A stretch of 64,000 bases of DNA from contig DAIDHS010000002.1 in assembly GCA_027451985.1 (NCBI GenBank), positions 91,241 to 155,240 of the forward strand, written 5' to 3'. This stretch comes from Elusimicrobiota bacterium (GTDB lineage: Bacteria > Elusimicrobiota > Elusimicrobia > UBA1565 > UBA9628). Within the stretch, counting starts at the first letter, position 1; every line of letters begins with the position of its first letter. The translations under genes were made by a program, and so were the position numbers. Positions 1 to 64,000 of the stretch are shown here, one piece after another. Below the pieces are notes generated by a model, which saw only the letters and a list, made by a program, of their open reading frames with translations, was not told the origin of the DNA and made no database searches.

Positions 1-15
1 TTCTACAGAAAATCG

Positions 16-50
16 CAGGGGCTTCCTCGGAAACGCCGAGGAAGCCCCTG
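16..50 (-). terminator. Intrinsic terminator after the pilin gene
   Basis: A perfect 15-bp inverted repeat (16-30 and 36-50) with a 5-nt loop lies 30 bases past the pilin stop codon. On the minus strand it is followed by a short T-rich run (ATTTTCTG). It fits a rho-independent terminator for the pilin transcript, although the U tract is short. Confidence 0.75.
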
Positions 51-80
51 TCCTACGCCTACCTTACGAAACGCCTGGAA

Positions 81-518
81 TTAATAGGTGTCCCAGGTGT
101 TGCCGACCGTGTCGGTGTGCGTGCAGTCCACCAGCACGGTTCCGTAGTTCGTGTCGGTTGGGCCGTTGTCGAAGAACCACTCGCCGGTGTCGGTCGGAGC
201 CGAAGCGTCCACCTCGAGCGAAGACGTGTTGTGATACGGCGGCGTCTGCGCGTTCGGAATGGCGGTCAGGTACTTGCCGTTTTCAGTCAGGGAGTTAATC
301 GCCGTCGGATACACTCCCTGTTGATCGCCGTAGTAGATGCTCATGGCTGACCGGATGGAGCCGAGGTTGCCCTTGGTGGCGCCTTCCTTGGACTCCCGGA
401 TAAGATCCGCGAACTTCGGGATGGCGATGGCCGCCAAGATACCGATGATGGCCACCACGATCATCAACTCGATTAGAGTGAAGCCCGCGGTTCCGGTTTT
501 CTTCATTTCCTTAGTCAT
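81..518 (-). CDS. Type IV pilin major subunit-like protein
   Basis: The 145-residue prepilin has a short basic leader followed by the class III signal GFTLIELMIVVAIIGILA, so prepilin peptidase would cut after Gly and methylate the Phe. The mature protein has the hydrophobic N-terminal helix with Glu5, which is needed for pilus assembly, and then a small globular domain ending near an acidic, Thr-rich C terminus. I chose the ATG at 518 because AAAGGGGG lies just upstream; a longer reading frame to 569 has no such site. The gene is monocistronic, with a near-consensus sigma-70 promoter upstream and a hairpin terminator downstream, which suits a strongly expressed structural subunit. It could equally be a pseudopilin of a type II secretion system, since no assembly genes lie nearby. 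Confidence 0.9.
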   Translation of the reverse strand: MTKEMKKTGTAGFTLIELMIVVAIIGILAAIAIPKFADLIRESKEGATKGNLGSIRSAMSIYYGDQQGVYPTAINSLTENGKYLTAIPNAQTPPYHNTSSLEVDASAPTDTGEWFFDNGPTDTNYGTVLVDCTHTDTVGNTWDTY

Positions 519-605
519 GCTATACCCCCTTTGCCGCTCTATTTTATGAATGAATGATATGAAGGGCAAAACACTGGATTAAGCGGCGCATAGTACAGCT
601 GGGAA

Positions 606-634
606 AGTATATCCCAAAAGCCCGGGGCTGTCAA
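606..634 (-). promoter_or_regulatory. Sigma-70 promoter of the pilin gene
   Basis: Read on the minus strand, TTGACA (629-634) and TATACT (606-611) are separated by exactly 17 bases, close to the ideal housekeeping promoter. Transcription would start near 599 and leave a leader of about 80 nt before the pilin start codon. This is the strongest sigma-70 promoter I see in the window. Confidence 0.8.
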
Positions 635-734
635 GAAAAAAATGGTCCTAGGTCCTTAGGCCTAATTATAAGTAGGCCCTTTGGCCCCTTGCGCAAAACC
701 GTATATCCCACAATAATTAGCGCAGGAGCCAACC

Positions 735-1283
735 ATGAACCTCAAAGGCGTGATGCTGGCGACGGTGGCCATATCCTTAATAGCGCCAAGGGCATGGGCC
801 GACCCGGCCATGGACGGCTTCTCCGCGGCGGAGGGATTCCTAATGGACTCCGCCAATCAAAGCATTGCCCGAATCAACCCCTCGGCATGCGCGGCGGAAA
901 GCGCTTCTCCGGGTGAGACAAACGAACAAATCTTGGATGCCTGCCGCGCGGCACGGTCTCGAGTCGCCGCGAGAAAGCGCGACTCCCAATCGCCGAACGC
1001 AAACCAACAGTTTGCCGCGAGTTCTCTGCAGAGCGCAACCGCCCTTGGTGACGCGCTAGGCGGCGCCGTCTCTGGCCTTTCTAGCCCCAGCCAGACGGAT
1101 AATGCTTCCAAAGTCGCGCATGCCACAGCCCAGGAGACTCGGCGCCCAAGCATGGTCGCGCATGCCGCCCCCGCGAAAATCTCGGGGTCCTCCACACAAT
1201 ACGGGCCTGCCGGACTTAACCAGAGCGTCCCGGCTGCGTTCCAGACCGCCAAGCAGCTTGCCGGCGGCCTAGGCCAGCAGTAA
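735..1283 (+). CDS. Secreted hypothetical protein
   Basis: The 182-residue protein starts at an ATG preceded by CAGGAG at a good distance. Residues 1-22 form a signal peptide (hydrophobic core, then PRAWADP with a likely cut after Ala-Trp-Ala). The mature part is rich in Ala, Ser and Gln, has two cysteines in its first half, and looks low in complexity and probably poorly ordered toward the C terminus. I recognise no domain. It stands alone between the divergent pilin gene and the convergent rpoD block. The periplasm or cell surface is the likely location; no function can be assigned. Confidence 0.7.
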   Translation: MNLKGVMLATVAISLIAPRAWADPAMDGFSAAEGFLMDSANQSIARINPSACAAESASPGETNEQILDACRAARSRVAARKRDSQSPNANQQFAASSLQSATALGDALGGAVSGLSSPSQTDNASKVAHATAQETRRPSMVAHAAPAKISGSSTQYGPAGLNQSVPAAFQTAKQLAGGLGQQ

Positions 1284-1297
1284 GCGCCAATACAGCC

Positions 1298-1540
1298 CTA
1301 ACGATGGTGCGGGTGCCCGACTTCGATGCGGATGGCGGGAATGGATTGCACGTCCGTCTGCGTCGTTAAAGCCTGAGAGTCCGCACCAGAATCCGCGGTT
1401 CCACCGCCTCGTAAGAGCGCGGATGGTCTTTGGAGCCAGGGAATCTTTTTCCTGTTGGCGACAAGCCCCCCTACCGCAAAAGCCAGAATCAGCAGCACGG
1501 TCCACAAAACCCACTCGCCGAAAGGTTTTTGCTCCGACAT
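1298..1540 (-). CDS. Small single-pass membrane protein downstream of rpoD
   Basis: The 80-residue frame has one clear membrane segment at about residues 9-27 (WVLWTVLLILAFAVGGLVA) followed by a basic stretch (NRKK), so it would sit with its N terminus outside and a soluble tail inside. It begins only 15 bases after the rpoD stop codon and probably shares that transcript. The Shine-Dalgarno sequence is weak. I recognise no family. An overlapping frame (1269-1514) lacks a membrane segment and looks like a shadow. Confidence 0.5.
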   Translation of the reverse strand: MSEQKPFGEWVLWTVLLILAFAVGGLVANRKKIPWLQRPSALLRGGGTADSGADSQALTTQTDVQSIPAIRIEVGHPHHR

Positions 1541-1555
1541 TGGAGTAACTCTTCG

Positions 1556-3268
1556 CTAGTCGAGATAATCCCGCAAAGGCTTGCTGCGGGACGGATGCCT
1601 GAGCTTGCGGATGGCCTTGGCCTCGATTTGGCGCACGCGTTCGCGGGTCACGCGGAAGAGGCGTCCGACCTCTTCCAGAGTACGCGGGTAGCCGGAGTCG
1701 AGCCCGAAGCGCAGCTTCACGATTTTCGCCTCGCGATCGGTCAAGGTCGAGAGCACCTTCTCGACCTCTTTGCGCCGCAAATAATCGGTCGCGGAATAGG
1801 ACGGCGCCTGGCCACCCTTATCCTCGATGAAATCCTCGAGGTAAGAGTCTTCGTCCTCGCCTACGGGTGTGGCCAAAGACACGGGCTCCTGCATGATCTT
1901 GAGCACGTTCTTGACCTTATCCATGGAGATGTGGAGCGACCGGCTATACTCGTCGACCATAGGGTCGCGACCGTACTCCTGCCGGTATTTGCGCGTCACT
2001 TTGGAAAGCTTGGAAATAAGCTCTTTCATGTGCACTGGGATGCGGATGGTCCTGGCCTGATCCGCGATGGCGCGGTTGATGGATTGGCGGATCCACCAGG
2101 TCGCATAGGTGGAGAACTTAAATCCCCTCTTGTACTCGAATTTCTCGACCGCCTTCATAAGCCCCAGGCCGCCTTCCTGAATGAGATCCGAGAGTTCGAG
2201 GTTGGAATTAACATGCTTCTTAGCGATGGAGACGACCAGCCGCAGGTTGGCTTTAATCAGCTTCAACTTGTCACCTAGGATGGTCTCCTCCAGGGCCACA
2301 ATTTTGTCGTCAAGCTCCAAGAACCGATCCAGGGGGATGGGCAGGTTGTTCTGAAAATGTTCCAAACGCTCGGCGATGCCCTTCATGTTCTCCAGCGCCG
2401 CTTCCATGGCCGAAGGCGCGTAGCCGGTCTTGGTTCTAAACGCGTCGGCCTTCATACGGCCTTTCTTGACTGCGGCGTAATAGCGGGCGAGTTCCTCATA
2501 GGAAGCGCCGTAGCGGATTTCATAGCGCTTGAGCTCATCATGGCATTGCCTGATCTTGGCCGCGTAGTTTTTGATGCGGTTGGTCAAACGCTTGATCTTT
2601 TCCTGGTTGAGGTTGAGGCTGACGATCTTGGCGATGACGGCCTTATTAATCTTCTCCATCGACTTATTGAGCTTCAAGCGCGCGACAGGGGACAGCTTGG
2701 GGTTCTTGAGCTTCTCGCGCAGTTGCTGCATCGATTTCTCAGCCTTGGCGATGAACTGGGCCACGCTCTTCATGCGCCGGCGCATGCCGGAGAGTTCGGA
2801 GGCGGTCTTGCGACCGCGCGGCATGAGCTCCTTGGGCGTCATCTCCTGCTGCTCGATGAGGGTTTCCCAGTTCCGGATTTCCCGCATGGTGATCGGCGAC
2901 TCCAAGACCAGGAAGCGCAGCTCCTTTTCCCGCTCGCGCACGTTGCGCGCCAGCGTCACCTCCTCCTCTCGGTTCAAGAGCGGCACGCGCCCCATCTCGG
3001 AGAGGTACATCCGGATGGAATTGGAGACGTCGGAGACCGAGCTCCATTCTTCGGAAAACCGCTCGCGGCCGGACGAGGCCGCCGCGGGCTTTTTCCGGTC
3101 GACAACCTCGATGCCCAAGTCTTCCAGGGTGGACATGAGATCGTCGACTTCCTCGGAGCTCATGTTCGCCATGGACAGGGAGCGGCTGATCTGCTCCAGC
3201 GTCAAATAGCCGTGCTCCTTCCCCAAATCGACCAGATTTCGCATCGCCTGACTCGCCGGTATAGCCAT
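1556..3268 (-). CDS. rpoD: Primary RNA polymerase sigma factor (RpoD/SigA)
   Basis: The 570-residue protein is the housekeeping sigma factor that directs RNA polymerase to -35/-10 promoters. Residues 1-60 look like region 1.1. Region 1.2 follows ([20 protein letters not shown]-type sequence), then a long basic non-conserved insert. Region 2 carries [18 protein letters not shown] and the -10-reading [17 protein letters not shown]. Region 3 follows, then region 4 with the [23 protein letters not shown]. The start is supported by AAAGGA upstream. It is the last core gene of an rpsU-dnaG-rpoD block, the classic macromolecular-synthesis operon, with only 35 bases between dnaG and rpoD. Confidence 0.98.
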
Positions 3269-3303
3269 ATTCTGAATCCTTTCTTTTTATCTCGCCTTAA
3301 GCA

Positions 3304-5067
3304 TTAATTTCCCCGCCTTTTCGTCGCCAAGCAAAGGCGCAGGTACTCTTCCTGCAAGACCGCGTCCTTGGGCCGTTTTCCGGCCCCCATATCCCGGATT
3401 TGCGGTTCAATCTCCCTCAAGCGCCTGAGCGCCCGGCGCCGCGCCAGCAGAACCTCCAGCGCCTTCTCGGAATCGGCGCTTTTCCCACTCTCAACAAGCA
3501 GTCTTGAGACGCAGGAGCGCTCAGCCTCGTCCAACGACTCCGCGACGGAGAGACGTGCATCCCATGAGGGCCCGTCTTTGACTTCTAAAAACGCCCGCCA
3601 AATTTTCCGGCCGGCATGCGAAATAAAATCATCCTCGACCGCCATGGCCGCCGCCGCGCCGGGATTTTCGAAAGCCAGCCGCAGAACCTGGGCATCCTCC
3701 GGGGGAAAAAATGCCGCGGCAGCCGGGGCGGGCTTGGGCGCGGCGGGCTCCGGCGGCATTCGGACTGCCTTATGGCCGACCGCGCGGCCCATTTCCCGAG
3801 ATAGCGCACCTTCGGAGACGTCGAGGGTTTTGGCCAAGCGCTTGGTCCATTCGCTCTTCAAAATCTCGTCCGGCACCTTCGTGATGAGCGCCAGGACTTC
3901 CCTCCCTATCGATGATTTCGCCTCCGGCGTCAACGGCTTGGGCGCCGAAGCCAGGAGTTTGCGCGTCAAGAACTGATCCGGGCCCTCCGACTTGGCCAGG
4001 CACTCGTCCTTGAAGGCCTTGCCGCCGAACTCGTGCAGAAACTCATCCGGATCCTTGCCGCTGGGCACGGCCGCGGCCCGGACGGAAAGCCCGGCGGACA
4101 AAAGCACGGCCGAACCGCGGACGGCCGCGGCTTCGCCGGCCTTGTCGGAGTCGAAGACCACGGCGACGCTGGGCGCGTAGCGTTTGAGCAAGGCGGCCTG
4201 ATCTGGAGTCAGGGCCGTTCCCAAAGGCGCGCAGGCGATGGGAAAGCCGTGCTGGTGCGCCGCGATGACGTCCATGTAGCCCTCCATCAAAATTGCCTTG
4301 CGCACCCTCCGAACGGCGCTCAATCCCTCCCACAGTCCGTAAAGCACCCGGCTTTTGCTGAACACGGGCGACTCGGGCGAATTTAAATATTTGGGCACGC
4401 CGTCGCCCATGGTCCTCGCGCCAAAACCGACCACGGCGCCTTTCGCGTCGCGGATCGGAAAAATCACCCGATCAAAAAAATAATCGCGCGGCCGCCCCTC
4501 CTTCGCTGAGATCAAGCCGGCCTTGGCCAGAATCTCCCGGGCCAAGCCCTTTTTTTCCGCCGCCGCCCAGAACTCGCTCCCGCCAGGCGCGTAGCCCAGC
4601 TGGAAAGCCTCAGAGGCCTGCTCCGAAACCTTGCGCGAGGCCAGATACTTCCTGGCCGTCTCCGCGCGCGGAGACTTCAGCAGGCAATCGCGATAAAATT
4701 CCGCGGCGAAGGCCAACGCCTCCAAAAGCGCCCGGCGCTCCTGCGAACCCGCCCCGGAAGACTCCCTGGTCCAGGATACCGGCACACCGGCGCGTTCGGC
4801 CAGGCGCTCGACCGCCTCCGAGAAGCCCAAGTTCTCGATTTTCATCAGGAAGGCGAAGACGTCGCCCCCAGCACCGCAGCCGAAACAGTGGAACGTCTGC
4901 CTCTCCGCGTTGACATGGAACGACGGCGTTTTTTCCTGATGAAACGGGCAACGCCCCTTGGAACTGCGCCCGGAAAGGCGCAGATCGGGGACGTATTGAG
5001 CCACGACCTCCGCGATGTCGACCCGGGAACGGATGTTCTCGAGGATATCCGGAGGAATGAGCCCCAT
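3304..5067 (-). CDS. dnaG: DNA primase
   Basis: DnaG makes the RNA primers for DNA replication. The N terminus has the CHC2 zinc-binding domain (CPFHQEKTPSF ... FHCFGCGAGGDVF). The TOPRIM catalytic core follows with EGYMDVIA and the acidic VFDSDKAG motif, then a C-terminal helicase-binding region rich in Ala and Pro. Length (587 residues) is normal. I prefer the ATG at 5067, which gives MGLIPPD as in other primases; a TTG at 5085 would add six residues and sits 5 bases from the rpsU stop, so it remains possible. It is cotranscribed with rpsU upstream and rpoD downstream. Confidence 0.97.
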   Translation of the reverse strand: MGLIPPDILENIRSRVDIAEVVAQYVPDLRLSGRSSKGRCPFHQEKTPSFHVNAERQTFHCFGCGAGGDVFAFLMKIENLGFSEAVERLAERAGVPVSWTRESSGAGSQERRALLEALAFAAEFYRDCLLKSPRAETARKYLASRKVSEQASEAFQLGYAPGGSEFWAAAEKKGLAREILAKAGLISAKEGRPRDYFFDRVIFPIRDAKGAVVGFGARTMGDGVPKYLNSPESPVFSKSRVLYGLWEGLSAVRRVRKAILMEGYMDVIAAHQHGFPIACAPLGTALTPDQAALLKRYAPSVAVVFDSDKAGEAAAVRGSAVLLSAGLSVRAAAVPSGKDPDEFLHEFGGKAFKDECLAKSEGPDQFLTRKLLASAPKPLTPEAKSSIGREVLALITKVPDEILKSEWTKRLAKTLDVSEGALSREMGRAVGHKAVRMPPEPAAPKPAPAAAAFFPPEDAQVLRLAFENPGAAAAMAVEDDFISHAGRKIWRAFLEVKDGPSWDARLSVAESLDEAERSCVSRLLVESGKSADSEKALEVLLARRRALRRLREIEPQIRDMGAGKRPKDAVLQEEYLRLCLATKRRGN

Positions 5068-5090
5068 GGCGACCGGTAAAGGCAAAAGCC

Positions 5091-5291
5091 TTAAACCCGC
5101 CGCCGGCGCCTCATCGAGCGGCGCCGCTTGCGCATCGCCTCGGCCGCTTTCATCTTGCGCTTCAAGCTCGAAGGGATGTAGCGCTCGCGCCGCTTAATCT
5201 CGCGCAGAATGCCGTTACGCTCGCACTCGCGCTTAAAGCGCCGCAGAACCTCATCGATGGCTTCACCTTCACGCACTTTCACAAAAACCAT
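5091..5291 (-). CDS. rpsU: 30S ribosomal protein S21
   Basis: The 66-residue, very basic protein matches bS21: it opens with VFVKVREGEAIDEVLRRFKR, continues with the conserved middle (ILREIKRRERY), and ends in an Arg-rich tail (RKRRRSMRRRRR). It joins the small subunit and helps initiation on mRNA. It heads the rpsU-dnaG-rpoD block, with dnaG starting 5-23 bases downstream. Confidence 0.97.
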   Translation of the reverse strand: MVFVKVREGEAIDEVLRRFKRECERNGILREIKRRERYIPSSLKRKMKAAEAMRKRRRSMRRRRRV

Positions 5292-5322
5292 GGAATCAAA
5301 TCACCCCTTTGCGCGCCTGTTT

Positions 5323-5664
5323 TCAGCCCGGAGGCCACTTCATCTCCCGGCCGCCCAAGAGATGATAGTGCAAATGCTCCACCGTCTGCCCGGCGCCGCG
5401 GCCGTTGTTGGCCACCACGCGAAAGCCGCTCGAGAGCCCCAACTTAGCCGCCAGGGCCGCAGCCGTCCTCTGCAACCGTCCCAAAAGCACCACATCCGCG
5501 TCCGTGGTCTCCGCCAAGCTCGAGACGTGCTTTTTGGGCACGACGAGAACGTGCGTGGGCGCCTGAGGATTGATGTCCTCGAAGGCAACCGCGTCGTTGT
5601 CCTCGAACACGAGCTTCGCGGAAATCGAGCGCTGGATGATTTTGCAGAACAGGCAGTCTAGCAT
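5323..5664 (-). CDS. HIT family nucleotide-binding hydrolase (HinT-like)
   Basis: The 113-residue protein opens with CLFCKII and has the histidine-triad motif near its C terminus (VEHLHYHLLGG, H-x-H-x-H). Family members hydrolyse nucleoside phosphoramidates or adenylated compounds. The length and the N-terminal CxxC pair match HinT/PKCI-type proteins. It lies 31 bases upstream of rpsU on the same strand and may lead that operon. Its physiological substrate cannot be told from sequence. Confidence 0.93.
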   Translation of the reverse strand: MLDCLFCKIIQRSISAKLVFEDNDAVAFEDINPQAPTHVLVVPKKHVSSLAETTDADVVLLGRLQRTAAALAAKLGLSSGFRVVANNGRGAGQTVEHLHYHLLGGREMKWPPG

Positions 5665-5768
5665 CCGTAAATCGCATTAATTATAGCGTTATTTTCGCCC
5701 GGGCGCAAATGTCGAATTGAAGCGCCTTGGGTATGCCGCGACAACAACATGTTCCGCCAATTCAAGAG

Positions 5769-6359
5769 CTACTGGCGATTTAGTCCGTCGCCCATCCGTT
5801 TCATCTCTCTTTCAATTTTTTCTTCTTGATACGCGTCTCCCAGTGCCTCACGCAAAGTGTCATCCTTAACAATCGCCGCGTCCAAGAGTTCGCGAAAGTC
5901 AGCCAACGACACCCTCCCCTGAAGCTGCGTATTCAGAACCTTCCGATCGCTGAGGCGAAAAACAAACCGGCCGTTGACTGCGGTCGTGATCATTCTAATA
6001 CTCCCAGTGAAGCTGCCGGCGGAAATGTACTCATCGTTGTAGCCGCCCAACGTAGAAGAGAGACAGCGGAAGTCAACACCGCCAACATGGATGTCGACGC
6101 GCGGCCGGCCGACGCAACCCTCTTCAATCAGTTTCATTTGGTCAAACGCAAGAGAGCGCTTCATGATAACCTTAAGCCGTTGAACCTGGGAGTCACGGTT
6201 GCCCCGCTCCACTTTTTGGATTAGAGCGGAATTCGCTTGCGCAAAAGACACGGACCCCAAGCCCGCGATAAGGGCCATGGCTACACCAACCTTTTTTATC
6301 AGACATTCTCTCCCGGATTCCGAATTTCTGCCCCCGTCTTTCAGGAATGATAACCGCAT
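5769..6359 (-). CDS. Exported hypothetical protein
   Basis: The protein has a hydrophobic segment (VGVAMALIAGLGSVSFAQA) that looks like a signal peptide with cleavage after AQA, followed by about 150 mostly polar residues with two cysteines and a charged, helical C terminus. The ATG at 6359 gives a long basic pre-sequence of 26 residues. A start nearer the hydrophobic core, just after GGGAGAG near 6310, would make a more typical signal peptide but would need a CTG codon. I recognise no domain. It stands alone on the minus strand opposite the divergent aminotransferase operon. Confidence 0.6.
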   Translation of the reverse strand: MRLSFLKDGGRNSESGRECLIKKVGVAMALIAGLGSVSFAQANSALIQKVERGNRDSQVQRLKVIMKRSLAFDQMKLIEEGCVGRPRVDIHVGGVDFRCLSSTLGGYNDEYISAGSFTGSIRMITTAVNGRFVFRLSDRKVLNTQLQGRVSLADFRELLDAAIVKDDTLREALGDAYQEEKIEREMKRMGDGLNRQ

Positions 6360-6497
6360 TATTTGATGCGCGCGAGAGCCTAAAGACCTAGCCGGACGTA
6401 GGCCTTAGACTTGCTCCAGCGTCAACTAGAACCCTACGCCGAGCATTAACCACGAGTAGCAGGTTCATAGGCGGATTTCCTACAATAGCTTTAAATC

Positions 6498-7844
6498 ATG
6501 GAAAACTCGAGCGCGGTCTTTTATCGCTCACTCAAAAAACCCCTACCGCGCATCGTTTCCGGGGAGGGCTGTTGGCTCACGGATGACGCGGGCAAGTGCT
6601 ACTTGGACGCCTGCGGCGGCGCCTTCGTCGCCAACATCGGCCATGGGGTCAAGGAGATCGCCCAAGCAGTCGGGAGGCAGCTGGAAAAAGTCGCCTACGT
6701 CAACGGTACGGCGTTCACCAACGAGCCCGCCGAGGAGCTGGCCCGAGAACTGTCGGAACTCATGCCCAAGGGACTCGACAAATTCTATTTTCTTTCCAGC
6801 GGCTCGGAAGCGGTGGAAGCCGCGCTCAAGATGGCGCGGCAGTATTGGGTCGAGCAGGGCAAACCGGCCAAGCACAAGATCATCGCCCGAACGCCGGGCT
6901 ACCACGGCAACACCCTTTTGGCTCTCTCCGCCTCGGCGCGCGAGCACTACAAGACACTCTACGGCGATTGGCTGGTGCCCGTCGCCCAAATCCCGGCGCC
7001 CTATCCCTATCGCTGCGAGTGCGAAGGCCGACCGGAGTGCCCCGCCTGCTCGGGCCGGGCGCTGGAAGAGGCCATCCGCAAGGAAGGCGCCGACAGCGTG
7101 GCTGCGTTCATCGCGGAACCAGTGGGAGGCTCGTCCACCGGGGCTTCCGTCCCCCGGGCCGACTACTACCAGACCATCCGGGACATCTGCGACGCCCATG
7201 GCGTGCTCTTCGTCGCGGACGAGGTTCTCTGCGGCGCGGGACGCACCGGCCGCTGGACCGCCATCGAGCGCTACAAGGTGCTGCCGGACATCATGACCTT
7301 GGGCAAGGGCTTAAGCGGAGGCTACCTCCCCCTCTCTGCGGTCGCGGCTTCGGAAAAAGTGTACGCGGCCATAAAACAAGGCTCAGGTTCTTTCAATCAC
7401 GCGCAAACGTTCTCACACACGCCTTCCATCTGCTCGGCTGGGCTGGCTGCGGTGCGCTACATCAAGAAGAACAAGATCGTCGCCCGGGCCGAATCGATAG
7501 GCACCGTTTTACAGAAGAAGCTCTCCATGCTCAAAAACCTGCCCGGGGTCGGCGACGTGCGCGGCATCGGCATGCTCGCGGGCATTGAGTTTGTCGCGGA
7601 TAAGGACCAAAAAACGCCGTTTGCGCGCAGCCTTAAAGTGGCCGAGCGCTTCGCGGACAACGCGAAAGACGCGGGCCTCATCATTTGGCCCAATTACGGG
7701 CAATGGCGCGGCGAGGGAGACTTGGCCCTCATCGCGCCGCCCTTTGTCATCACCGAACAAGAAATCGATCAACTCGTGTCGCTGTTTTCCGAAGCCTGGG
7801 ACAAGACGCTGGAACAAACCAAAGCCGCAAGGAGGACCCCATGA
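6498..7844 (+). CDS. Class III PLP-dependent aminotransferase
   Basis: The 448-residue enzyme is a fold-type I, class III (omega) aminotransferase of the acetylornithine/GABA/diaminopelargonate superfamily. Visible signatures are FYFLSSGSEAVEAALK (phosphate cup), YHGNTLLALSAS, FVADEVLCGAGRTG with the ring-binding Asp, and the PLP-lysine in TLGKGLSGGYLP near residue 270. An unusual feature is a Cys-rich insertion near residue 175 (CECEGRPECPACSG), which may bind a metal. It overlaps the next gene by ATGA, so the two are translationally coupled. The substrate is not decidable; an amino acid or diamine entering the semialdehyde route is likely from context. Confidence 0.9.
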   Translation: MENSSAVFYRSLKKPLPRIVSGEGCWLTDDAGKCYLDACGGAFVANIGHGVKEIAQAVGRQLEKVAYVNGTAFTNEPAEELARELSELMPKGLDKFYFLSSGSEAVEAALKMARQYWVEQGKPAKHKIIARTPGYHGNTLLALSASAREHYKTLYGDWLVPVAQIPAPYPYRCECEGRPECPACSGRALEEAIRKEGADSVAAFIAEPVGGSSTGASVPRADYYQTIRDICDAHGVLFVADEVLCGAGRTGRWTAIERYKVLPDIMTLGKGLSGGYLPLSAVAASEKVYAAIKQGSGSFNHAQTFSHTPSICSAGLAAVRYIKKNKIVARAESIGTVLQKKLSMLKNLPGVGDVRGIGMLAGIEFVADKDQKTPFARSLKVAERFADNAKDAGLIIWPNYGQWRGEGDLALIAPPFVITEQEIDQLVSLFSEAWDKTLEQTKAARRTP

Positions 7845-9418
7845 CCGTAACCGCCTCGCCGAAAGACTTCAAGATCACCTATACCTCTTCGAACGCCGAC
7901 ATGGGCGCGTTCCACCAGCTTTTCGACGAGGCCCTGGTCGAAGCCAAGAAGAAATTCGGGACCACCCACCCCCTTTACATTGACGGCAAAGCCGTCCCAA
8001 CAGAGGGCAAGCTTCTCGAGGTCCGCTCGCCTGTCAATTCGGACTGGCTGTTGGGCAAATTCTCATTGGCCGTTCCAGCGCATGCCGAGCAGGCTTTAAA
8101 AGCCGCCAAGCGCGCCCAGGCCGATTGGGGCAGCCGACCCTGGCAGGAACGCGTCGCCATTTTGCGCCGGGCCGCGGCGCTCATTCGCGAACGAAAATTC
8201 CTCATCGCGGCCGTGATGAGCCTTGAGGTCGGCAAGAGCCGGATGGAGGCCATGGGCGACGCGGAGGAGTCGGCGGATCTCATCGACTACTACGCCCGGC
8301 AGATGGAAGAAGCCCAGGGCTTCGTTAAGATCATGGGCAAGCTCATGCCCAACGAGAACGCCGTCTCGGTGCTGCGGCCCTTCGGAGTTTTCGTCTGCAT
8401 CGCGCCCTTCAACTTTCCCATGGCGCTTTCGACCGGCATGTCCTCGGCCGCGCTTTTGGCCGGCAATACCGTGGTCTACAAGCCCGCAAAGACCACGCCT
8501 TGGACCGGGCTTTTTCTCTACGAATGCTACCGCGACGCGGGCGTGCCGCCGGGCGCCTTCAACTATGTTTCTTGCGAAGCCGCGGTGGGCGAAGCGCTTT
8601 GGAAAAATCCGCTGGCCGACGGCGTGGTTTTTACGGGCTCCAAGACCGTGGGTCTGCGCATCTTCCACGAGTTCAGCAAGGATTGGGTCAAACCCGTCTT
8701 GATGGAACTGGGAGGAAAAAACGCGACCGTGGTCTGCTCCTCGGCGGATCTAGACATGGCCGCCGAAGGCGTGATGAAGTCCGCTTTCGGCCTGCAGGGC
8801 CAGAAGTGCTCCGCCTGCTCGCGTGTTTATCTCGATGAGAAAATCGCGGACGCTTTTCTGGAGCGGCTGCTGAAGAAAACGGCGTCCATCGTCAAGGGCG
8901 ACCCGACGCAAAAGGACGTGTACTTCGGCCCCGTCATCGACGCGAAAGCCGTTAAGCGCTTCGAGGACGCCTCGGCGCTGGCCGCCAAGACCGGGAAAAT
9001 CCTGGCGGGCGGGAAAAAGATCTCGGGTGGCGTCTTTGATAAGGGGAACTTCGTCGAGCCCACCGTCGCGGAACTTCCGCTTGACTCCGCCCTGTTCCGG
9101 GACGAACTCTTCCTGCCCTTCTTGAGCGTCGGCCGCGTCAAAGGCCTTAATGAAGCCATCGCCGAAACCAATAAAGCCGAGTACGGCCTGACTGCGGGAA
9201 TCTTCACCAAAGACAAGACAGAAATCGAGCGCTTCTTCGCCCACGTTGAGGCGGGCGTATGCTACGCCAATCGCAAGACGGGCGCCACCACCGGCGCCTG
9301 GCCCGGCGTCCAGCCCTTCTGCGGATGGAAGGGCTCCGGTTCAACGGGCAAGGGCGGTTGCGGGCCTTACTACGTCGCGCAGTTTATGCGCGAGCAAAGC
9401 CGCACCATCATGGAGTAA
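7841..9418 (+). CDS. Aldehyde dehydrogenase, L-glutamate-semialdehyde (P5C) dehydrogenase type
   Basis: The 525-residue NAD(P)-dependent enzyme oxidises a semialdehyde to an acid. Signatures are PFNFPMALSTGM (cofactor region), the catalytic Glu in MELGGKNATVV near 289, and the catalytic Cys in QGQKCSACSRVYL near 324. The C-terminal GWKGSGSTGKGG ... YYVAQFMREQ pattern is typical of 1-pyrroline-5-carboxylate dehydrogenases. The start is fixed by GGAGG and the ATGA overlap with the upstream aminotransferase; a longer frame back to 7685 is a shadow. Between two aminotransferases, it most likely oxidises the semialdehyde that one of them makes. Succinate- or aminoadipate-semialdehyde remain alternatives. 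Confidence 0.9.
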   Translation: MTVTASPKDFKITYTSSNADMGAFHQLFDEALVEAKKKFGTTHPLYIDGKAVPTEGKLLEVRSPVNSDWLLGKFSLAVPAHAEQALKAAKRAQADWGSRPWQERVAILRRAAALIRERKFLIAAVMSLEVGKSRMEAMGDAEESADLIDYYARQMEEAQGFVKIMGKLMPNENAVSVLRPFGVFVCIAPFNFPMALSTGMSSAALLAGNTVVYKPAKTTPWTGLFLYECYRDAGVPPGAFNYVSCEAAVGEALWKNPLADGVVFTGSKTVGLRIFHEFSKDWVKPVLMELGGKNATVVCSSADLDMAAEGVMKSAFGLQGQKCSACSRVYLDEKIADAFLERLLKKTASIVKGDPTQKDVYFGPVIDAKAVKRFEDASALAAKTGKILAGGKKISGGVFDKGNFVEPTVAELPLDSALFRDELFLPFLSVGRVKGLNEAIAETNKAEYGLTAGIFTKDKTEIERFFAHVEAGVCYANRKTGATTGAWPGVQPFCGWKGSGSTGKGGCGPYYVAQFMREQSRTIME

Positions 9419-9422
9419 ACTC

Positions 9423-10751
9423 ATGCCGACAAAAACCGTTTCCAAGCCTGCCGTCAAAAACGACTACCCCAAAATCTCCGTCCCGCCGCCGGGTCCCAAA
9501 GCGCAGAAAGTCATCGCGCTCGATAAGGAATGGACCTCCCCGTCCTACATCAAGGAATACCCTTTCGTCATGGCCGGCGGCCACGGCGCCATGGCCGAGG
9601 ACGTCGACGGCAACCGCTACATCGACTGGATGTCCGGCATCGCTGTGTCGGCCACGGGCTACAACCACCCCAAGGTCGTCGCCGCGGTTCAGGAAGCCGC
9701 GGGCAAGTTTCTGCACATCTGCGGCACGGATTTCTACTACGAGGGCATGGCCAAGCTCTGCGAGCGCCTGGCCAAGTCCGCGCCGGGACCGGGGAAGCAC
9801 CGCGTGTTCCTGACCAACTCCGGCACGGAAGCGGTCGAGGGCGCGGTCAAACTGGCGCGCTATCACACCAAGCGCGCCCACATCATCGCCTTTGACGGCG
9901 CGTTCCACGGCCGCACCTACGCCGCGGTCACGCTCACTGCCAGCAAGGTCAAGTATAAAGCCGGCTTCGGGCCTCTCTTGCCCGAAGTGACGCATCTGCC
10001 CTACAACAACCCCTACCGCGGAGTCGACGGGTTGGCCGCGGCCGAGCATGTTTTCAAAACCCGCGTCTCTCCCAAGGATGTGGCCGCAGTCGTCATGGAG
10101 CCCGTTCAAGGAGAGGGCGGCTATGTTTTCCCCAAACCGGAGTTCTTGAAGACCTGGCGCAGGATTTGCGACGAGCACGGCATCGTTCTTGTCTTTGACG
10201 AAATCCAATGCGGCATGGGCCGCACGGGCAAGCTCTGGGCCTCGGATTATTTCGGCGTGGTCCCGGACGTGCTTTTGACCGCCAAAGGTCTCGGCTCGGG
10301 ACTGCCCATCGGCGCCATCATCGCCAAGGAAAGCGTGATGACCTGGCCGCAGGGCTCGCATGGCACCACCTTCGGCGGCAATCCCGTAGCGTGCGCCGCG
10401 GCGCTGGCGACGCTAGATTTGGTCGAAGGCGAGCTTTGCGCCAACGCGCGCGCCCAGGGCGAAAGGCTGCTCTCAGGCCTGCGCCGCCTCCAGAAGAAGC
10501 ACCATTCCATCGGCGATGTGCGCGGGGCGGGCCTCATGATCGGCGTCGAGTTCGTCAAAGACCCGGCAAGCAAGGAGCCGGATCCCGATTTGGTCGCCAA
10601 GCTGGAACTTACCGCGTTCAAAAAGGGTCTCCTGCTTCTCTCATGCGGCCAATCAGTTGTCCGCGTGGCGCCGCCGCTGGTACTGACCGAACACGACGTT
10701 GACGCGGGCCTGGCGATTATCGATGAGTGCTTGACGGAACTGGGCCGCTAA
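9423..10751 (+). CDS. 4-aminobutyrate-type aminotransferase (class III)
   Basis: The 442-residue protein is a second class III aminotransferase, closer to GABA and acetylornithine aminotransferases than its neighbour. It shows FLTNSGTEAVEGAVKLARY, FHGRTYAAVTLT, MEPVQGEGGY, VFDEIQCGMGRTG and the PLP-lysine in LTAKGLGSGLPIG near residue 288. The ATG at 9423 lies 4 bases after the dehydrogenase stop, so it is the third gene of the operon. Together the three could carry an omega-amino acid such as GABA, lysine or ornithine through transamination to a semialdehyde and on to an acid. The exact substrate is inference. Confidence 0.9.
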   Translation: MPTKTVSKPAVKNDYPKISVPPPGPKAQKVIALDKEWTSPSYIKEYPFVMAGGHGAMAEDVDGNRYIDWMSGIAVSATGYNHPKVVAAVQEAAGKFLHICGTDFYYEGMAKLCERLAKSAPGPGKHRVFLTNSGTEAVEGAVKLARYHTKRAHIIAFDGAFHGRTYAAVTLTASKVKYKAGFGPLLPEVTHLPYNNPYRGVDGLAAAEHVFKTRVSPKDVAAVVMEPVQGEGGYVFPKPEFLKTWRRICDEHGIVLVFDEIQCGMGRTGKLWASDYFGVVPDVLLTAKGLGSGLPIGAIIAKESVMTWPQGSHGTTFGGNPVACAAALATLDLVEGELCANARAQGERLLSGLRRLQKKHHSIGDVRGAGLMIGVEFVKDPASKEPDPDLVAKLELTAFKKGLLLLSCGQSVVRVAPPLVLTEHDVDAGLAIIDECLTELGR

Positions 10752-10775
10752 AGCGCGGAACAGCGGGAAATCCGG

Positions 10776-10862
10776 CGGAAGGGGAGGGATTCGAACCCTC
10801 GAGGAGCTTGCACCCCTGCCAGTTTTCGAGACTGGTCGTTTCAACCGCTCACGCACCCTTCC
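10776..10862 (-). tRNA. tRNA-Ser (anticodon CGA)
   Basis: On the minus strand the sequence folds as a class II tRNA of 87 nt: acceptor stem GGAAGGG/CCCTTCC, anticodon stem CCAGT/ACTGG enclosing loop CTCGAAA (anticodon CGA, reading UCG), a long variable arm and a T arm GAGGGTTCGAATCCCTC. The discriminator base is G, as in serine tRNAs. CCA is not encoded (the genome continues CCG), so it must be added after transcription. Confidence 0.95.
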
Positions 10863-10924
10863 ATGAACGAAGCGGCGGTGCCATGATAACTTTTCCCCCC
10901 GCCTCCTGACAACGGAGCGGCGGG

Positions 10925-13093
10925 CTAGTCGACGAGCGGCGAGGGCAGGATGTAGCGGGCTTTGGCCTGTCCCGCCTCTTGCAAAACGGGATCCGCAGGA
11001 CGGCCCTTCTTGAGGACGAACTGAGTCTGGAGCTTCCGAGCTCCGCCGCCGTCCAAATTCATGACGAGGTTTCCGGTCAAATCCACGGGATTGACCAGTT
11101 GAACGAGAACGCGCACGATCTCGCGGTAAGCCAGCCCGTTCTTGTCGTGCCCGGAAAGAAGATCCCGAAAAGCCGCCGCTTGGGCCTCGGGGGAAGACTG
11201 CGCGCGGATGCGGGCGATATCCGATACGATTTCGTGCGCGGCGCGGCGGAAGGGCTCGATGACTTCCGAAGACGTCCGATCTGCTTGCCCCACGGCAAGA
11301 TAATCGTCCCACTTGTCGTCAAACTCGAAATGGTTGTAGGAAATTCTGCCGTCCTTCCCGATCGTGCCATGCTTGAGAATCCATTCCATGGCCAGCTTCT
11401 TAACTCCGTCAAGCGTTGAAACGTAGCTTTTAACAATAGAGGAGGCGTCGGAGGACAGGATGCTCGCTAACGCCTTGGGAGATAAAATCAGGGCGAACGT
11501 CAACGTTCCGCTATGATATTCGCTGGGCGCGTCTTTGCCGAACTGCGCGAGCACTTTTTCATAAGGCACCGCCATGGTAGGGTCTGGGATATCGTCCCCT
11601 TTGGCACCCACGGTCTCCATTAGACCGTTGATTCCTCGCAAGGCCTCGCGCACGCTGGAAGCCGATCGATGGAGGAAGCCTTCCTGCTGAATATAGATGG
11701 CTTCCGGCTGAGTTTCTGCCCCACTCTTGGGCTTGTAGACGAAAGCCTGAACGCTGGAATCGTCATTGCGCTTGACCAGCTGGCCCTTGATCGGGATATT
11801 GAAATAACCGGCATTGTACGCTTTATCGGCGCGATAAAAAATGAACTGGCCGCCTTGGGCGCCGTAGCCGACGATGTGGTCCTGGGACCGCGTCCAGGAG
11901 TTGGACCAATTCGCCAGGAATGGAAGAATGAGGTTAAACGCCTTTTGCTTATTCTTGTAGAGATCGGAGCTGTCGTAGCTGTAGGCAGAGTCAAGGCCAT
12001 CTTCCTGCCTCTTGACCAGGCCGCCGTAATCTCCCATGGCGGCCGCCTGAGTGGAGTGAAGCGTGGTCATACGCTTAGCCATCAAAACCAGCTCATGGAT
12101 GTCGCCATGCATCACGCGCGCCAGATCTTCCATTTGCTTTTGATTATTGGGATCCAGGATGAACTCCACCAGCATCTGTTGCCCTTCGGTTTTCTGGGCT
12201 AGAACGCTCAGGTTCGCCATCAGGTACTGCTGAAGTTGCGAAACCGCGAGGTTGTTTATTTCGTTCTTAATCAAGCCGCCTGAAAACAATTGGAGCGCGG
12301 GAACGGTTTCGATGATTTGTCCCTCGGCCGTCTTAATCCGCGCATGATCGATGCGCAGGCGGAACCGCACCTGGTTCTGCGAAAGGCGGTAAACCGTCAT
12401 GATGGCGGATCCGGTCTGGCCGACGCCGAAAGAGATGGAATAGTCGGTCATCGGCTGCGCCGCAGCCACAGGCGCTGGAACCCCGACGGTTTCAGCGTGG
12501 GAAATGGTTAGGACGAAAGGGATCTTCCAAAGCTCCCCCACTTCCATGGCGGAAAGCCGCGACGCCTTAAACGGCAGCACCGTCTTTACGTCGGTCAGCT
12601 TGAACAAGCGCTTTAACTCATCGCAAGAATCCTGGGTCGGAGTCGGGCGTACGACCATGGAAGTCCCTTGCAGGCCGGCCTGCAAGGTTATGCCGAAAGC
12701 GGTCTTTCCGATATGGGATATCTGGAACAAATGCGACAAATTAACGTCCAAACCTTCTTCGTCCACCAGGGCGAGCTGGTTGTCCGGCAAAAGCTGCAGG
12801 CTGCGCTGTATCCCAGGCTGCACGCCGCCGAAATTCGAACCGGAAATCCACGGGCGAGCATCAATCTGCAGGCCCCGGCAAATCTGGTTGAGCCGCCCCT
12901 GCTGCATCACGACGTTGAGCTGTGCCCTTTCGGGATTGGTGAAGTAACCGCCGGGGACTTCTCCGCTGGGAGCGTTAAATGGCATTTGCGACCATTGATC
13001 GGAAGACTGCTGTTGCTGCGCGGCGCAAAAAATGGGCGCCGCAGCCAGAACCAATCCGGCGAAAGGCACGATCAATTTTTTCATTCCTACCAT
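10925..13093 (-). CDS. Large exported hypothetical protein
   Basis: From the ATG at 13093 the protein is 722 residues, with a signal peptide (KKLIVPFAGLVLAAAPIFCAA) and a mature part starting with a Gln/Ser-rich linker. A GGTGAT-like ribosome site supports this start over the longer frame to 13192; an ATG at 13084 is also possible. The protein alternates predicted strand-like and helical stretches, has few cysteines and no motif I recognise. Size and signal suggest a periplasmic or outer-membrane-associated protein. It is divergent from the ABC-F gene and follows the tRNA on the same strand. Confidence 0.75.
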   Translation of the reverse strand: MVGMKKLIVPFAGLVLAAAPIFCAAQQQQSSDQWSQMPFNAPSGEVPGGYFTNPERAQLNVVMQQGRLNQICRGLQIDARPWISGSNFGGVQPGIQRSLQLLPDNQLALVDEEGLDVNLSHLFQISHIGKTAFGITLQAGLQGTSMVVRPTPTQDSCDELKRLFKLTDVKTVLPFKASRLSAMEVGELWKIPFVLTISHAETVGVPAPVAAAQPMTDYSISFGVGQTGSAIMTVYRLSQNQVRFRLRIDHARIKTAEGQIIETVPALQLFSGGLIKNEINNLAVSQLQQYLMANLSVLAQKTEGQQMLVEFILDPNNQKQMEDLARVMHGDIHELVLMAKRMTTLHSTQAAAMGDYGGLVKRQEDGLDSAYSYDSSDLYKNKQKAFNLILPFLANWSNSWTRSQDHIVGYGAQGGQFIFYRADKAYNAGYFNIPIKGQLVKRNDDSSVQAFVYKPKSGAETQPEAIYIQQEGFLHRSASSVREALRGINGLMETVGAKGDDIPDPTMAVPYEKVLAQFGKDAPSEYHSGTLTFALILSPKALASILSSDASSIVKSYVSTLDGVKKLAMEWILKHGTIGKDGRISYNHFEFDDKWDDYLAVGQADRTSSEVIEPFRRAAHEIVSDIARIRAQSSPEAQAAAFRDLLSGHDKNGLAYREIVRVLVQLVNPVDLTGNLVMNLDGGGARKLQTQFVLKKGRPADPVLQEAGQAKARYILPSPLVD

Positions 13094-13241
13094 AATATCA
13101 CCGCCTTCGCCATGCGCCCAGGGCCTCTTGGCCCTAAAATGCGCCAAGAGTCCTATTCCCGCTTGGGCCCTGCCGAGACAGACTTGCCCCACACCCCAGT
13201 TTGTTTGGTATGGTTATAAGCCGCTTCGAAAGGTCCACCCA

Positions 13242-15011
13242 TTGATTACACTGCGAAACGTCCATAAATCCTTCGGCCGACAGACTCTTTACGAAGGGGC
13301 CGACCTGCAGATCAACGAAGGCGACCGATTCGTTCTGGTCGGCCCCAACGGCGCGGGGAAGTCCACGCTTTTTAAAATGCTGCTCGGACGCGAAAGCGCT
13401 GACTCCGGCGAGCTCAGCATCCGCCGCGGGGCCGTGGTCGGCTACCTGCCTCAGGAGAATCCACCCGCTTCCGATGCCACGGTTCTGGAGGAAGCGCTTA
13501 AAGAAATTCCGGATCCCGACGGCCGAACGACGGCCGAAGCCAAGGCGATCTTGATGGGCTTGGGCTTCAAAGTTCCCGAGTTCGAGAAAAAAGTATCCGC
13601 GCTCAGCGGCGGATGGGCCATGCGGGCGGCCCTGGCGAGACTGCTGGTCCAAGAGCCCAACCTTTTGCTCCTGGACGAGCCCACGAACCATCTTGACATC
13701 GATTCGCTCTTCTGGCTCCAGCAGTACTTAAGCTCCTATCCCGGCGCCGTCTTCCTCATTTCGCATGACCGGGCTTTCATCAATGCCGTGTGCCGAGCCA
13801 TCGTCAGCGTTCAGGACGGCACGCTCAAGGTTTACCGCGGGGATTACGAGTTTTTCCTTCGCGAGAAGCGGGCCGAACGAGAACGCCTTGAGGCGGCCTG
13901 GAAACGCCAGCAGGACGAAATCGCCAAGATGCAGGAGTTCATCGACCGCAATCGCGCCCGCGCATCCACCGCCAACCGCGCGCAGAGCATGATCAAGCGC
14001 CTGGAAAAACTTGAGCGCATCGCGCTTCCGGCTGAGGCTAAGTCCGTTAAAATCAGATTTCCCCAACCTTCGCGCACGGGCGTACGAGTGCTCTCCCTAA
14101 AGAATATCTTCAAGTCCTATGGAGAAACAAAAGTCTACCAGGGCCTAGACTTCGAACTCGAACGCGGCTGGAAGATGGCCTTCGTGGGCCACAACGGCGC
14201 GGGGAAGTCCACGCTTCTAAAAATTTTAGCCGGCGTCATCCTCGTTGACGCGGGAGAACGCATCGTGGGCAACGAGGTCAAGGTGGGATATTTTTCCCAG
14301 CACCGGCAGGGTCAGCTGGATCCCGAAAAAACGGTCCTGCAGGAGGCCTCGAGCGTTGGCCGGCTCAATCCCGATCTCCTGACCCGGACGGTCCTGGGCA
14401 CGTTTCTGTTCCCGGGAGATTCGGTGCATAAAAAAACAGCGGTTTTAAGCGGCGGAGAGAAAAGCCGCCTCTCTTTGGCCAAACTTCTTCTGGATCCCCC
14501 CAACGTCCTCCTTATGGACGAGCCCACAACGCACCTTGACATGGCCAGCGTGGACGCCCTCATCGAGGCCCTGCGCGATTTCGAGGGCACCATCTGCTGC
14601 ATCAGCCACGACCTCTACTTTCTCAACGCCTTGGCGGACCACGTTGTCCATGTGGACCACGGAAAAATCACCGTTTATCCGGGCAACTACGAGTATTTCA
14701 AGCGGCGGCAGTCCCAATGGCGGGAGGAGAACCCAGAAGCCGCGCCCGTTCCCGACGGCGCCGATATCTCGCCTGCGGCCCGCGACGCAAAGCCGTCCCC
14801 CGGAGAAAAAAAGCGGCAGGAAAAGCGCGCCGCCAGACTAAAAGCCGAGCTCGAGACGCTTCACTCCGCGCTGGAAAGCTTGGCGGCGAAGCTGGCCGAT
14901 CCGGCTCTCTATTCCGACTACGACGAAGTCCGCCGCATCGGCGAGGAGATGGAATCGGTGCAGAATCAAATCCAGGAAAAAGAAGCCCAGATCCCCCCTG
15001 AAACCGCTTAG
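13242..15011 (+). CDS. ABC-F family ATPase (Uup/EttA-like)
   Basis: The 589-residue protein has two ATP-binding cassettes and no membrane segment, the hallmark of ABC-F translation factors that act on the ribosome. Cassette 1 shows GPNGAGKST, the signature LSGGWAMRAAL and LLLDEPTNHLD. Cassette 2 shows GHNGAGKST, LSGGEKSRLSL and LLMDEPTTHLD. The linker between them is the basic helical arm. The C-terminal 70 residues are a charged coiled coil as in Uup. I chose the TTG at 13242 because AAAGG lies 8 bases upstream and the family begins at once with the first cassette. Its stop overlaps the convergent kinase gene by 4 bases. Confidence 0.93.
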   Translation: MITLRNVHKSFGRQTLYEGADLQINEGDRFVLVGPNGAGKSTLFKMLLGRESADSGELSIRRGAVVGYLPQENPPASDATVLEEALKEIPDPDGRTTAEAKAILMGLGFKVPEFEKKVSALSGGWAMRAALARLLVQEPNLLLLDEPTNHLDIDSLFWLQQYLSSYPGAVFLISHDRAFINAVCRAIVSVQDGTLKVYRGDYEFFLREKRAERERLEAAWKRQQDEIAKMQEFIDRNRARASTANRAQSMIKRLEKLERIALPAEAKSVKIRFPQPSRTGVRVLSLKNIFKSYGETKVYQGLDFELERGWKMAFVGHNGAGKSTLLKILAGVILVDAGERIVGNEVKVGYFSQHRQGQLDPEKTVLQEASSVGRLNPDLLTRTVLGTFLFPGDSVHKKTAVLSGGEKSRLSLAKLLLDPPNVLLMDEPTTHLDMASVDALIEALRDFEGTICCISHDLYFLNALADHVVHVDHGKITVYPGNYEYFKRRQSQWREENPEAAPVPDGADISPAARDAKPSPGEKKRQEKRAARLKAELETLHSALESLAAKLADPALYSDYDEVRRIGEEMESVQNQIQEKEAQIPPETA

Positions 15012-16564
15012 CCTCCGGACTGCGGCGGACGGATCTGCCGCAGTTCCACGCTATTTTCCTTGTTTTCGCCCAATTCCGAATCGGACTTAGGATTCCAGAC
15101 AGGCAGGAAGAAGGCAAAGGTGGAACCTTTGCCTGGCTCGCCCTCGACTTCGAGCCGCCCCTTGTGGGCCTCGATGATAAGCTTGGCCAAGGAAAGCCCG
15201 AGACCAAACCCCCGCGCCAGCCTTTTGCCCCGCTCGGAGCGGTAATAAGCGGAAAAAATTCTCTCCTTGTCCTCCTTGGTCAGTCCGATGCCGGTGTCTT
15301 TGATGAAAACGCGCACGTATCCCGGATGTCCGCCCTCCCGCTCGATTCCGGCTGTGACGGAACCGCCCTCCGGAGTGTATTTAACCGCGTTGCTGAGCAG
15401 ATTCGTGACGACCAGCATCAGCGCGTCCGGATCGCCGTAGACCGGAATAGGCGCTTCCGGAAAGCTCAGGGAAAGGTTCAACCCCTTGCTCTCGCAGAGA
15501 ATTTCCATCAACTCGCTCCCGGCGCGCAGGACCGTCTCAATCTCCATTTTCTTTCTATTGAGCGCCAGATGACCGGACTCAAGCCGGCCTATATTAAGGA
15601 GATTGCCGATGGTCGTGCTTAAGGACAGGGTCTGCGCCTTCAATATCCGGTACATCCGCTCTCGACGATCGTCATGCGCCGCAGGCTCGGTGTCCTCCAA
15701 AGAAGCCGCCGCCGCGTATATGACGCTCAAGGCGTTGTTGAGTTCATGGCTCACCATGGATACCATTTGGGACTTAAAGCGTCCCAAGTCCCTTTCTTTG
15801 CGATATTCCTCGTTTAAATTCACCGTTAAATCCCGCATATGCTGCGCCAAGGAGTCTATTTCCGGGCTGGCGGCGGGCACGTGGAGATTCCAAGATTGAC
15901 CGAGTTTCCATTGGCGCGCGTACCCGGCGATGGCGTCTATGGGGTTGATGATGTAGCGCGACAGCAGAAAAGCGCAGAGAGCGCTGGCCAAAAGCCCGAT
16001 TCCCATCATGATAAAAAAAGCGCGGACCGAGGCGCGCCGCGCGGCCGCATAGCGGCTACGGAAAGTGTCTATGCGCACATCGTGCATGGTCATGGCCATC
16101 GATTCCATGCTCCGATAGTTTTGCCGGCTGCTTCGTATGCGCGCCATTTCTTTCGCGCTCAGACGCCCGGAAAGTTTTGCCCTAAGCCACGGCTTTTCTT
16201 CCCTAAGCCTCTTCTCGAATTGAACCCGAAAATCTCTCAAGGCCTCCTGCTCGTTCTGGCCAGGCAAAAGTGCGCTCAAATCCGCCTCGGTCTGCCGCAC
16301 TTCCTTTATGCTGGATCGCCGCTGATCAAGCTGGTGCAGTTCCCCGGTGCTGAGATACTGCATGGTGAGCAGATCCATCTGTTCCAGAAGAGATTTAAGC
16401 CGGGCGACCTTGACGGCGACGGCCAAATCCCGGTGCAGGGACATAGTAACGCCAGCTTCCGCGTTGACGCGCAGCCACTGCGAAACGCCAGCGCCAAGAG
16501 AAAAGACGAGGACGAACGCCACGATGACGTAAAATTGGGTTTTAAGGCCTATTCTCTTCATCAT
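15008..16564 (-). CDS. Membrane sensor histidine kinase
   Basis: The 518-residue protein has a membrane helix at about 10-30, a periplasmic helical region of about 150 residues, a second membrane helix (FFIMMGIGLLASALCAFLL), a HAMP linker and then HisKA with the phospho-acceptor His in MVSHELNNALSVIY near 272. The ATPase domain has the N box (LLSNAVKYTPEGG), G1 (DTGIGL) and G2 (GFGLGLSLAK). It would sense an extracytoplasmic signal and phosphorylate a response regulator. No regulator gene is adjacent, so it is an orphan kinase. Three possible start codons (GTG-ATG-ATG) are in tandem. Confidence 0.92.
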   Translation of the reverse strand: MMKRIGLKTQFYVIVAFVLVFSLGAGVSQWLRVNAEAGVTMSLHRDLAVAVKVARLKSLLEQMDLLTMQYLSTGELHQLDQRRSSIKEVRQTEADLSALLPGQNEQEALRDFRVQFEKRLREEKPWLRAKLSGRLSAKEMARIRSSRQNYRSMESMAMTMHDVRIDTFRSRYAAARRASVRAFFIMMGIGLLASALCAFLLSRYIINPIDAIAGYARQWKLGQSWNLHVPAASPEIDSLAQHMRDLTVNLNEEYRKERDLGRFKSQMVSMVSHELNNALSVIYAAAASLEDTEPAAHDDRRERMYRILKAQTLSLSTTIGNLLNIGRLESGHLALNRKKMEIETVLRAGSELMEILCESKGLNLSLSFPEAPIPVYGDPDALMLVVTNLLSNAVKYTPEGGSVTAGIEREGGHPGYVRVFIKDTGIGLTKEDKERIFSAYYRSERGKRLARGFGLGLSLAKLIIEAHKGRLEVEGEPGKGSTFAFFLPVWNPKSDSELGENKENSVELRQIRPPQSGG

Positions 16565-16707
16565 CACGGCAATTTCAGACGTCCGAAGTTCAGGTGGACC
16601 AACGCCCTAATTATAGGAAATCAGAAGCCGCCGCTGCTCGCGCGAAAGCGGAGTTTTTCCTTGACGACGCACGGCTCGGCTGTTAGAATGATGAGGTACC
16701 ACGCGCC

Positions 16708-17712
16708 ATGAAGATACTGCTTGTTCCCGATCCCACCGCTCCCAATGGACAAGACGCTTTTTGCCGCGAGTTAGCCAAACTTGCCCAGGATCGCGGACAT
16801 GAAACGGCCGTGCAGCCTTTGCCAAACGGAGCGTCCGAGGACGCGCTACGGCAGACGCTTTCCGAGGGATTTGCGTCCACCGCCGGAACCGTGATTATCA
16901 ACGGCATCCAGCCCGAGGCGTTTGCGGCCGCCAAAGCTTTAGGGAAAAGGACGGTTTTTCGCCTCGTCGAATCCTGCGCTGGAGACGATGAGGCGGCCCG
17001 CGAGCGCGCCAAGACCATGGCCCTGACCGCCGACCGTCTGCTCCTCCCCAACAGCCACCTGTCCTCCATCGCCAAAAGCTGGGGCTGCGATGGGAACATT
17101 CGAATCGTCCCCTACGCCTACGATCGGATCGTATTCGGGCAAATCGCCCTTCTTACGCCTCACACATCGCGCCGCTCGGCCTTCCCCCTCATCGCCAGCG
17201 CGCCGCTAAGCCAAAAGTCAAGCCCAGGGCTAGAAACCCTTTTTTCGGCGTTGGCTCGTCTTCGCCTGGACTATCATCTTTCCGTCATTGGAGAGGGCTC
17301 CATGCTGGAAGCCCTTCGTGCGCGCGCCCAGGCGCTCCAAATTGCGGAGCGGGTCTCTTTCCTCGGCGCGCTCGCGCCCGTCCGCGTTGGCGAGCTCCTG
17401 CGTGCGTCCAAGGCATTCATCGACCCGTGCGGCTTAGACGGCTTTCCAAACAGAATCTTGCAGGCCTTCGCCGCCGGGTGCCCCGTCGTTGCGGCGCGCT
17501 CCGGCGCACTCGCGGAAATCGTCCATCACGAACAAAACGGTCTTTGTTTTCCCGCGGGCGACGTGGCCGCTTTGGCCGAAGCGCTAGTCACGCTCTATTC
17601 CCTGCCCGGGCTTTCCCTCCAGCTCATCGCGGGAGGCATCAAGACCGTCGAGCGGCACGACTGGAGCTCGACGGCTGATGCAGCGCTCACGGCCGTCGAG
17701 GAGCTTGCGTGA
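16708..17712 (+). CDS. Glycosyltransferase, GT4-like
   Basis: The 334-residue protein opens with KILLVPDPTAPNGQD and has a C-terminal Rossmann half with the usual GT4 features: SVIGEGSMLEALRARA, a region ending IDPCGLDGFPNRILQAFAAG with the nucleotide-sugar binding Glu position replaced, and EIVHHEQNGLCFPAGD. It is cytoplasmic and probably builds a surface glycan. It overlaps the next gene by GTGA, so the two are coupled. The canonical E-x7-E motif appears degenerate (DGFPNRILQAF), so activity is likely but not certain. Confidence 0.8.
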   Translation: MKILLVPDPTAPNGQDAFCRELAKLAQDRGHETAVQPLPNGASEDALRQTLSEGFASTAGTVIINGIQPEAFAAAKALGKRTVFRLVESCAGDDEAARERAKTMALTADRLLLPNSHLSSIAKSWGCDGNIRIVPYAYDRIVFGQIALLTPHTSRRSAFPLIASAPLSQKSSPGLETLFSALARLRLDYHLSVIGEGSMLEALRARAQALQIAERVSFLGALAPVRVGELLRASKAFIDPCGLDGFPNRILQAFAAGCPVVAARSGALAEIVHHEQNGLCFPAGDVAALAEALVTLYSLPGLSLQLIAGGIKTVERHDWSSTADAALTAVEELA

Positions 17713-18485
17713 TTTGCTCCGCCCTAGTCGATTGGCTGGACGCCGCGGATTTTCCCCTGGGCGACGCCTCGGCTCTTGGCCGCCCCCTAGCTGCTTACCC
17801 TTTAATGGCCGCCAAATCCTCCGCCCGCGTGCACCGCAGCTTCGCGCTCTCTTGCCTGCAAAGCGCCAAATCAGCCGCTCTTCAGTACGGAGCGGTTATT
17901 CTCGACCCACCGCCGCCCAATGAGCAAGCAACCCCCTCGCCCCTTCTCCACTTTATTGCCAAGGCGATTTCCCGCGAAGTCGCCAAGGAAGGAGAACGCC
18001 TTGATCTCCTTATTATTCTCTCCGCCCAAGCTCCGGCCGTCACTGGAGCGCTCATTGATTCCGGCGTGGACGCCGTGATGGGAAAAGCCGGGTTTGATTC
18101 GGCCCTGAGTGCCTCCCGCCTGCCGTCCTGGACGGCTCAGGCGGATTTGCAGGAAGTTTCGGGTGGAGCTTTGGAGCTTTGGACGGAGCGCGGACCTCAC
18201 GGAGAAGCGGGTAGGAACGCGCAAATATGGAATCCCAATTGGAGCCTATTCGTCTTAAAGCCGGATCTCATCAATTCAGAAAACTCCAGCCCATTCGGTT
18301 GGTTGGGAAAGAAAATCTACGCAGTCAAACAGCACGGCATGTGGCCTATAGAATATCCTTGGCAGATTGCGGCGCTGGAAAGTTGGCTAAAGCAGCATGG
18401 CGTCTCAGACGCGGTCTACGCCCCCGAACCGCAGCCCCAGACCCAAAAATCCGCCAGGCCAGCACCGTCCCGCCCTCTTCTTTGA
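17709..18485 (+). CDS. Nucleotidyltransferase-like protein coupled to a glycosyltransferase
   Basis: The 258-residue protein begins at a GTG overlapping the glycosyltransferase stop. Parts recall acylneuraminate/KDO cytidylyltransferases: a central VDAVMGKAGFDSALSAS stretch, and a C-terminal HGMWPIEYPWQIAALESWL stretch where such enzymes bind sugar and end a helix. The usual N-terminal nucleotide-binding motif (R-x-G-S-K) is absent, because the protein starts SALVDWLDAADFPLGD instead. It may be a divergent or inactive relative. A role in activating a surface sugar for its partner is an inference. Confidence 0.55.
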   Translation: MICSALVDWLDAADFPLGDASALGRPLAAYPLMAAKSSARVHRSFALSCLQSAKSAALQYGAVILDPPPPNEQATPSPLLHFIAKAISREVAKEGERLDLLIILSAQAPAVTGALIDSGVDAVMGKAGFDSALSASRLPSWTAQADLQEVSGGALELWTERGPHGEAGRNAQIWNPNWSLFVLKPDLINSENSSPFGWLGKKIYAVKQHGMWPIEYPWQIAALESWLKQHGVSDAVYAPEPQPQTQKSARPAPSRPLL

Positions 18486-18569
18486 CCTTTTCCTGGTAGG
18501 CCTCTTGGGCGATGCATAAGGGTCCTTTTGGCCCATGTGGCCCACCTCGGCCGTTCTTATAATGGGTCC

Positions 18570-19781
18570 ATGAAAAACAAAATTCTGTCGTTCGTCGCTT
18601 CTCTGTTCCTGTTGCCGGCGGTCGCGAAAGCGGCGCCCGCAGTGAAGCCCCTCTCCCTATCCGAAGCTATGACTTCCTTGCGTGGCCTTCGGTTTTCTTC
18701 GCATTACCTTAACCCCAGCCTACGCGGAGACCAGCGCGCGCTGATGCGATTAGTTAAAAAAGTTTCTCCGGGTGTCGTCACGGTGACCATCCATGTCACA
18801 GATCGCGGTCCGCAACTCGCGCTCAATCCTCCCACGATGGGCGACATCCTCTCGGGCAGGATCGACCCTAAAACCTACGACCCGAAGAAGCTTATCGACA
18901 AGCCGACGGGGGATTTGGGCTCCGGCTTCATTATTGGACGGGACGAACTGGGTCGCCCGCTGATCATCACCAACGCGCACGTCGTGGATCCTCTGGGCCG
19001 AAACGGGAAATCCTCGGTAGAATTCCAAGGGACGTCCGTTCCGGTCGACATCGTCTCCGCCACCATGACGGTCACGACCGCGGGCGGTTCCACCTACGCC
19101 GCAACTCTTATCGGTTATAGCGACAAAACCAGCGGCTACGATTTGGCCCTGGTGCGAATGGACGCTCAGTGTCCCGATTGCCAGATCCTCAAGCTGGGCG
19201 TCGATGATAAGGTCGCCGCGGGAGAGTTTGTGGTGGCCATGGGCGCCCCGCTGGGCTTCTCTGGTACGACCACGTTCGGCATCGTCAGCAACGCTGACAG
19301 GAAGGCGCGGGGCTTCATCAGCGCGTTGGTGGGCAACTACATCCAAACCGACGCTCCCATCAACCCTGGCAATTCCGGCGGCCCGCTTATCGATATCTCG
19401 GGCAACGTCATCGGCGTCAACGAGTGGATCGCGTCGCAGAGCGGCGGATCCGTCGGCCTGGGATTCGCCATCCCCATACGATTCGTCCAGGGAATGCTCA
19501 ACCGCTACCACACCACGAACGTCTTCGATTCCGCAGACCCCGGGCTTACCGTCCAAGCGACCAAGCTAGGCGTCCTGAAGATCACCTCCACGAGTGAAAA
19601 CTTGAAGTCCCAAGGCCTTGAGGTCGGGGATCTCATCTCCACCGTGGACAACCAGACGTTTACGACGCCGATCTCGCTCATGCGCTATCTGGCGAACAAA
19701 ACCCCCGGCTCCACGGCGGTTTTTGACGTCATCAGAAACGGTTATGGAGCGGACATCATCGTGACGTTGGGCATGCTTTAA
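18570..19781 (+). CDS. HtrA/DegP-type periplasmic serine protease
   Basis: The 403-residue protein has a signal peptide (KNKILSFVASLFLLPAVAKAA), a trypsin-like domain and one C-terminal PDZ domain. The catalytic triad is visible: His in ITNAHVVDPLG, Asp in GYDLALVRMD and Ser in NPGNSGGPLIDI. The PDZ domain includes LEVGDLISTVDNQTF. Such proteases degrade or refold damaged envelope proteins. The start at 18570 places the signal peptide at the N terminus; an ATG at 18528 would add a non-signal extension. A strong terminator follows. Confidence 0.93.
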   Translation: MKNKILSFVASLFLLPAVAKAAPAVKPLSLSEAMTSLRGLRFSSHYLNPSLRGDQRALMRLVKKVSPGVVTVTIHVTDRGPQLALNPPTMGDILSGRIDPKTYDPKKLIDKPTGDLGSGFIIGRDELGRPLIITNAHVVDPLGRNGKSSVEFQGTSVPVDIVSATMTVTTAGGSTYAATLIGYSDKTSGYDLALVRMDAQCPDCQILKLGVDDKVAAGEFVVAMGAPLGFSGTTTFGIVSNADRKARGFISALVGNYIQTDAPINPGNSGGPLIDISGNVIGVNEWIASQSGGSVGLGFAIPIRFVQGMLNRYHTTNVFDSADPGLTVQATKLGVLKITSTSENLKSQGLEVGDLISTVDNQTFTTPISLMRYLANKTPGSTAVFDVIRNGYGADIIVTLGML

Positions 19782-19809
19782 AGCACGCCCCCGTTCGGGT
19801 TAACAAGTA

Positions 19810-19848
19810 AGAAGGCCCTCCGGGTTCCGGAGGGCCTTCTCCTTTTAT
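19810..19848 (+). terminator. Intrinsic terminator after the HtrA-type protease
   Basis: A 14-bp stem (19810-19823 with 19827-19840) closes on a 3-nt loop (GTT) and is followed by CCTTTTATTATT. It ends the protease transcript and lies between convergent genes, so it may also stop the mrp operon from the other side, where the flank is less T-rich. Confidence 0.85.
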
Positions 19849-19875
19849 TATTGGGGAAGAGTTGTGGTCTTTAGC

Positions 19876-20955
19876 TTAGACGCTGACGAGCTTTATCTCC
19901 AATGTCTTGCGGCCGGCCGACAAGACGCTTAGGCGTGCCGCCGTCTGGCGGGCAACGCCGCGCAACGCTTCAGCCGAGGCGCTTTGGGAGGCCTCGACGC
20001 AGATTGGCCTACCCGTCTCTCCGCTCTGGCACACCGCCTCCTCAATTGGAATTCGGCCCAAAATCGGGGCCCCGTATTTTTCAGCGACCGCCCCCGCTCC
20101 GCCACGGGAAAAGATGTCGCTGGTCTTTCCGCAATGGGGGCAGGAAAATCCGCTCATGTTCTCCACTACGCCCAAAAGCGGGACGTTGAGCTTGGCGAAC
20201 ATAGCCGCCGCGCGACGCACGTCCGAGATCGCAATGCTTTGCGGCGTGGTCACGATGACGGCTCCGGCCAGGGGAACGCTCTGGCATAAAGAGAGCTGCA
20301 CGTCGCCCGTGCCGGGCGGCAAATCCACGATCAAATAGTCCAGATCGCCCCACTCCACGTCCCTTAAGAACTGGGTCACGGCGCCGTGCAGCATGGGGCC
20401 GCGCCAAATGACCGGGGCGTCCGCGTCGGTTAAAAACCCCATGGACACCATCTTTACGCCGTAGTTCTGCGCGGGCGCTATTTTCCCCTCGGCACCGGGA
20501 TGAAGCTCCCGGTCTTGCACGCCCAGCATCTGCGGCTGATTGGGGCCGTAAATGTCCGCATCCATCAATCCCACGCGCGCGCCGTCTTGGGCCAAGGCCA
20601 CGGCCAAGTTGCAGGCCACGGTAGATTTGCCCACGCCGCCCTTGCCGCTGCCCACCGCTATGATGTTCTTGATGCCGGAGGGTGCCGCGTTTTCCAGGCG
20701 CGGATCTTTCTTGACGGAAGCCTTCATGCGGATGTCCACGTTCGTGACGCCGGGCACCTTCCCGAGCGCGTCCCGGGCCTCCAACTCCATCATGCCCTTC
20801 AACGGACACGCCGGCGTGGTCAGGATGTAGTCGAACGAAACTTTGCCCTCCTCGATGGAGAGATTCTGCACCATGCCCAAGGAAACGATATCCTTCTTAA
20901 GCTCGGGCTCCTGGCACGTCGCCAACGCTCTTAAGACTTCTTCCCGGCTTGGCAT
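19876..20955 (-). CDS. mrp: Mrp/ApbC-type iron-sulfur carrier ATPase
   Basis: The 359-residue P-loop protein loads Fe-S clusters onto target enzymes. The N-terminal 80 residues form a MIP18/DUF59 domain (ALATCQEPELKKDIVSLGMV). The deviant Walker A is GKGGVGKSTVACNLA. The conserved ENMSGFSCPHCGK segment gives the CxxC pair that bridges a cluster in the dimer. Length is normal. Three bases separate it from the glutamine synthetase gene upstream, so the two form an operon. The window's many Fe-S proteins (ActB, radical SAM enzymes) are plausible clients. Confidence 0.95.
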   Translation of the reverse strand: MPSREEVLRALATCQEPELKKDIVSLGMVQNLSIEEGKVSFDYILTTPACPLKGMMELEARDALGKVPGVTNVDIRMKASVKKDPRLENAAPSGIKNIIAVGSGKGGVGKSTVACNLAVALAQDGARVGLMDADIYGPNQPQMLGVQDRELHPGAEGKIAPAQNYGVKMVSMGFLTDADAPVIWRGPMLHGAVTQFLRDVEWGDLDYLIVDLPPGTGDVQLSLCQSVPLAGAVIVTTPQSIAISDVRRAAAMFAKLNVPLLGVVENMSGFSCPHCGKTSDIFSRGGAGAVAEKYGAPILGRIPIEEAVCQSGETGRPICVEASQSASAEALRGVARQTAARLSVLSAGRKTLEIKLVSV

Positions 20956-20958
20956 GGG

Positions 20959-23145
20959 CTAAATCCTAAAAAGCATCTCCCGGTATTTCGGGAGAGGCCA
21001 AAGAGAGTCCGGCACCAAGCCCTCAAGGCCGTCAACCGCTTCGCGGACGGGGTCGAAAAGCGGCCTGACCTTATGGCAATAGGCCAGAGCCTTCTCGCGG
21101 GCTTCCTCAATTTTTTCCGCAGAGACCAGGGCCTTTTTGATCTCCTCGACGGCCGTGATGGCCTGCGCGGCGAGTCCTGTCACGCGAGAAAGGATCTCGC
21201 CTTGTATTTTGAGGGCGTCGGTCTGGCCCGGCAAGACCTCAGCAACTCCGCGCAGCGTTGCGGAGAACTCCTTCTGATACGCCGCGGCCGCAGGCACATA
21301 GTGCGTCATCACCATTTCAATAACCAGCTTGGCCTCGATGTCGATTTGCTTGGCGTATTTCTCAAGCTGGATGTGCTGGCGTGAGCGGGCTTCCGTTTCG
21401 GAAAGCACGCCTAGGCGGGAGAACAGCGCGAGGGAATCTTTGCGCACCAGGCCGTCCAAGGCTTCGGGCGTCGTCTTGACATTGGAAAGATTGCGCTTCG
21501 CGGCCTCGGCTTCCCACTGGGCGGAATAATTGTTCCCTTCGAAGCACACGGCTTTGGAGTCCTTATAGTAACGGCGCAGGACCTCAAGCGCCGCATCCTT
21601 AAATGTCTTCTTGGTCTTCAGCAGCTTATCAATGTCCTTTTTAGTCTGCACCAATGCGTCGGCCACGATCGCGTTTAAGAGCGCGATGGGCGCGCCGATG
21701 TTGAAGGAGGAGCCCACGGCTCGGAACTCGAACTTGTTGCCCGTAAAGGCAAAGGGCGATGTCCGGTTGCGGTCCGTGTTGTCTTTCAAGATAGGCGGAA
21801 TCTTATCGATGCCGATGGATATCCACTCGGGCTCGGTGCCCTTGGTGGTTACTCCCTTCTCCAGGTCTTCGAGGACGCGCGTCAGCTGCGCACCCAAAAA
21901 CACTGAGATGATGGCCGGCGGCGCCTCGTTGGCGCCCAAACGATGGTCGTTGCCCGAGGACGCGATGGCCGCGCGCAGAATGCGCGAGCGGTCGTGCACG
22001 GCCTTGATGGTCGCGACCAGGAAAATCAAGAACTGCAGGTTCTCCTGGGGAGTCTTGCCGGGGGAGAGAAGATTCTTCCCCGTATCCGTGCCCAAAGACC
22101 AGTTGATGTGCTTGCCGCTGCCGTTGACGCCGGCGAAGGGTTTCTCGTAGAAAAGCGCCGCCAGTCCGTGCCGGGCCGCAACGCGGCGCATGATATCCAT
22201 GACAAGCTGGTTATGGTCCGTCGCCACGTTGGCTTCCTCGAAGACCGGCGCGCATTCGAACTGATTAGGAGCCACCTCGTTGTGGCGGGTCTTGATGGGC
22301 ACGCCCAGCTTGTAGAGCTCCTTTTCCGCGTCTGTCATGAAAGTGAAAACCCGCTCGCGGATAGAGCCGAAATAATGATCCTCCAGCTGCTGGCCCTTGG
22401 GCGACGGCGCACCAAAAAGCGTGCGGCCGCAGAGCATCAGATCTGGGCGTCCCTCATAATACCCTTCATCGATCAGGAAGTACTCCTGCTCGGCGCCGAC
22501 GGTCGAAAAAACTTTGGTGGCGTCGGCTTTGAAATAGCCCAGGATATCCAGGGCTGCCTTATTCAGTGCCTCAATCGAGCGCAGAAGAGGCGTCTTGGTG
22601 TCGAGCGACTCTCCAGTGTAGGAGATGAAGACCGTGGGGATGCATAAAGTCGAGCCGCCGGGCGTCTCCAGAATGAACGCCGGCGAGGTCGGGTCCCAGG
22701 CGGTATAGCCGCGCGCCTCGAACGTGGTGCGGAGCCCTCCCGAGGGGAAGCTCGAGGCGTCCGGCTCCTGCTGCACGAGCTGTTTGCCCGTAAAAGCCTC
22801 GATGGCCTTGCCGCCTTCGGCCAAATCGATGAAGCTGTCGTGCTTTTCGGCGGTGACGCCGGTCATGGGCTGGAACCAATGGCAGTAGTGCGTCGCGCCC
22901 TTGGACATGGCCCAGGTCTTCATAGCCGAGGCAACCGCGTTGGCCGCGTCCAAATCGAGGGGCGTGCCACGGTGGATGACTTCCTGCACGTGCTTGTATG
23001 TGTCCTTGGGAAGGAGGAGCTTCATCGTCTCCTGGCCGAAGACGTTACATCCAAAATAATCCGAGACCTTAGCGGCCGTCCGCCCATGAGAGCGGTCAGA
23101 ATTCTGCGTATCACTGTCCGACTTCCCTAATCGCGCCGCCGGCAT
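20959..23145 (-). CDS. glnN: Glutamine synthetase type III
   Basis: The 728-residue length identifies the large type III enzyme, which makes glutamine from glutamate, ammonia and ATP in a double-ring dodecamer. Visible family blocks include the N-terminal YFGCNVFGQETMKLLLP, EQEYFLID at the metal site, NEVAPNQFE, GVNGSGKHINWS and GNDHRLGANEAPPA. The ATG at 23145 has GGAGG at the right distance; the ATG at 23163 would place that site inside the gene. It is followed closely by mrp. Confidence 0.95.
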   Translation of the reverse strand: MPAARLGKSDSDTQNSDRSHGRTAAKVSDYFGCNVFGQETMKLLLPKDTYKHVQEVIHRGTPLDLDAANAVASAMKTWAMSKGATHYCHWFQPMTGVTAEKHDSFIDLAEGGKAIEAFTGKQLVQQEPDASSFPSGGLRTTFEARGYTAWDPTSPAFILETPGGSTLCIPTVFISYTGESLDTKTPLLRSIEALNKAALDILGYFKADATKVFSTVGAEQEYFLIDEGYYEGRPDLMLCGRTLFGAPSPKGQQLEDHYFGSIRERVFTFMTDAEKELYKLGVPIKTRHNEVAPNQFECAPVFEEANVATDHNQLVMDIMRRVAARHGLAALFYEKPFAGVNGSGKHINWSLGTDTGKNLLSPGKTPQENLQFLIFLVATIKAVHDRSRILRAAIASSGNDHRLGANEAPPAIISVFLGAQLTRVLEDLEKGVTTKGTEPEWISIGIDKIPPILKDNTDRNRTSPFAFTGNKFEFRAVGSSFNIGAPIALLNAIVADALVQTKKDIDKLLKTKKTFKDAALEVLRRYYKDSKAVCFEGNNYSAQWEAEAAKRNLSNVKTTPEALDGLVRKDSLALFSRLGVLSETEARSRQHIQLEKYAKQIDIEAKLVIEMVMTHYVPAAAAYQKEFSATLRGVAEVLPGQTDALKIQGEILSRVTGLAAQAITAVEEIKKALVSAEKIEEAREKALAYCHKVRPLFDPVREAVDGLEGLVPDSLWPLPKYREMLFRI

Positions 23146-23205
23146 GTGTTTTTTCCTCCGCATAAGGGGATCGCGCGGCCCTAAGGCTCGCTTAAGGCAA
23201 TGATA

Positions 23206-23766
23206 CTATTTTTTATTGCCGTCGGAGGCAGGCTTAAAGAGTGCGGCGTGGCGGCCGTAACCTTCTTGCGCCAGATTGGAGGCGGGAATGAAACGCAGGG
23301 ACGCCGAGTTGATGCAATAGCGCTTGCCTGTCGGGGCAGGTCCGTCGTCAAAAACGTGTCCAAGATGAGAACCCGAGGACGAGCGCACTTCGGTACGCTC
23401 CATGCCGAAGCTGGTGTCCTCGCGATAGGCGATGTCCTTGGGATCGAGCGGTTTAGTGAAACTAGGCCACCCCGTGCCAGAGTCAAACTTATCCAAGGAA
23501 CTAAACAAAGGTTCACCGGAGACCACGTCCACGTAGATGCCGGGCTCGTGGTTGTTCCAGTAGGCGTTGTCGAAGGGCGGTTCGGTCCCTCCTTCGCAGG
23601 CGACGCGGTATTGCTCGGGGGTCAGCTTCTGCCGCGCGTCCGTCGGGCACGATTTTCCCTTCTCCGTCTCGCTCATGTTTTTTCTCCCGCTACAGGACGC
23701 CGCGCCGGCCAGAACGGCCGTCACAGCCAATATTCGCAACGCCGCAGGGCCGCTTTTCGGCATCAT
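23206..23766 (-). CDS. msrB: Peptide-methionine (R)-S-oxide reductase, exported, zinc-free form
   Basis: The 186-residue protein repairs methionine-R-sulfoxide. From the tandem ATG at 23766/23763 it starts with a lipoprotein-like signal ([13 protein letters not shown]), which would place it in the envelope. The SelR domain is clear: [24 protein letters not shown]-type and [27 protein letters not shown], with the catalytic Cys in RYCIN. The four zinc-binding cysteines of the common form are all missing ([10 protein letters not shown] and [10 protein letters not shown] where CxxC pairs are usual). The frame can be read back to 23823, but the signal peptide argues for the later start. Confidence 0.92.
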
Positions 23767-23870
23767 TTGACTGCCCGCCTTGTGTTCCCGGCCTCCAGTT
23801 CGTAGAATGGTCGCGGTCGCCAACTCAGTTTAGCACCATAGGTCCGGAAATTCCATAGCTGGAGATCGAA

Positions 23871-24692
23871 ATGCTGAAGAACAAGAAAATCGCCGTCATC
23901 GGAGCCGGGCACATGGGCGAAGCTCTCATCGGCGGCATGGTTTCCGGCCGGCTCATAAATGCCAAGGACGTCGTGGCGACGCGCCGCGACGCCAAGGCCA
24001 TGGACGAGCTCAAAAGCAAGTGGGGCGTGCGCATCAGTTCGGACAACGCTGCCGCCGCCGAGGGCGCGGACATCATCCTGCTGACCTTGAAGCCCCAGGT
24101 CGCGGCTGCAGTCCTGGGTGAAATCGCGCCAGCGGTGGATAAGGACAAACTCGTCATCAGCGTCATGGCAGGCATCACCACCGCCGCCATCAACAAGCGC
24201 CTTAAAAAAACTAACCCCGTCGTGCGCGCCATGCCCAACACTCCCGCCTCGGTCAATGCGGCCGCCACGGCGCTGTGCGCGGGCGCGCATGCGGGCGAAG
24301 CCCACCTGCGCGCGGCCGAAATGATTTTCAAGTCGGTCGGAAAAGTGGAGATTATTCCCGAGAATCTCCTCGACGCCGTGACCGGACTCTCGGGCTCGGG
24401 ACCGGTCTACATCTACATGGTCATCGAGGCCCTGACCGACGGCGGCGTCAAGATGGGCATCCCCCGCGCGGTTGCGGCGCGCTTGGCCGCGCAAACGGTC
24501 TACGGTGCGGCGAAGCTGGTTCTTGAGACCGGCAAGCACCCGGCCATCTTAAAGGACGAGGTGACCACGCCCGGCGGGACGGCCATCGCCGCTATCCACG
24601 AGCTCGAGTCCAAGGGCCTGCGCACGGTCCTCATGGACGCGGTCGTGACCGCCACCAAGCGCTCCAAGGAACTCAGCGAGATTTACGGCTGA
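23871..24692 (+). CDS. proC: Pyrroline-5-carboxylate reductase
   Basis: The 273-residue enzyme makes proline from P5C with NAD(P)H. The N-terminal Rossmann motif is IAVIGAGHMGEALIGGM. The C-terminal dimerisation and substrate region has the family signature GLSGSGPVYIYMVIEALTDG and DEVTTPGGTAIAAIHELE. Length is normal. It is divergent from msrB and convergent with the metal ATPase, so it is probably transcribed alone. Confidence 0.97.
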   Translation: MLKNKKIAVIGAGHMGEALIGGMVSGRLINAKDVVATRRDAKAMDELKSKWGVRISSDNAAAAEGADIILLTLKPQVAAAVLGEIAPAVDKDKLVISVMAGITTAAINKRLKKTNPVVRAMPNTPASVNAAATALCAGAHAGEAHLRAAEMIFKSVGKVEIIPENLLDAVTGLSGSGPVYIYMVIEALTDGGVKMGIPRAVAARLAAQTVYGAAKLVLETGKHPAILKDEVTTPGGTAIAAIHELESKGLRTVLMDAVVTATKRSKELSEIYG

Positions 24693-24719
24693 CGAGCGCG
24701 CCTGGTTCGCGCCGCAGCC

Positions 24720-26558
24720 TCAGTAATCCGTCAAGACTTTCGGCGGCCAAGCCACCCGCACGGCGTTCAAGACCGCGATCAAGTCGATAATCTCCTGACC
24801 GACGGCGCCGGCCAAAGGCGGCAAAAGCCCCCGCGCGGCCAATCCCATCCCGATCACGCTTAAAGCCATGCCACCCAAGGCGCTTTCCAGCGCGACGGTG
24901 CGCATGCGCCGGCTGATGTGGATGAGTTCATCGACTTTGCCCAAGGATGACGCCATGACGACCGCGTCCGCGGCGGCGCCGGCGACGTCGCTGCGCGTGC
25001 CGAAGGCGACGCCTACCGTCGCGGCCCTCAAGGCCGGCGCGTCGTTGATGCCGTCACCCACGTAGAGCGTGTCGGCCTTCTTCGCCTCCTCGGACACGAT
25101 GACGACTTTTTCCTCGGGCGTTTTCTCGGCCATAATCTCGTCGATACCCAGGGATTGGGCCAAGTAGCGCACTTCGGCTTCCCGATCGCCCGAGACCATC
25201 ATGACCTTGCCCACGCCGTGAAAGGGCTTCAAGTGCTCCAAAAAGCTTTTGCTCTCGCTGCGCGGCTCATCATGAAAGGAGAACGCCGCGGCGAAGCGCT
25301 CCTCCACGAGAAGAACGCATTCAAGGCCGCCCTCGGGCGGCGGCAGGGTCAAACCCAAGGATTGAGCGTGCGCCCGCCCGGTCAGCCGCGCCGCGCGGCC
25401 CTTGACCACGCCCTTCATCCCCTGGCCCGCCTTGGCGTCGATTTGGCCGGCCTCCAAGGGCAGGACGTTTTCCGCCTTGGCGGCCGCCACGATAGCGGCC
25501 GAGAGCGGATGCTTGGAGTATTGATCCAGACTCACGGCATACTGCAAAACCTCGGGCCGCGAGAAGCCCTCCGCCCAGGAAATGCCGGTCAGAACCGGCC
25601 GCCCGTAGGTAAGCGTGCCCGTCTTGTCAAAGATGACCGTGCGGCAGCGGATGAGGCGCTCCAAGGCTGCCGGATTCTTGACGATGATGCTGTGCTTGGC
25701 CGCGAGGGAAATTGCGCCCAAGACGGCCACGGGAATGGCGATAAGCAGCGGACAGGGCGTGGCGATGACCAGAACCGCGAGAAAGCGCTCAGGCGAGCGG
25801 CTGGAAATCCACGCGCCCACCGCCAGCGCCAAAGCCAGCGGCGCGTACCACATGCCCAGGCTGTCGCCTAAGCGGCGCAGACTGGGCTTCTTGGACTCGG
25901 CCTCTTCCATTATTTTGACGATGCGCGCGTAGCGCGAATCCTTGGCGGGCTTGGTCGCCCGAATCACGAGCGGCGTCTCCCCGTTGATGGCTCCTGAGAT
26001 GACGGCCGAGCCGGGCGCCTTGGCCATCTCGTATGGTTCGCCGGTGAGGTAGGACTCGTCCATCCGGCTGTGCCCTTCGACCACCACGCCGTCGACCGGA
26101 CAGACCTCGTGGGGCAGCACGACGAGAATTTCGCCCGGCTGCACGGCCTCGACCGGCTCGTCGATGAGGACAGCGCCGGATTTTTTGTGCGCGTTCTGCG
26201 GCACGCGGCGAGAGAGGGCTTCCAGAACTCCCGAGGCCTGCTTGACCGCGAAATCCTCAAGCGCTTCCCCACCCGAAACCATCAGAATCAGGATGGCCGC
26301 CACAAGATACTGGCCCATAAGCAGGGCGGCAACGATGGACACGAGCGCCAGGACGTCGGCGCTGCCCTCCAGGCGCGCGATTTTTGCGGCGATTCCCGCG
26401 GCCGCGGGAATGCCTCCCAAAACCGCGACGGCATAGAGGGGAACGGATGCCCAGGCCTCAAATCCGGGCACGAGAAACCGCAGGACAAGATGGGCCAGAA
26501 TGCCCGCGGCGCTGAACAGGGCCACGGCGGCACGCAGGCGGCTTTTCTCTGGAATCAT
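24720..26558 (-). CDS. Heavy-metal-transporting P1B-type ATPase
   Basis: The 612-residue membrane pump has the actuator motif YLTGEPYEMA, the metal-site motif TPCPLLIA in a membrane helix, the phosphorylation site DKTGTLTYG, the HP motif (YSKHPLSAAI) and the hinge GDGINDAPALRAA. There is no N-terminal metal-binding CxxC domain. The TPC motif (rather than CPC) places it near the Zn/Cd/Co or less well defined subgroup, so the metal is uncertain. The ATG at 26558 is preceded by AAGG; the longer frame to 26609 is less likely. Confidence 0.92.
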   Translation of the reverse strand: MIPEKSRLRAAVALFSAAGILAHLVLRFLVPGFEAWASVPLYAVAVLGGIPAAAGIAAKIARLEGSADVLALVSIVAALLMGQYLVAAILILMVSGGEALEDFAVKQASGVLEALSRRVPQNAHKKSGAVLIDEPVEAVQPGEILVVLPHEVCPVDGVVVEGHSRMDESYLTGEPYEMAKAPGSAVISGAINGETPLVIRATKPAKDSRYARIVKIMEEAESKKPSLRRLGDSLGMWYAPLALALAVGAWISSRSPERFLAVLVIATPCPLLIAIPVAVLGAISLAAKHSIIVKNPAALERLIRCRTVIFDKTGTLTYGRPVLTGISWAEGFSRPEVLQYAVSLDQYSKHPLSAAIVAAAKAENVLPLEAGQIDAKAGQGMKGVVKGRAARLTGRAHAQSLGLTLPPPEGGLECVLLVEERFAAAFSFHDEPRSESKSFLEHLKPFHGVGKVMMVSGDREAEVRYLAQSLGIDEIMAEKTPEEKVVIVSEEAKKADTLYVGDGINDAPALRAATVGVAFGTRSDVAGAAADAVVMASSLGKVDELIHISRRMRTVALESALGGMALSVIGMGLAARGLLPPLAGAVGQEIIDLIAVLNAVRVAWPPKVLTDY

Positions 26559-26587
26559 CTCAGACCTTGGTCGCCGAGTTTGCGCGC

Positions 26588-27514
26588 TTAATTGTGAAGC
26601 GCACGCCACGCCGGACCCTGCAAACCCGGGCGTCTCAAGGAAGGATGGAGGATTTCCGCCAGGATTTCAAGGGAATCAACCAGGCGCGGCCCCGGACGAT
26701 TGAAATAATGGTTGCCGTCCGCCATAAAAATCCGGCCTTGGCGCACGGCCCGCATCTTGCCCCAACCAGGCAAGCCCGTCAAGCAGGAGATTTCCGCGCC
26801 AGTGCGCGCCAAATCGAAGCCGCAGGGCGAGATCACGATGGCGTCGGGTTCGGCGGCGAAAAGCTCCGGCACAGCAATCGCTGGCGAATGCACACCGGCT
26901 TGCCCGAACAGCGCCTCGCCGCCCGCCAAGGAAACGAGCTCCGGCATCCAATTCCCGGAAGCCATAATCGGCTCCATCCATTCCAGGCAGGCCACGCGCG
27001 GCCGCGGAGATTTTTCCAAAGCCCCTGCGGCGGCGTGGGAGAGGCGTTCCATGCGCGCGCGCATCTCTCCAACCAAGGCCGCCCCCGCCATGGGGCGCTC
27101 CAAGGCGCGCGCGACGCGCCGAATGTCGTCGTAGACGTCGTCCAAACGGTTGGGGCACAAGGGCACGACGCGCGCCTTGATACCGGCGCGCCGAGTCAGC
27201 GCGGCCTCGACGTCCTTCAAGCTCACCGCGCAGACCTCGCACTGGGTCTGGGTCAGGATGACGTCGGGCTTTAACTCCGCCAGGATTTCATCGTGAACGC
27301 GGTAGATGGACAGCGCGTCCCGGAGCGATTCCCGCACCTGCCGGTCGATGTCCCGGCTTGAAGCCGAGATGTCGATGGCGGGCTCGGTGCACGCAGGCAG
27401 GAACTTCACCGCCCCGGGATAGTCGCACTCGTGCGAGCGCCCCACCAGACTGTCCTGGAGGCCCAGCGCGCAGACGATTTCCGTGGCGCTGGCGATGAGG
27501 GAAACGACGCGCAC
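26588..27514 (-). CDS. Corrinoid/siderophore-type binding protein without signal peptide (BtuF-like)
   Basis: The 308-residue protein has the fold signatures of class III substrate-binding proteins: RVVSLIASATEIVCALG at the N terminus, LKPDVILTQTQCEVCAV and a C-terminal ADGNHYFNRPGPRLVDSLE. It starts at GTG (27514) and lacks a signal peptide, as in a known cytoplasmic cobalamin-binding subgroup. The Cys pair in QCEVC could contact a ligand. No ABC transporter genes are adjacent. It lies 13 bases after the yajQ stop and is probably cotranscribed. Ligand identity is inference. Confidence 0.75.
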   Translation of the reverse strand: MRVVSLIASATEIVCALGLQDSLVGRSHECDYPGAVKFLPACTEPAIDISASSRDIDRQVRESLRDALSIYRVHDEILAELKPDVILTQTQCEVCAVSLKDVEAALTRRAGIKARVVPLCPNRLDDVYDDIRRVARALERPMAGAALVGEMRARMERLSHAAAGALEKSPRPRVACLEWMEPIMASGNWMPELVSLAGGEALFGQAGVHSPAIAVPELFAAEPDAIVISPCGFDLARTGAEISCLTGLPGWGKMRAVRQGRIFMADGNHYFNRPGPRLVDSLEILAEILHPSLRRPGLQGPAWRALHN

Positions 27515-27527
27515 TCCCGGCTATTCC

Positions 27528-28025
27528 CTAGCGGAAATTCTTGAACTGCAGTTCGAGGCCGAAGCTGCCGCCCTTTAAAAGCGCGATGGCGGACTGGAGC
27601 TCGTCCTTGGACTTGCTCGAGACGCGCAATTGATCGCCTTGGATGGAGGCGTTGACCTTGAGCTTGGCCTGCTTGATGGCGGCGACCATCTCCTTGGCCT
27701 TGTCCGTGGGAATGCCGGACTGGATGGTGACCGGCATGCGCGCGGTCTGGCCCAGAGCCTGCTCCACCTTGCCTTTCGTGAAGTTCTTGATGGGCACGCC
27801 GCGCTTGGCCAGCCGCGTATAAAGAACGTCCAAAGCCGCGTCGACTTTATACTCGTCCACCGCGCGGACGATGATTTTCTTCTCTTTGGCGTCCAATTCC
27901 AGCGACGCCTTGGCGTCCTTGAAGTCGAAACGGTTGGCGATTTCCTTTAGGGCGACGTTGACGCACTCGCCGACCACGTTCAAGTCCACTTCGCTGACCA
28001 CGTCAAATGAAAATTCCTGGGGCAT
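27528..28025 (-). CDS. yajQ: YajQ family nucleotide-binding protein
   Basis: The 165-residue protein begins PQEFSFDVVSEVDLNVV and has the two ferredoxin-like halves of the YajQ/DUF520 family (ANRFDFKDAKASLELD, and LRVSSKSKDELQSAIALLK at the end). Some homologues bind cyclic di-GMP; the cellular role is not well defined. GGAGGAG precedes the ATG. It is first in a two-gene unit with the BtuF-like protein. Confidence 0.92.
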   Translation of the reverse strand: MPQEFSFDVVSEVDLNVVGECVNVALKEIANRFDFKDAKASLELDAKEKKIIVRAVDEYKVDAALDVLYTRLAKRGVPIKNFTKGKVEQALGQTARMPVTIQSGIPTDKAKEMVAAIKQAKLKVNASIQGDQLRVSSKSKDELQSAIALLKGGSFGLELQFKNFR

Positions 28026-28084
28026 GGTGTCTCCTCCGAAGAAATTCTAGCTTTCCGGCGCCAGCGCCGCAACAAAGAAAGGGG

Positions 28085-28678
28085 CTATTGGACGACGAGG
28101 TTCTTGGCGCGGCGAAGAATCTCGTTGCGCACGTCCAAGAGCAGGTTCTCGGCGTTTTTCTTGAAGATCTTCTTGGCGATGAAGCCGGGGACGGCAAATT
28201 TCCGGGTGGATTGGAGCGAATAAACAACCAATTCTCCCGGCGGGCTTCCCTCAATGCGCCAACTGCCGTGGTAAGACGTGAAGTCCTTGTGCGAAATATC
28301 ATCAAAGGTAATTTCGTTCTCCGGGTGCTCGCGCACCTCCAGAAGGACTTGAACGGCGCGGGAAAAGAAAAGAAACTTGCCCGAAGCGACCTGCTGCAGC
28401 AGAAGCGAATCGCCGGCGCGCTCCACGACCTTGCTTTTCTTCATCCCGGCGACGAACACCGGCATTCGGGAATAGTCGGTCAGCACTTTCCAAACGGTTG
28501 CAGACGATGCATCGACCGTAAAGACCCCTTCGACGCGATTGGAGCGCGGGCCCGTCTGCTCAACCGTCAGGCTGACGTTCTCGGAAAAGCCGAGGCCTGC
28601 GCGGCAGACCATCGCCGCGCAGGCCAGGAACAACACCCAGGGAGCGCGCCTAATCGTCGCACGCCCCCTGGGTTTCAT
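28085..28678 (-). CDS. Exported SRPBCC/START-like lipid-binding domain protein
   Basis: The 197-residue protein has a signal peptide (WVLFLACAAMVCRAGLGF) followed by an SRPBCC fold of the polyketide cyclase/COQ10 type: FTVDASSATVWKVLTDYSRMPVFV is the usual opening and a long C-terminal helix (FKKNAENLLLDVRNEI) closes it. Such domains bind hydrophobic ligands in a cavity. It starts 2 bases after the porin stop and is the third gene of the YceI-porin operon, so an envelope lipid or carotenoid-like ligand is plausible. Confidence 0.8.
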   Translation of the reverse strand: MKPRGRATIRRAPWVLFLACAAMVCRAGLGFSENVSLTVEQTGPRSNRVEGVFTVDASSATVWKVLTDYSRMPVFVAGMKKSKVVERAGDSLLLQQVASGKFLFFSRAVQVLLEVREHPENEITFDDISHKDFTSYHGSWRIEGSPPGELVVYSLQSTRKFAVPGFIAKKIFKKNAENLLLDVRNEILRRAKNLVVQ

Positions 28679-28680
28679 AT

Positions 28681-30153
28681 TTAGAACATGAACTGCAGCA
28701 TGCCGCGAATCTCAGCGACCGTCTCGCGCTTCATGCCGCCGTTGTAGACCGTGATTTGATCCGGCATGTCGGCCAAGACGTAGCTGCCGACCAGATTATC
28801 GACCGTCACCGGCATGTCGAGGTAGACGGGAGCGTCCAGCGTCAGCTTGACGTTTTGCCCCTTCAAATACCAGGTTGCCGAGGGATCGATCTCATGAATA
28901 GCTCGGCTGCCAATGAAGTTGTTGCCGTTGGCGCCCTGCCCGGGGAGTGTCTGATTGGTCGTCGTTCCACTGACCGTCGCGAAATACCCCATATTCCGGT
29001 CCGGCAGGAGCATGGCGTAGCGCAAGGCCACCTCGAAAGGCTTGAAGAGGTAACCCACCTGCGCTTCGGCGCCCGTCTCATGGATGCGGCCGTAGTGGTT
29101 CTGATAGCCGGCCCAATCGACTTCAGCCTGGGCTGACCAAGCCTTGCCCTCGCCCAGAGGAGCCCGGTAGACCGCATCCGCCTCGGCCATGTAGAGGTTG
29201 CCGTCATGAAGGCCGTTGACCCCGCCGTAGTCGATGTAGGGGTTCCAGTTGCTGTCGATGATCAGCGGTTTGCCGATATCCTTTAGATTCAAGGCCGTAG
29301 AGTGGCCGATGGTGGTATCCTTGGCGTAAACCCCGCTCACATAGGCCGCTTTTTCAGGCTTGGTGATATTGAGGTCCGTCTGCACCACATGGTAGATGTC
29401 GGCGTCCACTCCGTCATTATAGCCGATGCGGGCCGCCAGGACAGGAACGCCCAAGGTCTCGCCCAGGTAGCGCTGCGGAACGTCCTCGCCGCCACCGCTA
29501 AAAATGCCGGCGGTGCCCGCGAATTTGCCGTCATAACCCTGAACGGCCATGCCGTAATCCCGGCCCATGGAGAAACCCGTGCTCAGGATGGAGCGACCGG
29601 TGAAGGGCATGTACCCCGTATCGGTCATGGCTTCCCGGCCGTAAGGCACGCGGAACTGCCCGACCTTGACCGAGGTATCCGGCCCCACCGGTACCGGCAC
29701 GTCAAAGTCCATATCCAGAAGGGTCAGGGCCACGTTGGAGGTCACGGCTTCTTCGCCTCCCAGCGCCAACTGCGTCTCATATTTGTAGCCCTCGAAGTTA
29801 CCCCGGAAGCCCAAGCGAGACTCCTGCGTAAACAAGTAGAGCCGGTTGTTGTTGCGGACCGGGTCTGCCACGTTCTCGCCGACGCCCAGCATCTGGAGAC
29901 GGCCGAACATGTCGAGGTTGAGATTGTCGGTATTGACCAAGCTCAGTCCTCCCGTCGGCTGGACGCCCGCTCCGTCGAACGGCTGGCCGTCGAAGTTCAG
30001 GCTCCACCCCGCGCCGCCCTGGCCGTGCCACGGCGTCGTGATGCTCCAAGGCTGCGGACTCGGGGACTGCGCCGGGGCCGGAGCCTGACCGAAACTCGCT
30101 CCGGAAGCGCCAAAAAGCGCCGCCGCGGCGAGGACTGCCAGCTTGCCTTTCAT
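28681..30153 (-). CDS. Outer-membrane beta-barrel porin-like protein
   Basis: The 490-residue protein has a signal peptide (LAVLAAAALFGASGASFGQA), a Pro/Gln linker and then a long series of alternating amphipathic strands ending in Phe (GMLQFMF), the usual assembly signal for outer-membrane barrels. The region around SRLGFRGNFEGYKYETQLAL and VKVGQFRVPYGREAMTD resembles phosphate-selective or general porins (OprO/P-like). It overlaps the YceI gene by ATGA. The substrate is unknown. Confidence 0.8.
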   Translation of the reverse strand: MKGKLAVLAAAALFGASGASFGQAPAPAQSPSPQPWSITTPWHGQGGAGWSLNFDGQPFDGAGVQPTGGLSLVNTDNLNLDMFGRLQMLGVGENVADPVRNNNRLYLFTQESRLGFRGNFEGYKYETQLALGGEEAVTSNVALTLLDMDFDVPVPVGPDTSVKVGQFRVPYGREAMTDTGYMPFTGRSILSTGFSMGRDYGMAVQGYDGKFAGTAGIFSGGGEDVPQRYLGETLGVPVLAARIGYNDGVDADIYHVVQTDLNITKPEKAAYVSGVYAKDTTIGHSTALNLKDIGKPLIIDSNWNPYIDYGGVNGLHDGNLYMAEADAVYRAPLGEGKAWSAQAEVDWAGYQNHYGRIHETGAEAQVGYLFKPFEVALRYAMLLPDRNMGYFATVSGTTTNQTLPGQGANGNNFIGSRAIHEIDPSATWYLKGQNVKLTLDAPVYLDMPVTVDNLVGSYVLADMPDQITVYNGGMKRETVAEIRGMLQFMF

Positions 30154-30773
30154 TTCTTTTCTCCTGTGTTGGACGGATTTAGTTTTAAATGAAAACGGAC
30201 GACAATCCGGTCCGCGACTTTGATGGCGCCGAACATCATGGTGGGCGGCTTGACCCCGAAATCGCTCATGATGACCGGCTCTTGACCATCGATGGTCGCG
30301 CCGTCCTTTCCGATCTTCACGTCGGCTTCGATGGTCTCGGGCTTGCTCGCGCCCGCAATGGAAAGATTGCCCTGGGCGGTGATTTTATATCCGCCATCCT
30401 CGGGTTTGGCCTGGTAGCCAGTCATCGTAAAGGCGATGTCCGGATACTGCGCGGCCTTGAGCGCCTTTTGCATGTTCCGGTCCATCGACTTGGCTTCGGT
30501 GGATTTAAGGCCGTAGACCGGAACGATCAGCGTCATCGTGGCCGGCTCCTGCGCCGCCAAGGCCGCGGCCATGTCGCCTGTTCCCTTAGTAAACGATAAG
30601 GAGAAGTCTTGCGATGTTGCGTGGATGGTGAAGGGATGCAGCGTCGAGCTGCCCTCGAGCCAGAGGCGGCTCTGCGGCGCGCTCAGATTAAAAACCGCTC
30701 CCGCATGGGCCGCGGGGGCGAGCAAAACGGCGAAGAGTGTTCCGGCCAGCCGGCACTTCCAGTTTTCGTTCAT
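30150..30773 (-). CDS. YceI family periplasmic lipocalin-like protein
   Basis: The 207-residue protein has a signal peptide (CRLAGTLFAVLLAPAAHAG) and a YceI domain (RLWLEGSSTLHPFTIHATSQ at the start; AQGNLSIAGASKPE in the middle). The domain is a barrel that binds long hydrophobic molecules such as isoprenoids. The ATG at 30773 has GGAGG 8 bases upstream. It heads a YceI-porin-SRPBCC operon, two members of which have lipid-cavity folds. A sigma-54-type promoter is placed just upstream. Confidence 0.9.
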   Translation of the reverse strand: MNENWKCRLAGTLFAVLLAPAAHAGAVFNLSAPQSRLWLEGSSTLHPFTIHATSQDFSLSFTKGTGDMAAALAAQEPATMTLIVPVYGLKSTEAKSMDRNMQKALKAAQYPDIAFTMTGYQAKPEDGGYKITAQGNLSIAGASKPETIEADVKIGKDGATIDGQEPVIMSDFGVKPPTMMFGAIKVADRIVVRFHLKLNPSNTGEKK

Positions 30774-30799
30774 CTCATCAGCCTCCATAATTCGATTGA

Positions 30800-30814
30800 G
30801 CAACAAAAATGCCA
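30800..30814 (-). promoter_or_regulatory. Sigma-54 (-24/-12) promoter of the YceI-porin operon
   Basis: Minus strand TGGCATTTTTGTTGC has GG and GC separated by exactly 10 bases and differs from TGGCAC-N5-TTGC at one position. Transcription would begin near 30788, giving a 15-nt leader that contains GGAGG and then the YceI ATG. The rpoN-like gene lies immediately beyond it. Confidence 0.75.
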
Positions 30815-30856
30815 ATTTGCTCTTTTACGAGCTAAAACGGCAGGATTTTAGGACTT

Positions 30857-31933
30857 CTAGGACTTGGAGGAGCTGATTTGCGCGCGGGCGGCGTTGACGG
30901 TACGGCGCGCGATTTTGATGCCGTATTCCGTCTTAAGGCGTTCGGCCAAGGCAATGTCGGTCTGTTTCGGATTTTCCTTGATCCAAACGGATAAAATGTC
31001 CCGCACTACGCGGCGGCGCCCAGGCATGAGCTCGATGAGCGGCACTTCCTTGTCCCACGGCATGAGCACCGACCGCCCGGCTGCGGCGCGGCTCACAGTG
31101 CTGGGCGCCAAATCGAGGCGGTGCGAGAGCATGCGCAGGCTGATGGGACGTTTGGCTTCGGGGCGCTTGGAAAAAATGAAGTCCGACTGAAGCCGCGAAA
31201 GACTCTCCAGAACGCGAAACATCGTGCTTTGGCGGAGATTAACGGTTTCCAAGCGTTTCAGAAATCGCGGCAGTTTCCTGAGTTCCGCCCCTTTTAGCTG
31301 GCCGGATTCCTTCCAGCGCTCGAGAAGATCGTAGCGGATGTGGTAGAGCCCTCGGGCCCAGTAGGGAGAGAAAAATTCGAAGCGCGGCTCGCCTTCCTCT
31401 ATATAAACGCGGGCTAAGCACGATTGCCGGCGGTCCGGAGTCTTTTGCGGCGCCGCAAACTCGGCCTCGGCGCCGATTTTAAGCAGCAGCTCGTTGATTT
31501 GGCCGATTTCCTCCACGCTCAAACCCGTGCGGCGCGCGATTTCCTCCAGAGGCAAGGCTTCCTCCGCGTAGAGGAAGTAGCGCTCGAAAGCCTCTTGCCC
31601 AATCTTTCGGATTTTGGGCATCAAGTCCGGCCCCTGCTCCAAGAGCTCCTCCACCCGCACGCGTTCGCCCGCGTTGGCCGTCACCTGCTCGTTAATCTCG
31701 TAAAAACCGCCCGTAAACTCCGCGCGCGGCCAGCGCTGGCGCCGGATAACGCCGGGATATTGGCCCTCCCCAAAATGGAGCTTGCGGAAAAGAGGATCCC
31801 GTTCAATATCCTGGATTTCCCGGGCGAACTCCCTCTCCGGCATTTCAAGCCATGCGGCCATCCGCATGCGGCCTATCAAAAGAGGCCGCTGCTTCAAGCC
31901 CAGCGTCGTTTTCAAACCTTGCGTCTGCCTCAT
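30857..31933 (-). CDS. rpoN: Compact RNA polymerase sigma-54 factor
   Basis: From the ATG at 31933 the protein is 358 residues, clearly shorter than the usual 450-500. Region I is recognisable (MRQTQGLKTTLGLKQRPLLI, a variant of the Gln/Leu-rich start), followed at once by core-binding sequence. The C-terminal half has the HTH (ISLRMLSHRLDLAPSTVSRA), SVLMPWDKEVPLIELM, and the RpoN box ARRTVNAARAQI near the end (canonical ARRTVAKYR). The acidic region II is missing. An upstream extension to 32128 has no sigma-54 features. It is divergent from a two-component pair of the type that activates sigma-54. Confidence 0.85.
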   Translation of the reverse strand: MRQTQGLKTTLGLKQRPLLIGRMRMAAWLEMPEREFAREIQDIERDPLFRKLHFGEGQYPGVIRRQRWPRAEFTGGFYEINEQVTANAGERVRVEELLEQGPDLMPKIRKIGQEAFERYFLYAEEALPLEEIARRTGLSVEEIGQINELLLKIGAEAEFAAPQKTPDRRQSCLARVYIEEGEPRFEFFSPYWARGLYHIRYDLLERWKESGQLKGAELRKLPRFLKRLETVNLRQSTMFRVLESLSRLQSDFIFSKRPEAKRPISLRMLSHRLDLAPSTVSRAAAGRSVLMPWDKEVPLIELMPGRRRVVRDILSVWIKENPKQTDIALAERLKTEYGIKIARRTVNAARAQISSSKS

Positions 31934-31970
31934 GCGTGGCGGTCGGAGCCGACTTTTAGATAAAATACCT

Positions 31971-31985
31971 TGGCACGATCGTTTC
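31971..31985 (+). promoter_or_regulatory. Possible sigma-54-like promoter of the kinase/activator operon
   Basis: TGGCACGATCGTTTC has a perfect -24 element and correct spacing, but the -12 dinucleotide is TC instead of GC. It would start transcription near 31997, 45 bases before the kinase gene. The mismatch at an otherwise invariant G makes this a weak call. TAAAAT just upstream could instead serve as a sigma-70 -10 box. Confidence 0.35.
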
Positions 31986-32041
31986 AACAGTGATGGTAGC
32001 ACTCTTCGGGCCCTCGCCGCACAGGTCCTTTCCAAACCATC

Positions 32042-33538
32042 ATGAAACGATTTGTACGAAAAAAACAATCTCGCGCGCTCTACACGCTGATGAAATCGCC
32101 AAAGCCAGCTTTCAAGCAACTTTTCCAAGCCTTGCTTGATTCCGCAGGAGACCTGATCTGGATCCGAGAGCTCAGGAGCGGAAAGATTCTAGAAGCAAAC
32201 CAGGCGGCCCTGCGGACGCTGGGTTACTCGCGCGAGGAGTTCATCGGCCACGACATCCACGAATTCTACGCCGGAGCGGACAAGAAGCTCTGCGACGACT
32301 TTTCCGCGCGCATCAAGAAAAACGGCTCGGCGTTTTTGAGCACTGCTTTCCGCGATCGCTCGGGGCGGATGATTCAAGTCGAGGTGCGCGGCTCTCTTAT
32401 CGGCTACGCCAGCAAGCCCGCCGTGCTCTCCATCTCGCGGGACATCGGCCGCGCAATCGGAGACGAACGGCTTAAAAGCTTCTTCTACGCGGCCTTCCTC
32501 CGATCCAACGACGTCATGTTCTACTGCGATCGCGGTGGCGTCATCCTGGACGTCAACGAGGCCTTCATCAAAAATTATGGCTACCCGCGCGAGGAGGTCA
32601 TCGGAAAAACGCCGGCCATCCTGCGCTCGCGCCACTCCACGGACGAGCTTTACCGGCGCATGTGGGCATCCCTCCTGGACCCGAAGCGCGGCTACTGGCG
32701 CGGGGAGATGATCAACAAAACCAAGGACGGCCGCGAAATTCCCTTAATTTTGACCATCACGGCCGTGCGCGACTCGCGCGGCGCCATCATCGGCTACATG
32801 TCCAACGCCGCCAATCTTTCGGAGCGGGTCGCCCTGCAGGAGCGCGTGGCCCAATCCGAGGCCCTGGCCTCCATCGGCGAGATGGCGACGGTTCTGGCGC
32901 ACGAGATCAGAAACCCCCTAGGCTCCATCGTCATGGCGGCCAAGCAGATTTCTACCGGCAACCTCGATCACGACGACCGCGCGATGGCTCTGCGCGTACT
33001 GCGCGACGAATCCCGCCGCCTGAATGAAACCTTGACCAATTTCCTCTCCTTCGCCCGGCCGCGCGGCGTCAAGCTTTCGCGCGGGAGCCTCAACGCCATC
33101 GTCACCGAGACTTGCAGCATCATCCGCTCGAACCCTGATTTGATCAAGGACATCCGCGTCCGCATCGCCTGCGACCCGAAAATCAAAAGTTTTCCCATGG
33201 ACGTGGACCAGATCCGCCAGGTGGCCTGGAACATCATCCTCAATGGCATGCAGGCCTTGGACGGCCGCGGCCAGATCACGGTCACGACGGGCCGCCGGGA
33301 CAGCCTGGCCTTCTTTCGCGTCGAGGATACCGGGCCCGGCATCTCCGCGCCGGCCCTGGCCGAGATTTTCAAGCCTTTTCACACTACTAAAAAGCAGGGA
33401 ACGGGCCTTGGCCTCTCCATCGCCGACCGCATCGTCAAGTCGCACGGCGGCCGCATCGAGGTCAAAAGCGCCGTGGGACGCGGCAGTTCGTTTACCGTCT
33501 TCCTGCCTTCCGCGGAGAGCCGAAATGAGCAAGACTAA
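32042..33538 (+). CDS. Cytoplasmic PAS-domain histidine kinase, NtrB-like
   Basis: The 498-residue protein has no membrane segment. Two PAS domains lie at about 25-145 (LLDSAGDLIWIRE ... LGYSREEFIG) and 150-270 (FLRSNDVMFYCDRGGVILDV ... YGYPREEVIGKTP), followed by HisKA with the acceptor His in VLAHEIRNPLGSIVMA near 286 and an ATPase domain (DTGPGI, GTGLGLSIA). Such kinases sense redox state, small ligands or gases through PAS and phosphorylate an NtrC-type partner. It overlaps the activator gene by 14 bases. The second start option (32090) is less likely. Confidence 0.92.
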   Translation: MKRFVRKKQSRALYTLMKSPKPAFKQLFQALLDSAGDLIWIRELRSGKILEANQAALRTLGYSREEFIGHDIHEFYAGADKKLCDDFSARIKKNGSAFLSTAFRDRSGRMIQVEVRGSLIGYASKPAVLSISRDIGRAIGDERLKSFFYAAFLRSNDVMFYCDRGGVILDVNEAFIKNYGYPREEVIGKTPAILRSRHSTDELYRRMWASLLDPKRGYWRGEMINKTKDGREIPLILTITAVRDSRGAIIGYMSNAANLSERVALQERVAQSEALASIGEMATVLAHEIRNPLGSIVMAAKQISTGNLDHDDRAMALRVLRDESRRLNETLTNFLSFARPRGVKLSRGSLNAIVTETCSIIRSNPDLIKDIRVRIACDPKIKSFPMDVDQIRQVAWNIILNGMQALDGRGQITVTTGRRDSLAFFRVEDTGPGISAPALAEIFKPFHTTKKQGTGLGLSIADRIVKSHGGRIEVKSAVGRGSSFTVFLPSAESRNEQD

Positions 33539-34718
33539 AATCCTCCTGGCCGAGGACGACGCGTCCAACGCCGCGCTGCTGTCCTTGGCCCTCAAGCAAA
33601 TGGGCTTCGAGGCGACGCATGCAAAAAACGGCCGCGAGGCGATTGATCAGCTTTCCGGGCACGTCTACGATTTAGTCATCACGGACTTAAAGCTAGGAGA
33701 CATTGACGGCCTCAAGGTCCTGGCCGCCGCCAAAAAGACCCTGCCAGAAGCCGAGGTCGTGGTCATCACAGGGCACGGCTCCATCGACACCGCGGTCGCG
33801 GCCATCAAAGCCGGCGCCTTCGACTACCTGATCAAGCCCATTGATCCGGACGAGCTCTCCATCGTCCTGCACAAGGCCCTGGAGCGCCGGAGCCTCCTCG
33901 GCGAGGTCAAGCGCTTGCGCGAGGAAGTTAAGGACAAGTACAGCTTCGAGGGCATCGTTTATGCTTCGCCGAAAATGGGCCGGGTTCTAGAGCTGGTGCG
34001 CAAGGTCGCCACCACCGAGGCCGTCGTGCTCGTGCAGGGAGAATCGGGCACCGGCAAGGAGCTTATCGCGCGCGCCATCCACGAAAAGAGCACGCGCCGG
34101 GCCGGGGCTTTCGTGGCCATCAACTGCGGCGCCATGCCCGAGGGACTTCTCGAGAGCGAGCTCTTCGGTCACGTCAAGGGCTCTTTCACCGGAGCCGACC
34201 GCAACAAGCGCGGCCTGTTCGAGGAAGCCAGCGGTGGCACGCTGTTTTTGGACGAAATCAGCGAGACCGCCCCCAACTTCCAGGTCAAGCTCCTGCGCGC
34301 CCTGCAGGAAGGCGAAATTCGCCGGGTCGGGGACAACCGCCCCATCAAAGTCTCGGGCCGGCTCGTTGCCGCCACCAACAAGAACCTTGAACAGATGGTC
34401 CGCGAGGGCAAGTTCCGCGAGGATCTGTACTACCGCCTCAAGGTTTTCCCCATTTCCCTTCCGCCGCTACGCGAGCGGCCCGAGGACATCCTGCCCCTCA
34501 TCGAGCACTTCCTGCGCAAATCCCGCAAGAAGTCCGGCGGCAAAGCCGCGCGCATTTCCCCCAAGGCGGCCGAGGCGCTCAAAGTTTACTCCTGGCCCGG
34601 CAACGTGCGCGAACTCGAGCACGCGGTTGAACGCATGCTCATCATGGCCGAAGGCGGAATCATCGAGGAACCGGATATCCCCCCCGAAATGCGCGTAGGA
34701 ACAAAAAGCAAATCCTAG
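33525..34718 (+). CDS. NtrC-family sigma-54 activator without DNA-binding domain
   Basis: The 397-residue protein has a receiver domain (acidic pair in LLAEDDAS, phospho-Asp in VITDLKLGD near 54, Lys in DYLIKPID) and an AAA+ sigma-54 interaction domain: Walker A GESGTGKE, the sigma-54 contact loop GSFTGA (variant of GAFTGA) near 220, Walker [11 protein letters not shown], and the C-terminal lid [15 protein letters not shown]. The protein ends at about [16 protein letters not shown], with no Fis-type HTH. Such activators can work from solution, as known for FlgR of Helicobacter pylori. It pairs with the upstream PAS kinase and the divergent sigma-54 gene. Confidence 0.93.
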
Positions 34719-34838
34719 CGGAGCGACGCTCCCGTGGCTTAGTGCCGACCCTCTTGCCTGAAACGGAAGTAAACAGCGGAATCCGATAGTACAAAATGCG
34801 TTTTACAGGCTCGAAAAACCAGAGGGGAAGGAAATAGC

Positions 34839-35207
34839 CTAGGTCAGACCGAAGCGGGCAAGGATGACAGTCAACACCATCACGAGCAGGACGATGCTAG
34901 TTACCACCACATACTTATAATCCTTATCGATGAAGAAAGCATAAATCGACACGATCACCCGCATCACGGGAGTCAGAATGAGGAGCAGGGTCCCCGTGAG
35001 CATGTAGGAGGCTGGATCCCCATGGGCAAAACCGGAGAGCACGACGCTCCAATGATAGTGAGCGCGTATCCAGTCTCGATTGAGCGGCACCACGGCGGGG
35101 TGCGCCAGCGACAACACGACGCCCACGATGAAGAACAGAGTGCTCAGGGCCATGCCCGCCATCAGCACCTTGTAAACACCGACGTAGACGTTTTCTTCTT
35201 GGATCAT
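34839..35207 (-). CDS. DUF1634 small membrane protein
   Basis: The 122-residue protein has three membrane segments (VLMAGMALSTLFFIVGVVLSL, MLTGTLLLILTPVMRVIVSI, YVVVTSIVLLVMVLTVIL), matching the DUF1634 family, which is commonly encoded next to TauE/SafE permeases. The ATG at 35207 overlaps the permease stop by ATGA, so the two are coupled. It may be a partner subunit of the permease. Longer readings to 35300 run into the permease gene. Confidence 0.85.
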   Translation of the reverse strand: MIQEENVYVGVYKVLMAGMALSTLFFIVGVVLSLAHPAVVPLNRDWIRAHYHWSVVLSGFAHGDPASYMLTGTLLLILTPVMRVIVSIYAFFIDKDYKYVVVTSIVLLVMVLTVILARFGLT

Positions 35208-36097
35208 ACTAGCACCGGAAGATGCAGGCCGAAGTGTATCGCCAGCGCCTTGGCGAGCATCCCGTAGCTGAGATAGGCCATAAGCACCGCGAAAAGCCAC
35301 TTAAGGTAGGCGCTGTGCAGGCGGTTCATGATCATCGTGCCTATCGTCGCCCCGGTCGTGGTGCCTATCGCCACCGGCGCCACCACGTAGAAGTGAATGA
35401 GGCCCGCGAGGAAGAAAAGGATGGAACTCACCGCCGCCGTCACGCCGATCATGAGCTTGCTCGTTCCCACCGCGGCCTTCATCGGGACGTTCATATGCTG
35501 ATTCATCGCCGAAACTTTAAGCACCCCGCCGCCCACGCCCAAAAGACCCGAGGCCATGCCGGCCAAGTACGAGATGGCCGCGCCGATGGGCGCGCCGGTG
35601 ACGACGTACTCGACTGTCCGGCCCGCGGCTTGGTCGTAATAGTCGCCGCTAATGTCCAGAAACGCGGAAAGCCGGTCCTGCCGAGCGGCGGCGAAGGCTC
35701 CGCTGGCGATGCGGGCGTCGTCCAGGCGCCGCGTGACGAACGCCGTATAGCCCATGTAGGCGAGCAGCCCGGAGAAGAGCATCAGCATTACCCATTCGCT
35801 CAGGTAGAGCGCCAGAATGCTCCCGGAGAGAGCGCCGATGGTGGTCGCGATTTCAAGGAACATGCCGAGACGAAGATTCGTGATTCGCTGATCGACATAT
35901 TTCGATCCGCCGGCGTTGGAGGTGGCGATGACCGAGACGATGCTGGCCGCCACCGCGATCTTCACCGGCAGGCGGAAAGCCAGGACCATGACCGGCACGA
36001 TAAAAATGCCGCCGCCCACGCCCAGCAAGGCTCCCAACAGGCCCGCGAGGCTCGCGGCGCCGAGAAGAGCGAAAACGTATTCGTAGGAGTAGTACAT
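35204..36097 (-). CDS. TauE/SafE family permease
   Basis: The 297-residue protein has about eight membrane segments in two repeats, each with a Gly-rich turn typical of the family (ALLGVGGGIFIVPVM and GLLGVGGGVLKVSAM). Members export or import sulfite, sulfoacetate or other anions. The first clear start is the ATG at 36097. It is coupled to DUF1634 and follows a radical SAM gene by 90 bases on the same strand. Given the respiratory setting a sulfur oxyanion is possible, but not shown. Confidence 0.9.
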   Translation of the reverse strand: MYYSYEYVFALLGAASLAGLLGALLGVGGGIFIVPVMVLAFRLPVKIAVAASIVSVIATSNAGGSKYVDQRITNLRLGMFLEIATTIGALSGSILALYLSEWVMLMLFSGLLAYMGYTAFVTRRLDDARIASGAFAAARQDRLSAFLDISGDYYDQAAGRTVEYVVTGAPIGAAISYLAGMASGLLGVGGGVLKVSAMNQHMNVPMKAAVGTSKLMIGVTAAVSSILFFLAGLIHFYVVAPVAIGTTTGATIGTMIMNRLHSAYLKWLFAVLMAYLSYGMLAKALAIHFGLHLPVLV

Positions 36098-36187
36098 GCT
36101 AACGAACCAATTATACGATAACACTCCCTGTTCTGTATCGTCTAATCCTGGACAGGCATTAGCCTGATTTTGACCTTGCGGCAAATC

Positions 36188-37294
36188 TCAGGAGGCGGCG
36201 GGCTTAAAGGCGCACCACGGATCGGAGGCCAAGTAGTCCCCCGTCAAAGCGTAGGCTCGAGCGCGGGAGCCTCCGCACAAGGAGGCGAATTCGCAGCGGC
36301 CGCACTTGCCTTTGAGCAAAAGAGGATTCCGCAGATCGCGAAAAACCGGAGAGTTTCTGTAAACTTCGGCCAGCGAATTTCGGCGCACGTTCCCGGCGAC
36401 GATGGGCAAAAATCCCGATGGATAGACGTTCCCCACATGATCGACGAAAAGAAAACCTTTGCCTGCGTTGACCGCTTGCCGAGAGGACATCCGGTGCCCC
36501 TGTACGCCGACGCGAAAGCGCTGAACCTGGTCCAGTCGCCGCTGGAGCGCGAATCGCGCATAATGGGGCGCCTCGGTAATTTTAGCGACGAACGCACCGC
36601 CTTCGATGGAGGCGCTTTCCTGATTCAATTCGTAAACCCGCTCAAAAAGCGTTTCGCAGCGCCGGGCGGATAAGCCCGTCAGCCCCCGGCCCCGGCCCAT
36701 GGGAACAAGCAGGAAAATTTCCCAGAACACAGCTCCCAAATCCTGGACCAGCTTGATCATCTCCTCCAAGCAAGGCAAATTCCACGCGCCGAAGCAGGTG
36801 TTGATTTGAAGAGGCAACCCCGCTTTTCTGACCTCGGCCGCGGCGGCAATGGTTCGGGCGAATGCGCCTGGCACGCCGCGAAAAGAGTCGTGGAGTTCGG
36901 CATTAGGCGCGTCTAGGCTCAGGGCCAACTGATCGAGCCCAGCGTCCCTAAGAGATTCAAGTCTCGCTCGGGTCAGCCGCGGAGTCGCCGCGGGAATGGC
37001 GCCTGTATGCAGGCCGCGCATCTTCGCTCGGCGGACGAATACTTCCAGGTCGTCGCGGTTCAGCGCGTCGCCTCCGGAAAAAACCATGATTTTAGCCAGT
37101 GCCGCGGCCTCATCGACAATCCGCAAGCCCTCCTCGGTATTGAGCTCGCCCGGATCGCGGCGCATGTCAGCTTCGGCGCGGCAATGCTGGCAGGCCAAGG
37201 CACACGCCCTAGTCGTTTCCCAAATAATCAGAAGCGGCGAGCGATCGAAATCCAATTCGCTAAAGGAGGGGCGGGTCCCAGGCTTGGCGTTCAC
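36188..37294 (-). CDS. Radical SAM/SPASM protein, NirJ/AhbC-D-like
   Basis: The 368-residue enzyme has the radical SAM cluster motif CALACQHC near 31-38 and a C-terminal SPASM-type Cys set (GKCGRCEFASLCGGSRARAY plus a final DPWCAF) for a second Fe-S cluster. The block VYPSGFLPIVAGNVR is typical of heme-pathway radical SAM proteins (NirJ, AhbC/D) and relatives of unknown function. A role in heme or heme d1-like synthesis, or in peptide modification, would suit the cytochrome-rich surroundings. It overlaps the CBS gene by ATGA. Confidence 0.85.
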   Translation of the reverse strand: MNAKPGTRPSFSELDFDRSPLLIIWETTRACALACQHCRAEADMRRDPGELNTEEGLRIVDEAAALAKIMVFSGGDALNRDDLEVFVRRAKMRGLHTGAIPAATPRLTRARLESLRDAGLDQLALSLDAPNAELHDSFRGVPGAFARTIAAAAEVRKAGLPLQINTCFGAWNLPCLEEMIKLVQDLGAVFWEIFLLVPMGRGRGLTGLSARRCETLFERVYELNQESASIEGGAFVAKITEAPHYARFALQRRLDQVQRFRVGVQGHRMSSRQAVNAGKGFLFVDHVGNVYPSGFLPIVAGNVRRNSLAEVYRNSPVFRDLRNPLLLKGKCGRCEFASLCGGSRARAYALTGDYLASDPWCAFKPAAS

Positions 37295-37758
37295 GCGGCC
37301 TGCTCCCCGAAATGCTGGGCAGCGCGCAGGATATCCATGGTCGTGACGATGCCGGTCAGCCGGCCGGCGCGCGTGATGATAACGCGGTGCACCTTCTGAA
37401 CGAGCATGATGCGACTTATCTTATCGAGCGGCTCGCTCTCATCAGCCTTGATGACCCGCCGAGTCATCAAATCCCGGACCAGCGCCCGCCTACCGTTGGT
37501 CGGCAAGCGAACATCCGGTTCGGAATCGGAATAAAAATCGGCCAGCTTCGCGGCCTTGGTCTCCAAATAGCGCACCAAATCCGTTTGAGAAATGACGCCG
37601 ACAAGCTGGCCGCTGGCTCCAATGACGGGAGCTCCCGTAATATCGTGGGCGATGAGCGTCTTTATGGCGCTCCAGATGTCCTCGGTCTCATTGATGGCGA
37701 TGATGTCGGAGCTCATCACATCTCCGGCCGTCAACGGCACCACCTTCTTCTCTATCAT
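37291..37758 (-). CDS. CBS-domain pair protein
   Basis: The 155-residue protein consists of two CBS domains: the first around VMSSDIIAINETEDIWSAIK to ISQTDLVRYLE, the second around DLMTRRVIKADESEPLDKIS to GIVTTMDILRA. Free-standing CBS pairs bind adenine nucleotides and act as energy or redox sensors. It has AAGGGGAG before the ATG, lies 9 bases after one radical SAM gene and overlaps the next, so it belongs to their operon and may regulate them. Confidence 0.92.
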   Translation of the reverse strand: MIEKKVVPLTAGDVMSSDIIAINETEDIWSAIKTLIAHDITGAPVIGASGQLVGVISQTDLVRYLETKAAKLADFYSDSEPDVRLPTNGRRALVRDLMTRRVIKADESEPLDKISRIMLVQKVHRVIITRAGRLTGIVTTMDILRAAQHFGEQAA

Positions 37759-37767
37759 CGCTCCCCT

Positions 37768-38418
37768 TTAATTGTCTTCCTGCAAACTTGGCCTTAGGAA
37801 ATACTCAGCCCCCATGCTTTGGGCCAAGGCGCGGACGGCCTCCGGATTGGGGCCGATTCCCGCGACCGTCGTCACTCGCGTCTCCAGGCCTGCGGCCACG
37901 CATTCCCGGACAAAAGAAACGACATCCTGGAAGCAATTTCTGTATGCCGGCGCCGGACGCTGGATGCGCCGCCACTCCTCGGGGCTTGCCGCGTTAAGGC
38001 TGATGGAAACGGCTTCTATGCGATCTTTCAGGTCCGGTACGATGCTTCTTTTCCAAATGGCGTTTCCGAGTCCGACGGTATTAAGGCGGCGTCGCAGTCC
38101 GGGGAACTCTCGCGCCATGTCCGCGCCGACCGCGCGGATGACGTCCAACCGGTAAGTCGGTTCTCCGTAGCCGCAAAACACCAACTCCTTGATGGGCTTG
38201 GCCGCCGCGGCCTTCATGGCCGCCGATAAAATCGCGGCGACGGGCGGCTCGCCGTTGAGCTTTAAGTTCCAGCCGCGATAACGCCATTGCCAGCTCCGCT
38301 TGATGCAGAACGAGCAGGCCGTCGGACACCGGTTGGTGATGTTGAGATAGAGGCCATCCTTATAATAGTAGGCCAGCGTGGGCTTCTCGCCTGTTGTAGA
38401 AGCGGCATTAGTAATCAT
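37768..38418 (-). CDS. Small radical SAM protein, TatD-associated type
   Basis: The 216-residue protein carries CPTACSFC in the opening LYLNITNRCPTACSFCIKR, then the GEPTYRLD block and a short partial barrel. Length and motif order match the small TatD-linked radical SAM family, whose function is unknown. No tatD gene is in view. It is the first gene of a radical SAM-CBS-radical SAM operon and begins only a few bases after a predicted sigma-54 transcription start. Confidence 0.85.
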   Translation of the reverse strand: MITNAASTTGEKPTLAYYYKDGLYLNITNRCPTACSFCIKRSWQWRYRGWNLKLNGEPPVAAILSAAMKAAAAKPIKELVFCGYGEPTYRLDVIRAVGADMAREFPGLRRRLNTVGLGNAIWKRSIVPDLKDRIEAVSISLNAASPEEWRRIQRPAPAYRNCFQDVVSFVRECVAAGLETRVTTVAGIGPNPEAVRALAQSMGAEYFLRPSLQEDN

Positions 38419-38433
38419 GTTATTTTGCTAATA

Positions 38434-38448
38434 GCAACATAAAGGCCA
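38434..38448 (-). promoter_or_regulatory. Sigma-54 promoter of the radical SAM-CBS-radical SAM operon
   Basis: Minus strand TGGCCTTTATGTTGC has GG-N10-GC and a perfect TTGC. Its sequence matches the promoter at 46711-46725 in 14 of 15 positions. Transcription would begin near 38422, 4 bases before the ATG, so the transcript would be nearly leaderless. Confidence 0.7.
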
Positions 38449-38465
38449 TCGGAACCGTCCACTCT

Positions 38466-38984
38466 CTACGGCTCTTTCTCCAGATAGTCGGCAATTGCAG
38501 CCCAGGACTTCTTCATTCCCTTTTCCATCTGATCAATTTTTTCTCCGACTTCATGCGCAAGCGAGCGTCGGATCGAGCGGCTGCCAAGGCTGTTGTAGAA
38601 AGGCCACAAAAGATTTTCCTCGGTTTCAAAATGAAACTTAAGCCCTTGCACAAGGCGCAAAACTCCGGATTTGAGGCGCCCGAAATCGCAGTGTTCAGCG
38701 TTTGGCAAAAGAGCCTCGATTTCCGCCCGCAGGGCCTCGATTTCCCCGTGCTGAGCGGCGACTAAGGCTAAAACTCTCCGGGCTTCCCTTTCCGCATAGT
38801 CGGCATCCCCAAAAAGAAGGCTCTCGACTTCCTCGTGGCGTTCCAGGGCTGGAAGAAGAACGCGCATCGCCTCGGCAACTTTGCGCCGAGCGATCCTCTC
38901 CTCGCGATCGAGGCTGAATTCGCACTGCAATCCCACGCTGGAGAACAGCCGGTGTTCGCGCGCCAAACTTGCAAAGACGCCCAT
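38466..38984 (-). CDS. Hemerythrin-like domain protein
   Basis: The 172-residue all-helical protein has the spaced His/Glu ligands of a hemerythrin-type di-iron site: REHRLF, ERHEEVESLLF, QHGEIEAL and FHFETEENLLWP. Such proteins bind oxygen or sense oxygen, NO or iron. GGGGA precedes the ATG at 38984. It is 17 bases downstream of a PAS histidine kinase gene and presumably works with it in oxygen or redox sensing. The longer frame to 39119 is a shadow of the kinase. Confidence 0.85.
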   Translation of the reverse strand: MGVFASLAREHRLFSSVGLQCEFSLDREERIARRKVAEAMRVLLPALERHEEVESLLFGDADYAEREARRVLALVAAQHGEIEALRAEIEALLPNAEHCDFGRLKSGVLRLVQGLKFHFETEENLLWPFYNSLGSRSIRRSLAHEVGEKIDQMEKGMKKSWAAIADYLEKEP

Positions 38985-39001
38985 GGCTTTTCCCCACCGG
39001 C

Positions 39002-40126
39002 TCAGCCAACGAACGCCTCGGCCTGCGCCGGCGGCAGCCGGATGATGAACTCGCTTCCCGCGCCAAGTTCGGATTTCGCTTCGATGGCGCCGCCCATCGC
39101 CCGCAAGGCCTCGCGGCAAAAGGCCAAGCCCATGCCGTTGCCCTTGATTTTCCCCTCACGCCGCGCCTTGGCTTGGTAAGCGCGGTCGAAAAGAAAGGGA
39201 AGGTGCTCCGGCGCGATGCCGGAACCGGTGTCTTTCACTCTCAGAGCGACCCCTCCCTCTTCTTCGGCCCCGGAAATGATCACGCGCCCGCCCTGCAGAG
39301 TGAATTTAAGGGCGTTGTTGAGAAGATTTTGGAGAACACGCGAAAGCAGCGCCTCGTCGGCCAGGACTTTAAGGCCATCCGGCACGGCCACGGAAACTTC
39401 GACCCCACCGACCTGTGCGGCCACCGCCTGCTCTTCGACGCATTTGCCCACCAAATCTGCGATCAGAATATTTCCAGGATGCACAGGAACCGTTCCGGCG
39501 TCGAATTGGGCGAGTTCCAAAAAGAGATCGAGAAGCTCCGTCATGCGCGCGCAGGCCCTGATACTGACGTCCAACAATCCCTTTTCGCTTGGGTGCAGTG
39601 GCTTGCCCGCGGGAATGTCTTCCAGCGTCTTTAAAACGCCGTAAATATTGGCCAACGGCGAACGCAAGTCGTGCGCGATCATCCGGCGCCACTCTTCGCC
39701 ACCGCGCTCGCGTTCCGCCTCTTCCGAGGCGTCCTCGATGAGCGTCAAGTGCCTCTCGGACTTGCCCCCGCCCACCGTCATTCCCGGAATGCGCAGGCAG
39801 CGTACGCGCAGATTTTTCCACTCCTCCTCGCGATTGGGGCCGGATTCCTTCCATGTATAGACCGTCTTGGGTCCATATTTGCCTTCAAACGTGGCGGTTT
39901 CCGCCTTGGCTGCGGGCTCCAACAAAGGGCAATGCTGGACGCAGGCTCCGGAATCCGCTTTGGAGAGAAGACCGCACAGTCGGTCACAAAGCTTGACGTC
40001 GGACTCGCCTTCCCCGACGTCGAGCATGCGGCGGGCTGCGGAGTTGGCGTAGAGAACGCGTCCCCGTTCATCCGAAACGCAGACGCCGTCGGCAACCTTC
40101 CCAAAAAGGTCTTCAAGCGCTTCCAT
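39002..40126 (-). CDS. PAS-domain histidine kinase
   Basis: The 374-residue soluble protein has one N-terminal PAS domain (LFGKVADGVCVSDERGRVLY) containing several Cys (LCDRLCGLL, ACVQHCPLL) that could bind a cluster or act as thiol switches. It then has HisKA with the acceptor His in MIAHDLRSPLANIYG near 152 and an ATPase domain (LLNNALKFTLQGG, DTGSGIAP, GNGMGLAFCRE). GGGGGGTG precedes the ATG at 40126. It is cotranscribed with the hemerythrin gene and divergent from the cytochrome/Cyc2-like operon, so that operon is a candidate target. No receiver gene is adjacent. Confidence 0.92.
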   Translation of the reverse strand: MEALEDLFGKVADGVCVSDERGRVLYANSAARRMLDVGEGESDVKLCDRLCGLLSKADSGACVQHCPLLEPAAKAETATFEGKYGPKTVYTWKESGPNREEEWKNLRVRCLRIPGMTVGGGKSERHLTLIEDASEEAERERGGEEWRRMIAHDLRSPLANIYGVLKTLEDIPAGKPLHPSEKGLLDVSIRACARMTELLDLFLELAQFDAGTVPVHPGNILIADLVGKCVEEQAVAAQVGGVEVSVAVPDGLKVLADEALLSRVLQNLLNNALKFTLQGGRVIISGAEEEGGVALRVKDTGSGIAPEHLPFLFDRAYQAKARREGKIKGNGMGLAFCREALRAMGGAIEAKSELGAGSEFIIRLPPAQAEAFVG

Positions 40127-40193
40127 AAAGCACCCCCCACGCTCCTTTTTATACCGCAACGAATATTCACAGGCCTTCCCGCAGCTGGCCTTT

Positions 40194-40208
40194 CGGCATG
40201 TTTGTTGC
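40194..40208 (+). promoter_or_regulatory. Sigma-54 promoter of the cytochrome-Cyc2-like operon
   Basis: CGGCATGTTTGTTGC has GG-N10-GC and a perfect TTGC; the first base is C instead of T. It is nearly the same as the YceI promoter (GGCAT-N4-G-TTGCT). Transcription would start near 40220, giving a 125-nt leader before the cytochrome ATG. Confidence 0.7.
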
Positions 40209-40225
40209 TAGAGTTCAAAACGATG

Positions 40226-40259
40226 GATTTAAATCATTTCTGCCATAGATTTAAGTCAT
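40226..40259 (+). repeat. Tandem 12-mer, probable operator
   Basis: GATTTAAATCAT (226-237) and GATTTAAGTCAT (248-259) differ by one base and repeat at a 22-base period, two helical turns, so both copies face the same side of the DNA. The core GATTTAAATC is itself a palindrome. It lies between the predicted start of transcription and the cytochrome gene. Confidence 0.5.
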
Positions 40260-40344
40260 GCCCCCTTCGATACGGATTTTTGAAGATATGGCCGGCAAAT
40301 TAATAAACTGTACTGGCTTTAATGCCAGACGAGGAGAATCGTTC

Positions 40345-40893
40345 ATGAAGAAAATCGTATTCACCGTTGCCGTCGTCGCCGTTGCTCTGGCTATCGGAAA
40401 AGTCGCCCAACAAAACCAGGTACAGGCCCAACAGAGCAATACTGCCGGAGGGCTTTTCCCCAACGATTTCGGACCGGCCAGTATCGACGTTTCCTCCTAT
40501 CCCAAGCAGTACCAGGAGACCTATAAAGTCTTCCTGGAAAAGTGCTCCGTCTGCCACACCATCGCTCGGCCCATCAACTCCCAGTTCCTGGAAATGTCCG
40601 AGGCCGAGCAGGCGCAAATGAAAAAGACGCAGCCCGAGTTATTTAAGGATCCTAAAATCCTTCAGATTGACCCGCACATCTGGTCCCGCTATGTGCACCG
40701 CATGATGGACAAGCCCGGCTGCCCGGTCGGCAAGGACGGCAAGCGCATCTGGCAATTCCTGGTCTACGATTCCATCGCGCGCAAAACCGGAAAAAACTTC
40801 GCCGCCTGGGAAAAAACCCGGGAGAAGCTTGTGAAGGACTTCAAAGTCCAGCACCCCGCAAGATACAAAGAGCTTTTCGACGAAGGGCAGTAA
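40345..40893 (+). CDS. Periplasmic monoheme cytochrome c
   Basis: The 182-residue protein has a signal peptide (KKIVFTVAVVAVALAIGKVA) and one heme c site CSVCH at about 67-71. Its conserved block, PASIDVSSYPKQYQETYKVF followed by the heme and TIARPINSQF, recurs in the cytochrome at 59500-60021, so the two are paralogs. Downstream Met and His residues could give the sixth heme ligand. The ATG at 40345 has GAGGAG. It is followed after 24 bases by the Cyc2-like gene and is a natural periplasmic electron carrier for it. Confidence 0.88.
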   Translation: MKKIVFTVAVVAVALAIGKVAQQNQVQAQQSNTAGGLFPNDFGPASIDVSSYPKQYQETYKVFLEKCSVCHTIARPINSQFLEMSEAEQAQMKKTQPELFKDPKILQIDPHIWSRYVHRMMDKPGCPVGKDGKRIWQFLVYDSIARKTGKNFAAWEKTREKLVKDFKVQHPARYKELFDEGQ

Positions 40894-40917
40894 TCTAAAA
40901 CAAGGACCATAGACCGA

Positions 40918-42336
40918 ATGAAAACCTCATCTCTCAAGCGTTGGGCCCAAAGCCTGGGATTCTTAGCCGCTTACCTGGCGTTTCTCTGGCTGGCACAGCC
41001 GATGATCAATTCCGCACTCCACCTTTGCCCCATGCGCGGCGACGGCGTCCAGGGCGCAGACGCCCTTCCGGCCTTCGCCCGGAAGTACCACATGTCCTGC
41101 GAGCAATGCCACTACGCCTTTCCCGTCTTGAACGCCTACGGCCGGCAATTCAAGATGAACGGCTACGTCAGGACCCCGGGAAGCGATGAGGGCGTGCTCC
41201 AGAGCCAGGATAAGGAACTCTGGACCGAAAAGCTCTTTCCCTGGGCCGCCATCATCCGCTCCCGCCCCTTTGATGACGGCAAAGGCGGCGTGGCCAACCA
41301 AGGCAGCCAGATGGGCGGCACGGCCAGCCCCAACACCAACGGCTTCAAGATACAGGCCATCAACGACGTGGACATGTTCGTGGCCGGCGGTGACGCCGCC
41401 AGGCAGGTCTCCTTCTTCGGGGAAATGGACGCCAACGCTCCCGGCGGCTTCTCCCCGAGCCTGGGCGACATCCGGCTTGGCTACCATCCCAGCCTGTATT
41501 TCAACGCGGTGGCCATGCGGCGCGGGTTCTTCGCCGACGATCCCTATCAGACCATCGTCTCCAACGAAAGTCCCACCATCGCCAACCGGGCCACGGACCT
41601 GCTCTTCAAGGATCAGGGCTCCATCTCGGGCAACCAAATGGTGTCGACGCCGCAGACCCTCGAGATCTACGGCCAATACTTCCTGCCCCACAACCAAGAC
41701 TCCTTTTCCGCCCCGTCCTTCCTCTACTACTCTGGCGCCGTCTACAAGAATGCGGACTCCGGCACGCAGGCCAGCGCCCCCACCGACGGGGCGGTACGCC
41801 TAGCCTGGGATGACACCGGCAATACGGGGCTCATGCTGGGCACTTTCGGCACCTACGGGCATGAAGGTCCCATGACCTCAAGCACCATAGGATTGCAAGT
41901 GGCCAGTCCATACACCGAGCTGACTCAGTTCGTGCGCGGCGGATTCGACGCCCTTTGGGAGGGCGCCGGCTTCGCCGCGCGGGCGGCTTTCGTCTATTCG
42001 CACGATGAGGACCCCGCCGTTCGCGGTGCGGTGGCCACCGACCGGGCGGCCTATGCCGAGTTGGCCTACGACTACACAAGGAACAACAATAGCTATCCCT
42101 TCCTGATGCCCTTGGTGCGGGAGAATTGGTACACGACCTTCAACGGAGCGCAGCAGTTCAATTACCTGACCTTCCAGCTGGCGCACTACTTCGCGGCCAA
42201 CCTCAAGGCCTTCGTGGAGTACTCGCTCGACACCAAGCGCGCCTACCAGGGCGGATCGCTGGCCGCGCAGGGTTCCGACGGCACTTTCCAACCCTTGGGA
42301 GACCGTCTCACCGCCCAAGTCGAGGTCGGGTTCTAA
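40918..42336 (+). CDS. Cyc2-like outer-membrane cytochrome-porin fusion, copy 1
   Basis: The 472-residue protein has an N-terminal hydrophobic export segment (FLAAYLAFLWLAQP), a short heme c domain with ALPAFARKYHMSCEQCH at 50-65 followed by FPVLNAYGRQFKMNGY, and then about 380 residues of alternating beta strands ending in Phe (VEVGF), as in an outer-membrane barrel. One heme fused in front of a barrel, and the total length, are the known architecture of Cyc2/Cyt572, the outer-membrane Fe(II) oxidase. The similarity is by motif and layout, so the electron donor is unproven. A near-identical central part occurs in the gene at 47646-49082. Confidence 0.75.
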   Translation: MKTSSLKRWAQSLGFLAAYLAFLWLAQPMINSALHLCPMRGDGVQGADALPAFARKYHMSCEQCHYAFPVLNAYGRQFKMNGYVRTPGSDEGVLQSQDKELWTEKLFPWAAIIRSRPFDDGKGGVANQGSQMGGTASPNTNGFKIQAINDVDMFVAGGDAARQVSFFGEMDANAPGGFSPSLGDIRLGYHPSLYFNAVAMRRGFFADDPYQTIVSNESPTIANRATDLLFKDQGSISGNQMVSTPQTLEIYGQYFLPHNQDSFSAPSFLYYSGAVYKNADSGTQASAPTDGAVRLAWDDTGNTGLMLGTFGTYGHEGPMTSSTIGLQVASPYTELTQFVRGGFDALWEGAGFAARAAFVYSHDEDPAVRGAVATDRAAYAELAYDYTRNNNSYPFLMPLVRENWYTTFNGAQQFNYLTFQLAHYFAANLKAFVEYSLDTKRAYQGGSLAAQGSDGTFQPLGDRLTAQVEVGF

Positions 42337-42359
42337 CGGAGCGCGCATAAGGCCGGCCC

Positions 42360-43334
42360 ATGCCGCGAAAGGAGAAGCGCGCCATTTCCGAGACGTATCA
42401 GAAATACGCGCTGGGGCTGGCGAAAAACGAGCTTCTAAAACGGGATCCCCTTGCAGGAGAAGGGTCCGGGAGAAGGCAGGCGCTTGTCAACCAGCTTATT
42501 CGCCGCGGCGTCAAAGGCTGGCCTGAGCGCGGCACGTTCTACACGGGTCTTCTGGCTCCCGGATGCATCCCGTGCCTTGGCGGCCGCGGCAGCAATCTAT
42601 GCCTCACGACGCTTTGCACGAGGGACTGCTTTTTCTGCTTCAACCCCAAGCCCCGAAGCGAAGGGATTAGCGTCCACGGCTTAGCCATCTCCTCCGAGAG
42701 CGACATCCCGCGCATTCTCGCAGAACGCGGCATCCGAAGCGTGGGAATCAGCGGCGGAGAGCCCCTCTTAAAACCTGATGCCGTGCTGCGAATCATCAAA
42801 ATTCTGCGCGAACATTTTCGCGAAACCTTGCGCATTGATCTCTACAGCAACGGCGACAGGATTACCGCGAGCCTCCTTCGGGATTTACACTCGGCAGGCC
42901 TGAGCGGGATGCGCCTCAACCTCGCGGCCAACGGCTACAATCCCGCGCCGCTGGAGACGGCCCTTCGAGAATTTTCCGACGTGAGCGTCGAGATCCCGGT
43001 CATTCCTAGGCACGTCAAGCGTCTTCAAAAGATGGTGCGAGAAATGGCCCGCATCAAAGCGCCGCGGCTCATCCTCCACGAGCTTTTCGTATCGGCCCAG
43101 AATGCCGACGCGCTGCGCCGTCTAGGCATGCATGCTGCGGACAAAATGGGCGAAAAACTGACCTGGTCGCCCGTAGCAGGCAGCGACGAGGCCGCGCTTG
43201 AGCTCCTTTTATACGGCATGGACCATGCCCCCGAACTTTCCATCTATTACTGCTCGACCGGAACGCAGGAATGGATCGCGGAAAACGCCTTGGCGCATGC
43301 CGGAAGCCCCCCCACCCCAAACTCCATGCCATAG
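42360..43334 (+). CDS. Radical SAM protein following the Cyc2-like gene
   Basis: The 324-residue enzyme has the cluster motif CTRDCFFC, preceded by extra cysteines (GCIPCLGGRGSNLCLTTLC) that may bind a further cluster. The SAM-binding GISGGEPLL follows. AAGG precedes the ATG 23 bases after the Cyc2-like stop, so it is in the same operon. I do not recognise the subfamily. A role in maturing the upstream cytochrome-porin or in heme or cofactor chemistry is suggested only by position. Confidence 0.85.
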   Translation: MPRKEKRAISETYQKYALGLAKNELLKRDPLAGEGSGRRQALVNQLIRRGVKGWPERGTFYTGLLAPGCIPCLGGRGSNLCLTTLCTRDCFFCFNPKPRSEGISVHGLAISSESDIPRILAERGIRSVGISGGEPLLKPDAVLRIIKILREHFRETLRIDLYSNGDRITASLLRDLHSAGLSGMRLNLAANGYNPAPLETALREFSDVSVEIPVIPRHVKRLQKMVREMARIKAPRLILHELFVSAQNADALRRLGMHAADKMGEKLTWSPVAGSDEAALELLLYGMDHAPELSIYYCSTGTQEWIAENALAHAGSPPTPNSMP

Positions 43335-43373
43335 AACGATTACCGGCTGCGCCCAAAAAGGAAAAACGCCCGC

Positions 43374-44288
43374 ATGGAAACCAATGCCGTGCAGAAAGTC
43401 GATATAAAGCTGGGGTTCACGTGCAACAATCGCTGCAGTTTTTGCGTACAAGGCGACAAGCGCTTTTCAACCCCCGCACGGGACTGGGGGCGCATCGCCG
43501 AAGACCTCGAGCAAGGATTCCGGAACGGGGCACGAAGCCTAGTGCTCACGGGCGGAGAACCGACTCTGCAACCACGACTTCTGGATGCCGCGCGATTGGC
43601 GCGGACCATCGGATACAGCGTCGTCCAGATTCAGTCGAACGGACGGCGCTTTTTCTATCGCGACTTTTGCCGGGCCTGCATCGACGCCGGAGCCAACGAA
43701 TTCTCTCCCGCGCTCCACGGCTCCTGCCCAGAGATCCACGATAGTTTGACCCGTGCCCCGGGAAGCTTCCTGCAAACGCTTCACGGCATCCGCAACCTCA
43801 AGGAGCTCGGCCAAACCGTCATAGCCAACACCGTGATTACCGCCGGCAATTATCAAGATCTCCCTCGCCTGGCCGGACTTCTCGTTTCGCTGGGAGTCGA
43901 TCAATTCCAATTTGCTTTCGTTCATGTTCTGGGGGAAGCGCGAAAAAACGCGTCTTGGCTCGTCCCGCGAAAAAGCGCGGCGGCGCCCTTCATTCAAGAG
44001 GGCCTGCGCATCGGGCGCGAAGCCGGCGTCCGCTGTTTTACTGAAGCCATTCCTTACTGCTTCATGAGGGAGTTCGAGGATTGCATCGCGGAAAAAATCA
44101 TACCGCAGACCCTTATTTTTGATGGGAATAATGTCATCCCTGACTACAACTCCTATCGGCACACCCTGGGAAAAACCAAAGGCCCGCAGTGCCGAATTTG
44201 CCGCTACTTTACGGTTTGCGAAGGCCCTTGGAAAGAATATCCGGAATTATTTGGTTGGGACGAATTTTTCCCGATTGCCGCGCCTTAG
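43374..44288 (+). CDS. Second radical SAM protein of the Cyc2-like operon
   Basis: The 304-residue protein has CNNRCSFC close to its N terminus (LGFTCNNRCSFCVQGDKRF), the SAM-binding LTGGEPTLQ and a C-terminal auxiliary Cys set (CRICRYFTVCEGPWKEY). It lies 39 bases after the first radical SAM gene, with AAGGA before the ATG. Together the two are the third and fourth radical SAM genes within 8 kb. Its 3' end overlaps the convergent ccsA gene by 42 bases. The substrate is unknown. Confidence 0.85.
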   Translation: METNAVQKVDIKLGFTCNNRCSFCVQGDKRFSTPARDWGRIAEDLEQGFRNGARSLVLTGGEPTLQPRLLDAARLARTIGYSVVQIQSNGRRFFYRDFCRACIDAGANEFSPALHGSCPEIHDSLTRAPGSFLQTLHGIRNLKELGQTVIANTVITAGNYQDLPRLAGLLVSLGVDQFQFAFVHVLGEARKNASWLVPRKSAAAPFIQEGLRIGREAGVRCFTEAIPYCFMREFEDCIAEKIIPQTLIFDGNNVIPDYNSYRHTLGKTKGPQCRICRYFTVCEGPWKEYPELFGWDEFFPIAAP

Positions 44289-45890
44289 CTTAAAGCCGCA
44301 AACCCAGAGAAACAGCGCCAGCAATGCCAGTTCCGTGGCGATAAAGCGGAAAAGCCAAACGGCGGTGACGTCCGTAAAGCCGTACGAATGAAGCCCAACA
44401 CCCAGCATGTCGACTCCGAACCAGGACAGGGATGTTAATATCCCGCCCGCAATCGCCGACACCGCCAAGCCGTCCTCATCGAGATAGCCCCCAATCTTGG
44501 CGTGCAGAATCACCGCGTTCCAAAGCACGATCAGCAGAGCGCCATTTTCTTTCGGATCCCAGCCCCAAAATCGCCCCCAGGACTGATCCGCCCAGATGCC
44601 ACCCAGAACGGTCCCCAAGAAGCTGAAAAAAAGCGCGAGGCAGACAACGCCGTAAACCATCGAAGATAGCGCGGCCTCATCGCGCTTGCCGTACCGCTTG
44701 TTTCCCAAAAGCCGCCGGAAAACATGAATATGTCCAAGCGCTACGGCGAGGAACATAGCGCCGTAGCCCAGTGTGATGGCGACGACATGCGTGCTCAGCC
44801 AAAAATTGGAATTGAGCACGGCGCGCATCATTTCGATGGTGTCTCCATTGAGCGCCAAGTGGTGGGCGATAATAAGGGTCGCAAAACCGACCGCAGAGGC
44901 GGACAAAGCAGCGGAACCATCGGGGGCGCGCCCTTCCAGCCAGATCGCGGCGGCCACGGCGGCCCAGCCGACGAACACGGCAGAGGAATACAAGTTCGTT
45001 ACCGGCGGGCGCCCCTGTATGAGCATTCGCGCGGTTAAACCGCCCGTGTGCACCAGAAAGGCCGCGGCCAGAACCGTATAGCACGCGGCTCGCATGGATT
45101 TGCGCCACCGTTCTCCGCCCGCGAATGAAAGGAGCCCTAAAAGAAAAGCCGCCAAATAAAGAATCATCCCCCGGTAAAACGGCTCAATCCGGTTGAAAAG
45201 CGCTTCGAATCTAACCCGCCGCAGCGGCACGTCTGGGCGGCTCTTGAGCCAGGTTTGATCCAAATTCAGGACGCTGTTGAACCGGGCGGCATCTTCGGCG
45301 TGATAGCTTTGTAACATGGAAAAATAATCGGCGGCGGCACTTGGTTCGCGTGGATAAATGCTGAATTTGGCGTTTTCGTCATCAGGAGGGATCTTCGGGT
45401 TGGCCGCATCTTGGAGGCGCTCATAAAGCATCAAGCGCCTCGCCAGTCCCAGTGCGGCGGAATCAAAACGGGAGCGCTGCGGAGCATTGTCTGCCTCGAT
45501 GCGGGCGATTTGGTCCGCCAAAACGTCCACGGACGGCTTAAGCTCATCGAAAGAAAAACGCCGGCGTTCCGTAGATGGCAGGCCCAGGAACGTCCTAAGC
45601 TGAGGATCGTCAATAAGAAACACGTGGTAAGAATCTGCCGTTTCAGGCCGCGTTAGAAGGTTCAGGAGCCACCGATCGGCTCCAAGGCTGCCGTTGTCCG
45701 CGCCCAGCGTCTGCTTTCCGCTAATAATAAGCAACGAATCGCGCGCGACCGTGTCAAACGGCTTAATTCTGCCTTCCGAAAGGACCGGAAGCGATCCGAA
45801 TCCATCGAGATTCATGCCTGCCGGAAATTTTGCGGGCGCGGGCACGAGCGCGAGACACGCCAATATGGCGGCGGCATAAGTCTTCCTCAT
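44247..45890 (-). CDS. ccsA: Cytochrome c maturation protein CcsA/ResC (system II)
   Basis: The 547-residue protein has a signal-like first helix, a periplasmic region of about 220 residues, and then about eight membrane segments. The heme-handling tryptophan-rich WWD motif is clear (DQSWGRFWGWDPKENGALL), and conserved His residues flank it (LSTHVVAITLG, LHSYGFTD). It exports and presents heme for attachment to CxxCH proteins, together with ResB. The ATG at 45890 overlaps the resB stop (TAATG). The large periplasmic insert is common in CcsA fusions of some lineages. Confidence 0.92.
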   Translation of the reverse strand: MRKTYAAAILACLALVPAPAKFPAGMNLDGFGSLPVLSEGRIKPFDTVARDSLLIISGKQTLGADNGSLGADRWLLNLLTRPETADSYHVFLIDDPQLRTFLGLPSTERRRFSFDELKPSVDVLADQIARIEADNAPQRSRFDSAALGLARRLMLYERLQDAANPKIPPDDENAKFSIYPREPSAAADYFSMLQSYHAEDAARFNSVLNLDQTWLKSRPDVPLRRVRFEALFNRIEPFYRGMILYLAAFLLGLLSFAGGERWRKSMRAACYTVLAAAFLVHTGGLTARMLIQGRPPVTNLYSSAVFVGWAAVAAAIWLEGRAPDGSAALSASAVGFATLIIAHHLALNGDTIEMMRAVLNSNFWLSTHVVAITLGYGAMFLAVALGHIHVFRRLLGNKRYGKRDEAALSSMVYGVVCLALFFSFLGTVLGGIWADQSWGRFWGWDPKENGALLIVLWNAVILHAKIGGYLDEDGLAVSAIAGGILTSLSWFGVDMLGVGLHSYGFTDVTAVWLFRFIATELALLALFLWVCGFKLRRGNREKFVPTK

Positions 45891-46696
45891 TAAACGTGCG
45901 CTCCTCGGCGTAACTTTCCCAGGAAATGAAGCAGAAGTCCCGACCCGATCATCAGGCAGGCCGCGTAGGGCAAGAGCCAACCGGGATTGCGGGTAACCTC
46001 AAGGATGGAGGACTTGCCCCCCTGAACAAAGCTCGCCTGGTAGAATGCAAATCCTCCGTAACGCAAAGGATGATTCATGCTAATCAGCACTTGTCTGTGC
46101 ACATGCCTTAATGGATTATCTAACTCGACAAGACTGGAGAAAGCCCTCGGAATATTCGTATACGGATAGTAGTCGCTGGTAAAGCGCTTAAGAGTCAGAC
46201 TGAAGGGAAGCTTGCGGAATGAGGAGGAGTGCGCGCTTTCCATTTCCGAAACGCTTTCGCCTTGGGGAAGAATCATCCGCGACTCCGACTGGAGCGCTCC
46301 CGTGACGAACTGTCCACCCAAAAGCAGTATGAGACCCACATGAGTGAGCCAAAGCCCCAGTTTGCGCCAAGTCAAGCTGAGGCGCACGAACATCGCCGCC
46401 GTTAGATTAAGGATCAGCACCGCGCCCGTGGCCCCTCCCGCAGGCAAAATGGGAATGGCCGGCCATCCGGCAATTGGACGAAAACTGAGGAAAGCGCTGT
46501 CTATAAAAATACGCACTGATTCGTAGTTCCCCAGCCACACCTGCGCCACAGTGCACAACGCCACCAGAACCATCAGCCACAGCATGGCGGCAAGCGCCAC
46601 TTCCACGGAGGCAATGCCCCCCACTATGCGCTTCCATGCGGGAATGCCAGATCGCCTGGAGTAAAGAGATTGCGGATGAACAGATGAAGCTCTCAT
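45890..46696 (-). CDS. resB: ResB-like cytochrome c maturation protein (system II)
   Basis: The 268-residue protein has four membrane segments with a periplasmic domain between the third and fourth, the ResB/Ccs1 layout. HPLRYGGFAFYQASFVQ is the family block before the last helix. With CcsA it makes the system II heme lyase. It is shorter than typical ResB (about 450), as in other lineages with minimal forms. The ATG at 46696 lies 3 bases after the predicted sigma-54 start; a GTG at 46624 with GGAAG is an alternative start that would give a normal leader. Confidence 0.85.
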   Translation of the reverse strand: MRASSVHPQSLYSRRSGIPAWKRIVGGIASVEVALAAMLWLMVLVALCTVAQVWLGNYESVRIFIDSAFLSFRPIAGWPAIPILPAGGATGAVLILNLTAAMFVRLSLTWRKLGLWLTHVGLILLLGGQFVTGALQSESRMILPQGESVSEMESAHSSSFRKLPFSLTLKRFTSDYYPYTNIPRAFSSLVELDNPLRHVHRQVLISMNHPLRYGGFAFYQASFVQGGKSSILEVTRNPGWLLPYAACLMIGSGLLLHFLGKLRRGAHV

Positions 46697-46710
46697 TTAT
46701 TTTTTATCAA

Positions 46711-46725
46711 GCAACATAAAAGCCA
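46711..46725 (-). promoter_or_regulatory. Sigma-54 promoter of the resB-ccsA operon
   Basis: Minus strand TGGCTTTTATGTTGC has GG-N10-GC and a perfect TTGC. It matches the promoter at 38434-38448 in 14 of 15 positions. The predicted start is near 46699, just before the resB ATG. It is back to back with the promoter at 46750-46764. Confidence 0.7.
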
Positions 46726-46749
46726 CCAATCCGAAGCCTTTCAATATTT

Positions 46750-46764
46750 TGGCCACTGTGTTGC
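46750..46764 (+). promoter_or_regulatory. Sigma-54 promoter of the FNR-type regulator gene
   Basis: TGGCCACTGTGTTGC has GG-N10-GC, the full TGGC of the -24 box and TTGC at -12. Transcription would begin near 46776, 3 bases before the ATG at 46779. It overlaps an upstream TTG codon (46749), which argues against that codon as the start of the regulator. Confidence 0.7.
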
Positions 46765-46778
46765 ATGAACACATCCAT

Positions 46779-47576
46779 ATGAGAAGACGGCCTTCTTGCC
46801 AGGGCGCCTCCTGCCCTTTACAGAATTTTCCCCTTTTTGAAGGGCAATCTCCGGAGCTTTGGCAGCAATTTGCGAACACCGTCGTTGCCAACAACTATAA
46901 ACGCAACGACATTCTTTTCTACGAGGGCAACATTCCCCAGGGCATCTACTTTATGTGCCAGGGACGCCTCAAGCTAATTAAGGACAACCACTCCGGCAAA
47001 AGCCAGATCGTGCGCATTGTGGAAGCGCCCAATCTCGTCGGAGACAGATCCTTTTTCTCGGAGCGGCCCTACGCCAGTTCCGGCGTCATAATGGAAGACG
47101 CGACGATTTGTTTCCTTAGCACCCGGCGCTTCTGGAGTCTTTTCGATAGCCAGACCGGCCTTGCACGGCGGATGGCGCAACGCTTCGCACGTGAGTTGGG
47201 AAAAGCCGAGGAACAGATGCATTGCCTGGCGGTGTGCACGGTCAATGGGCGTCTCGCGGCCTATTTGCTAAAAAAAACCGCCCCGGCGCGGCCGGCCAAT
47301 AACGGCAACGGCGGAGACTTTAAAATAAATAACCGCGCCCACACGGCGACCGTAGAGCTTAAGGAAAGCCGCACCGAACTCGCGCAAATTTTAGGAACTA
47401 CCGTCGAGGCCGTCAGCCGCGCGCTGGCGGAACTCCGGCGCAAGGGCGTTATTCGCGTAGACGGCCGTAAAATATCAATCCAAGACGCAGAACGCCTGGG
47501 CCGGATCGGGTGCAATAACTGTGCGGCCAGCTGGAGCTGGAACAACGAAGTTGACAAAAATCAAACCCTGCTTTGA
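46779..47576 (+). CDS. FNR-type transcription regulator
   Basis: The 265-residue protein has an N-terminal Cys pair (CQGASC at 7-12), a cyclic-nucleotide-fold sensor domain (NDILFYEGNIPQGIYFMCQG, VGDRSFFSERPY), a dimer helix and a C-terminal HTH. The recognition helix TTVEAVSRALAEL has the E-x-x-S-R pattern that in FNR reads TTGAT half sites. Three such boxes occur in this window. The four-Cys cluster pattern of E. coli FNR is not reproduced exactly, so the sensed signal (oxygen, NO or redox) is open. I chose the ATG at 46779; the TTG at 46749 lies inside the promoter. Confidence 0.88.
   Translation: MRRRPSCQGASCPLQNFPLFEGQSPELWQQFANTVVANNYKRNDILFYEGNIPQGIYFMCQGRLKLIKDNHSGKSQIVRIVEAPNLVGDRSFFSERPYASSGVIMEDATICFLSTRRFWSLFDSQTGLARRMAQRFARELGKAEEQMHCLAVCTVNGRLAAYLLKKTAPARPANNGNGGDFKINNRAHTATVELKESRTELAQILGTTVEAVSRALAELRRKGVIRVDGRKISIQDAERLGRIGCNNCAASWSWNNEVDKNQTLL
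47551..47564 (+). promoter_or_regulatory. FNR box upstream of Cyc2-like copy 2
   Basis: TTGACAAAAATCAA matches TTGAT-N4-ATCAA with one mismatch. It lies within the last codons of the FNR-type gene. With TATAGC at 47585-47590 as a -10 box, its centre falls about 40 bases before the start of transcription, the usual place for FNR class II activation of the gene at 47646. Confidence 0.7.
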
Positions 47577-47645
47577 CTCCATTTATAGCGGTCCTGCAAA
47601 CATCCTGGATATGATGCTTAAGTCGTTATAATCCAGGAGGTAAAA

Positions 47646-49082
47646 ATGGAAGGGCAAAAAATCAAACGGTTCTCGCGATGTTCGCACATCTTTAAGTTGA
47701 CGACAGTTGCGATTACGGGTCTAGCGTTGTTTTGGCTGGCCCCCCCGATGGTGCATCAATTGGAGCATTTATGCCCGGCGCGCCCGGACGGCGTGACGCA
47801 GGTGTACGCGCTTCCAAGTTTTGCGCGGGAATATCACATGTCATGCGAGCAATGCCACTACGCCTTCCCCGTCTTGAACGCTTTCGGCCGGCAATTCAAG
47901 ATGAACGGATACGTGGTAGTCCCCGGAAGCGATCAGGGGGTGCTCCAGAGCCAAGATAAGGAACTCTGGACCGAGAAGCTCTTCCCCTGGGCCGCCATCA
48001 TCCGCTCCCGCCCCTTTGACGACGGCAAAGGCGGCGTGGCCAACCAAGGCAGCCAGATGGGCGGCACGGCCAGCCCCAACACCAACGGCTTCAAGATACA
48101 GGCCATCAACGACGTGGACATGTTCGTGGCCGGCGGTGACGCCGCCAGGCAGGTCTCCTTCTTCGGGGAAATGGACGCCAACGCTCCCGGCGGCTTCTCC
48201 CCGAGCCTGGGCGACATCCGGCTTGGCTACCATCCCAGCCTGTATTTCAACGCGGTGGCCATGCGGCGCGGGTTCTTCGCCGACGATCCCTATCAGACCA
48301 TCGTCTCCAACGAAAGTCCCACCATCGCCAACCGGGCCACGGACCTGCTCTTCAACGATCAGGGCTCCATCTCAGGCAACCAAATGGTGTCGACCCCGCA
48401 GACTCTCGAGGTCTACGGCCAGTATTCCCTCCCCATAATCCAGAACTCTTTCCTCTACTACTCCGGCGCCGTCTACAAGAACAAGGACTCGGGCACGCAG
48501 GCCAGCGCTCCCACCAACGGAGCGGCGCGCCTAGCCTGGGACGATACCGGCAATACGGGGCTCATGCTGGGCACTTTCGGCACCTACGGGCACGAAGGTC
48601 CCATGGCCGCAGCCGGGGCGAGCAGCGGTGCGCCGGGATTGAGCGTGGCGGGTCCTGGGGGCGAACTCACTCAATTCGTGCGCGGCGGCTTCGACGCGCT
48701 CTGGGAGCATGGCAATTTCGCGGCGCGGGCGGCTTTCGTCTATTCGCACGATGAGGACCCCGCCGTTCGCGGCGCGGTGGCCACCGACCGGGCGGCTTAT
48801 GCCGAAGTTGCATACAAATACCTCAGGAACGACAATCTCTATCCCTTCCTGATGCCCTTGGTGCGGGAGAACTGGTACACGACCTTCAACGGGGCGCAGC
48901 AGTTCAACTACCTGACCTTCCAGTTGGCACACTACTTCGCGGCCAACCTCAAGGCCTTCGTGGAGTACTCGCTCGACACCAAGCGCGCCTACCAGGGCGG
49001 CTCGCTTGCCGCGCAGGGCTCCGATGGCACTTCCCAACCCTTGGGAAACCGCGTGTCGCTGCAGGCAGAAGTAGGATTCTAG
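47646..49082 (+). CDS. Cyc2-like outer-membrane cytochrome-porin fusion, copy 2
   Basis: The 478-residue protein has the same layout as copy 1: export helix (LTTVAITGLALFWLAPP), heme c motif YHMSCEQCH with the heme Cys at 68, then a long barrel ending VEVGF. The N-terminal 60 residues differ strongly from copy 1, while the central barrel is nearly identical, including 335 bp with no base change. A loop of about 8 residues near position 325 (AAAGASSGAP) differs. AGGAGG precedes the ATG. It has its own FNR-box promoter and no radical SAM partners, so the two copies may serve different conditions. Confidence 0.75.
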   Translation: MEGQKIKRFSRCSHIFKLTTVAITGLALFWLAPPMVHQLEHLCPARPDGVTQVYALPSFAREYHMSCEQCHYAFPVLNAFGRQFKMNGYVVVPGSDQGVLQSQDKELWTEKLFPWAAIIRSRPFDDGKGGVANQGSQMGGTASPNTNGFKIQAINDVDMFVAGGDAARQVSFFGEMDANAPGGFSPSLGDIRLGYHPSLYFNAVAMRRGFFADDPYQTIVSNESPTIANRATDLLFNDQGSISGNQMVSTPQTLEVYGQYSLPIIQNSFLYYSGAVYKNKDSGTQASAPTNGAARLAWDDTGNTGLMLGTFGTYGHEGPMAAAGASSGAPGLSVAGPGGELTQFVRGGFDALWEHGNFAARAAFVYSHDEDPAVRGAVATDRAAYAEVAYKYLRNDNLYPFLMPLVRENWYTTFNGAQQFNYLTFQLAHYFAANLKAFVEYSLDTKRAYQGGSLAAQGSDGTSQPLGNRVSLQAEVGF

Positions 49083-49359
49083 GAGAGCAGGCCTAGGAGC
49101 GCGGCTTCTAGAATCTATCCGGCCGCCGGAGCACATCCTCCCTCCGGCGGCCGGATTTCGGATCCCACCGAGGAGGCTTGGCGATGAGCTCTTGCCTGCG
49201 CGATGGGGTTCCCGCTGGGCAAAACGCCCGTTGCTGCTAGCCTGTCCCCCGTGCAACAGCAGGAGTGAGTGACGAGGGAAACGCCTTCCAGAAACGAAGC
49301 CTCGGAGTTTAAGGCAGGAGAAAATCAGCCGTCGTACTGACTGCGGTCAAACGCTCGTT
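49083..49359. other. Intergenic region with hairpin and structured sequence
   Basis: This 277-base gap lies between convergent genes. It opens with a 15-bp perfect stem (49117-49131 with 49142-49156), listed separately. The part from about 49190 to 49325 holds several short helices (GGGC/GCCC, CTGT/ACAG, CGAGG/CCTCG) and no reading frame I trust. Confidence 0.5.
49117..49158 (+). terminator. Hairpin terminator after Cyc2-like copy 2
   Basis: A GC-rich 15-bp perfect stem with a 10-nt loop lies 35 bases after the stop codon and is followed by a short TTT. It is a plausible, if T-poor, terminator for the gene at 47646. Confidence 0.55.
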
Positions 49360-50280
49360 TTACTCGGCCGTTCCTTTGGGCCGAGGGGCTTCTGCGGCGA
49401 GTTTGGCAAGTTCCGCGTGAAATGACAGCCACTGGCTCCGATCGAGAGTAGCTGCGGCAGGCTCGAAACCGTTGCGCGGCGCGTCCGCCATGACAACGCC
49501 GGCGAAAAGATTCAAATTCTCACGCCATCCGGGAACCAGCGCGAGCACGGCTGCCGCTCTTTGCGGATCGGCGATGAGCCGCCGGCAGAGCCTGGCACCG
49601 AGGCTGTCATCCAAAACGGGAGGCATCCGAACCGCCTGCGGCGCCCTATATTCTGCCGCCATGTGCTCCATGACTATGGGCACGGCCACTTTATTAGGAG
49701 TTCGAGTTCCTCCGGAAAAATGATACTCGACCTCCAATCGATTGATTTCCGCGGCCTTGTCGTCATGGTGATTGAAATGGCCGAGGGACTGCACGTAATG
49801 GGCCAGCGCGAAGCGGTCCGCCACAGAAAGAGTGCCGAAAGATCCCATGGCGGTCTTGGGAATTCCGGCGGTTAAGGTCTCATAGATGTCGGCGATCGTG
49901 TAGCCGCGCGTCCAACCCCGCGGGCTCGTGAAATTTCGCGGCGGAGGCTTGAGCGCCGCAGCCACAGGGCCATTCCCTTGCCCCGTCATGCCGTGACAGG
50001 CAACGCAAGAAGTGGCAAAAACTGTTTTACCGCGGGCCAGCGCCTGCGGAGCAGCATCGAACATTTCAGGGAGGTTGACACCGGCAGTCGTTACTTTGCC
50101 TATGACGGTTTTAAAAACCGTCGGATCGGGAGATTCCTTATTGGCCGCAATAGCCTGGCTATAGGTCAGGCCCTGAGCGCCATGCCCATTCATAAGCACC
50201 CGCCCGACAACAAGAATGCCGCCAAAGACCACGACCGCACCCGCCGTAGTGGCGATAATTGCCTTCGTCTGCTCGGACAT
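49360..50280 (-). CDS. Membrane-anchored monoheme cytochrome c of the alternative complex III operon
   Basis: The 306-residue protein has an N-terminal membrane helix (IIATTAGAVVVFGGILVVG) and a periplasmic cytochrome domain with one heme site CVACHGMTGQGNGP, then a C-terminal extension of about 150 residues with no heme. It is last in the act operon. I chose the ATG at 50280, which has AGGAAAGAGGGG upstream; an ATG at 50295 overlaps the actF stop by ATGA and is also possible. It may accept electrons from the complex or add an extra cytochrome subunit. Confidence 0.8.
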   Translation of the reverse strand: MSEQTKAIIATTAGAVVVFGGILVVGRVLMNGHGAQGLTYSQAIAANKESPDPTVFKTVIGKVTTAGVNLPEMFDAAPQALARGKTVFATSCVACHGMTGQGNGPVAAALKPPPRNFTSPRGWTRGYTIADIYETLTAGIPKTAMGSFGTLSVADRFALAHYVQSLGHFNHHDDKAAEINRLEVEYHFSGGTRTPNKVAVPIVMEHMAAEYRAPQAVRMPPVLDDSLGARLCRRLIADPQRAAAVLALVPGWRENLNLFAGVVMADAPRNGFEPAAATLDRSQWLSFHAELAKLAAEAPRPKGTAE

Positions 50281-50291
50281 CCCCTCTTTCC

Positions 50292-51434
50292 TCATTGAAG
50301 ATGGAACCTCAGCCCCGCATTTAAAAATGGATCACCAACAGGCATATCCTCTCCTGCGCTCATGGCGCGCTTGAGCACCAAGAACCCAGCCGATAAGAAG
50401 AAAAGGGCGAACGCAAGTTCGGGCCAGCCCAGATGGAGCCCTCGGCCTAAAATGGGGGAGATCAGCCAGAAGAGATCGACGAACTCCATGAAGAGAACCC
50501 AAATCGACACCCATACGAGGCGGCGCTCATTTTTCTTGGCTTTTCTCGTCATCAGCGCCAGGAACGGAACGAAAAAGTGTCCGATAAGGAGAAGCATGAA
50601 GACGGGCTTCATGGGCCCGGACGTGCGCTGCTGGAACCAGAACACCTCTTCGGGCAGATCGGCGTACCACTGGAGCAGGTATTGCGAGAATGCAATATAC
50701 CCCCAAAATATGGTGAAACCGAAGAGAAGCCCGCCAAGATTGTAGAGGTGATCGCCCGTAACGGCCGGAAGCCTGCCGCGGCGCCGCAGAAACACCGTGA
50801 CTAAAAGAGTCGTTGCGAGCGCGGAGGTTACCGCGCCGGCAAAGAGGTAAACCCCAAAAATATCGCTGTACCAGGCGGCCTCCAGGCTCGAAATCCAATC
50901 GAAAGCAAAGGACGTGAGACTCAAGGCGAGCAGGATCATGAACACCGGAGAATAGCGCTGGAGACTGACGGTAACAGACGCATTCTTGGTGATGTCCTGA
51001 CGCATCGAGCGCCCAACAAGCAGATAGTAAGACATGACCCAAAAGGCTACGCAGACGGCCAGCCGCGCGATGAAAAATGGATAATTCAGCCACGCGGCTT
51101 TTAAAACCAGAGGGGTAATCTTGTCGGCGCCCGGCTGCGTCCAAGAGAAAACGACCGGCAGTGAAAATAGCGCGATAATCGCCACGGGAATAATCCAGAG
51201 GGTCAGCGCAGAAACCCTCTCGGGAACTCTTCGCAGCGGCACGCTCCAAATCGAACCGGTGATGTGTTGCAAGGCGACCAGGAAAAGCGATCCGAGCGCA
51301 ACGCAGGCTAAAAAGACGAACCAGAGAATCCAATTGGCCCAGAACCGCGGCGCTCCCTCCAGGAAATAGACGGCCACTACTCCCGCCGCTCCAATCGCCG
51401 CTAATGTCTGCAAAATCCAGGACTTCCGCGTCAC
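50292..51434 (-). CDS. actF: Alternative complex III subunit ActF
   Basis: The 380-residue integral membrane protein has about ten helices and is the second quinol-side NrfD-like subunit family of alternative complex III (ActF). Blocks such as VFFLACVALGSLFLVALQHI and WVSIWVLFMEFVDLFWLI fit the family. The start is a GTG at 51434 that overlaps the actDE stop as GTGA and has GGAGGAAGGA upstream. An ATG at 51461 would overlap the previous gene by 31 bases. Confidence 0.88.
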   Translation of the reverse strand: MTRKSWILQTLAAIGAAGVVAVYFLEGAPRFWANWILWFVFLACVALGSLFLVALQHITGSIWSVPLRRVPERVSALTLWIIPVAIIALFSLPVVFSWTQPGADKITPLVLKAAWLNYPFFIARLAVCVAFWVMSYYLLVGRSMRQDITKNASVTVSLQRYSPVFMILLALSLTSFAFDWISSLEAAWYSDIFGVYLFAGAVTSALATTLLVTVFLRRRGRLPAVTGDHLYNLGGLLFGFTIFWGYIAFSQYLLQWYADLPEEVFWFQQRTSGPMKPVFMLLLIGHFFVPFLALMTRKAKKNERRLVWVSIWVLFMEFVDLFWLISPILGRGLHLGWPELAFALFFLSAGFLVLKRAMSAGEDMPVGDPFLNAGLRFHLQ

Positions 51435-52594
51435 TCCTTCCTCCCTCCTATAGCGTGCCACCGCACGTCTTGTTCCGGCGCGTCTTGAGAACGCTGAAGA
51501 GCCCTGATGTAGCGAACAATCGCCCAGCGATCATCGGGTGAAATATCCGCCGCGTGGGCCGGCATGGGGCCATAACCCTGCGAAATGACCCAATAAATGT
51601 AGCCGTCGGGCACGCTGCGCAAAGTGGAGGACTGAAGATCGGCCGGTTGAGCTTGATAGCCGCTGCCCAGCCAGGGCTTGCCCGTTCCCAGCCTGTCATG
51701 GCAGACGGCGCAATGCAGATCGAACATGTGCCGTCCCCGTTCAAGCACGCGCGCAGAAATCGGCAGCGGATTTATCAAGCTCCTCCCGCCCGACTGCGGG
51801 CTGTCGGAAAGAATAGGCATATCGCCGCGCGGCACCGTGCCATCGGGCGGCATCCGCATGCCCCGGTCATCCGCAAAAAAGCTGTCCGGCATCTCCGGAT
51901 CGAGCCTCGGCTGGTTTTCCATATTGACCATCGGCGGAATTGTCGGGAAAATTTTGATTGCCCCAACCGTTCCTGCGGCGGCGACGAGGCAGGCTGCGGC
52001 AATGGCCGCAATGGTTCTTGCCCACCAAGCGGCACCAGGCTTCTCATGGATGGGCTCTGGAAGAACTTCAACCGCGTCCCCGCCGGCTGCGCGCAAGGCT
52101 TTAGCCGCAGCGTCCGGATCGAATGGGCTATCCGTAGGCTTTTTAAGCAACAAGGCGAACTTGTCCCGCATAATATCGGGCATAGCCTCACTGCCCAGGA
52201 CCGGGTGGCCGAAGTAAGGAAGCTTGTTGAAGAGAATAAGCATTCCCAAACCCGCCGTAAATGTTCCGAAGAAGATCGCACCTTCCAAAGTGACTGGAAT
52301 CCAGGCCGGCCAACTGTTGTACGGCTTGCCGCCCATAAGCAGCGGGTAGTTGATGGCGTTGGTCCACCAGGCCAAACCGAAAGCTCCGAGCGCGCCGAAT
52401 GCGCCCATCAAGAAGACGAGGATGCCCAGCTTCGACTTCGGCAGATCAAGAGCTTCGTCTAGACCGTGTACCGGATAAGGCGTATAGGCATCTATTTCGG
52501 AGTAGCCGCCGGCTTTGAGCTTGGGAATTGCCGTCAACAGGTTCTCCGCGCTGGGGAAAAGCGCCAGGACGCCATAAACAGCAGGCTCAGACAT
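51431..52594 (-). CDS. Alternative complex III ActD-ActE fusion (DUF3341 plus cytochrome c)
   Basis: The 387-residue protein joins two normally separate subunits. Residues 1-180 are the membrane ActD part (DUF3341; AVYGVLALFPSAENLLTAIP, two helices around LGILVFLMGAFGALGAFGLA). A further helix (TIAAIAAACLVAAAGTVGAI) is followed by a periplasmic ActE-like monoheme domain with CAVCH and the usual GDGNG-like region replaced by RLGTGKPWLG. It starts at the ATG at 52594, overlapping actC by 8 bases. Confidence 0.88.
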   Translation of the reverse strand: MSEPAVYGVLALFPSAENLLTAIPKLKAGGYSEIDAYTPYPVHGLDEALDLPKSKLGILVFLMGAFGALGAFGLAWWTNAINYPLLMGGKPYNSWPAWIPVTLEGAIFFGTFTAGLGMLILFNKLPYFGHPVLGSEAMPDIMRDKFALLLKKPTDSPFDPDAAAKALRAAGGDAVEVLPEPIHEKPGAAWWARTIAAIAAACLVAAAGTVGAIKIFPTIPPMVNMENQPRLDPEMPDSFFADDRGMRMPPDGTVPRGDMPILSDSPQSGGRSLINPLPISARVLERGRHMFDLHCAVCHDRLGTGKPWLGSGYQAQPADLQSSTLRSVPDGYIYWVISQGYGPMPAHAADISPDDRWAIVRYIRALQRSQDAPEQDVRWHAIGGRKE

Positions 52595-54011
52595 GTCCTG
52601 TCTCCATGAGCCTAGCGCGTTCGGGGTCCCGCGCCGAAGTCCGTCGCCGCGCAAGCTCCTGGACGATGTCGGGCTTGACCTCCCAAGCCGCGATGAGAGG
52701 AATATTCTTCAGGAAAAGCAGAAGAAGCGTAAGGAAGATTCCAATAGAACCCAAAAGAATACCCCAGTCGACAGGGGTAGGTTTGTAGATTCCCCATGTC
52801 GCGGGCAGGTAGTCGCGATGAAGGGAGAGAATAATGATGGTATAGCGTTCCATCCACATCCCCAGCGTCACGCCGGATGAAACCAGCACCATGATGGGCA
52901 CGGAACGGCGGAACTTCGGCACCCACAGCAACTGAGGCAAAAGGCAATTGCAGAAGATCGTCAGGCACCCCGCCCACCATTGGTCTCCAAAGACGTAATT
53001 CACAAAAATGTAGCGGACGAAGTCATTCGAACTGTACCAAGCCGTAAAACCTTCCATGAGATACGCGTACGCCATGACGCACGAGAGGAAGAGCACCATC
53101 TTGTTCAGAAGGTCCATGTGCCGCATAGTGATGTAGTTTTCCAACTTCATCGTTGTCCGCACAAAGGCAAAGACCAGCACCACGCCGGCGAATCCCGAGA
53201 AGGCCGCCCCGACCACGAAATAGGGCGGGAAAATGGTCATGTGCCATCCGGGCACAACGGAAGCAGCGAAATCCATCGACACGATGCTGTGAACGCTCAA
53301 GGCCAGGGTGGTGGTGAGACCGGCCAAAAGAAGATACGCCTGCTCATATTGGAGCCAGTGTCTAGCGTCTCCAACCCAGCCCCAGCTCAACACGCTGAAA
53401 ATGGCGCGCTTAATCTTACTCTTAACCCGCCCGCGCAAGGAAGCGAAGTCGGGAATCAAGCCCAAATACCAGAAGAAAACAGACACGCTGAAGTAAGTGA
53501 AGACAGCAAAGACGTCCCATATGAGCGGAGAGCGAAAATCAGGCCACAGGTCCCGCTCATTGGGATAAGGGAGCAACCAATGCGGCAACCATGGGCGGCC
53601 GATATGAATGGCCGGGAACATCATCGCGCAGATAAAAGCAAAAACCGTCACGGCCTCGGCAATCCGACAGATAGCATTGCGCCAGCGCTGGCGGAACAAA
53701 AGAAGAATAACCGAGATCAAGGTTCCGGCATGTCCAATGCCGACCCAAAACACAAAATTAACGATTAAAAAACCCCACACCACGGGCACGTTGTTTCCCA
53801 TAGTGCCGATGCCCGTCGAGATCATGTAGCCCACGGCAGAAAAGCCGAGAAGAGCCATCAGGCTGGTAATCGCGATGGCGATATACCAGGAGCGCGGCGG
53901 TTTGGTCTCGATGAGTTCCAAAACATGCTGGTCGAGGCCGGCGATGGAGACATCCCCCTCAACGATGGGATCAAGACGAAGCTCTGGCGGCAGCACGATG
54001 GCCTCAGACAC
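52587..54011 (-). CDS. actC: Alternative complex III subunit ActC (NrfD-like)
   Basis: The 474-residue membrane protein has about ten helices and belongs to the NrfD/PsrC family, which binds quinol next to the Fe-S subunit. Its N-terminal segment (IETKPPRSWYIAIAITSLMA) and central SMDFAASVVPGWHMTIFPPYF block are typical of ActC. It overlaps actB by 8 bases upstream and actD/E by 8 bases downstream. In the complex it passes electrons from menaquinol toward ActB and the heme subunits; direction could reverse during electron uptake. Confidence 0.93.
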   Translation of the reverse strand: MSEAIVLPPELRLDPIVEGDVSIAGLDQHVLELIETKPPRSWYIAIAITSLMALLGFSAVGYMISTGIGTMGNNVPVVWGFLIVNFVFWVGIGHAGTLISVILLLFRQRWRNAICRIAEAVTVFAFICAMMFPAIHIGRPWLPHWLLPYPNERDLWPDFRSPLIWDVFAVFTYFSVSVFFWYLGLIPDFASLRGRVKSKIKRAIFSVLSWGWVGDARHWLQYEQAYLLLAGLTTTLALSVHSIVSMDFAASVVPGWHMTIFPPYFVVGAAFSGFAGVVLVFAFVRTTMKLENYITMRHMDLLNKMVLFLSCVMAYAYLMEGFTAWYSSNDFVRYIFVNYVFGDQWWAGCLTIFCNCLLPQLLWVPKFRRSVPIMVLVSSGVTLGMWMERYTIIILSLHRDYLPATWGIYKPTPVDWGILLGSIGIFLTLLLLFLKNIPLIAAWEVKPDIVQELARRRTSARDPERARLMETGHV

Positions 54012-56949
54012 GACGCACCTCTTTAGGCGGGTTTTTTAGCTCAGCTAAGTAGGTGACTGCCGGTCGGGTGCCCACTTCCTCGAGAACCTTGAATCCTCGA
54101 TCGCTGCGCGAGAGCTTGGAGATGCGGCTCTCCGGGTCCTTTAAGTCGCCGAAGACGATTGCGTCGGCGGGGCAGGCCACGGCGCACGCAGGGACGATCT
54201 CCCCGTCGCGGAGAGGACGGTTTTGATCCTTCGCTATCTGAGTGCCGTTGCGGATGCGCTGGACGCAGAAGGTGCATTTTTCCGCCACACCGCGCGGCCG
54301 GACGGTGACCTCAGGATTGAAGGCGAGCGCAAGAGGATCCTTTATGGAGCTCGTATAGTCGAAAAAATTAAAGCGCCGTGCAATGTACGGACAATTCGCC
54401 AAACAGTACCTGACTCCGATGCAGCGGTTGTAAACCTGCTCATTGAGGCCGTCGCTGCTGTGTACCGATGCCGACACCGGACAAACAGGCTCGCACGGCG
54501 CATCATCACACTGTTGGCACATAATCAACGAATGGGCAAGTTCCGGATTCTCTTTCGGCCCCACGTAGTAGACGTCGCTGCGGACCCAATGCATGATCCG
54601 CCCCCGTGAAACCTGCTCGGGGCCTACCACAGGAATGTTGTTCTCAGATTGGCAGGAAATTTGGCAGGTGGCGCAACCGACGCAGGCCGAGAGATCCACC
54701 GCCATGCCCCATTTATGCTCCGGCCACTCGGGGTTTCCATATAGGGTTGCCAACTCCTTCTCATCTTTGGGCGGTTTGGCGTTGCGTCGGTACTCATCCA
54801 TGGACCACAGGCGCACGATGTCGCCGCGGCCTTGCGTGCTGAACTCCTTTTGCGATCGGACCAACGGCTGGCGGCCGGCCGCACGGGAAATGGATACGCC
54901 CAGCCGCAAAAAGGGCGCAGGGCCATCGTCAGCCACAAGCGGGAACATATTGGTCCCGATGCCCTCGGCAACATCTCCCTTGCGCCCGTAGCCCAAGGCG
55001 GCGAACGCGGTTCCCTCCGCTTGGCCGGGCTGCACTAAGATGGGCAATACGGCGTTTTGGGTTCCGTCTGCGACTGAAACCGAATCACCATCGGACACGC
55101 CGAATTTCTTCGAGTCCTCCGGAGATATGGCCAGATAGTTTCCCCAGCAGACTTTCGACACCGGATCCGGCAGTTCCTGGAGCCATCCTATATTGGCGTA
55201 ACGTCCGTCCCAGACCTTAAGATCAGGCTCCAACAGCAATTCCAGGCCCGTCGAAGCCTCCGCGGAGGCCGCCGATCTCGCGGCATCCTTAAGGGCTTCC
55301 GGCCGCATCCTGCGGAGCGGGCGCGAAACGGCTTGTCGGCGCAATATCCCGTCACAGACGGCGGCCGTCCAAAACTGATCAAAACTTGCCGGCGTACCCG
55401 CGGGATAGACCTCTTTGCGCCAGCGCGCCATCAGATATTGACGCGGCTCTGTTTCGATTTCCGATGATTCAGTCAATTCTTTAGCCCAATCAAGAAGGAT
55501 TTCCTCTGTTTGCCGCGTGTCGTAGAGCGGCTGCACAAGCGGCTGCTGCAGACTGAGCAAATCCGTGGATGTCTCGAAGTCATTCCAACTTTCCAGCCAA
55601 TGATTAATCGGAAGGATGACGTCGCAGCGGCGAGCCGTTTCGTCCTCCTGAAGACCCAGAAAGATCTTCATGGGCGTCTTGGCCAGATCGTGGTTGAATT
55701 CGTCCGCGTTAACAAACCCGTAGGATGGATTGGTCTCGCAGAAAATGGCCGCCCCGTAGGCTCCTCGGGCCAGTTCGCGGGAAAGCCGCGCCATATCCAA
55801 TGGTTCGGCCAACGGCGGGGCGTCGACTGAATGGCTCGTATCAACCGAGTGGCCTTCGGCTCCCGTCATGAAATTAATCAAAGCGACGGCGGCATGGGCT
55901 TCCGGCGGCAACGCGGGTCCGGCCAACACAAGGCTCTCTCGGCCCACGCGGGCTAAATCAGCCGTAAGCGCCGACAAAACTGCCCAGTCCAGGCCGTGTC
56001 GGCGGGCAATGGCATCCAGGTTAAAAGGTCTGAGCACTTCGCTCCCGAGCTTTCCGGGCAATCCCATTCCATGCCTGTGATGGAGAGCCCACGCGATAGC
56101 AAAAGCAATTTGAGCCGCAGCGGAGGGCTTAATCCGAATCCGCGCATCCGCTTTAGCCCCCGTCAGGCTCAAACGGCTCTCGAAAGCATAAAAACGGCTC
56201 ATAAGATGTTTGGGTGTGGCGGGTTTTCGGTTGAAAGCAAAACCCGCGGCAGCCTCCACGGCCCCTTCCATGCTTCCCAAAAAATCCGCCTCGAAAGACG
56301 CGAGAACCTTCGCCCGCTCCATGCGGTAGCGAGGCACCGCAAAAGACCCATAAAGCGCCTCGGCGGCCTTGCGCTCCGAAAGCCCGCGGGCCGGTTCCCA
56401 TTCCACGTGCTTGAGGCCGGGAAGAGTTTTGCGCAGGTCGGCGATGACCGAACGCCTGGTAGGAGAAATAACGGCAGGCGTCAGCAGCAGGACGGGTTGC
56501 TTATTCTTGGCCGACTTTCTCAGGGAGGTCAAAATTAAATTTTCGACCTCATCCCAACTCGACTGCCGTCCGCTAATTCTCGGGTGGCGCAAACGCTGAG
56601 GATCATAGAGGCCTAAAATTTCCGCCTGCGTGCGCAGCGATGTTTTCCCCTTGAATATAGGATGCTCATCGTTCCCATCGATGTGAATCGGCCGCCCCTC
56701 CCGGGCCTTTACTAGAACGCCGTACGCGCTCAGCCCCTCCTGATAGGTGCTGGCGTAGTAGTTGGCAATTCCAGGGATGACATCCGCCGGCTTTTTTGAG
56801 TAAGGGACTATGACATCCTTATCCGAGGCCTTGCAGCCGGCCGTTCCAGCCAATGCGGCTGAAGCGGCCATCAAACTCAAAAACCGGCGGCGAGAAATCG
56901 CTTTTTGTCCGAGAGATTCTTCGCCCATCTGAATCGAGAGTTTATCCAT
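54004..56949 (-). CDS. actB: Alternative complex III subunit ActB (molybdopterin-like plus Fe-S)
   Basis: The 981-residue protein starts with a Tat signal (SRRRFLSLMAAS). The first 700 residues form a molybdopterin-oxidoreductase-like domain that in ActB carries no metal cofactor. The last 250 residues are a ferredoxin-type domain with cluster ligands in CVGCATCQISC, CQQCDDAPCEPVCP, CIGVRYCLANCP and CTFCVQRIRN / CAVACPAD. Length is normal for the fused form. It is encoded after a 69-residue small ORF that overlaps its start by 8 bases. The tatA gene of the same operon could help its export. Confidence 0.95.
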   Translation of the reverse strand: MDKLSIQMGEESLGQKAISRRRFLSLMAASAALAGTAGCKASDKDVIVPYSKKPADVIPGIANYYASTYQEGLSAYGVLVKAREGRPIHIDGNDEHPIFKGKTSLRTQAEILGLYDPQRLRHPRISGRQSSWDEVENLILTSLRKSAKNKQPVLLLTPAVISPTRRSVIADLRKTLPGLKHVEWEPARGLSERKAAEALYGSFAVPRYRMERAKVLASFEADFLGSMEGAVEAAAGFAFNRKPATPKHLMSRFYAFESRLSLTGAKADARIRIKPSAAAQIAFAIAWALHHRHGMGLPGKLGSEVLRPFNLDAIARRHGLDWAVLSALTADLARVGRESLVLAGPALPPEAHAAVALINFMTGAEGHSVDTSHSVDAPPLAEPLDMARLSRELARGAYGAAIFCETNPSYGFVNADEFNHDLAKTPMKIFLGLQEDETARRCDVILPINHWLESWNDFETSTDLLSLQQPLVQPLYDTRQTEEILLDWAKELTESSEIETEPRQYLMARWRKEVYPAGTPASFDQFWTAAVCDGILRRQAVSRPLRRMRPEALKDAARSAASAEASTGLELLLEPDLKVWDGRYANIGWLQELPDPVSKVCWGNYLAISPEDSKKFGVSDGDSVSVADGTQNAVLPILVQPGQAEGTAFAALGYGRKGDVAEGIGTNMFPLVADDGPAPFLRLGVSISRAAGRQPLVRSQKEFSTQGRGDIVRLWSMDEYRRNAKPPKDEKELATLYGNPEWPEHKWGMAVDLSACVGCATCQISCQSENNIPVVGPEQVSRGRIMHWVRSDVYYVGPKENPELAHSLIMCQQCDDAPCEPVCPVSASVHSSDGLNEQVYNRCIGVRYCLANCPYIARRFNFFDYTSSIKDPLALAFNPEVTVRPRGVAEKCTFCVQRIRNGTQIAKDQNRPLRDGEIVPACAVACPADAIVFGDLKDPESRISKLSRSDRGFKVLEEVGTRPAVTYLAELKNPPKEVRRV

Positions 56950-57151
56950 GACGTTTCACCGATCCGCTCGCAGGCCTGATGCTCCCCCACGCACCATGGG
57001 ACTTCGCATTAAAGCGCGGGCCTCTCCGCTTTAACTCGGAGAGCAATCGGAGACCCGACGGCAAAATATTTTTTGCCACAACCACGACCGCCGAAATCGC
57101 AATAAGGAAAACTTCACGCCGAGTCAGCACCGGCTCTCTCGTCTCTTTCAT
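56942..57151 (-). CDS. Small membrane protein between actA and actB
   Basis: The 69-residue frame begins 4 bases after the actA stop and ends 8 bases inside actB, so it is translated within the operon. Residues 10-30 (TRREVFLIAISAVVVVAKN) look like a Tat-type signal or membrane anchor; the remainder is basic (KRRGPRFNAK). There is no heme or Fe-S motif. I know no such subunit in described alternative complex III operons, so it is either an assembly aid, a Tat-guided peptide or a small accessory subunit. Confidence 0.6.
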   Translation of the reverse strand: MKETREPVLTRREVFLIAISAVVVVAKNILPSGLRLLSELKRRGPRFNAKSHGAWGSIRPASGSVKRHG

Positions 57152-57155
57152 ATGG

Positions 57156-57713
57156 CTAGCGATGGCAGGCCGTGCAATCGGTCGGCCCCCTCTTTATGGA
57201 AGAATTCGGCGGCAGATACGGCTCCGGGTGCCGATGGCAGGCTAGGCACCGCCCCATGCGCATATTCATGACGCGGCGCACCACATTCATTTTCTGCACG
57301 GGGCCATGACAGCTTTGACACTGAATTCCCGCGTTGATGTGCGCGCGATGATCGAAGAACACGTGCTGGGGAAGATGGTAAATCCGTTTCCACTCAAGAG
57401 ACTTGTCGGATTTCACCAAACTCTCGATTGTCTTGCTGTAAGGGCTATTCACAAAATGATGGCAATTCAGACAGGTCTGGAAAGCGGGCACTGTGGCGTA
57501 ACGGCTGCGCCCGGCATTCGTATGGCAATACTCGCACGGGATATGGTTAATCCCGGCATGGATGAGGTGTGAAAACGGCATGGGCTGCGTCGGTTCGTAG
57601 CCAATCGCGTATCGGTCCGGCTCCGCCAGGAATCCCGCCACAAGGATGGTGACGATGATGCACAATGCACCCACCGGCATCACGAGACGCCAAAACCTAT
57701 CCTTCGGATGCAT
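57156..57713 (-). CDS. actA: Alternative complex III pentaheme cytochrome ActA
   Basis: The 185-residue protein has an N-terminal membrane helix (VMPVGALCIIVTILVAGFLA) and five CxxCH sites: CEYCH, CLNCH, CQSCH, CLACH and CTACH. This count and the length match ActA. It carries electrons from the Fe-S and NrfD subunits to soluble carriers. It lies 13 bases after the upstream cytochrome gene. Confidence 0.94.
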   Translation of the reverse strand: MHPKDRFWRLVMPVGALCIIVTILVAGFLAEPDRYAIGYEPTQPMPFSHLIHAGINHIPCEYCHTNAGRSRYATVPAFQTCLNCHHFVNSPYSKTIESLVKSDKSLEWKRIYHLPQHVFFDHRAHINAGIQCQSCHGPVQKMNVVRRVMNMRMGRCLACHRHPEPYLPPNSSIKRGPTDCTACHR

Positions 57714-57726
57714 CAGAACGTATTAC

Positions 57727-58170
57727 CTAGTCATGCCCGACGCCGTGCGTTTTCCCGCCCTTCCCGGCATATTTTTTCGCTTCCAGACTGCGGAGGTAAG
57801 CGACGACATCAGCGATCTGATCATCGTTCAGCTGCCCTTTCCAGGCCGGCATTTTACCGGCCTTCCCGTTTCGGATGATGTCGGTCACCTGAGTATCCGT
57901 AAGCTGGCGAACCCGGCTCGATGTCAGATTCATGAGGGCAACATCCACGCCGAAAGCGCTCGCCATAGCCGGATTGCCTGTAGCCGAAGCCGCGTGACAG
58001 GTCACGCAGTTAGTCTGAAAAACCTTCGCTCCGGCTAGCGTCGGATCCGGGGCGGCGCCCTTGGCGGTCGCCGCATTTTTTCCTTCAGCGCATGCAATGC
58101 CGCCAGCAAGCACCGCTCCGGCAAGCGCCAAAAATCCCGCCGCCCTCCCAAAGCCGCTCTTTACTCTCAT
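57727..58170 (-). CDS. Small monoheme cytochrome c (class I)
   Basis: The 147-residue protein has a lipoprotein-like signal (LAGAVLAGGIAC) and a class I cytochrome fold: heme site CVTCHAAS, conserved DIIRNGKAGKMPAWKGQLND with the Met ligand, and a C-terminal IADVVAYLRSLE helix. It resembles cytochrome c6/c555-type carriers. It overlaps tatA by ATGA and precedes actA, so it is probably the soluble partner of alternative complex III. Confidence 0.9.
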   Translation of the reverse strand: MRVKSGFGRAAGFLALAGAVLAGGIACAEGKNAATAKGAAPDPTLAGAKVFQTNCVTCHAASATGNPAMASAFGVDVALMNLTSSRVRQLTDTQVTDIIRNGKAGKMPAWKGQLNDDQIADVVAYLRSLEAKKYAGKGGKTHGVGHD

Positions 58171-58367
58171 CTCTTGTTCCCTCCCGGCTTCCCCGTAACA
58201 TCTTCCTCCACCGCCGGCTTTCCCTCCGCAGCCTCACGGAGTCCGGACTTAAAAGCATTAAACGTCCGGCCGAGGGAGCGCGCCGCCTCGGGAAGCTTAT
58301 CGCTGCCGAAAAGAACCAGCGCCACCAACGCCACGACGATGATTTCCGAATAACTGAAGTCGAACAT
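58167..58367 (-). CDS. tatA: Twin-arginine translocase subunit TatA/E
   Basis: The 66-residue protein has the single N-terminal helix, the conserved FGSDKLPEAARSLGRTFNAF amphipathic region and a charged tail, as in TatA/TatE. It forms the pore of the Tat export system for folded cofactor proteins. Being first in the act operon, it suggests a dedicated subunit for exporting ActB, the Tat-signal protein of this cluster. No tatC is in view. Confidence 0.93.
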   Translation of the reverse strand: MFDFSYSEIIVVALVALVLFGSDKLPEAARSLGRTFNAFKSGLREAAEGKPAVEEDVTGKPGGNKR

Positions 58368-58441
58368 TGTCTTATCAGAACCTCGCTGATATCATAGCCC
58401 GCTTGCGGCGGCCGCTAAAATGACGCAACGCACAACTCCTT

Positions 58442-58455
58442 TTGATAAAAATCAA
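58442..58455 (-). promoter_or_regulatory. FNR box upstream of the alternative complex III operon
   Basis: TTGATAAAAATCAA is a perfect TTGAT-N4-ATCAA. It overlaps the stop codon of the Crp/Fnr gene at 58452. On the minus strand, ATTTTA (58416-58421) could be the -10 box, putting the box centre about 40 bases before the start, as for FNR class II activation of tatA-actF. Confidence 0.78.
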
Positions 58456-59222
58456 AGGTTTGACAGCCTGGCGGCATAACGCAGACGCGCATCGTTCCAT
58501 ATCCGCACATGACGGCCATCAACCTGTATAATCTTGCTTTGCTCCAAATCGGCCAGAATCCGACAAATCACCTCCGGGGAGGTTCCCAACATCTCGGCCA
58601 AGTCTCTCCGCGATTCTCCGATGTAGGCCCGCTCAGCTTTGCCGCCCACGGCTTCCTTCCGGCTGAAAATAAGGCGCGCCAAGCGCTGCCGAATGGTCAG
58701 CAGCCCCATTTCGGCCAGCGAATATTGCGTCTCTGCCAGCCGCTTCGCCAAGTGCCGCAGGATTAGCCGTGATACGTCTATTTCCCGCTTCATAAATTCA
58801 AGAAACCTTCCCGCTTCCACAAAGCAGACCCTGGTTCCTTCATCAAGAACCTCGGCAGAGGCTTCGTACGGAGCGCCGGTCGACACGCCTCCCACCAGGG
58901 CCCTTTCTCCCAGCAAATCGGGAGCGCTAACGACGCGCAAAATCTGCCGTCCTCCCCAACTTTCGGAAGAGACCAGCTTAATACGGCCGGCACAAATGAA
59001 ATAAAGTCCCAGCGGATCATTCCCCTGATAAAACAGAATATTTCTGGAAGAATATGAGCGGCTCTTCCATTGGGAAAACCACTCTTCGGTGAGACTGCGT
59101 GAGAGCCCTTGCGCCGATGACCACCGCGCGAAGACGCATTCGCTTCCATTATATGCGGCGGGGCACCGCCCGCGGATGGCTTTGCAGAGAGCCGACCCGG
59201 CTCCCCTCCTCTCCAATTCCAT
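58452..59222 (-). CDS. Crp/Fnr family regulator, second
   Basis: The 256-residue protein has three cysteines in its first 30 residues (13, 20 and 29) and one at 133, a pattern that could hold an Fe-S cluster although the spacing differs from E. coli FNR. A cyclic-nucleotide-fold domain (RNILFYQGNDPLGLYFICAG, LLGERALVGGV) is followed by a C-terminal HTH with recognition helix TSPEVICRILADLE (E-x-x-C-R, differing from FNR at Ser). It lies upstream of tatA-actF on the same strand and is divergent from a monoheme cytochrome. Its own target sequence is not predictable with confidence. Confidence 0.88.
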   Translation of the reverse strand: MELERRGAGSALCKAIRGRCPAAYNGSECVFARWSSAQGLSRSLTEEWFSQWKSRSYSSRNILFYQGNDPLGLYFICAGRIKLVSSESWGGRQILRVVSAPDLLGERALVGGVSTGAPYEASAEVLDEGTRVCFVEAGRFLEFMKREIDVSRLILRHLAKRLAETQYSLAEMGLLTIRQRLARLIFSRKEAVGGKAERAYIGESRRDLAEMLGTSPEVICRILADLEQSKIIQVDGRHVRIWNDARLRYAARLSNL

Positions 59223-59324
59223 ATCTTGAATAATGCCTGACTTTAGTCCGCTGAGCCTTTGAGCCTTTTATTATTTATAGCCAAACGGGAATATGCCCCG
59301 CGATAAAGAATGTCAACCGCGATA

Positions 59325-59338
59325 TTGATTCTTATCAA
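59325..59338. promoter_or_regulatory. FNR box between the second regulator and the cytochrome gene
   Basis: TTGATTCTTATCAA is a perfect TTGAT-N4-ATCAA, about 100 bases upstream of the regulator's ATG (minus strand) and about 120 bases upstream of the predicted sigma-54 start of the cytochrome gene (plus strand). It could serve either gene or both. Confidence 0.78.
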
Positions 59339-59424
59339 GGTTCGCCGTTCTATTCTTGCGCATTTAATGCTCAACAGTGCCGATGGTTCTAGACAAACAG
59401 ACTGATGAAAACCTCTGAACAACA

Positions 59425-59439
59425 AGGCTGCTATGTTGC
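59425..59439 (+). promoter_or_regulatory. Sigma-54 promoter of the second monoheme cytochrome
   Basis: AGGCTGCTATGTTGC has GG-N10-GC and a perfect TTGC. It shares the ATGTTGC half with the promoters at 38434 and 46711. Transcription would begin near 59451, giving a 49-nt leader that contains AGGAGGAG. Confidence 0.65.
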
Positions 59440-59499
59440 GTAACCTTAATTTACTAGGCGTCGTGGCGCATATTCTTGATAGATGAGGAGGAGACTACG

Positions 59500-60021
59500 G
59501 TGAAATTGTATATATGGATACTGGCCTTGCTAGCCGCTCCAATTACGCCCGTGTTCGGCGCTGGGAGGCAGAAAATAGGCGGGGCCAGCGTTCCGCGATT
59601 CTATTACGACCTAGGCCCTTCTCAAATCGACGTGTCAGCCTATCCTAAAGTCCAGCAGGAAAACTACAAGGTATTCGCGCAAACCTGCTCCCAGTGCCAC
59701 ACTCTGGCGCGCCCCATCAACTCGCCGATGATCAGCCGGCGAGACTGGAGCCGCTACATCGGGCGCATGACCGTCAACAGCAAGAACGCCCCGGTCAAGC
59801 CCATCACCAAATCCGAGCGGGATTCCATCCTAAGTTTCCTTGTTTACGATGCGAAAATTCGCAAAGTCGATTATCGCGCGAAGTTCACGGCTCAAACGGC
59901 CTCTTTGAAGGAACAGTTCGCCCAGTTCAAGAAAGCGCACCTGCGGCAGGAGCAGAAAAAGAACGCAAACCGGCAAAGCCGCAGCTATTTTTATTCCGGA
60001 CCTTCTCCAAGGCCGTACTAA
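59500..60021 (+). CDS. Periplasmic monoheme cytochrome c, paralog of the one at 40345
   Basis: The 173-residue protein starts at a GTG with AGGAGGAG just upstream and a signal peptide (LYIWILALLAAPITPVFGAG). The block SQIDVSAYPKVQQENYKVFA leads to the single heme site CSQCH and LARPINSPM, then WSRYIGRM. The same order occurs in the cytochrome at 40345, but this copy lacks an insert of about 35 residues after the heme and has a Lys/Arg/Gln-rich C-terminal tail. An ATG at 59476 would add a short acidic stretch before the signal and is unlikely. Confidence 0.88.
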   Translation: MKLYIWILALLAAPITPVFGAGRQKIGGASVPRFYYDLGPSQIDVSAYPKVQQENYKVFAQTCSQCHTLARPINSPMISRRDWSRYIGRMTVNSKNAPVKPITKSERDSILSFLVYDAKIRKVDYRAKFTAQTASLKEQFAQFKKAHLRQEQKKNANRQSRSYFYSGPSPRPY

Positions 60022-60044
60022 TTAGCGCGCTTGCGCGGCGGGCA

Positions 60045-61712
60045 TCAAGAAAGGCGGGAGATTTTGAGCCGTTTGTTGCGCGCGGCGGCTTTCGCCTCGG
60101 CGTAGCCAGCATCAAGATGGCGCGCGACGCCCAGACCCGGATCATTGGTCAAGACCCGTTCAAGCCGCGCATCCATAGCCTTTGTTCCGTCAGCCACGGT
60201 GACTTGACCTGCATGCAGAGAGTATCCCATACCCACGCCGCCGCCATGATGGAAACTCACCCAGGAGGCGCCCGAGGCGGTGTTCAAAAGGGCGTTGAGC
60301 ACCGGCCAATCCGCTACGGCGTCCGTGCCATCCTTCATGCCTTCGGTCTCACGGAAGGGGCTGGCCACCGAGCCACAATCGAGATGATCGCGACCGATGA
60401 CGATGGGCGCGGAGATTTTCCCTTTGCGCACTAAGTAATTCATGCGCAGGCCCATCTCGGCGCGCTCCCCCAGCCCCAGCCAACAGATGCGAGCCGGAAG
60501 GCCCTGGAAGGCCACTTTCTCACGCGCCAAGCGAATCCAGCGGTGCAGGGCCTCGTCCTTAGGAAACAAGCGCAGAACTTCGTCGTCCGTCACCGCGATA
60601 TCGGTCGGATCGCCAGAGAGCGCCGCCCAACGGAAAGGTCCCTTGCCCAGGCAGAACAGCGGGCGGATGAACTCGGGCACGAAACCGGGAATCTTGAACG
60701 CGTCTTGGACGCCCGCTTTGGCGGCCATGGCCCGGATGTTGTTGCCGTAGTCGAAGGTGACGGCGCCGGCTTTCTGCAGGGCCAGCATGCCGCGCACATG
60801 CTTGGCGATGGACTCCATCGCCAGCGCCACGCAGCGTTTCGGATCGCGCTGACGCAGTTCCGCCGCCTCTTCGACTGAAAATCCCTCCGGAACGTAGCCT
60901 GAGAGCGGATCGTGCGCCGAGGTCTGATCCGTGAGCGCGTCGATTTCGACGCCGCGGCGCGCCAACTCCGGGATAACGGCGGCCGCGTTGCCCAAAAGCC
61001 CCACCGAAAGAGCGCGACCTTCGGCTTTGGCCTTCAAGACTTTCTCCAAGGCCTCGTCCAAATCTGTCGCCATCTCGTCGAGGTAGTGGGTTTTCAGGCG
61101 CATGCGGATGCGCGCGGGGTCGACTTCAATGCCTAAAAAGCTCGCTCCGTTCATGGTCGCGGCCAAAGGCTGGGCGCCGCCCATCCCGCCAAGGCCCGCG
61201 GTCACGACCAAGCGGCTCTTCAGGCTGCCGCCGAAATGCCGCCTACCCGCCTCGGCAAAGGTCTCATAAGTGCCCTGCAAAATGCCCTGAGTCCCGATGT
61301 AAATCCATGAGCCGGCCGTCATCTGGCCGAACATCATGAGTCCCTTCTTTTCGAGCTCGTTGAAATGCTCCCACGTCGCCCAGTGGCCCACCAAATTCGA
61401 GTTGGCGATAAGGACGCGCGGCGCGTGCTCAAAAGTTCTGAAGACCCCCACCGGCTTGCCGGACTGGATGAGCAAGGTCTCGTCGTTTTCCAGGGACTTC
61501 AATGCCCTTACGATGGCATGAAAGCACTCCCAGTTGCGCGCAGCCTTGCCCCGCCCTCCGTAGACCACCAAGTCCTGCGGCCGCTCCGCGACCTCCGGAT
61601 CGAGGTTGTTCATGAGCATGCGCAGCGCCGCTTCCTGCGGCCAGCCCTTGCAGGACATCTTGCGGCCTCTCGGCGCTCGGATAGGACCCGGCGGCGCGGT
61701 CCTTAGACTCAC
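60045..61712 (-). CDS. hutU: Urocanate hydratase
   Basis: The 555-residue enzyme converts urocanate to imidazolone propionate with a bound NAD+ as electrophile, the second step of histidine breakdown. The NAD-binding block [20 protein letters not shown], the conserved [15 protein letters not shown] and the C-terminal [14 protein letters not shown] are all present at normal spacing. It overlaps the hutH stop by ATGA. No hutI or hutG is in view. Confidence 0.97.
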
Positions 61713-63217
61713 GGAAGAACCTCCTCGAAATAGCCATCCAGGATCAAATCCCGCGCGCGCTCCATGCGGGGCCCGAGGACTTCGTCCCCTTGGGCGGCCG
61801 GTATTTTCGCGCGCAGAAGCTTGCGCGCTTTTTCCACGCCCGCGCCGGAGCGCAGCGGCGCGTGCACCTCCAAGCCCTGCGCCGCGGCTAAGAGCTCGAC
61901 GGCTGCAACCTGAGCGGCGTTCCAGACGATCTGCCGAAATTTCAAGGCCGCGGTCATGCCCATGCTGACGAAATCTTCCTGCCCGGCTGACGTCGGGATT
62001 GTGTCGGTCGACGCCGGGTGGGCTAGAACTTTATTCTCCGAGGCCAAGGCTGCGGCCGCGACTTGCGCGATCATCCAACCCGACTCCAAGCCGGGGTTTC
62101 GCGCCAAAAATGGTTTCAAGCCCGGCGCGCGGCCGGAGACCAAATGGAACAAGCGCCGCTCCGAAATATTGGCCAGGGCCGTCATGGCCATGGCCGCCGC
62201 ATCAAAGGCGAACGACAGCGCCTGGCCGTGGAAGTTGCCGCCCGAAATGAGCCGTCCACCCGCGACCAAGGGGTTGTCCGTCGCCGCGCGCATCTCGGTC
62301 TCGACCGCCCGGCGCGAGTTTTCCAGAACATCCCAGGCGGCGCCATGGGCCTGCGGCATGCAGCGCAAACAATAAGGGTCCTGCACGCGCGGATCGTTCT
62401 CACGGTGCGACTCGCGAATTTTGCTGCCGCGCAAAAGACCGCGCAACTGCCGGGCCGCGAGAATCTGCCCGGCGTGGGGCTTGAGTTGATGGATCACCTC
62501 GTCAAAAGGCCCCGGAGTTCCGGTCATGGCGTCCAAGCTCATGGCACCGGCAATCTGCGCCGCGCGCCAGACGCGGGCCGCGCGGACCAAAGACAGCCCG
62601 CCCACCGCCTGCATCGCCTGGGTGCCGTTTAAAAGCGAGAGTCCTTCCTTGGCCTGCAGAACCGCCGGGAGCGCGCCGGCGGCCTTAAGCGCGGCACGCG
62701 CTGGAATTTTGCGTCCTTTCTTGAGCGCTTGGCCCTCGCCGATGAGCAGAAGCGCCATGTGCGCCTGCGGCGCCAAATCGCCCGAGGCTCCCACGGAGCC
62801 GCGCGACGGGATAAGCGGGACCGCGCCGGAATTGACGACCCGCGCCATGAGCCGGGTTAACTCCGGACGCGCGCCGGAGAAGCCGCGCGCGATTTCATTG
62901 GCGCGCAGGAACAAAATCGCGCGGGCTTCTTCCTCGCTCAACGGCTCGCCTACGCCGCAGGCATGGCTCAGCACCAAGTTGCGCTGGAGCGCGCCCAATT
63001 GATTGCGGGAAATGCGGCGCGTCGCCAAATCGCCGAAGCCGGTGTTGACGCCGTAGACGGCCTTTCCGGAGGACGCCGCTTTCTCCAAAACGCGGCGCGA
63101 GGCCGCCATGCACGAAACTGCGGCGGCGCCCAGCGAGACCTTTCGCGTCCCGCTCGCGACAGAGTTCAAATCCGCCAGATTCGCTTTGGAGCCCAGGGGG
63201 AACGGCGCCTGACTCAT
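61709..63217 (-). CDS. hutH: Histidine ammonia-lyase
   Basis: The 502-residue enzyme removes ammonia from histidine to give urocanate. The active-site MIO cofactor forms from Ala-Ser-Gly in [12 protein letters not shown] near 141-143. Other family blocks are [11 protein letters not shown] and [11 protein letters not shown]-type and [11 protein letters not shown]. The ATG at 63217 gives the normal length; upstream codons to 63280 overlap the thiolase. It is coupled to hutU by ATGA and starts 15 bases after the thiolase stop. Confidence 0.97.
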
Positions 63218-63231
63218 GGCCCTTGCCGCCT

Positions 63232-64000
63232 TCAAATTCGCTCGACCGCGACCGCGACGGACTCGCCGCCGCCCAGGCAAATGGCCGCGATGCCGCGCTT
63301 GGCGTTGCGGTGGGACAAGGCGTTTAAGAGCGTAACCAGGATGCGCGCGCCGCTGGCGCCCAACGGATGGCCTAAGGCCACGGCGCCGCCGTGCGCGTTG
63401 ACCTTCTCCACGGGCAGGCCGACGAGCTTCATGACGACCAAGGAGACCACGCTGAAGGCCTCATTGATTTCGAAGAGATCAACCTCTTCTTTTTTCCAGC
63501 CGGTCTTCTTCAAAAGTTTTTCGATGGCGCCCGCCGGGGCCGTGGTGAACCACTGCGGCTCCTGGCTGAAGGTTGCCCAATCCACGATGCGCGCCAGGGG
63601 TTTCTTGCCGGCCGCGCCTTTGGCCGAGGCGAGAACGAGCGCTGCGGCGCCATCATCAATCTTGGAGGCGTTAGCCGCGGTGATGGTGCCTCCAGATTTG
63701 AAGGCGGGCTTCAACTTGCCCATTTTCTCAAACTTGGCGCGGCCGGGCTCCTCGTCCGTCGCCAAGCCGTCGACGGGGCAGATTTCCTTGGCGAAGACCC
63801 CATTTTTCTGCGCTTCCAAGGCGCGTTGATAGCTCTTGACCGCGAACTCATCCTGCGCCTCGCGGGAGATGGAGTGCTTCTCCGCGCACAATTCGCCGCA
63901 GTCACCCATATGCACGTTGTTATAAGGATCCATGAGTCCGTCCCTCAAAATCGAGTCAATGAGCACGCCATTGCCGTAACGATAGCCCTGCCGCGCCTTA
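63232..64000 (-). CDS. Thiolase (acetyl-CoA acetyltransferase type), 5' end outside the window
   Basis: The visible C-terminal 255 residues contain the thiolase middle and C-terminal domains: NNVHMGDCGELCAEKHSIS, the helix-end EINEAFSVVSLVV, the active-site His/Cys region with GGAVALGHPLGASGARI and the final CLGGGESVAVAVERI, whose Cys is catalytic. Upstream sequence reading YRYGNGVLIDSI stays in frame to the window edge, so the gene continues beyond 64000. It splits or joins acetyl-CoA units. It lies just upstream of hutH on the same strand. Confidence 0.95.
   Translation of the reverse strand, partial: KARQGYRYGNGVLIDSILRDGLMDPYNNVHMGDCGELCAEKHSISREAQDEFAVKSYQRALEAQKNGVFAKEICPVDGLATDEEPGRAKFEKMGKLKPAFKSGGTITAANASKIDDGAAALVLASAKGAAGKKPLARIVDWATFSQEPQWFTTAPAGAIEKLLKKTGWKKEEVDLFEINEAFSVVSLVVMKLVGLPVEKVNAHGGAVALGHPLGASGARILVTLLNALSHRNAKRGIAAICLGGGESVAVAVERI

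Follow-up and report, generated by a model that had tools for sequence, protein, structure and literature searches.

Divergent Cyc2-like cytochrome-porins and an alternative complex III operon in an Elusimicrobiota genome

We identified two cyc2-like genes on the forward strand of the window, the 64,000-nucleotide stretch of Elusimicrobiota DNA analysed here. Copy 1 (40918..42336) encodes 472 aa and copy 2 (47646..49082) encodes 478 aa, exactly the open frames proposed in a first-pass annotation of the sequence, and both proteins exceed the length criterion for Cyc2 (>365 aa). Copy 1 consists of a leader (residues 1-49), a heme c domain (50-83) and a 16-strand barrel domain that extends to the C-terminal Phe472. 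A single heme site about 60-70 residues in had been predicted for each protein, and the sole CXXCH motif is indeed CEQCH, at residues 61-65 in copy 1 and 67-71 in copy 2, in each case ~12 residues past the predicted cleavage point. Two finer details hold for copy 1 but not for copy 2. The VEVGF end suggested for both is that of copy 1, and copy 2 ends LQAEVGF (the C-terminal Phe is invariant across alignment A1). Likewise, the heme flank given as ALPAFARKYHMSCEQCH...NAYGRQFKMNGY is exact for copy 1, but in copy 2 it is ALPSFAREYHMSCEQCH...NAFGRQFKMNGY, with Glu at the position of Gln or Lys in the published Cyc2 motif. This motif (AXPXFAR[QK][TY] before CXXCH, and PXL four residues after; PMC8406198) is matched exactly by copy 1, and copy 2 is off by one residue (FAREY replaces FAR[QK][TY]). 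Its strict form is present in 14 of the 20 members of the Elusimicrobiota clade described below and in 16 of 60 homologues from other phyla. Both proteins are real, but they are not independent examples of the architecture, since they are paralogues with 86% identity.

A gene for a monoheme cytochrome c (CSVCH; 40258..40893, forward strand, likely start 40345) lies 24 nt upstream of copy 1 and belongs to a conserved partner family. A second monoheme cytochrome (59476..60021, forward strand) is of the same family, which adjoins cyc2 in relatives. Radical SAM protein 1 (42360..43334, forward strand) is encoded 23 nt after copy 1, and is followed on the same strand by radical SAM protein 2 (43374..44288), which is HxsC4-like and falls below the cut-off of the HxsC4 model. 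The reverse strand encodes a CcsA/CcsB-type subunit (44247..45980; PF01578) and a ResB-like subunit (45890..46696; PF05140) of cytochrome c synthetase. A Crp/Fnr-type regulator (46749..47576, forward strand) is directly upstream of copy 2. Genes for histidine degradation were found at 60-63 kb.

The full act operon, for alternative complex III (ACIII), that the first-pass annotation described is real, and all its genes are on the reverse strand. It includes a monoheme cytochrome c adjoining ActA (57727..58170), ActA with five CXXCH motifs (57156..57713), ActB with a molybdopterin-type domain and an Fe-S domain (54004..56949), ActC of the NrfD family (52587..54011), ActD fused to a monoheme cytochrome c domain (51431..52654; PF11821, E 8e-50), probable ActF (50292..51461) and a monoheme cytochrome c that is probably ActE (49360..50295). 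ActF is without a Pfam match, and was placed by gene order and by matching position and similarity in the relatives L044 and L047. This one-operon set (pentaheme ActA, ActB, ActC, ActD, cytochrome subunits and ActF) is shared with ACIII of the Rhodothermus/Chloroflexus type, from which the window's operon differs in the fusion of ActD to a cytochrome c domain. The ActB found here is a single chain, whereas it is split in Gallionellaceae (PMC4643136).

Both proteins are divergent fused cytochrome-porins of the Cyc2 family. Pfam and NCBIfam searches with the two proteins returned zero matches. A Cyc2 profile (HMM) that we built from 56 Cyc2 homologues, all from other phyla, matches both, with E values of 6e-26 and 1e-27, in line with the Cyc2 architecture claimed from the sequence at first reading. 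The same profile, searched against the whole genome, matches copies 1 and 2 only, and no third cyc2 gene was detected in the genome by homology or profile search. Full profile-profile comparison with Cyc2 gave E 3e-27. The heme domain is much better conserved than the barrel, both in the alignment and in HMM comparison, and the heme HMM of Cyc2 matches it at E 1e-19. Taken by itself, the copy 1 barrel gave no significant match to the HMM of the Cyc2 barrel (E 0.14). As the barrel-only HMM was non-significant against the single sequences of the window copies, profile-profile comparison (hhalign) was used instead, and the family profile of the barrel matched the Cyc2 barrel at E 1.7e-8, whereas shuffled and reversed controls failed (E 0.24-0.45). 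Such genes are probably under-counted, because the barrel is so diverged that single-sequence searches detect the heme domain alone. A tblastn search of plasmids recovered only short heme-domain matches, on five proteobacterial plasmids.

An outcome that the first-pass annotation had named beforehand as counting against its reading, lack of a Cyc2 profile match together with lack of a closed barrel, was not found: the profile matches are strong and the AlphaFold model contains 16 barrel strands. Confidence in the model is modest (pLDDT 66, pTM 0.67) and is only ~37-68 pLDDT in the heme region. Foldseek matched the model to 16-strand porins, and a control model of Cyc2 from Chlorobium sp. N1 likewise shows 16 strands in its barrel and also matches 16-strand porins. 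Sequence searches of solved structures with copy 1, the clade profile and the Cyc2 profile returned nothing usable.

The hunch that these proteins may form a new branch is borne out by the tree, in which the Elusimicrobiota sequences form a supported clade (SH-aLRT 97-98). In a tree with Chlorobium and Gallionella, they do not group with the tested neutrophilic Cyc2 proteins and are not placed in cluster 1. Elusimicrobiota and cluster 1 proteins (Mariprofundus, Gallionellaceae, Chlorobium) share the N-terminal monoheme domain, the AXPXFAR..CXXCH..PXL and FGRxFKxxGY motifs, the modelled 16-strand barrel and an association with ACIII (Gallionella L110 has ActA-F beside cyc2). Unlike cluster 1, the Elusimicrobiota proteins have a barrel detectable by profile only, RKY or REY where cluster 1 has RQT, and an unusually long leader in which Trp24, Pro28 and Cys37 are invariant. 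The leader pattern W..P...CP occurs in 20 of 20 clade members and 0 of 60 sequences elsewhere. CPVRPDG was considered as a phylum-wide export signal and rejected, as the DNA pattern is almost confined to cyc2-like genes. By published description (PMC8406198), Cyt572 of Leptospirillum (cluster 3) and Cyc2 of Acidithiobacillus ferrooxidans (cluster 2) have the same overall architecture.

The pair is more than a chance resemblance, as homologues are present in 34 of 196 related genomes and in many phyla. Genes of the branch were found in groundwater and other Elusimicrobiota MAGs and in the acid-mine MAG 13. To our knowledge, Elusimicrobiota are not counted among the established iron oxidisers, and many Cyc2 homologues come from organisms for which iron oxidation is not known. 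Although we describe a new divergent branch, Cyc2-like proteins in the phylum are not new: PMC8357290 had already reported such a gene for Elusimicrobia MAG 13 from Cabin Branch acid mine drainage, and describes cultivated Elusimicrobiota as strict anaerobes. The homologue that we identified in MAG 13 (L036, contig JABEUV010000114.1) is of the same family and 59% identical to copy 1, and may differ from the gene scored in that study. MAG 13 has one gene near histidine kinase and radical SAM genes, whereas the window combines two copies with a cytochrome partner and an act operon. The accessible text of PMC8357290 on the MAG 13 protein includes no discussion of ACIII or of the branch.

Operon linkage in relatives supports the electron route from the outer membrane to quinone via ACIII that had been suggested for this locus. 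In eight relatives (L039, L043, L044, L046, L047, L048, L050 and L052), cyc2, a monoheme cytochrome, ActA and ActB form a contiguous run on one strand, which extends to ActC except in L046 and L050. ActD was identified in 19/19 genomes of the same family with a cyc2-like gene, compared with 14/25 without one. The genome also encodes aa3 and bd oxidases.

We consider it reasonably probable that these divergent cytochrome-porins pass electrons from a soluble outside donor, most likely Fe(II), through a monoheme cytochrome towards ACIII and the aa3 oxidase. After removal of the long leader, the short heme c domain would sit at the periplasmic end of the 16-strand barrel in the outer membrane, a placement modelled on Cyc2. 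The putative donor would reduce the single heme, which would hand electrons on to a periplasmic monoheme cytochrome from the conserved partner family. Most of them may then flow downhill to the aa3 oxidase, while some may enter or leave the quinone pool through ACIII. The same route has been proposed for Mariprofundus (PMC4643136, PMC5566968). An Elusimicrobiota-wide Cyc2 branch encoded in one run with ACIII and its own dedicated cytochrome would offer a concrete path from cell surface to quinone pool. With it, the Cyc2-ACIII link known in Gallionellaceae and Mariprofundus is seen in an unrelated phylum as well, which bears on whether this pairing marks iron oxidation. Autotrophic growth on iron via RuBisCO is unsupported and was rejected because no RuBisCO was found in the genome.

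Fe(II) is the predicted donor. The same machinery might instead serve another extracellular reductant (e.g., Mn(II), reduced humics, a partner cell or a mineral surface), with Fe(II) not the physiological substrate. The habitats of the branch extend beyond acid mine drainage, and Keffer et al. term the function of distant Cyc2 homologues uncertain. However, the heme domain closely resembles the one in tested Cyc2, and the habitat of the MAG 13 relative is documented as iron-rich in PMC8357290, so we regard another donor as rather unlikely. The direction of flow is also open to a second reading, in which electrons leave quinol through ACIII, the monoheme cytochrome and the Cyc2-like heme and reach an acceptor outside the cell, such as Fe(III). 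ACIII normally acts as a quinol oxidase, and the genome looks heterotrophic, given the lack of RuBisCO and the histidine degradation genes. Outward flow is nonetheless improbable, as terminal oxidases are encoded and a single periplasmic-side heme fits a soluble donor entering the pore rather than a mineral acceptor (as argued in PMC8406198). It is very improbable that the proteins are substrate-specific porins that retain the heme just as a structural plug or redox switch and take no part in respiration; the barrel is strongly diverged and resembles general porins, but the operon with monoheme cytochrome and ACIII is conserved, as is the heme domain far beyond the barrel.

Inward electron transfer remains our preferred reading. 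The gene is duplicated, and copies 1 and 2 share a tract of 335 nt (41275..41609 and 48021..48355, both forward strand) that is exactly identical and covers the start of the barrel region, which probably reflects gene conversion. Metagenome assemblers can copy repeats, so exact identity over 335 nt could point to an assembly artefact, but this is scarcely credible given that the copies differ in their ends and in their neighbours within one contig, and that a second MAG (L053, L054) too has two distinct N-terminal halves leading into a common stretch of at least 141 nt.

No ferrochelatase or siroheme decarboxylase was seen in the window genome. Speculatively, and with considerable doubt, the radical SAM genes that travel with the cyc2 branch may make or modify its heme, as a dedicated heme supply, or a modified heme, for the outer-membrane oxidase. 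The window includes the genome's best AhbD match, an AhbD/TIGR04053-like radical SAM/SPASM protein (36188..37294, reverse strand), and the cyc2 operons of L038, L040 and L041 contain a related radical SAM/SPASM gene. The gene order in three relatives is cyc2, cytochrome, AhbD-like radical SAM, radical SAM 1 and radical SAM 2.

Two reading frames had been proposed in the first-pass annotation to encode Cyc2-like fused cytochrome-porins, and both are present: copy 1 (40918-42336, + strand) encodes 472 aa and copy 2 (47646-49082, + strand) encodes 478 aa, each with one CEQCH heme site. The shared VEVGF ending and the heme flank described there do not extend to copy 2, which terminates in AEVGF and has ALPSFAREYHMSCEQCH. 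The copies are paralogues (86% identical), and a search of the whole genome (a 2.4 Mb draft, 95% complete) identified no third copy. Neither has a match in Pfam or NCBIfam. The window encodes another outer-membrane porin, without heme and of the OprO/OprP type (PF07396), at 28681-30153.

The nearest named relatives of the protein are from Elusimicrobia MAGs, including MAG 13 from Cabin Branch acid mine drainage; several other close relatives are labeled as groundwater isolates. A Cyc2-like gene in MAG 13, one contig of which is our locus L036, was already described by Grettenberger and Hamilton (PMC8357290), so its occurrence in Elusimicrobiota is not new. Cyc2 is a known kind of protein, already known from this phylum; added here are a separate branch with its leader, a homogenised gene pair, and a run of cyc2, cytochrome and alternative complex III (ACIII) genes.

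Keffer et al. (PMC8406198) recognize Cyc2 by AXPXFAR[Q/K][T/Y] ahead of CXXCH, PXL downstream of it, a length above 365 residues and a 16-strand porin. The motif is exact in copy 1, and copy 2 departs from it by a single Glu, a miss that weighs little because the strict motif occurs in just 16/60 homologues from other phyla. Family membership was borne out by a profile that we built from 56 full-length homologues, all outside Elusimicrobiota (copy 1, E 6e-26; copy 2, E 1e-27). The heme-domain profile gave E about 1e-19. The Cyc2 barrel profile gave no significant match to the window barrels alone, and matched members of the same clade (L052, E 1.5e-7; L045, E 2.6e-6). Comparison of barrel profile with barrel profile gave 95% probability (E 1.7e-8, 315 columns), with reversed and shuffled controls below 0.3%, and full profiles matched at E 3e-27. 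Because the profiles match and the controls fail, the window barrel is, as judged from sequence, homologous to that of Cyc2, though far diverged.

An AlphaFold model (input alignment of 19 sequences; mean pLDDT 66, pTM 0.67) has a single N-terminal helix (residues 4-33), short helices surrounding the heme site and, by our count, 16 barrel strands (residues 107-471). The top Foldseek matches are 16-strand porins (BpsOmp38, PorB, VhChiP, OmpU and OmpF; best E 2.5e-10, TM-score by target about 0.6-0.7). A control model made in this way for the Chlorobium sp. N1 Cyc2 (pLDDT 70, pTM 0.73) also has 16 strands by our count, and matches AlgE, OprP and OprO as well as the porins matched by the first model. 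Strand and fold matches of the predicted model suggest a closed barrel, which the heme domain would plug. A sequence search found no solved Cyc2 structure.

The suspicion of a new branch was upheld: a phylogeny of 84 sequences places the 20 Elusimicrobiota proteins in a single clade (SH-aLRT 97), which only one Acidobacteria sequence joins (SH-aLRT 98) and which stands apart from the Chlorobium/Gallionella group. Clade members share a leader consisting of a hydrophobic helix, W...P, then ...CPVRPDGV..AxA, ahead of xPxFAR. All 19 members that were aligned have W24, P28 and C37, and a loose leader pattern occurs in 20/20 members vs 0/60 homologues from other phyla. As a DNA pattern, CPVRPDG matches in 14/97 related genomes, nearly always at cyc2-like genes. 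Since the leader also occurs in a Cyc2 of canonical type from this phylum (L026), it looks like an Elusimicrobiota feature of Cyc2-like proteins. It would be lost by the predicted cleavage after AxA. In every clade member, the leader has a conserved Cys ahead of the point of predicted cleavage (C37 in copy 1); the stretches concerned are 40918-41067 in copy 1 and 47646-47810 in copy 2. Related Elusimicrobiota proteins at L025, L027 and L029 have the same kind of leader and an altered heme surround (AITAWARKYGVSCNVCH..GYKLT..GQ.FL..GH), possibly with another function.

A tract of 335 nt (codons 120-230) is identical at every position in both copies. Outside this tract, ~67/281 amino-acid-identical codons differ silently, a rate at which, by our arithmetic, 111 unchanged codons have a chance of ~1e-13. 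Gene conversion is the simplest reading. In a second MAG, two N-terminal halves that differ from each other continue, at contig ends, into a common sequence of at least 141 nt.

The monoheme carriers and complete act operon invoked in the first-pass annotation were both identified. A monoheme cytochrome gene (40258-40893, +) lies 24 nt upstream of copy 1; after copy 1 come two radical SAM genes, cytochrome c synthetase genes, a Crp-type regulator and copy 2, in that order, and the act operon (- strand) is convergent with copy 2. In eight relatives (L039, L043, L044, L046, L047, L048, L050 and L052) cyc2, monoheme cytochrome, ActA and ActB are on one strand, and the run extends to ActC in six of the eight. 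The family to which the cytochromes at 40258 and 59476 (59476-60021, +) belong is encoded immediately 3' of cyc2 in the majority of these loci. In three Opitutae loci (L073, L080, L090) and one MAG locus (L086), a member lies ~5 kb upstream of cyc2 and on its strand, so the family may partner Cyc2 generally outside Elusimicrobiota. Another family member is at 15398-15541 of contig C10 of the same genome, ~3 kb upstream of a cytochrome bd gene. ActD is present in 19/19 same-family genomes with a cyc2-like gene vs 14/25 without (Fisher p 0.0009, optimistic given shared ancestry). As in the Elusimicrobiota relatives, cyc2 is paired with ACIII in Gallionella (L110), and a Cyc2-ACIII route was proposed earlier for Mariprofundus (PMC4643136, PMC5566968). 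In the collection of papers that we searched, Elusimicrobi- and alternative complex III occur together in no paper.

In the best reading, electrons would pass from a donor outside the cell to heme in the barrel mouth, then to the monoheme cytochrome and on to the aa3 oxidase present in the genome, with a share possibly passing via ACIII. From the Cyc2 family, we infer that the donor is Fe(II). RuBisCO was not found in the genome, and histidine degradation genes are nearby; thus, iron would more likely supplement the energy supply than underpin autotrophy.

Neither ferrochelatase (PF00762) nor siroheme decarboxylase (PF17805) was found in the whole genome (95% complete), which encodes many c-type cytochromes. 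Radical SAM genes accompany cyc2 in the window (36188-37294, 37768-38418, 42360-43334 and 43374-44288), and in three relatives (L038, L040, L041) cyc2, cytochrome, an AhbD-like radical SAM gene and radical SAM genes 1 and 2 are contiguous, in that order.

Follow-up and report, generated by a model that had tools for sequence, protein, structure and literature searches.

Two radical SAM genes behind a cytochrome-Cyc2 gene pair in Elusimicrobiota and their relation to His-Xaa-Ser maturation systems

Two radical SAM genes, rSAM1 and rSAM2, stand directly behind the genes for a monoheme c-type cytochrome and a Cyc2-like fused cytochrome-porin, presumably an iron oxidase of the outer membrane, in the window, as we call the whole stretch of 64,000 nucleotides that was analysed. 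The window comes from an Elusimicrobiota MAG of 2.4 Mb in 107 contigs that is 95.4% complete (G000). The gene order is conserved in five genomes of the order, rSAM2 is linked to the His-Xaa-Ser (Hxs) systems of the order, and there is no association with Cyc2 at large. We give even chances to the reading that rSAM1 and rSAM2 are an Hxs-type maturation pair, which was recruited into the Cyc2 operon and acts on a precursor made along with it. That the pair was recruited and not inherited, that it is catalytically active and what class of substrate it has are what we infer.

The cytochrome (182 aa, 40345..40893, plus strand, like the rest of the block) contains one CxxCH motif and matched no Pfam or NCBIfam family; its homologues adjoin Cyc2 in most of the Cyc2 loci that were read. 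It is followed by Cyc2 copy 1 (472 aa, 40918..42336), rSAM1 (324 aa, 42360..43334) and rSAM2 (304 aa, 43374..44288), with intergenic gaps of 24, 23 and 39 bases. The original prediction had given this gene order with short gaps, and the open reading frames are indeed found at these places, with coding-like codon use in all four according to a simple purpose-made scorer. Because of the gene spacing, the four genes are probably cotranscribed. A terminator scan of positions 40100-47700 yielded 14 sites, compared with 11.0 +/- 3.4 in shuffles, a number no higher than expected by chance. About 100 bases before the cytochrome gene, at 40226..40259 (plus strand), there are two direct 12-base repeats GATTTAA[A/G]TCAT, 22 bases apart, which could be a regulator site. 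They are the only two exact matches within the window; with up to 2 mismatches there are 10 matches, versus 4.78 expected.

According to the available part of PMC8406198, the Cyc2 motif consists of AXPXFAR[Q/K][T/Y] upstream of CXXCH and PXL downstream, and copy 1 conforms to it (ALPAFARKY-HMS-CEQCH-YAF-PVL). A second Cyc2-like copy (478 aa, 47646..49082, plus strand, 88% identical to copy 1) reads ALPSFAREY, with E in place of the expected Q/K. Both copies exceed the length of > 365 aa expected of Cyc2, and a Pfam search found no family for the Cyc2-like protein. By motif and length, copy 1 can be taken as a Cyc2, with a putative fused beta-barrel of 16 strands. The second copy had been described as unlinked and as lacking the radical SAM genes. 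There are indeed none behind it, but it is not far away, as it starts 3.4 kb downstream of rSAM2, with the converging genes for CcsB and ResB and one for a CRP-type regulator in between. A run of 335 consecutive bases is identical in the two copies, and their ends are only about 40-60% alike; this run of identity amid divergent ends looks like a sign of recent gene conversion. In the tree (duplicate copies of twice-fetched loci were dropped from the alignments and trees), Cyc2 copies pair within each genus, both in the window genus and in a second genus, g2, which would fit separate duplication or gene conversion.

The gene for the CcsB-like cytochrome c maturation protein (44247..45890, minus strand; TIGR03144 122.6 bits, cut-off 187.6, and PF01578) converges on rSAM2, and the ends of the two overlap by 42 bases. 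Its ResB-like partner (45890..46624, minus strand) is assigned by position; homologous pairs adjoin Cyc2 in two other loci (L119, L231). The CRP/FNR-type regulator (46779..47576, plus strand; PF00027, PF13545) precedes copy 2, and alternative complex III-like genes at 49360-57680 place an aerobic-type chain near Cyc2. On the other side of the block, a divergent group of minus strand genes (36188-40126) comprises a sensor histidine kinase (39002..40126; PF02518, PF00512), which is divergent from the cytochrome, a hemerythrin, a TatD-linked radical SAM protein (37768..38418; TIGR04038 157.4 bits, cut-off 129.7), a CBS protein and a TIGR04053-family radical SAM/SPASM protein related to AhbD (36188..37294; 403.4 bits, cut-off 395). 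Kinases that are 43-44% identical to the window kinase adjoin Cyc2 in L112-L114. In G150 and G166 (L113, L114), the same kinds of gene, the TIGR04053/TatD-linked pair included, surround a Cyc2 without rSAM1 and rSAM2. A contig of 7,254 bases is common to G166 and MAG 13 (L139), an acid mine drainage genome of order UBA1565 and family UBA9628 that carries Cyc2 according to the available part of PMC8357290. Cyc2 in this family is thus already known; a link to radical SAM enzymes is not mentioned in the accessible text of that paper, from which the term 'radical SAM' is absent. In agreement with the original prediction, no description of a Cyc2 requirement for radical SAM enzymes, nor any Cyc2-radical SAM link, was found in the partly accessible literature that was searched; a co-mention in a photosynthesis review concerned unrelated uses.

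Both enzymes belong to the radical SAM superfamily by their CxxxCxxC motif and by Pfam Radical_SAM (PF04055), with 46.8 bits for rSAM1 and 72.7 bits for rSAM2 (cut-off 29.5). The extra cysteines predicted for both are real, and they are invariant in alignments of 32 rSAM1 and 12 rSAM2 sequences. In rSAM1, a CxxC ahead of the SAM motif (C69, C72) and a single Cys far behind it (C298) bring the invariant cysteines to six, together with C86/C90/C93. The HxsC4-like rSAM2 has C229 and a C-terminal CxxCx5C set (C273, C276, C282) in addition to C17/C21/C24.

For rSAM1 (AF2 model, pLDDT 87.6), a structure search found no solved structure above TM 0.50 of query and thus no substrate hint. Among the matches listed in a contig scan, homologues of at least 43% identity occur in Elusimicrobiota-like records only, and those from other phyla reach at most 39% over short stretches, or 26-30% over most of the protein. 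The enzyme represents an undescribed family of radical SAM enzymes with six cysteines, which is frequently found together with rSAM2: among the 56 genomes of the order (G000 included here and in all counts below), 32 have both, 10 only rSAM1, 3 only rSAM2 and 11 neither (p 0.0004; the Fisher tests for co-occurrence ignore kinship, and several of the 56 MAGs are incomplete). In the gene tree, from which rSAM1 relatives of more than 420 aa were excluded, the window rSAM1 forms a long branch, the placement of which is not settled. One orthologue of the Elusimicrobiota type is found in a MAG titled Bordetella parapertussis (L141); the label looks wrong, and the MAG misfiled. At the level of 26-30% identity, the relatives are about 440 aa long and come from Coriobacteriia, Anaerolineae and Clostridia; their genes often lie beside triads of genes for large, ferredoxin-like and membrane proteins. 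In gut Coriobacteriia (L155, L160, L166), these triads resemble molybdopterin oxidoreductases, of which only the ferredoxin-like small subunit matched, to the window ActB, so that the triads are not assigned to a family. In another genus, g4 (L101, L102, L121-L125 and others), rSAM1 adjoins and often overlaps a gene for a protein that resembles tyrosine phenol-lyase (TIGR02618 674 bits, cut-off 720.7). Because of this coupling, there is a hint that the usual rSAM1 chemistry may involve a tyrosine-derived piece.

An Hxs system has two radical SAM enzymes and a conserved peptide in which the His-Xaa-Ser unit is repeated dozens of times. The best curated models for rSAM2 are HxsC4 (NF038332; 144 bits, cut-off 500) and then HxsC (TIGR03977; 91.9 bits, cut-off 267.9). 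As these scores are far under the cut-offs, rSAM2 is best classed as a relative, not a member, of HxsC4/HxsC. An rSAM2 orthologue that is linked to Hxs genes (L090) also has HxsC4 as its best model and is likewise under the cut-off of 500, with 153.7 bits; rSAM1 reaches 35.7 bits with HxsC, under the cut-off of 267.9. The folds nearest to the AF2 model of rSAM2 (pLDDT 92.2) are BlsE, SkfB and SuiB, at TM 0.65-0.67 of query, and SuiB and SkfB are peptide maturases.

The presence of rSAM2 follows that of the Hxs system. With orthologues of rSAM2 counted at E <= 1e-60, the 56 genomes include 42 with rSAM1, 35 with rSAM2, 20 with Cyc2, 33 with HxsB over the cut-off and 33 with HxsA-type repeats. 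HxsB is present in 31 of the 35 rSAM2 genomes and in 2 of the 21 others (both, first only, second only, neither: 31/4/2/19; Fisher p 3.5e-9), and the table for the HxsA repeats has the same entries (31/4/2/19, p 3.5e-9). If only the 36 better genomes are considered, the picture stays the same (p 0.0001 for rSAM2-HxsB, p 1 for rSAM1-Cyc2). In 15 of the 35 genomes, rSAM2 shares a contig with parts of the Hxs system that are no more than 15 kb away, HxsB in 14 of them and HxsA repeats alone in 1. In G224 and G210, an HxsA4 gene overlaps the rSAM2 start (NF038313 72.9 and 61.9 bits, cut-off 55), and the rSAM2 orthologue directly follows HxsA4 in L088 and L089. Frames overlap or nearly touch in the order HxsD-HxsB-rSAM2-rSAM1 in L090 and rSAM1-HxsB-rSAM2 in L143 (HxsB 450.9 and 507.4 bits, cut-off 370). 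Elsewhere (L091, L104, L107), the rSAM2 orthologue overlaps a prepilin-peptidase-like gene (A24 24.9 in L091, cut-off 26.5). Maturation in Hxs systems is called putative in the available part of PMC9062424, and a literature search among partly accessible sources did not find a described product.

A full Hxs system in the window was considered and rejected. The best HxsB match in the window genome has an E-value of 4.3e-9 and is under the cut-off, which 33 of the 56 genomes exceed, and the HGS/HAS repeat pattern of HxsA, matched by 33 of the 56 genomes, has 0 matches in G000. The reversed pattern, used as a control, has 0 matches in all 56 genomes; the forward pattern could miss HxsA types with other X residues, and His-Xaa-Ser repeats with such residues were not found within the window. 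Only four rSAM2 genomes lack HxsB over the cut-off, namely G000, G071, G223 and G084. In G084, HxsB is present as two adjoining pieces under the cut-off, and HxsA repeats are there. The remaining three all have the Cyc2 block, also lack the HxsA repeats, and keep the rSAM1/rSAM2 pair only next to Cyc2. In the sister family f4 (L104), an rSAM2 orthologue (57% identity) is clustered with a NifH-like fusion and many radical SAM genes, and no HxS repeats were found within the 20 kb read around it, so the rSAM2 family may also work outside Hxs. The fusion (L104:15389-17614) joins a NifH-like domain to a nitrogenase component 1-like domain amid about ten radical SAM genes. Groundwater Elusimicrobia reportedly have clusters of nitrogenase paralogues and radical SAM genes, which the L104 cluster presumably matches.

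The block of cytochrome, Cyc2, rSAM1 and rSAM2 is found in 5 of the 56 genomes, G000 and four of genus g2. Conservation of the neighbourhood thus extends to a second genus but is narrow: Cyc2 is adjacent in 5 of the 42 rSAM1 genomes and 5 of the 35 rSAM2 genomes. The g2 block is on one contig each in G071, G094 and G223, in the order CBS - Cyc2 - cytochrome - AhbD-like - rSAM1 - rSAM2 - CopD-like; G268 has the same order from the Cyc2 end onward, with Cyc2 split over two contigs. The g2 frames of rSAM1 and rSAM2 overlap by 4-8 bases (in G094, they are 3 apart), and those of the AhbD-like gene and rSAM1 by 20-38. The AhbD-like gene scores 393-399 bits with TIGR04545, the best family for the 399.4-bit copy, and none of the 56 genomes has an AhbD over the cut-off of 500. 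Relative to g2, the window has cytochrome and Cyc2 in swapped order and lacks the AhbD-like gene. The rSAM2 tree does not join the window and g2 (AU test of a joint clade p 0.088, neither rejected nor supported). In view of the tree, the swapped order and the missing AhbD, the two operons may have formed independently. In genus g2 itself, G206 has neither rSAM1 nor an orthologue of rSAM2 nor any AhbD with a high score, and the single Cyc2 detected there is complex-III-linked; in the genus of the window, G266 (86% complete) has no match to rSAM1, rSAM2 or Cyc2.

The expected general co-occurrence of the enzymes with Cyc2 did not hold up. Of the 20 genomes with Cyc2, 15 have rSAM1, and so do 27 of the 36 without (odds ratio 1.0; 15/27/5/9 for both, first only, second only, neither; p 1), and the corresponding table for rSAM2 and Cyc2 is 16/19/4/17 (p 0.051). 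Both enzymes are absent from all nine alternative complex III-linked Cyc2 loci that were read. The notion that they are Cyc2-specific as a general rule was rejected, since rSAM1 is equally frequent with and without Cyc2. In most genomes the enzymes are far from any cytochrome-porin, which counts against the original prediction, whereas its neighbourhood is conserved in other genomes.

A residue shortly before the Cyc2 heme motif may set the linked copies apart. All five of them have His or Lys (YHMSC in G000, G094 and G071; YKMSC in G223 and, on a separate contig, G268). Eight of the nine complex-III-linked copies have Gly (YG.SC in G071, G206, G191, G201, G098, G203, G061 and G262, two of which differ in the surrounding residue order, e.g. 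GFSC) and one, in G084, has Lys (YKLSC), a difference with Fisher p 0.003. G071 has both kinds, HMS in the linked and GMS in the unlinked Cyc2. Both enzymes are present in 9 of 9 His/Lys genomes versus 3 of 8 Gly-only genomes (p 0.009; 17 of the 20 Cyc2 genomes examined). Copy 2 in the window, with its 335 bases shared with copy 1, also reads HMS, and three g4 copies with neither link have H, K and K, with both enzymes elsewhere in the genome. As a pointer to Cyc2 modification, this pattern is a suggestive but weak lead. It could mean that rSAM2, together with rSAM1, directly modifies the His/Lys-Met-Ser that immediately precedes the heme motif in these copies, and the relationship of rSAM2 to His-Xaa-Ser maturases would agree with this. 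We regard it as very improbable nonetheless: the residue is Lys in two of the five linked copies, so that a His-Xaa-Ser site is not present throughout, the three g4 copies have no adjacent rSAM1/2, related genomes are not independent, and a charged residue in this place may simply tune the heme. The wider idea that rSAM2 and its six-cysteine partner alter this stretch, or the partner cytochrome, before export, and thereby tune the potential or ligation of the heme in this copy of the outer-membrane iron oxidase but not in the complex-III-linked one, is hardly more credible. An extra cytochrome Cys (PGCPVG) was dropped as a target, as it is present in the window and L110 and absent in the second genus.

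The pair might instead do its usual peptide or cofactor job and share no more than regulation with Cyc2, both being wanted under low-oxygen or Fe(II)-rich conditions, without a chemical tie. The lack of rSAM1-Cyc2 association, the complex-III-linked loci without the enzymes and the coupling of rSAM1 to the tyrosine phenol-lyase-like gene in g4 all agree with this, and CRP-type regulators precede Hxs operons (L090, L138) as well as Cyc2 operons (L092-L094 and copy 2 in the window). However, regulation alone would not call for the same pair with cytochrome and Cyc2 in two genera, for the overlapping g2 frames or for the lack of both enzymes in G206, and we consider shared regulation possible, though rather less probable than our preferred reading. 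Heme supply is a further candidate, with rSAM1, rSAM2 and AhbD-type enzymes acting on a tetrapyrrole and providing or altering heme for both cytochromes of the operon. The operon does encode two heme proteins, and in the four g2 genomes the AhbD-like gene lies between cytochrome and rSAM1 and overlaps the latter. G191 (L095:2614-5060) has a longer rSAM1 paralogue whose frame overlaps that of an AhbD-like gene, on a contig with Cyc2 and alternative complex III genes. Yet the window genome has no such AhbD (the best match, 302.5 bits, is the TIGR04053 protein at 36188-37294), and a ChdC/chlorite-dismutase-family gene, which stands for another way to heme b, is present there and in all five g2 genomes. 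Both facts make it less likely that heme biosynthesis explains the block. Moreover, rSAM1 and rSAM2 resemble other families far more than they do NirJ/AhbC/AhbD and are found in many genomes without Cyc2, so that we deem the heme route unlikely.

Recruitment of a maturation pair thus remains our preferred reading. The rSAM1/rSAM2 unit would have been taken over from the Hxs peptide systems, which are widespread in this Elusimicrobiota order, with rSAM2 as an HxsC4-like enzyme with an auxiliary-cluster domain, and would have become fixed behind the cytochrome-Cyc2 operon in two genera. In G000, G071 and G223, the pair would have persisted after loss of HxsA-type repeats and HxsB. Since the chemistry of radical SAM enzymes depends on a reduced iron-sulfur cluster, these enzymes act in the cytoplasm. 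Judging from signal-like N-termini and the System II genes, Cyc2 and the cytochrome are probably exported and receive their heme outside. The most likely target of the pair would then be a precursor, peptide or protein, that is made along with this Cyc2 copy and is still unfolded in the cytoplasm, and a modification would have to precede export, as for quinohemoprotein amine dehydrogenase. Candidate substrates are Cyc2, its partner cytochrome and a peptide encoded at an unlinked place. The earlier suggestion that the enzymes modify the porin-cytochrome or make a cofactor or peptide for it is borne out in part: the relationship of rSAM2 to HxsC-type maturases favours the peptide idea, and a putative modification of the porin-cytochrome itself is possible. 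An HxsC-like branch that lacks the peptide and stays with a cytochrome operon would be a small, testable system with few candidate substrates, all of them known. If the linked Cyc2 or cytochrome does carry a modification, this would be, as far as the partly accessible literature goes, the first such case among iron oxidases of this class, and it would matter for attempts at heterologous Cyc2 expression and for iron oxidation in bacteria other than Proteobacteria.

The known systems resemble the window operon in different respects. QhpD (TIGR03906), a radical SAM enzyme, works in the cytoplasm, where it modifies a subunit of a heme enzyme that is then exported to the periplasm. The proposed mode is alike, with cytoplasmic modification of an exported heme protein, but TIGR03906 is not among the families shown for rSAM1 and rSAM2, and a quinone-type target is not known here. 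As for AhbD heme b synthase (TIGR04545), an AhbD-like gene is part of the g2 operon, whereas it is absent from the window operon, and rSAM1 and rSAM2 are not AhbD. The operon shares the Cyc2 motif and length, the cytochrome partner and a nearby aerobic-type chain with Cyc2 iron-oxidation operons, as described in the available parts of PMC8406198, PMC7029218 and, for Elusimicrobiota MAG 13, PMC8357290; it differs in its two radical SAM genes. The closest comparison is with Hxs (HxsA4 NF038313, HxsB TIGR03978, HxsC TIGR03977 or HxsC4 NF038332, HxsD TIGR03976), which provides the two best models for rSAM2 and the genes HxsA4, HxsB and HxsD that rSAM2 orthologues adjoin and co-occur with in other genomes of the order. 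Unlike Hxs, the window has the extra enzyme rSAM1, and the Cyc2 operon stands where Hxs has the peptide gene. Membership in Hxs is not claimed for the window pair: its scores are under the cut-offs, and HxsA repeats, HxsB and HxsD were not found alongside. The best reading of these comparisons is that rSAM2 and its partner would be an HxsC4-like maturase without the rest of Hxs, placed in a Cyc2 operon.
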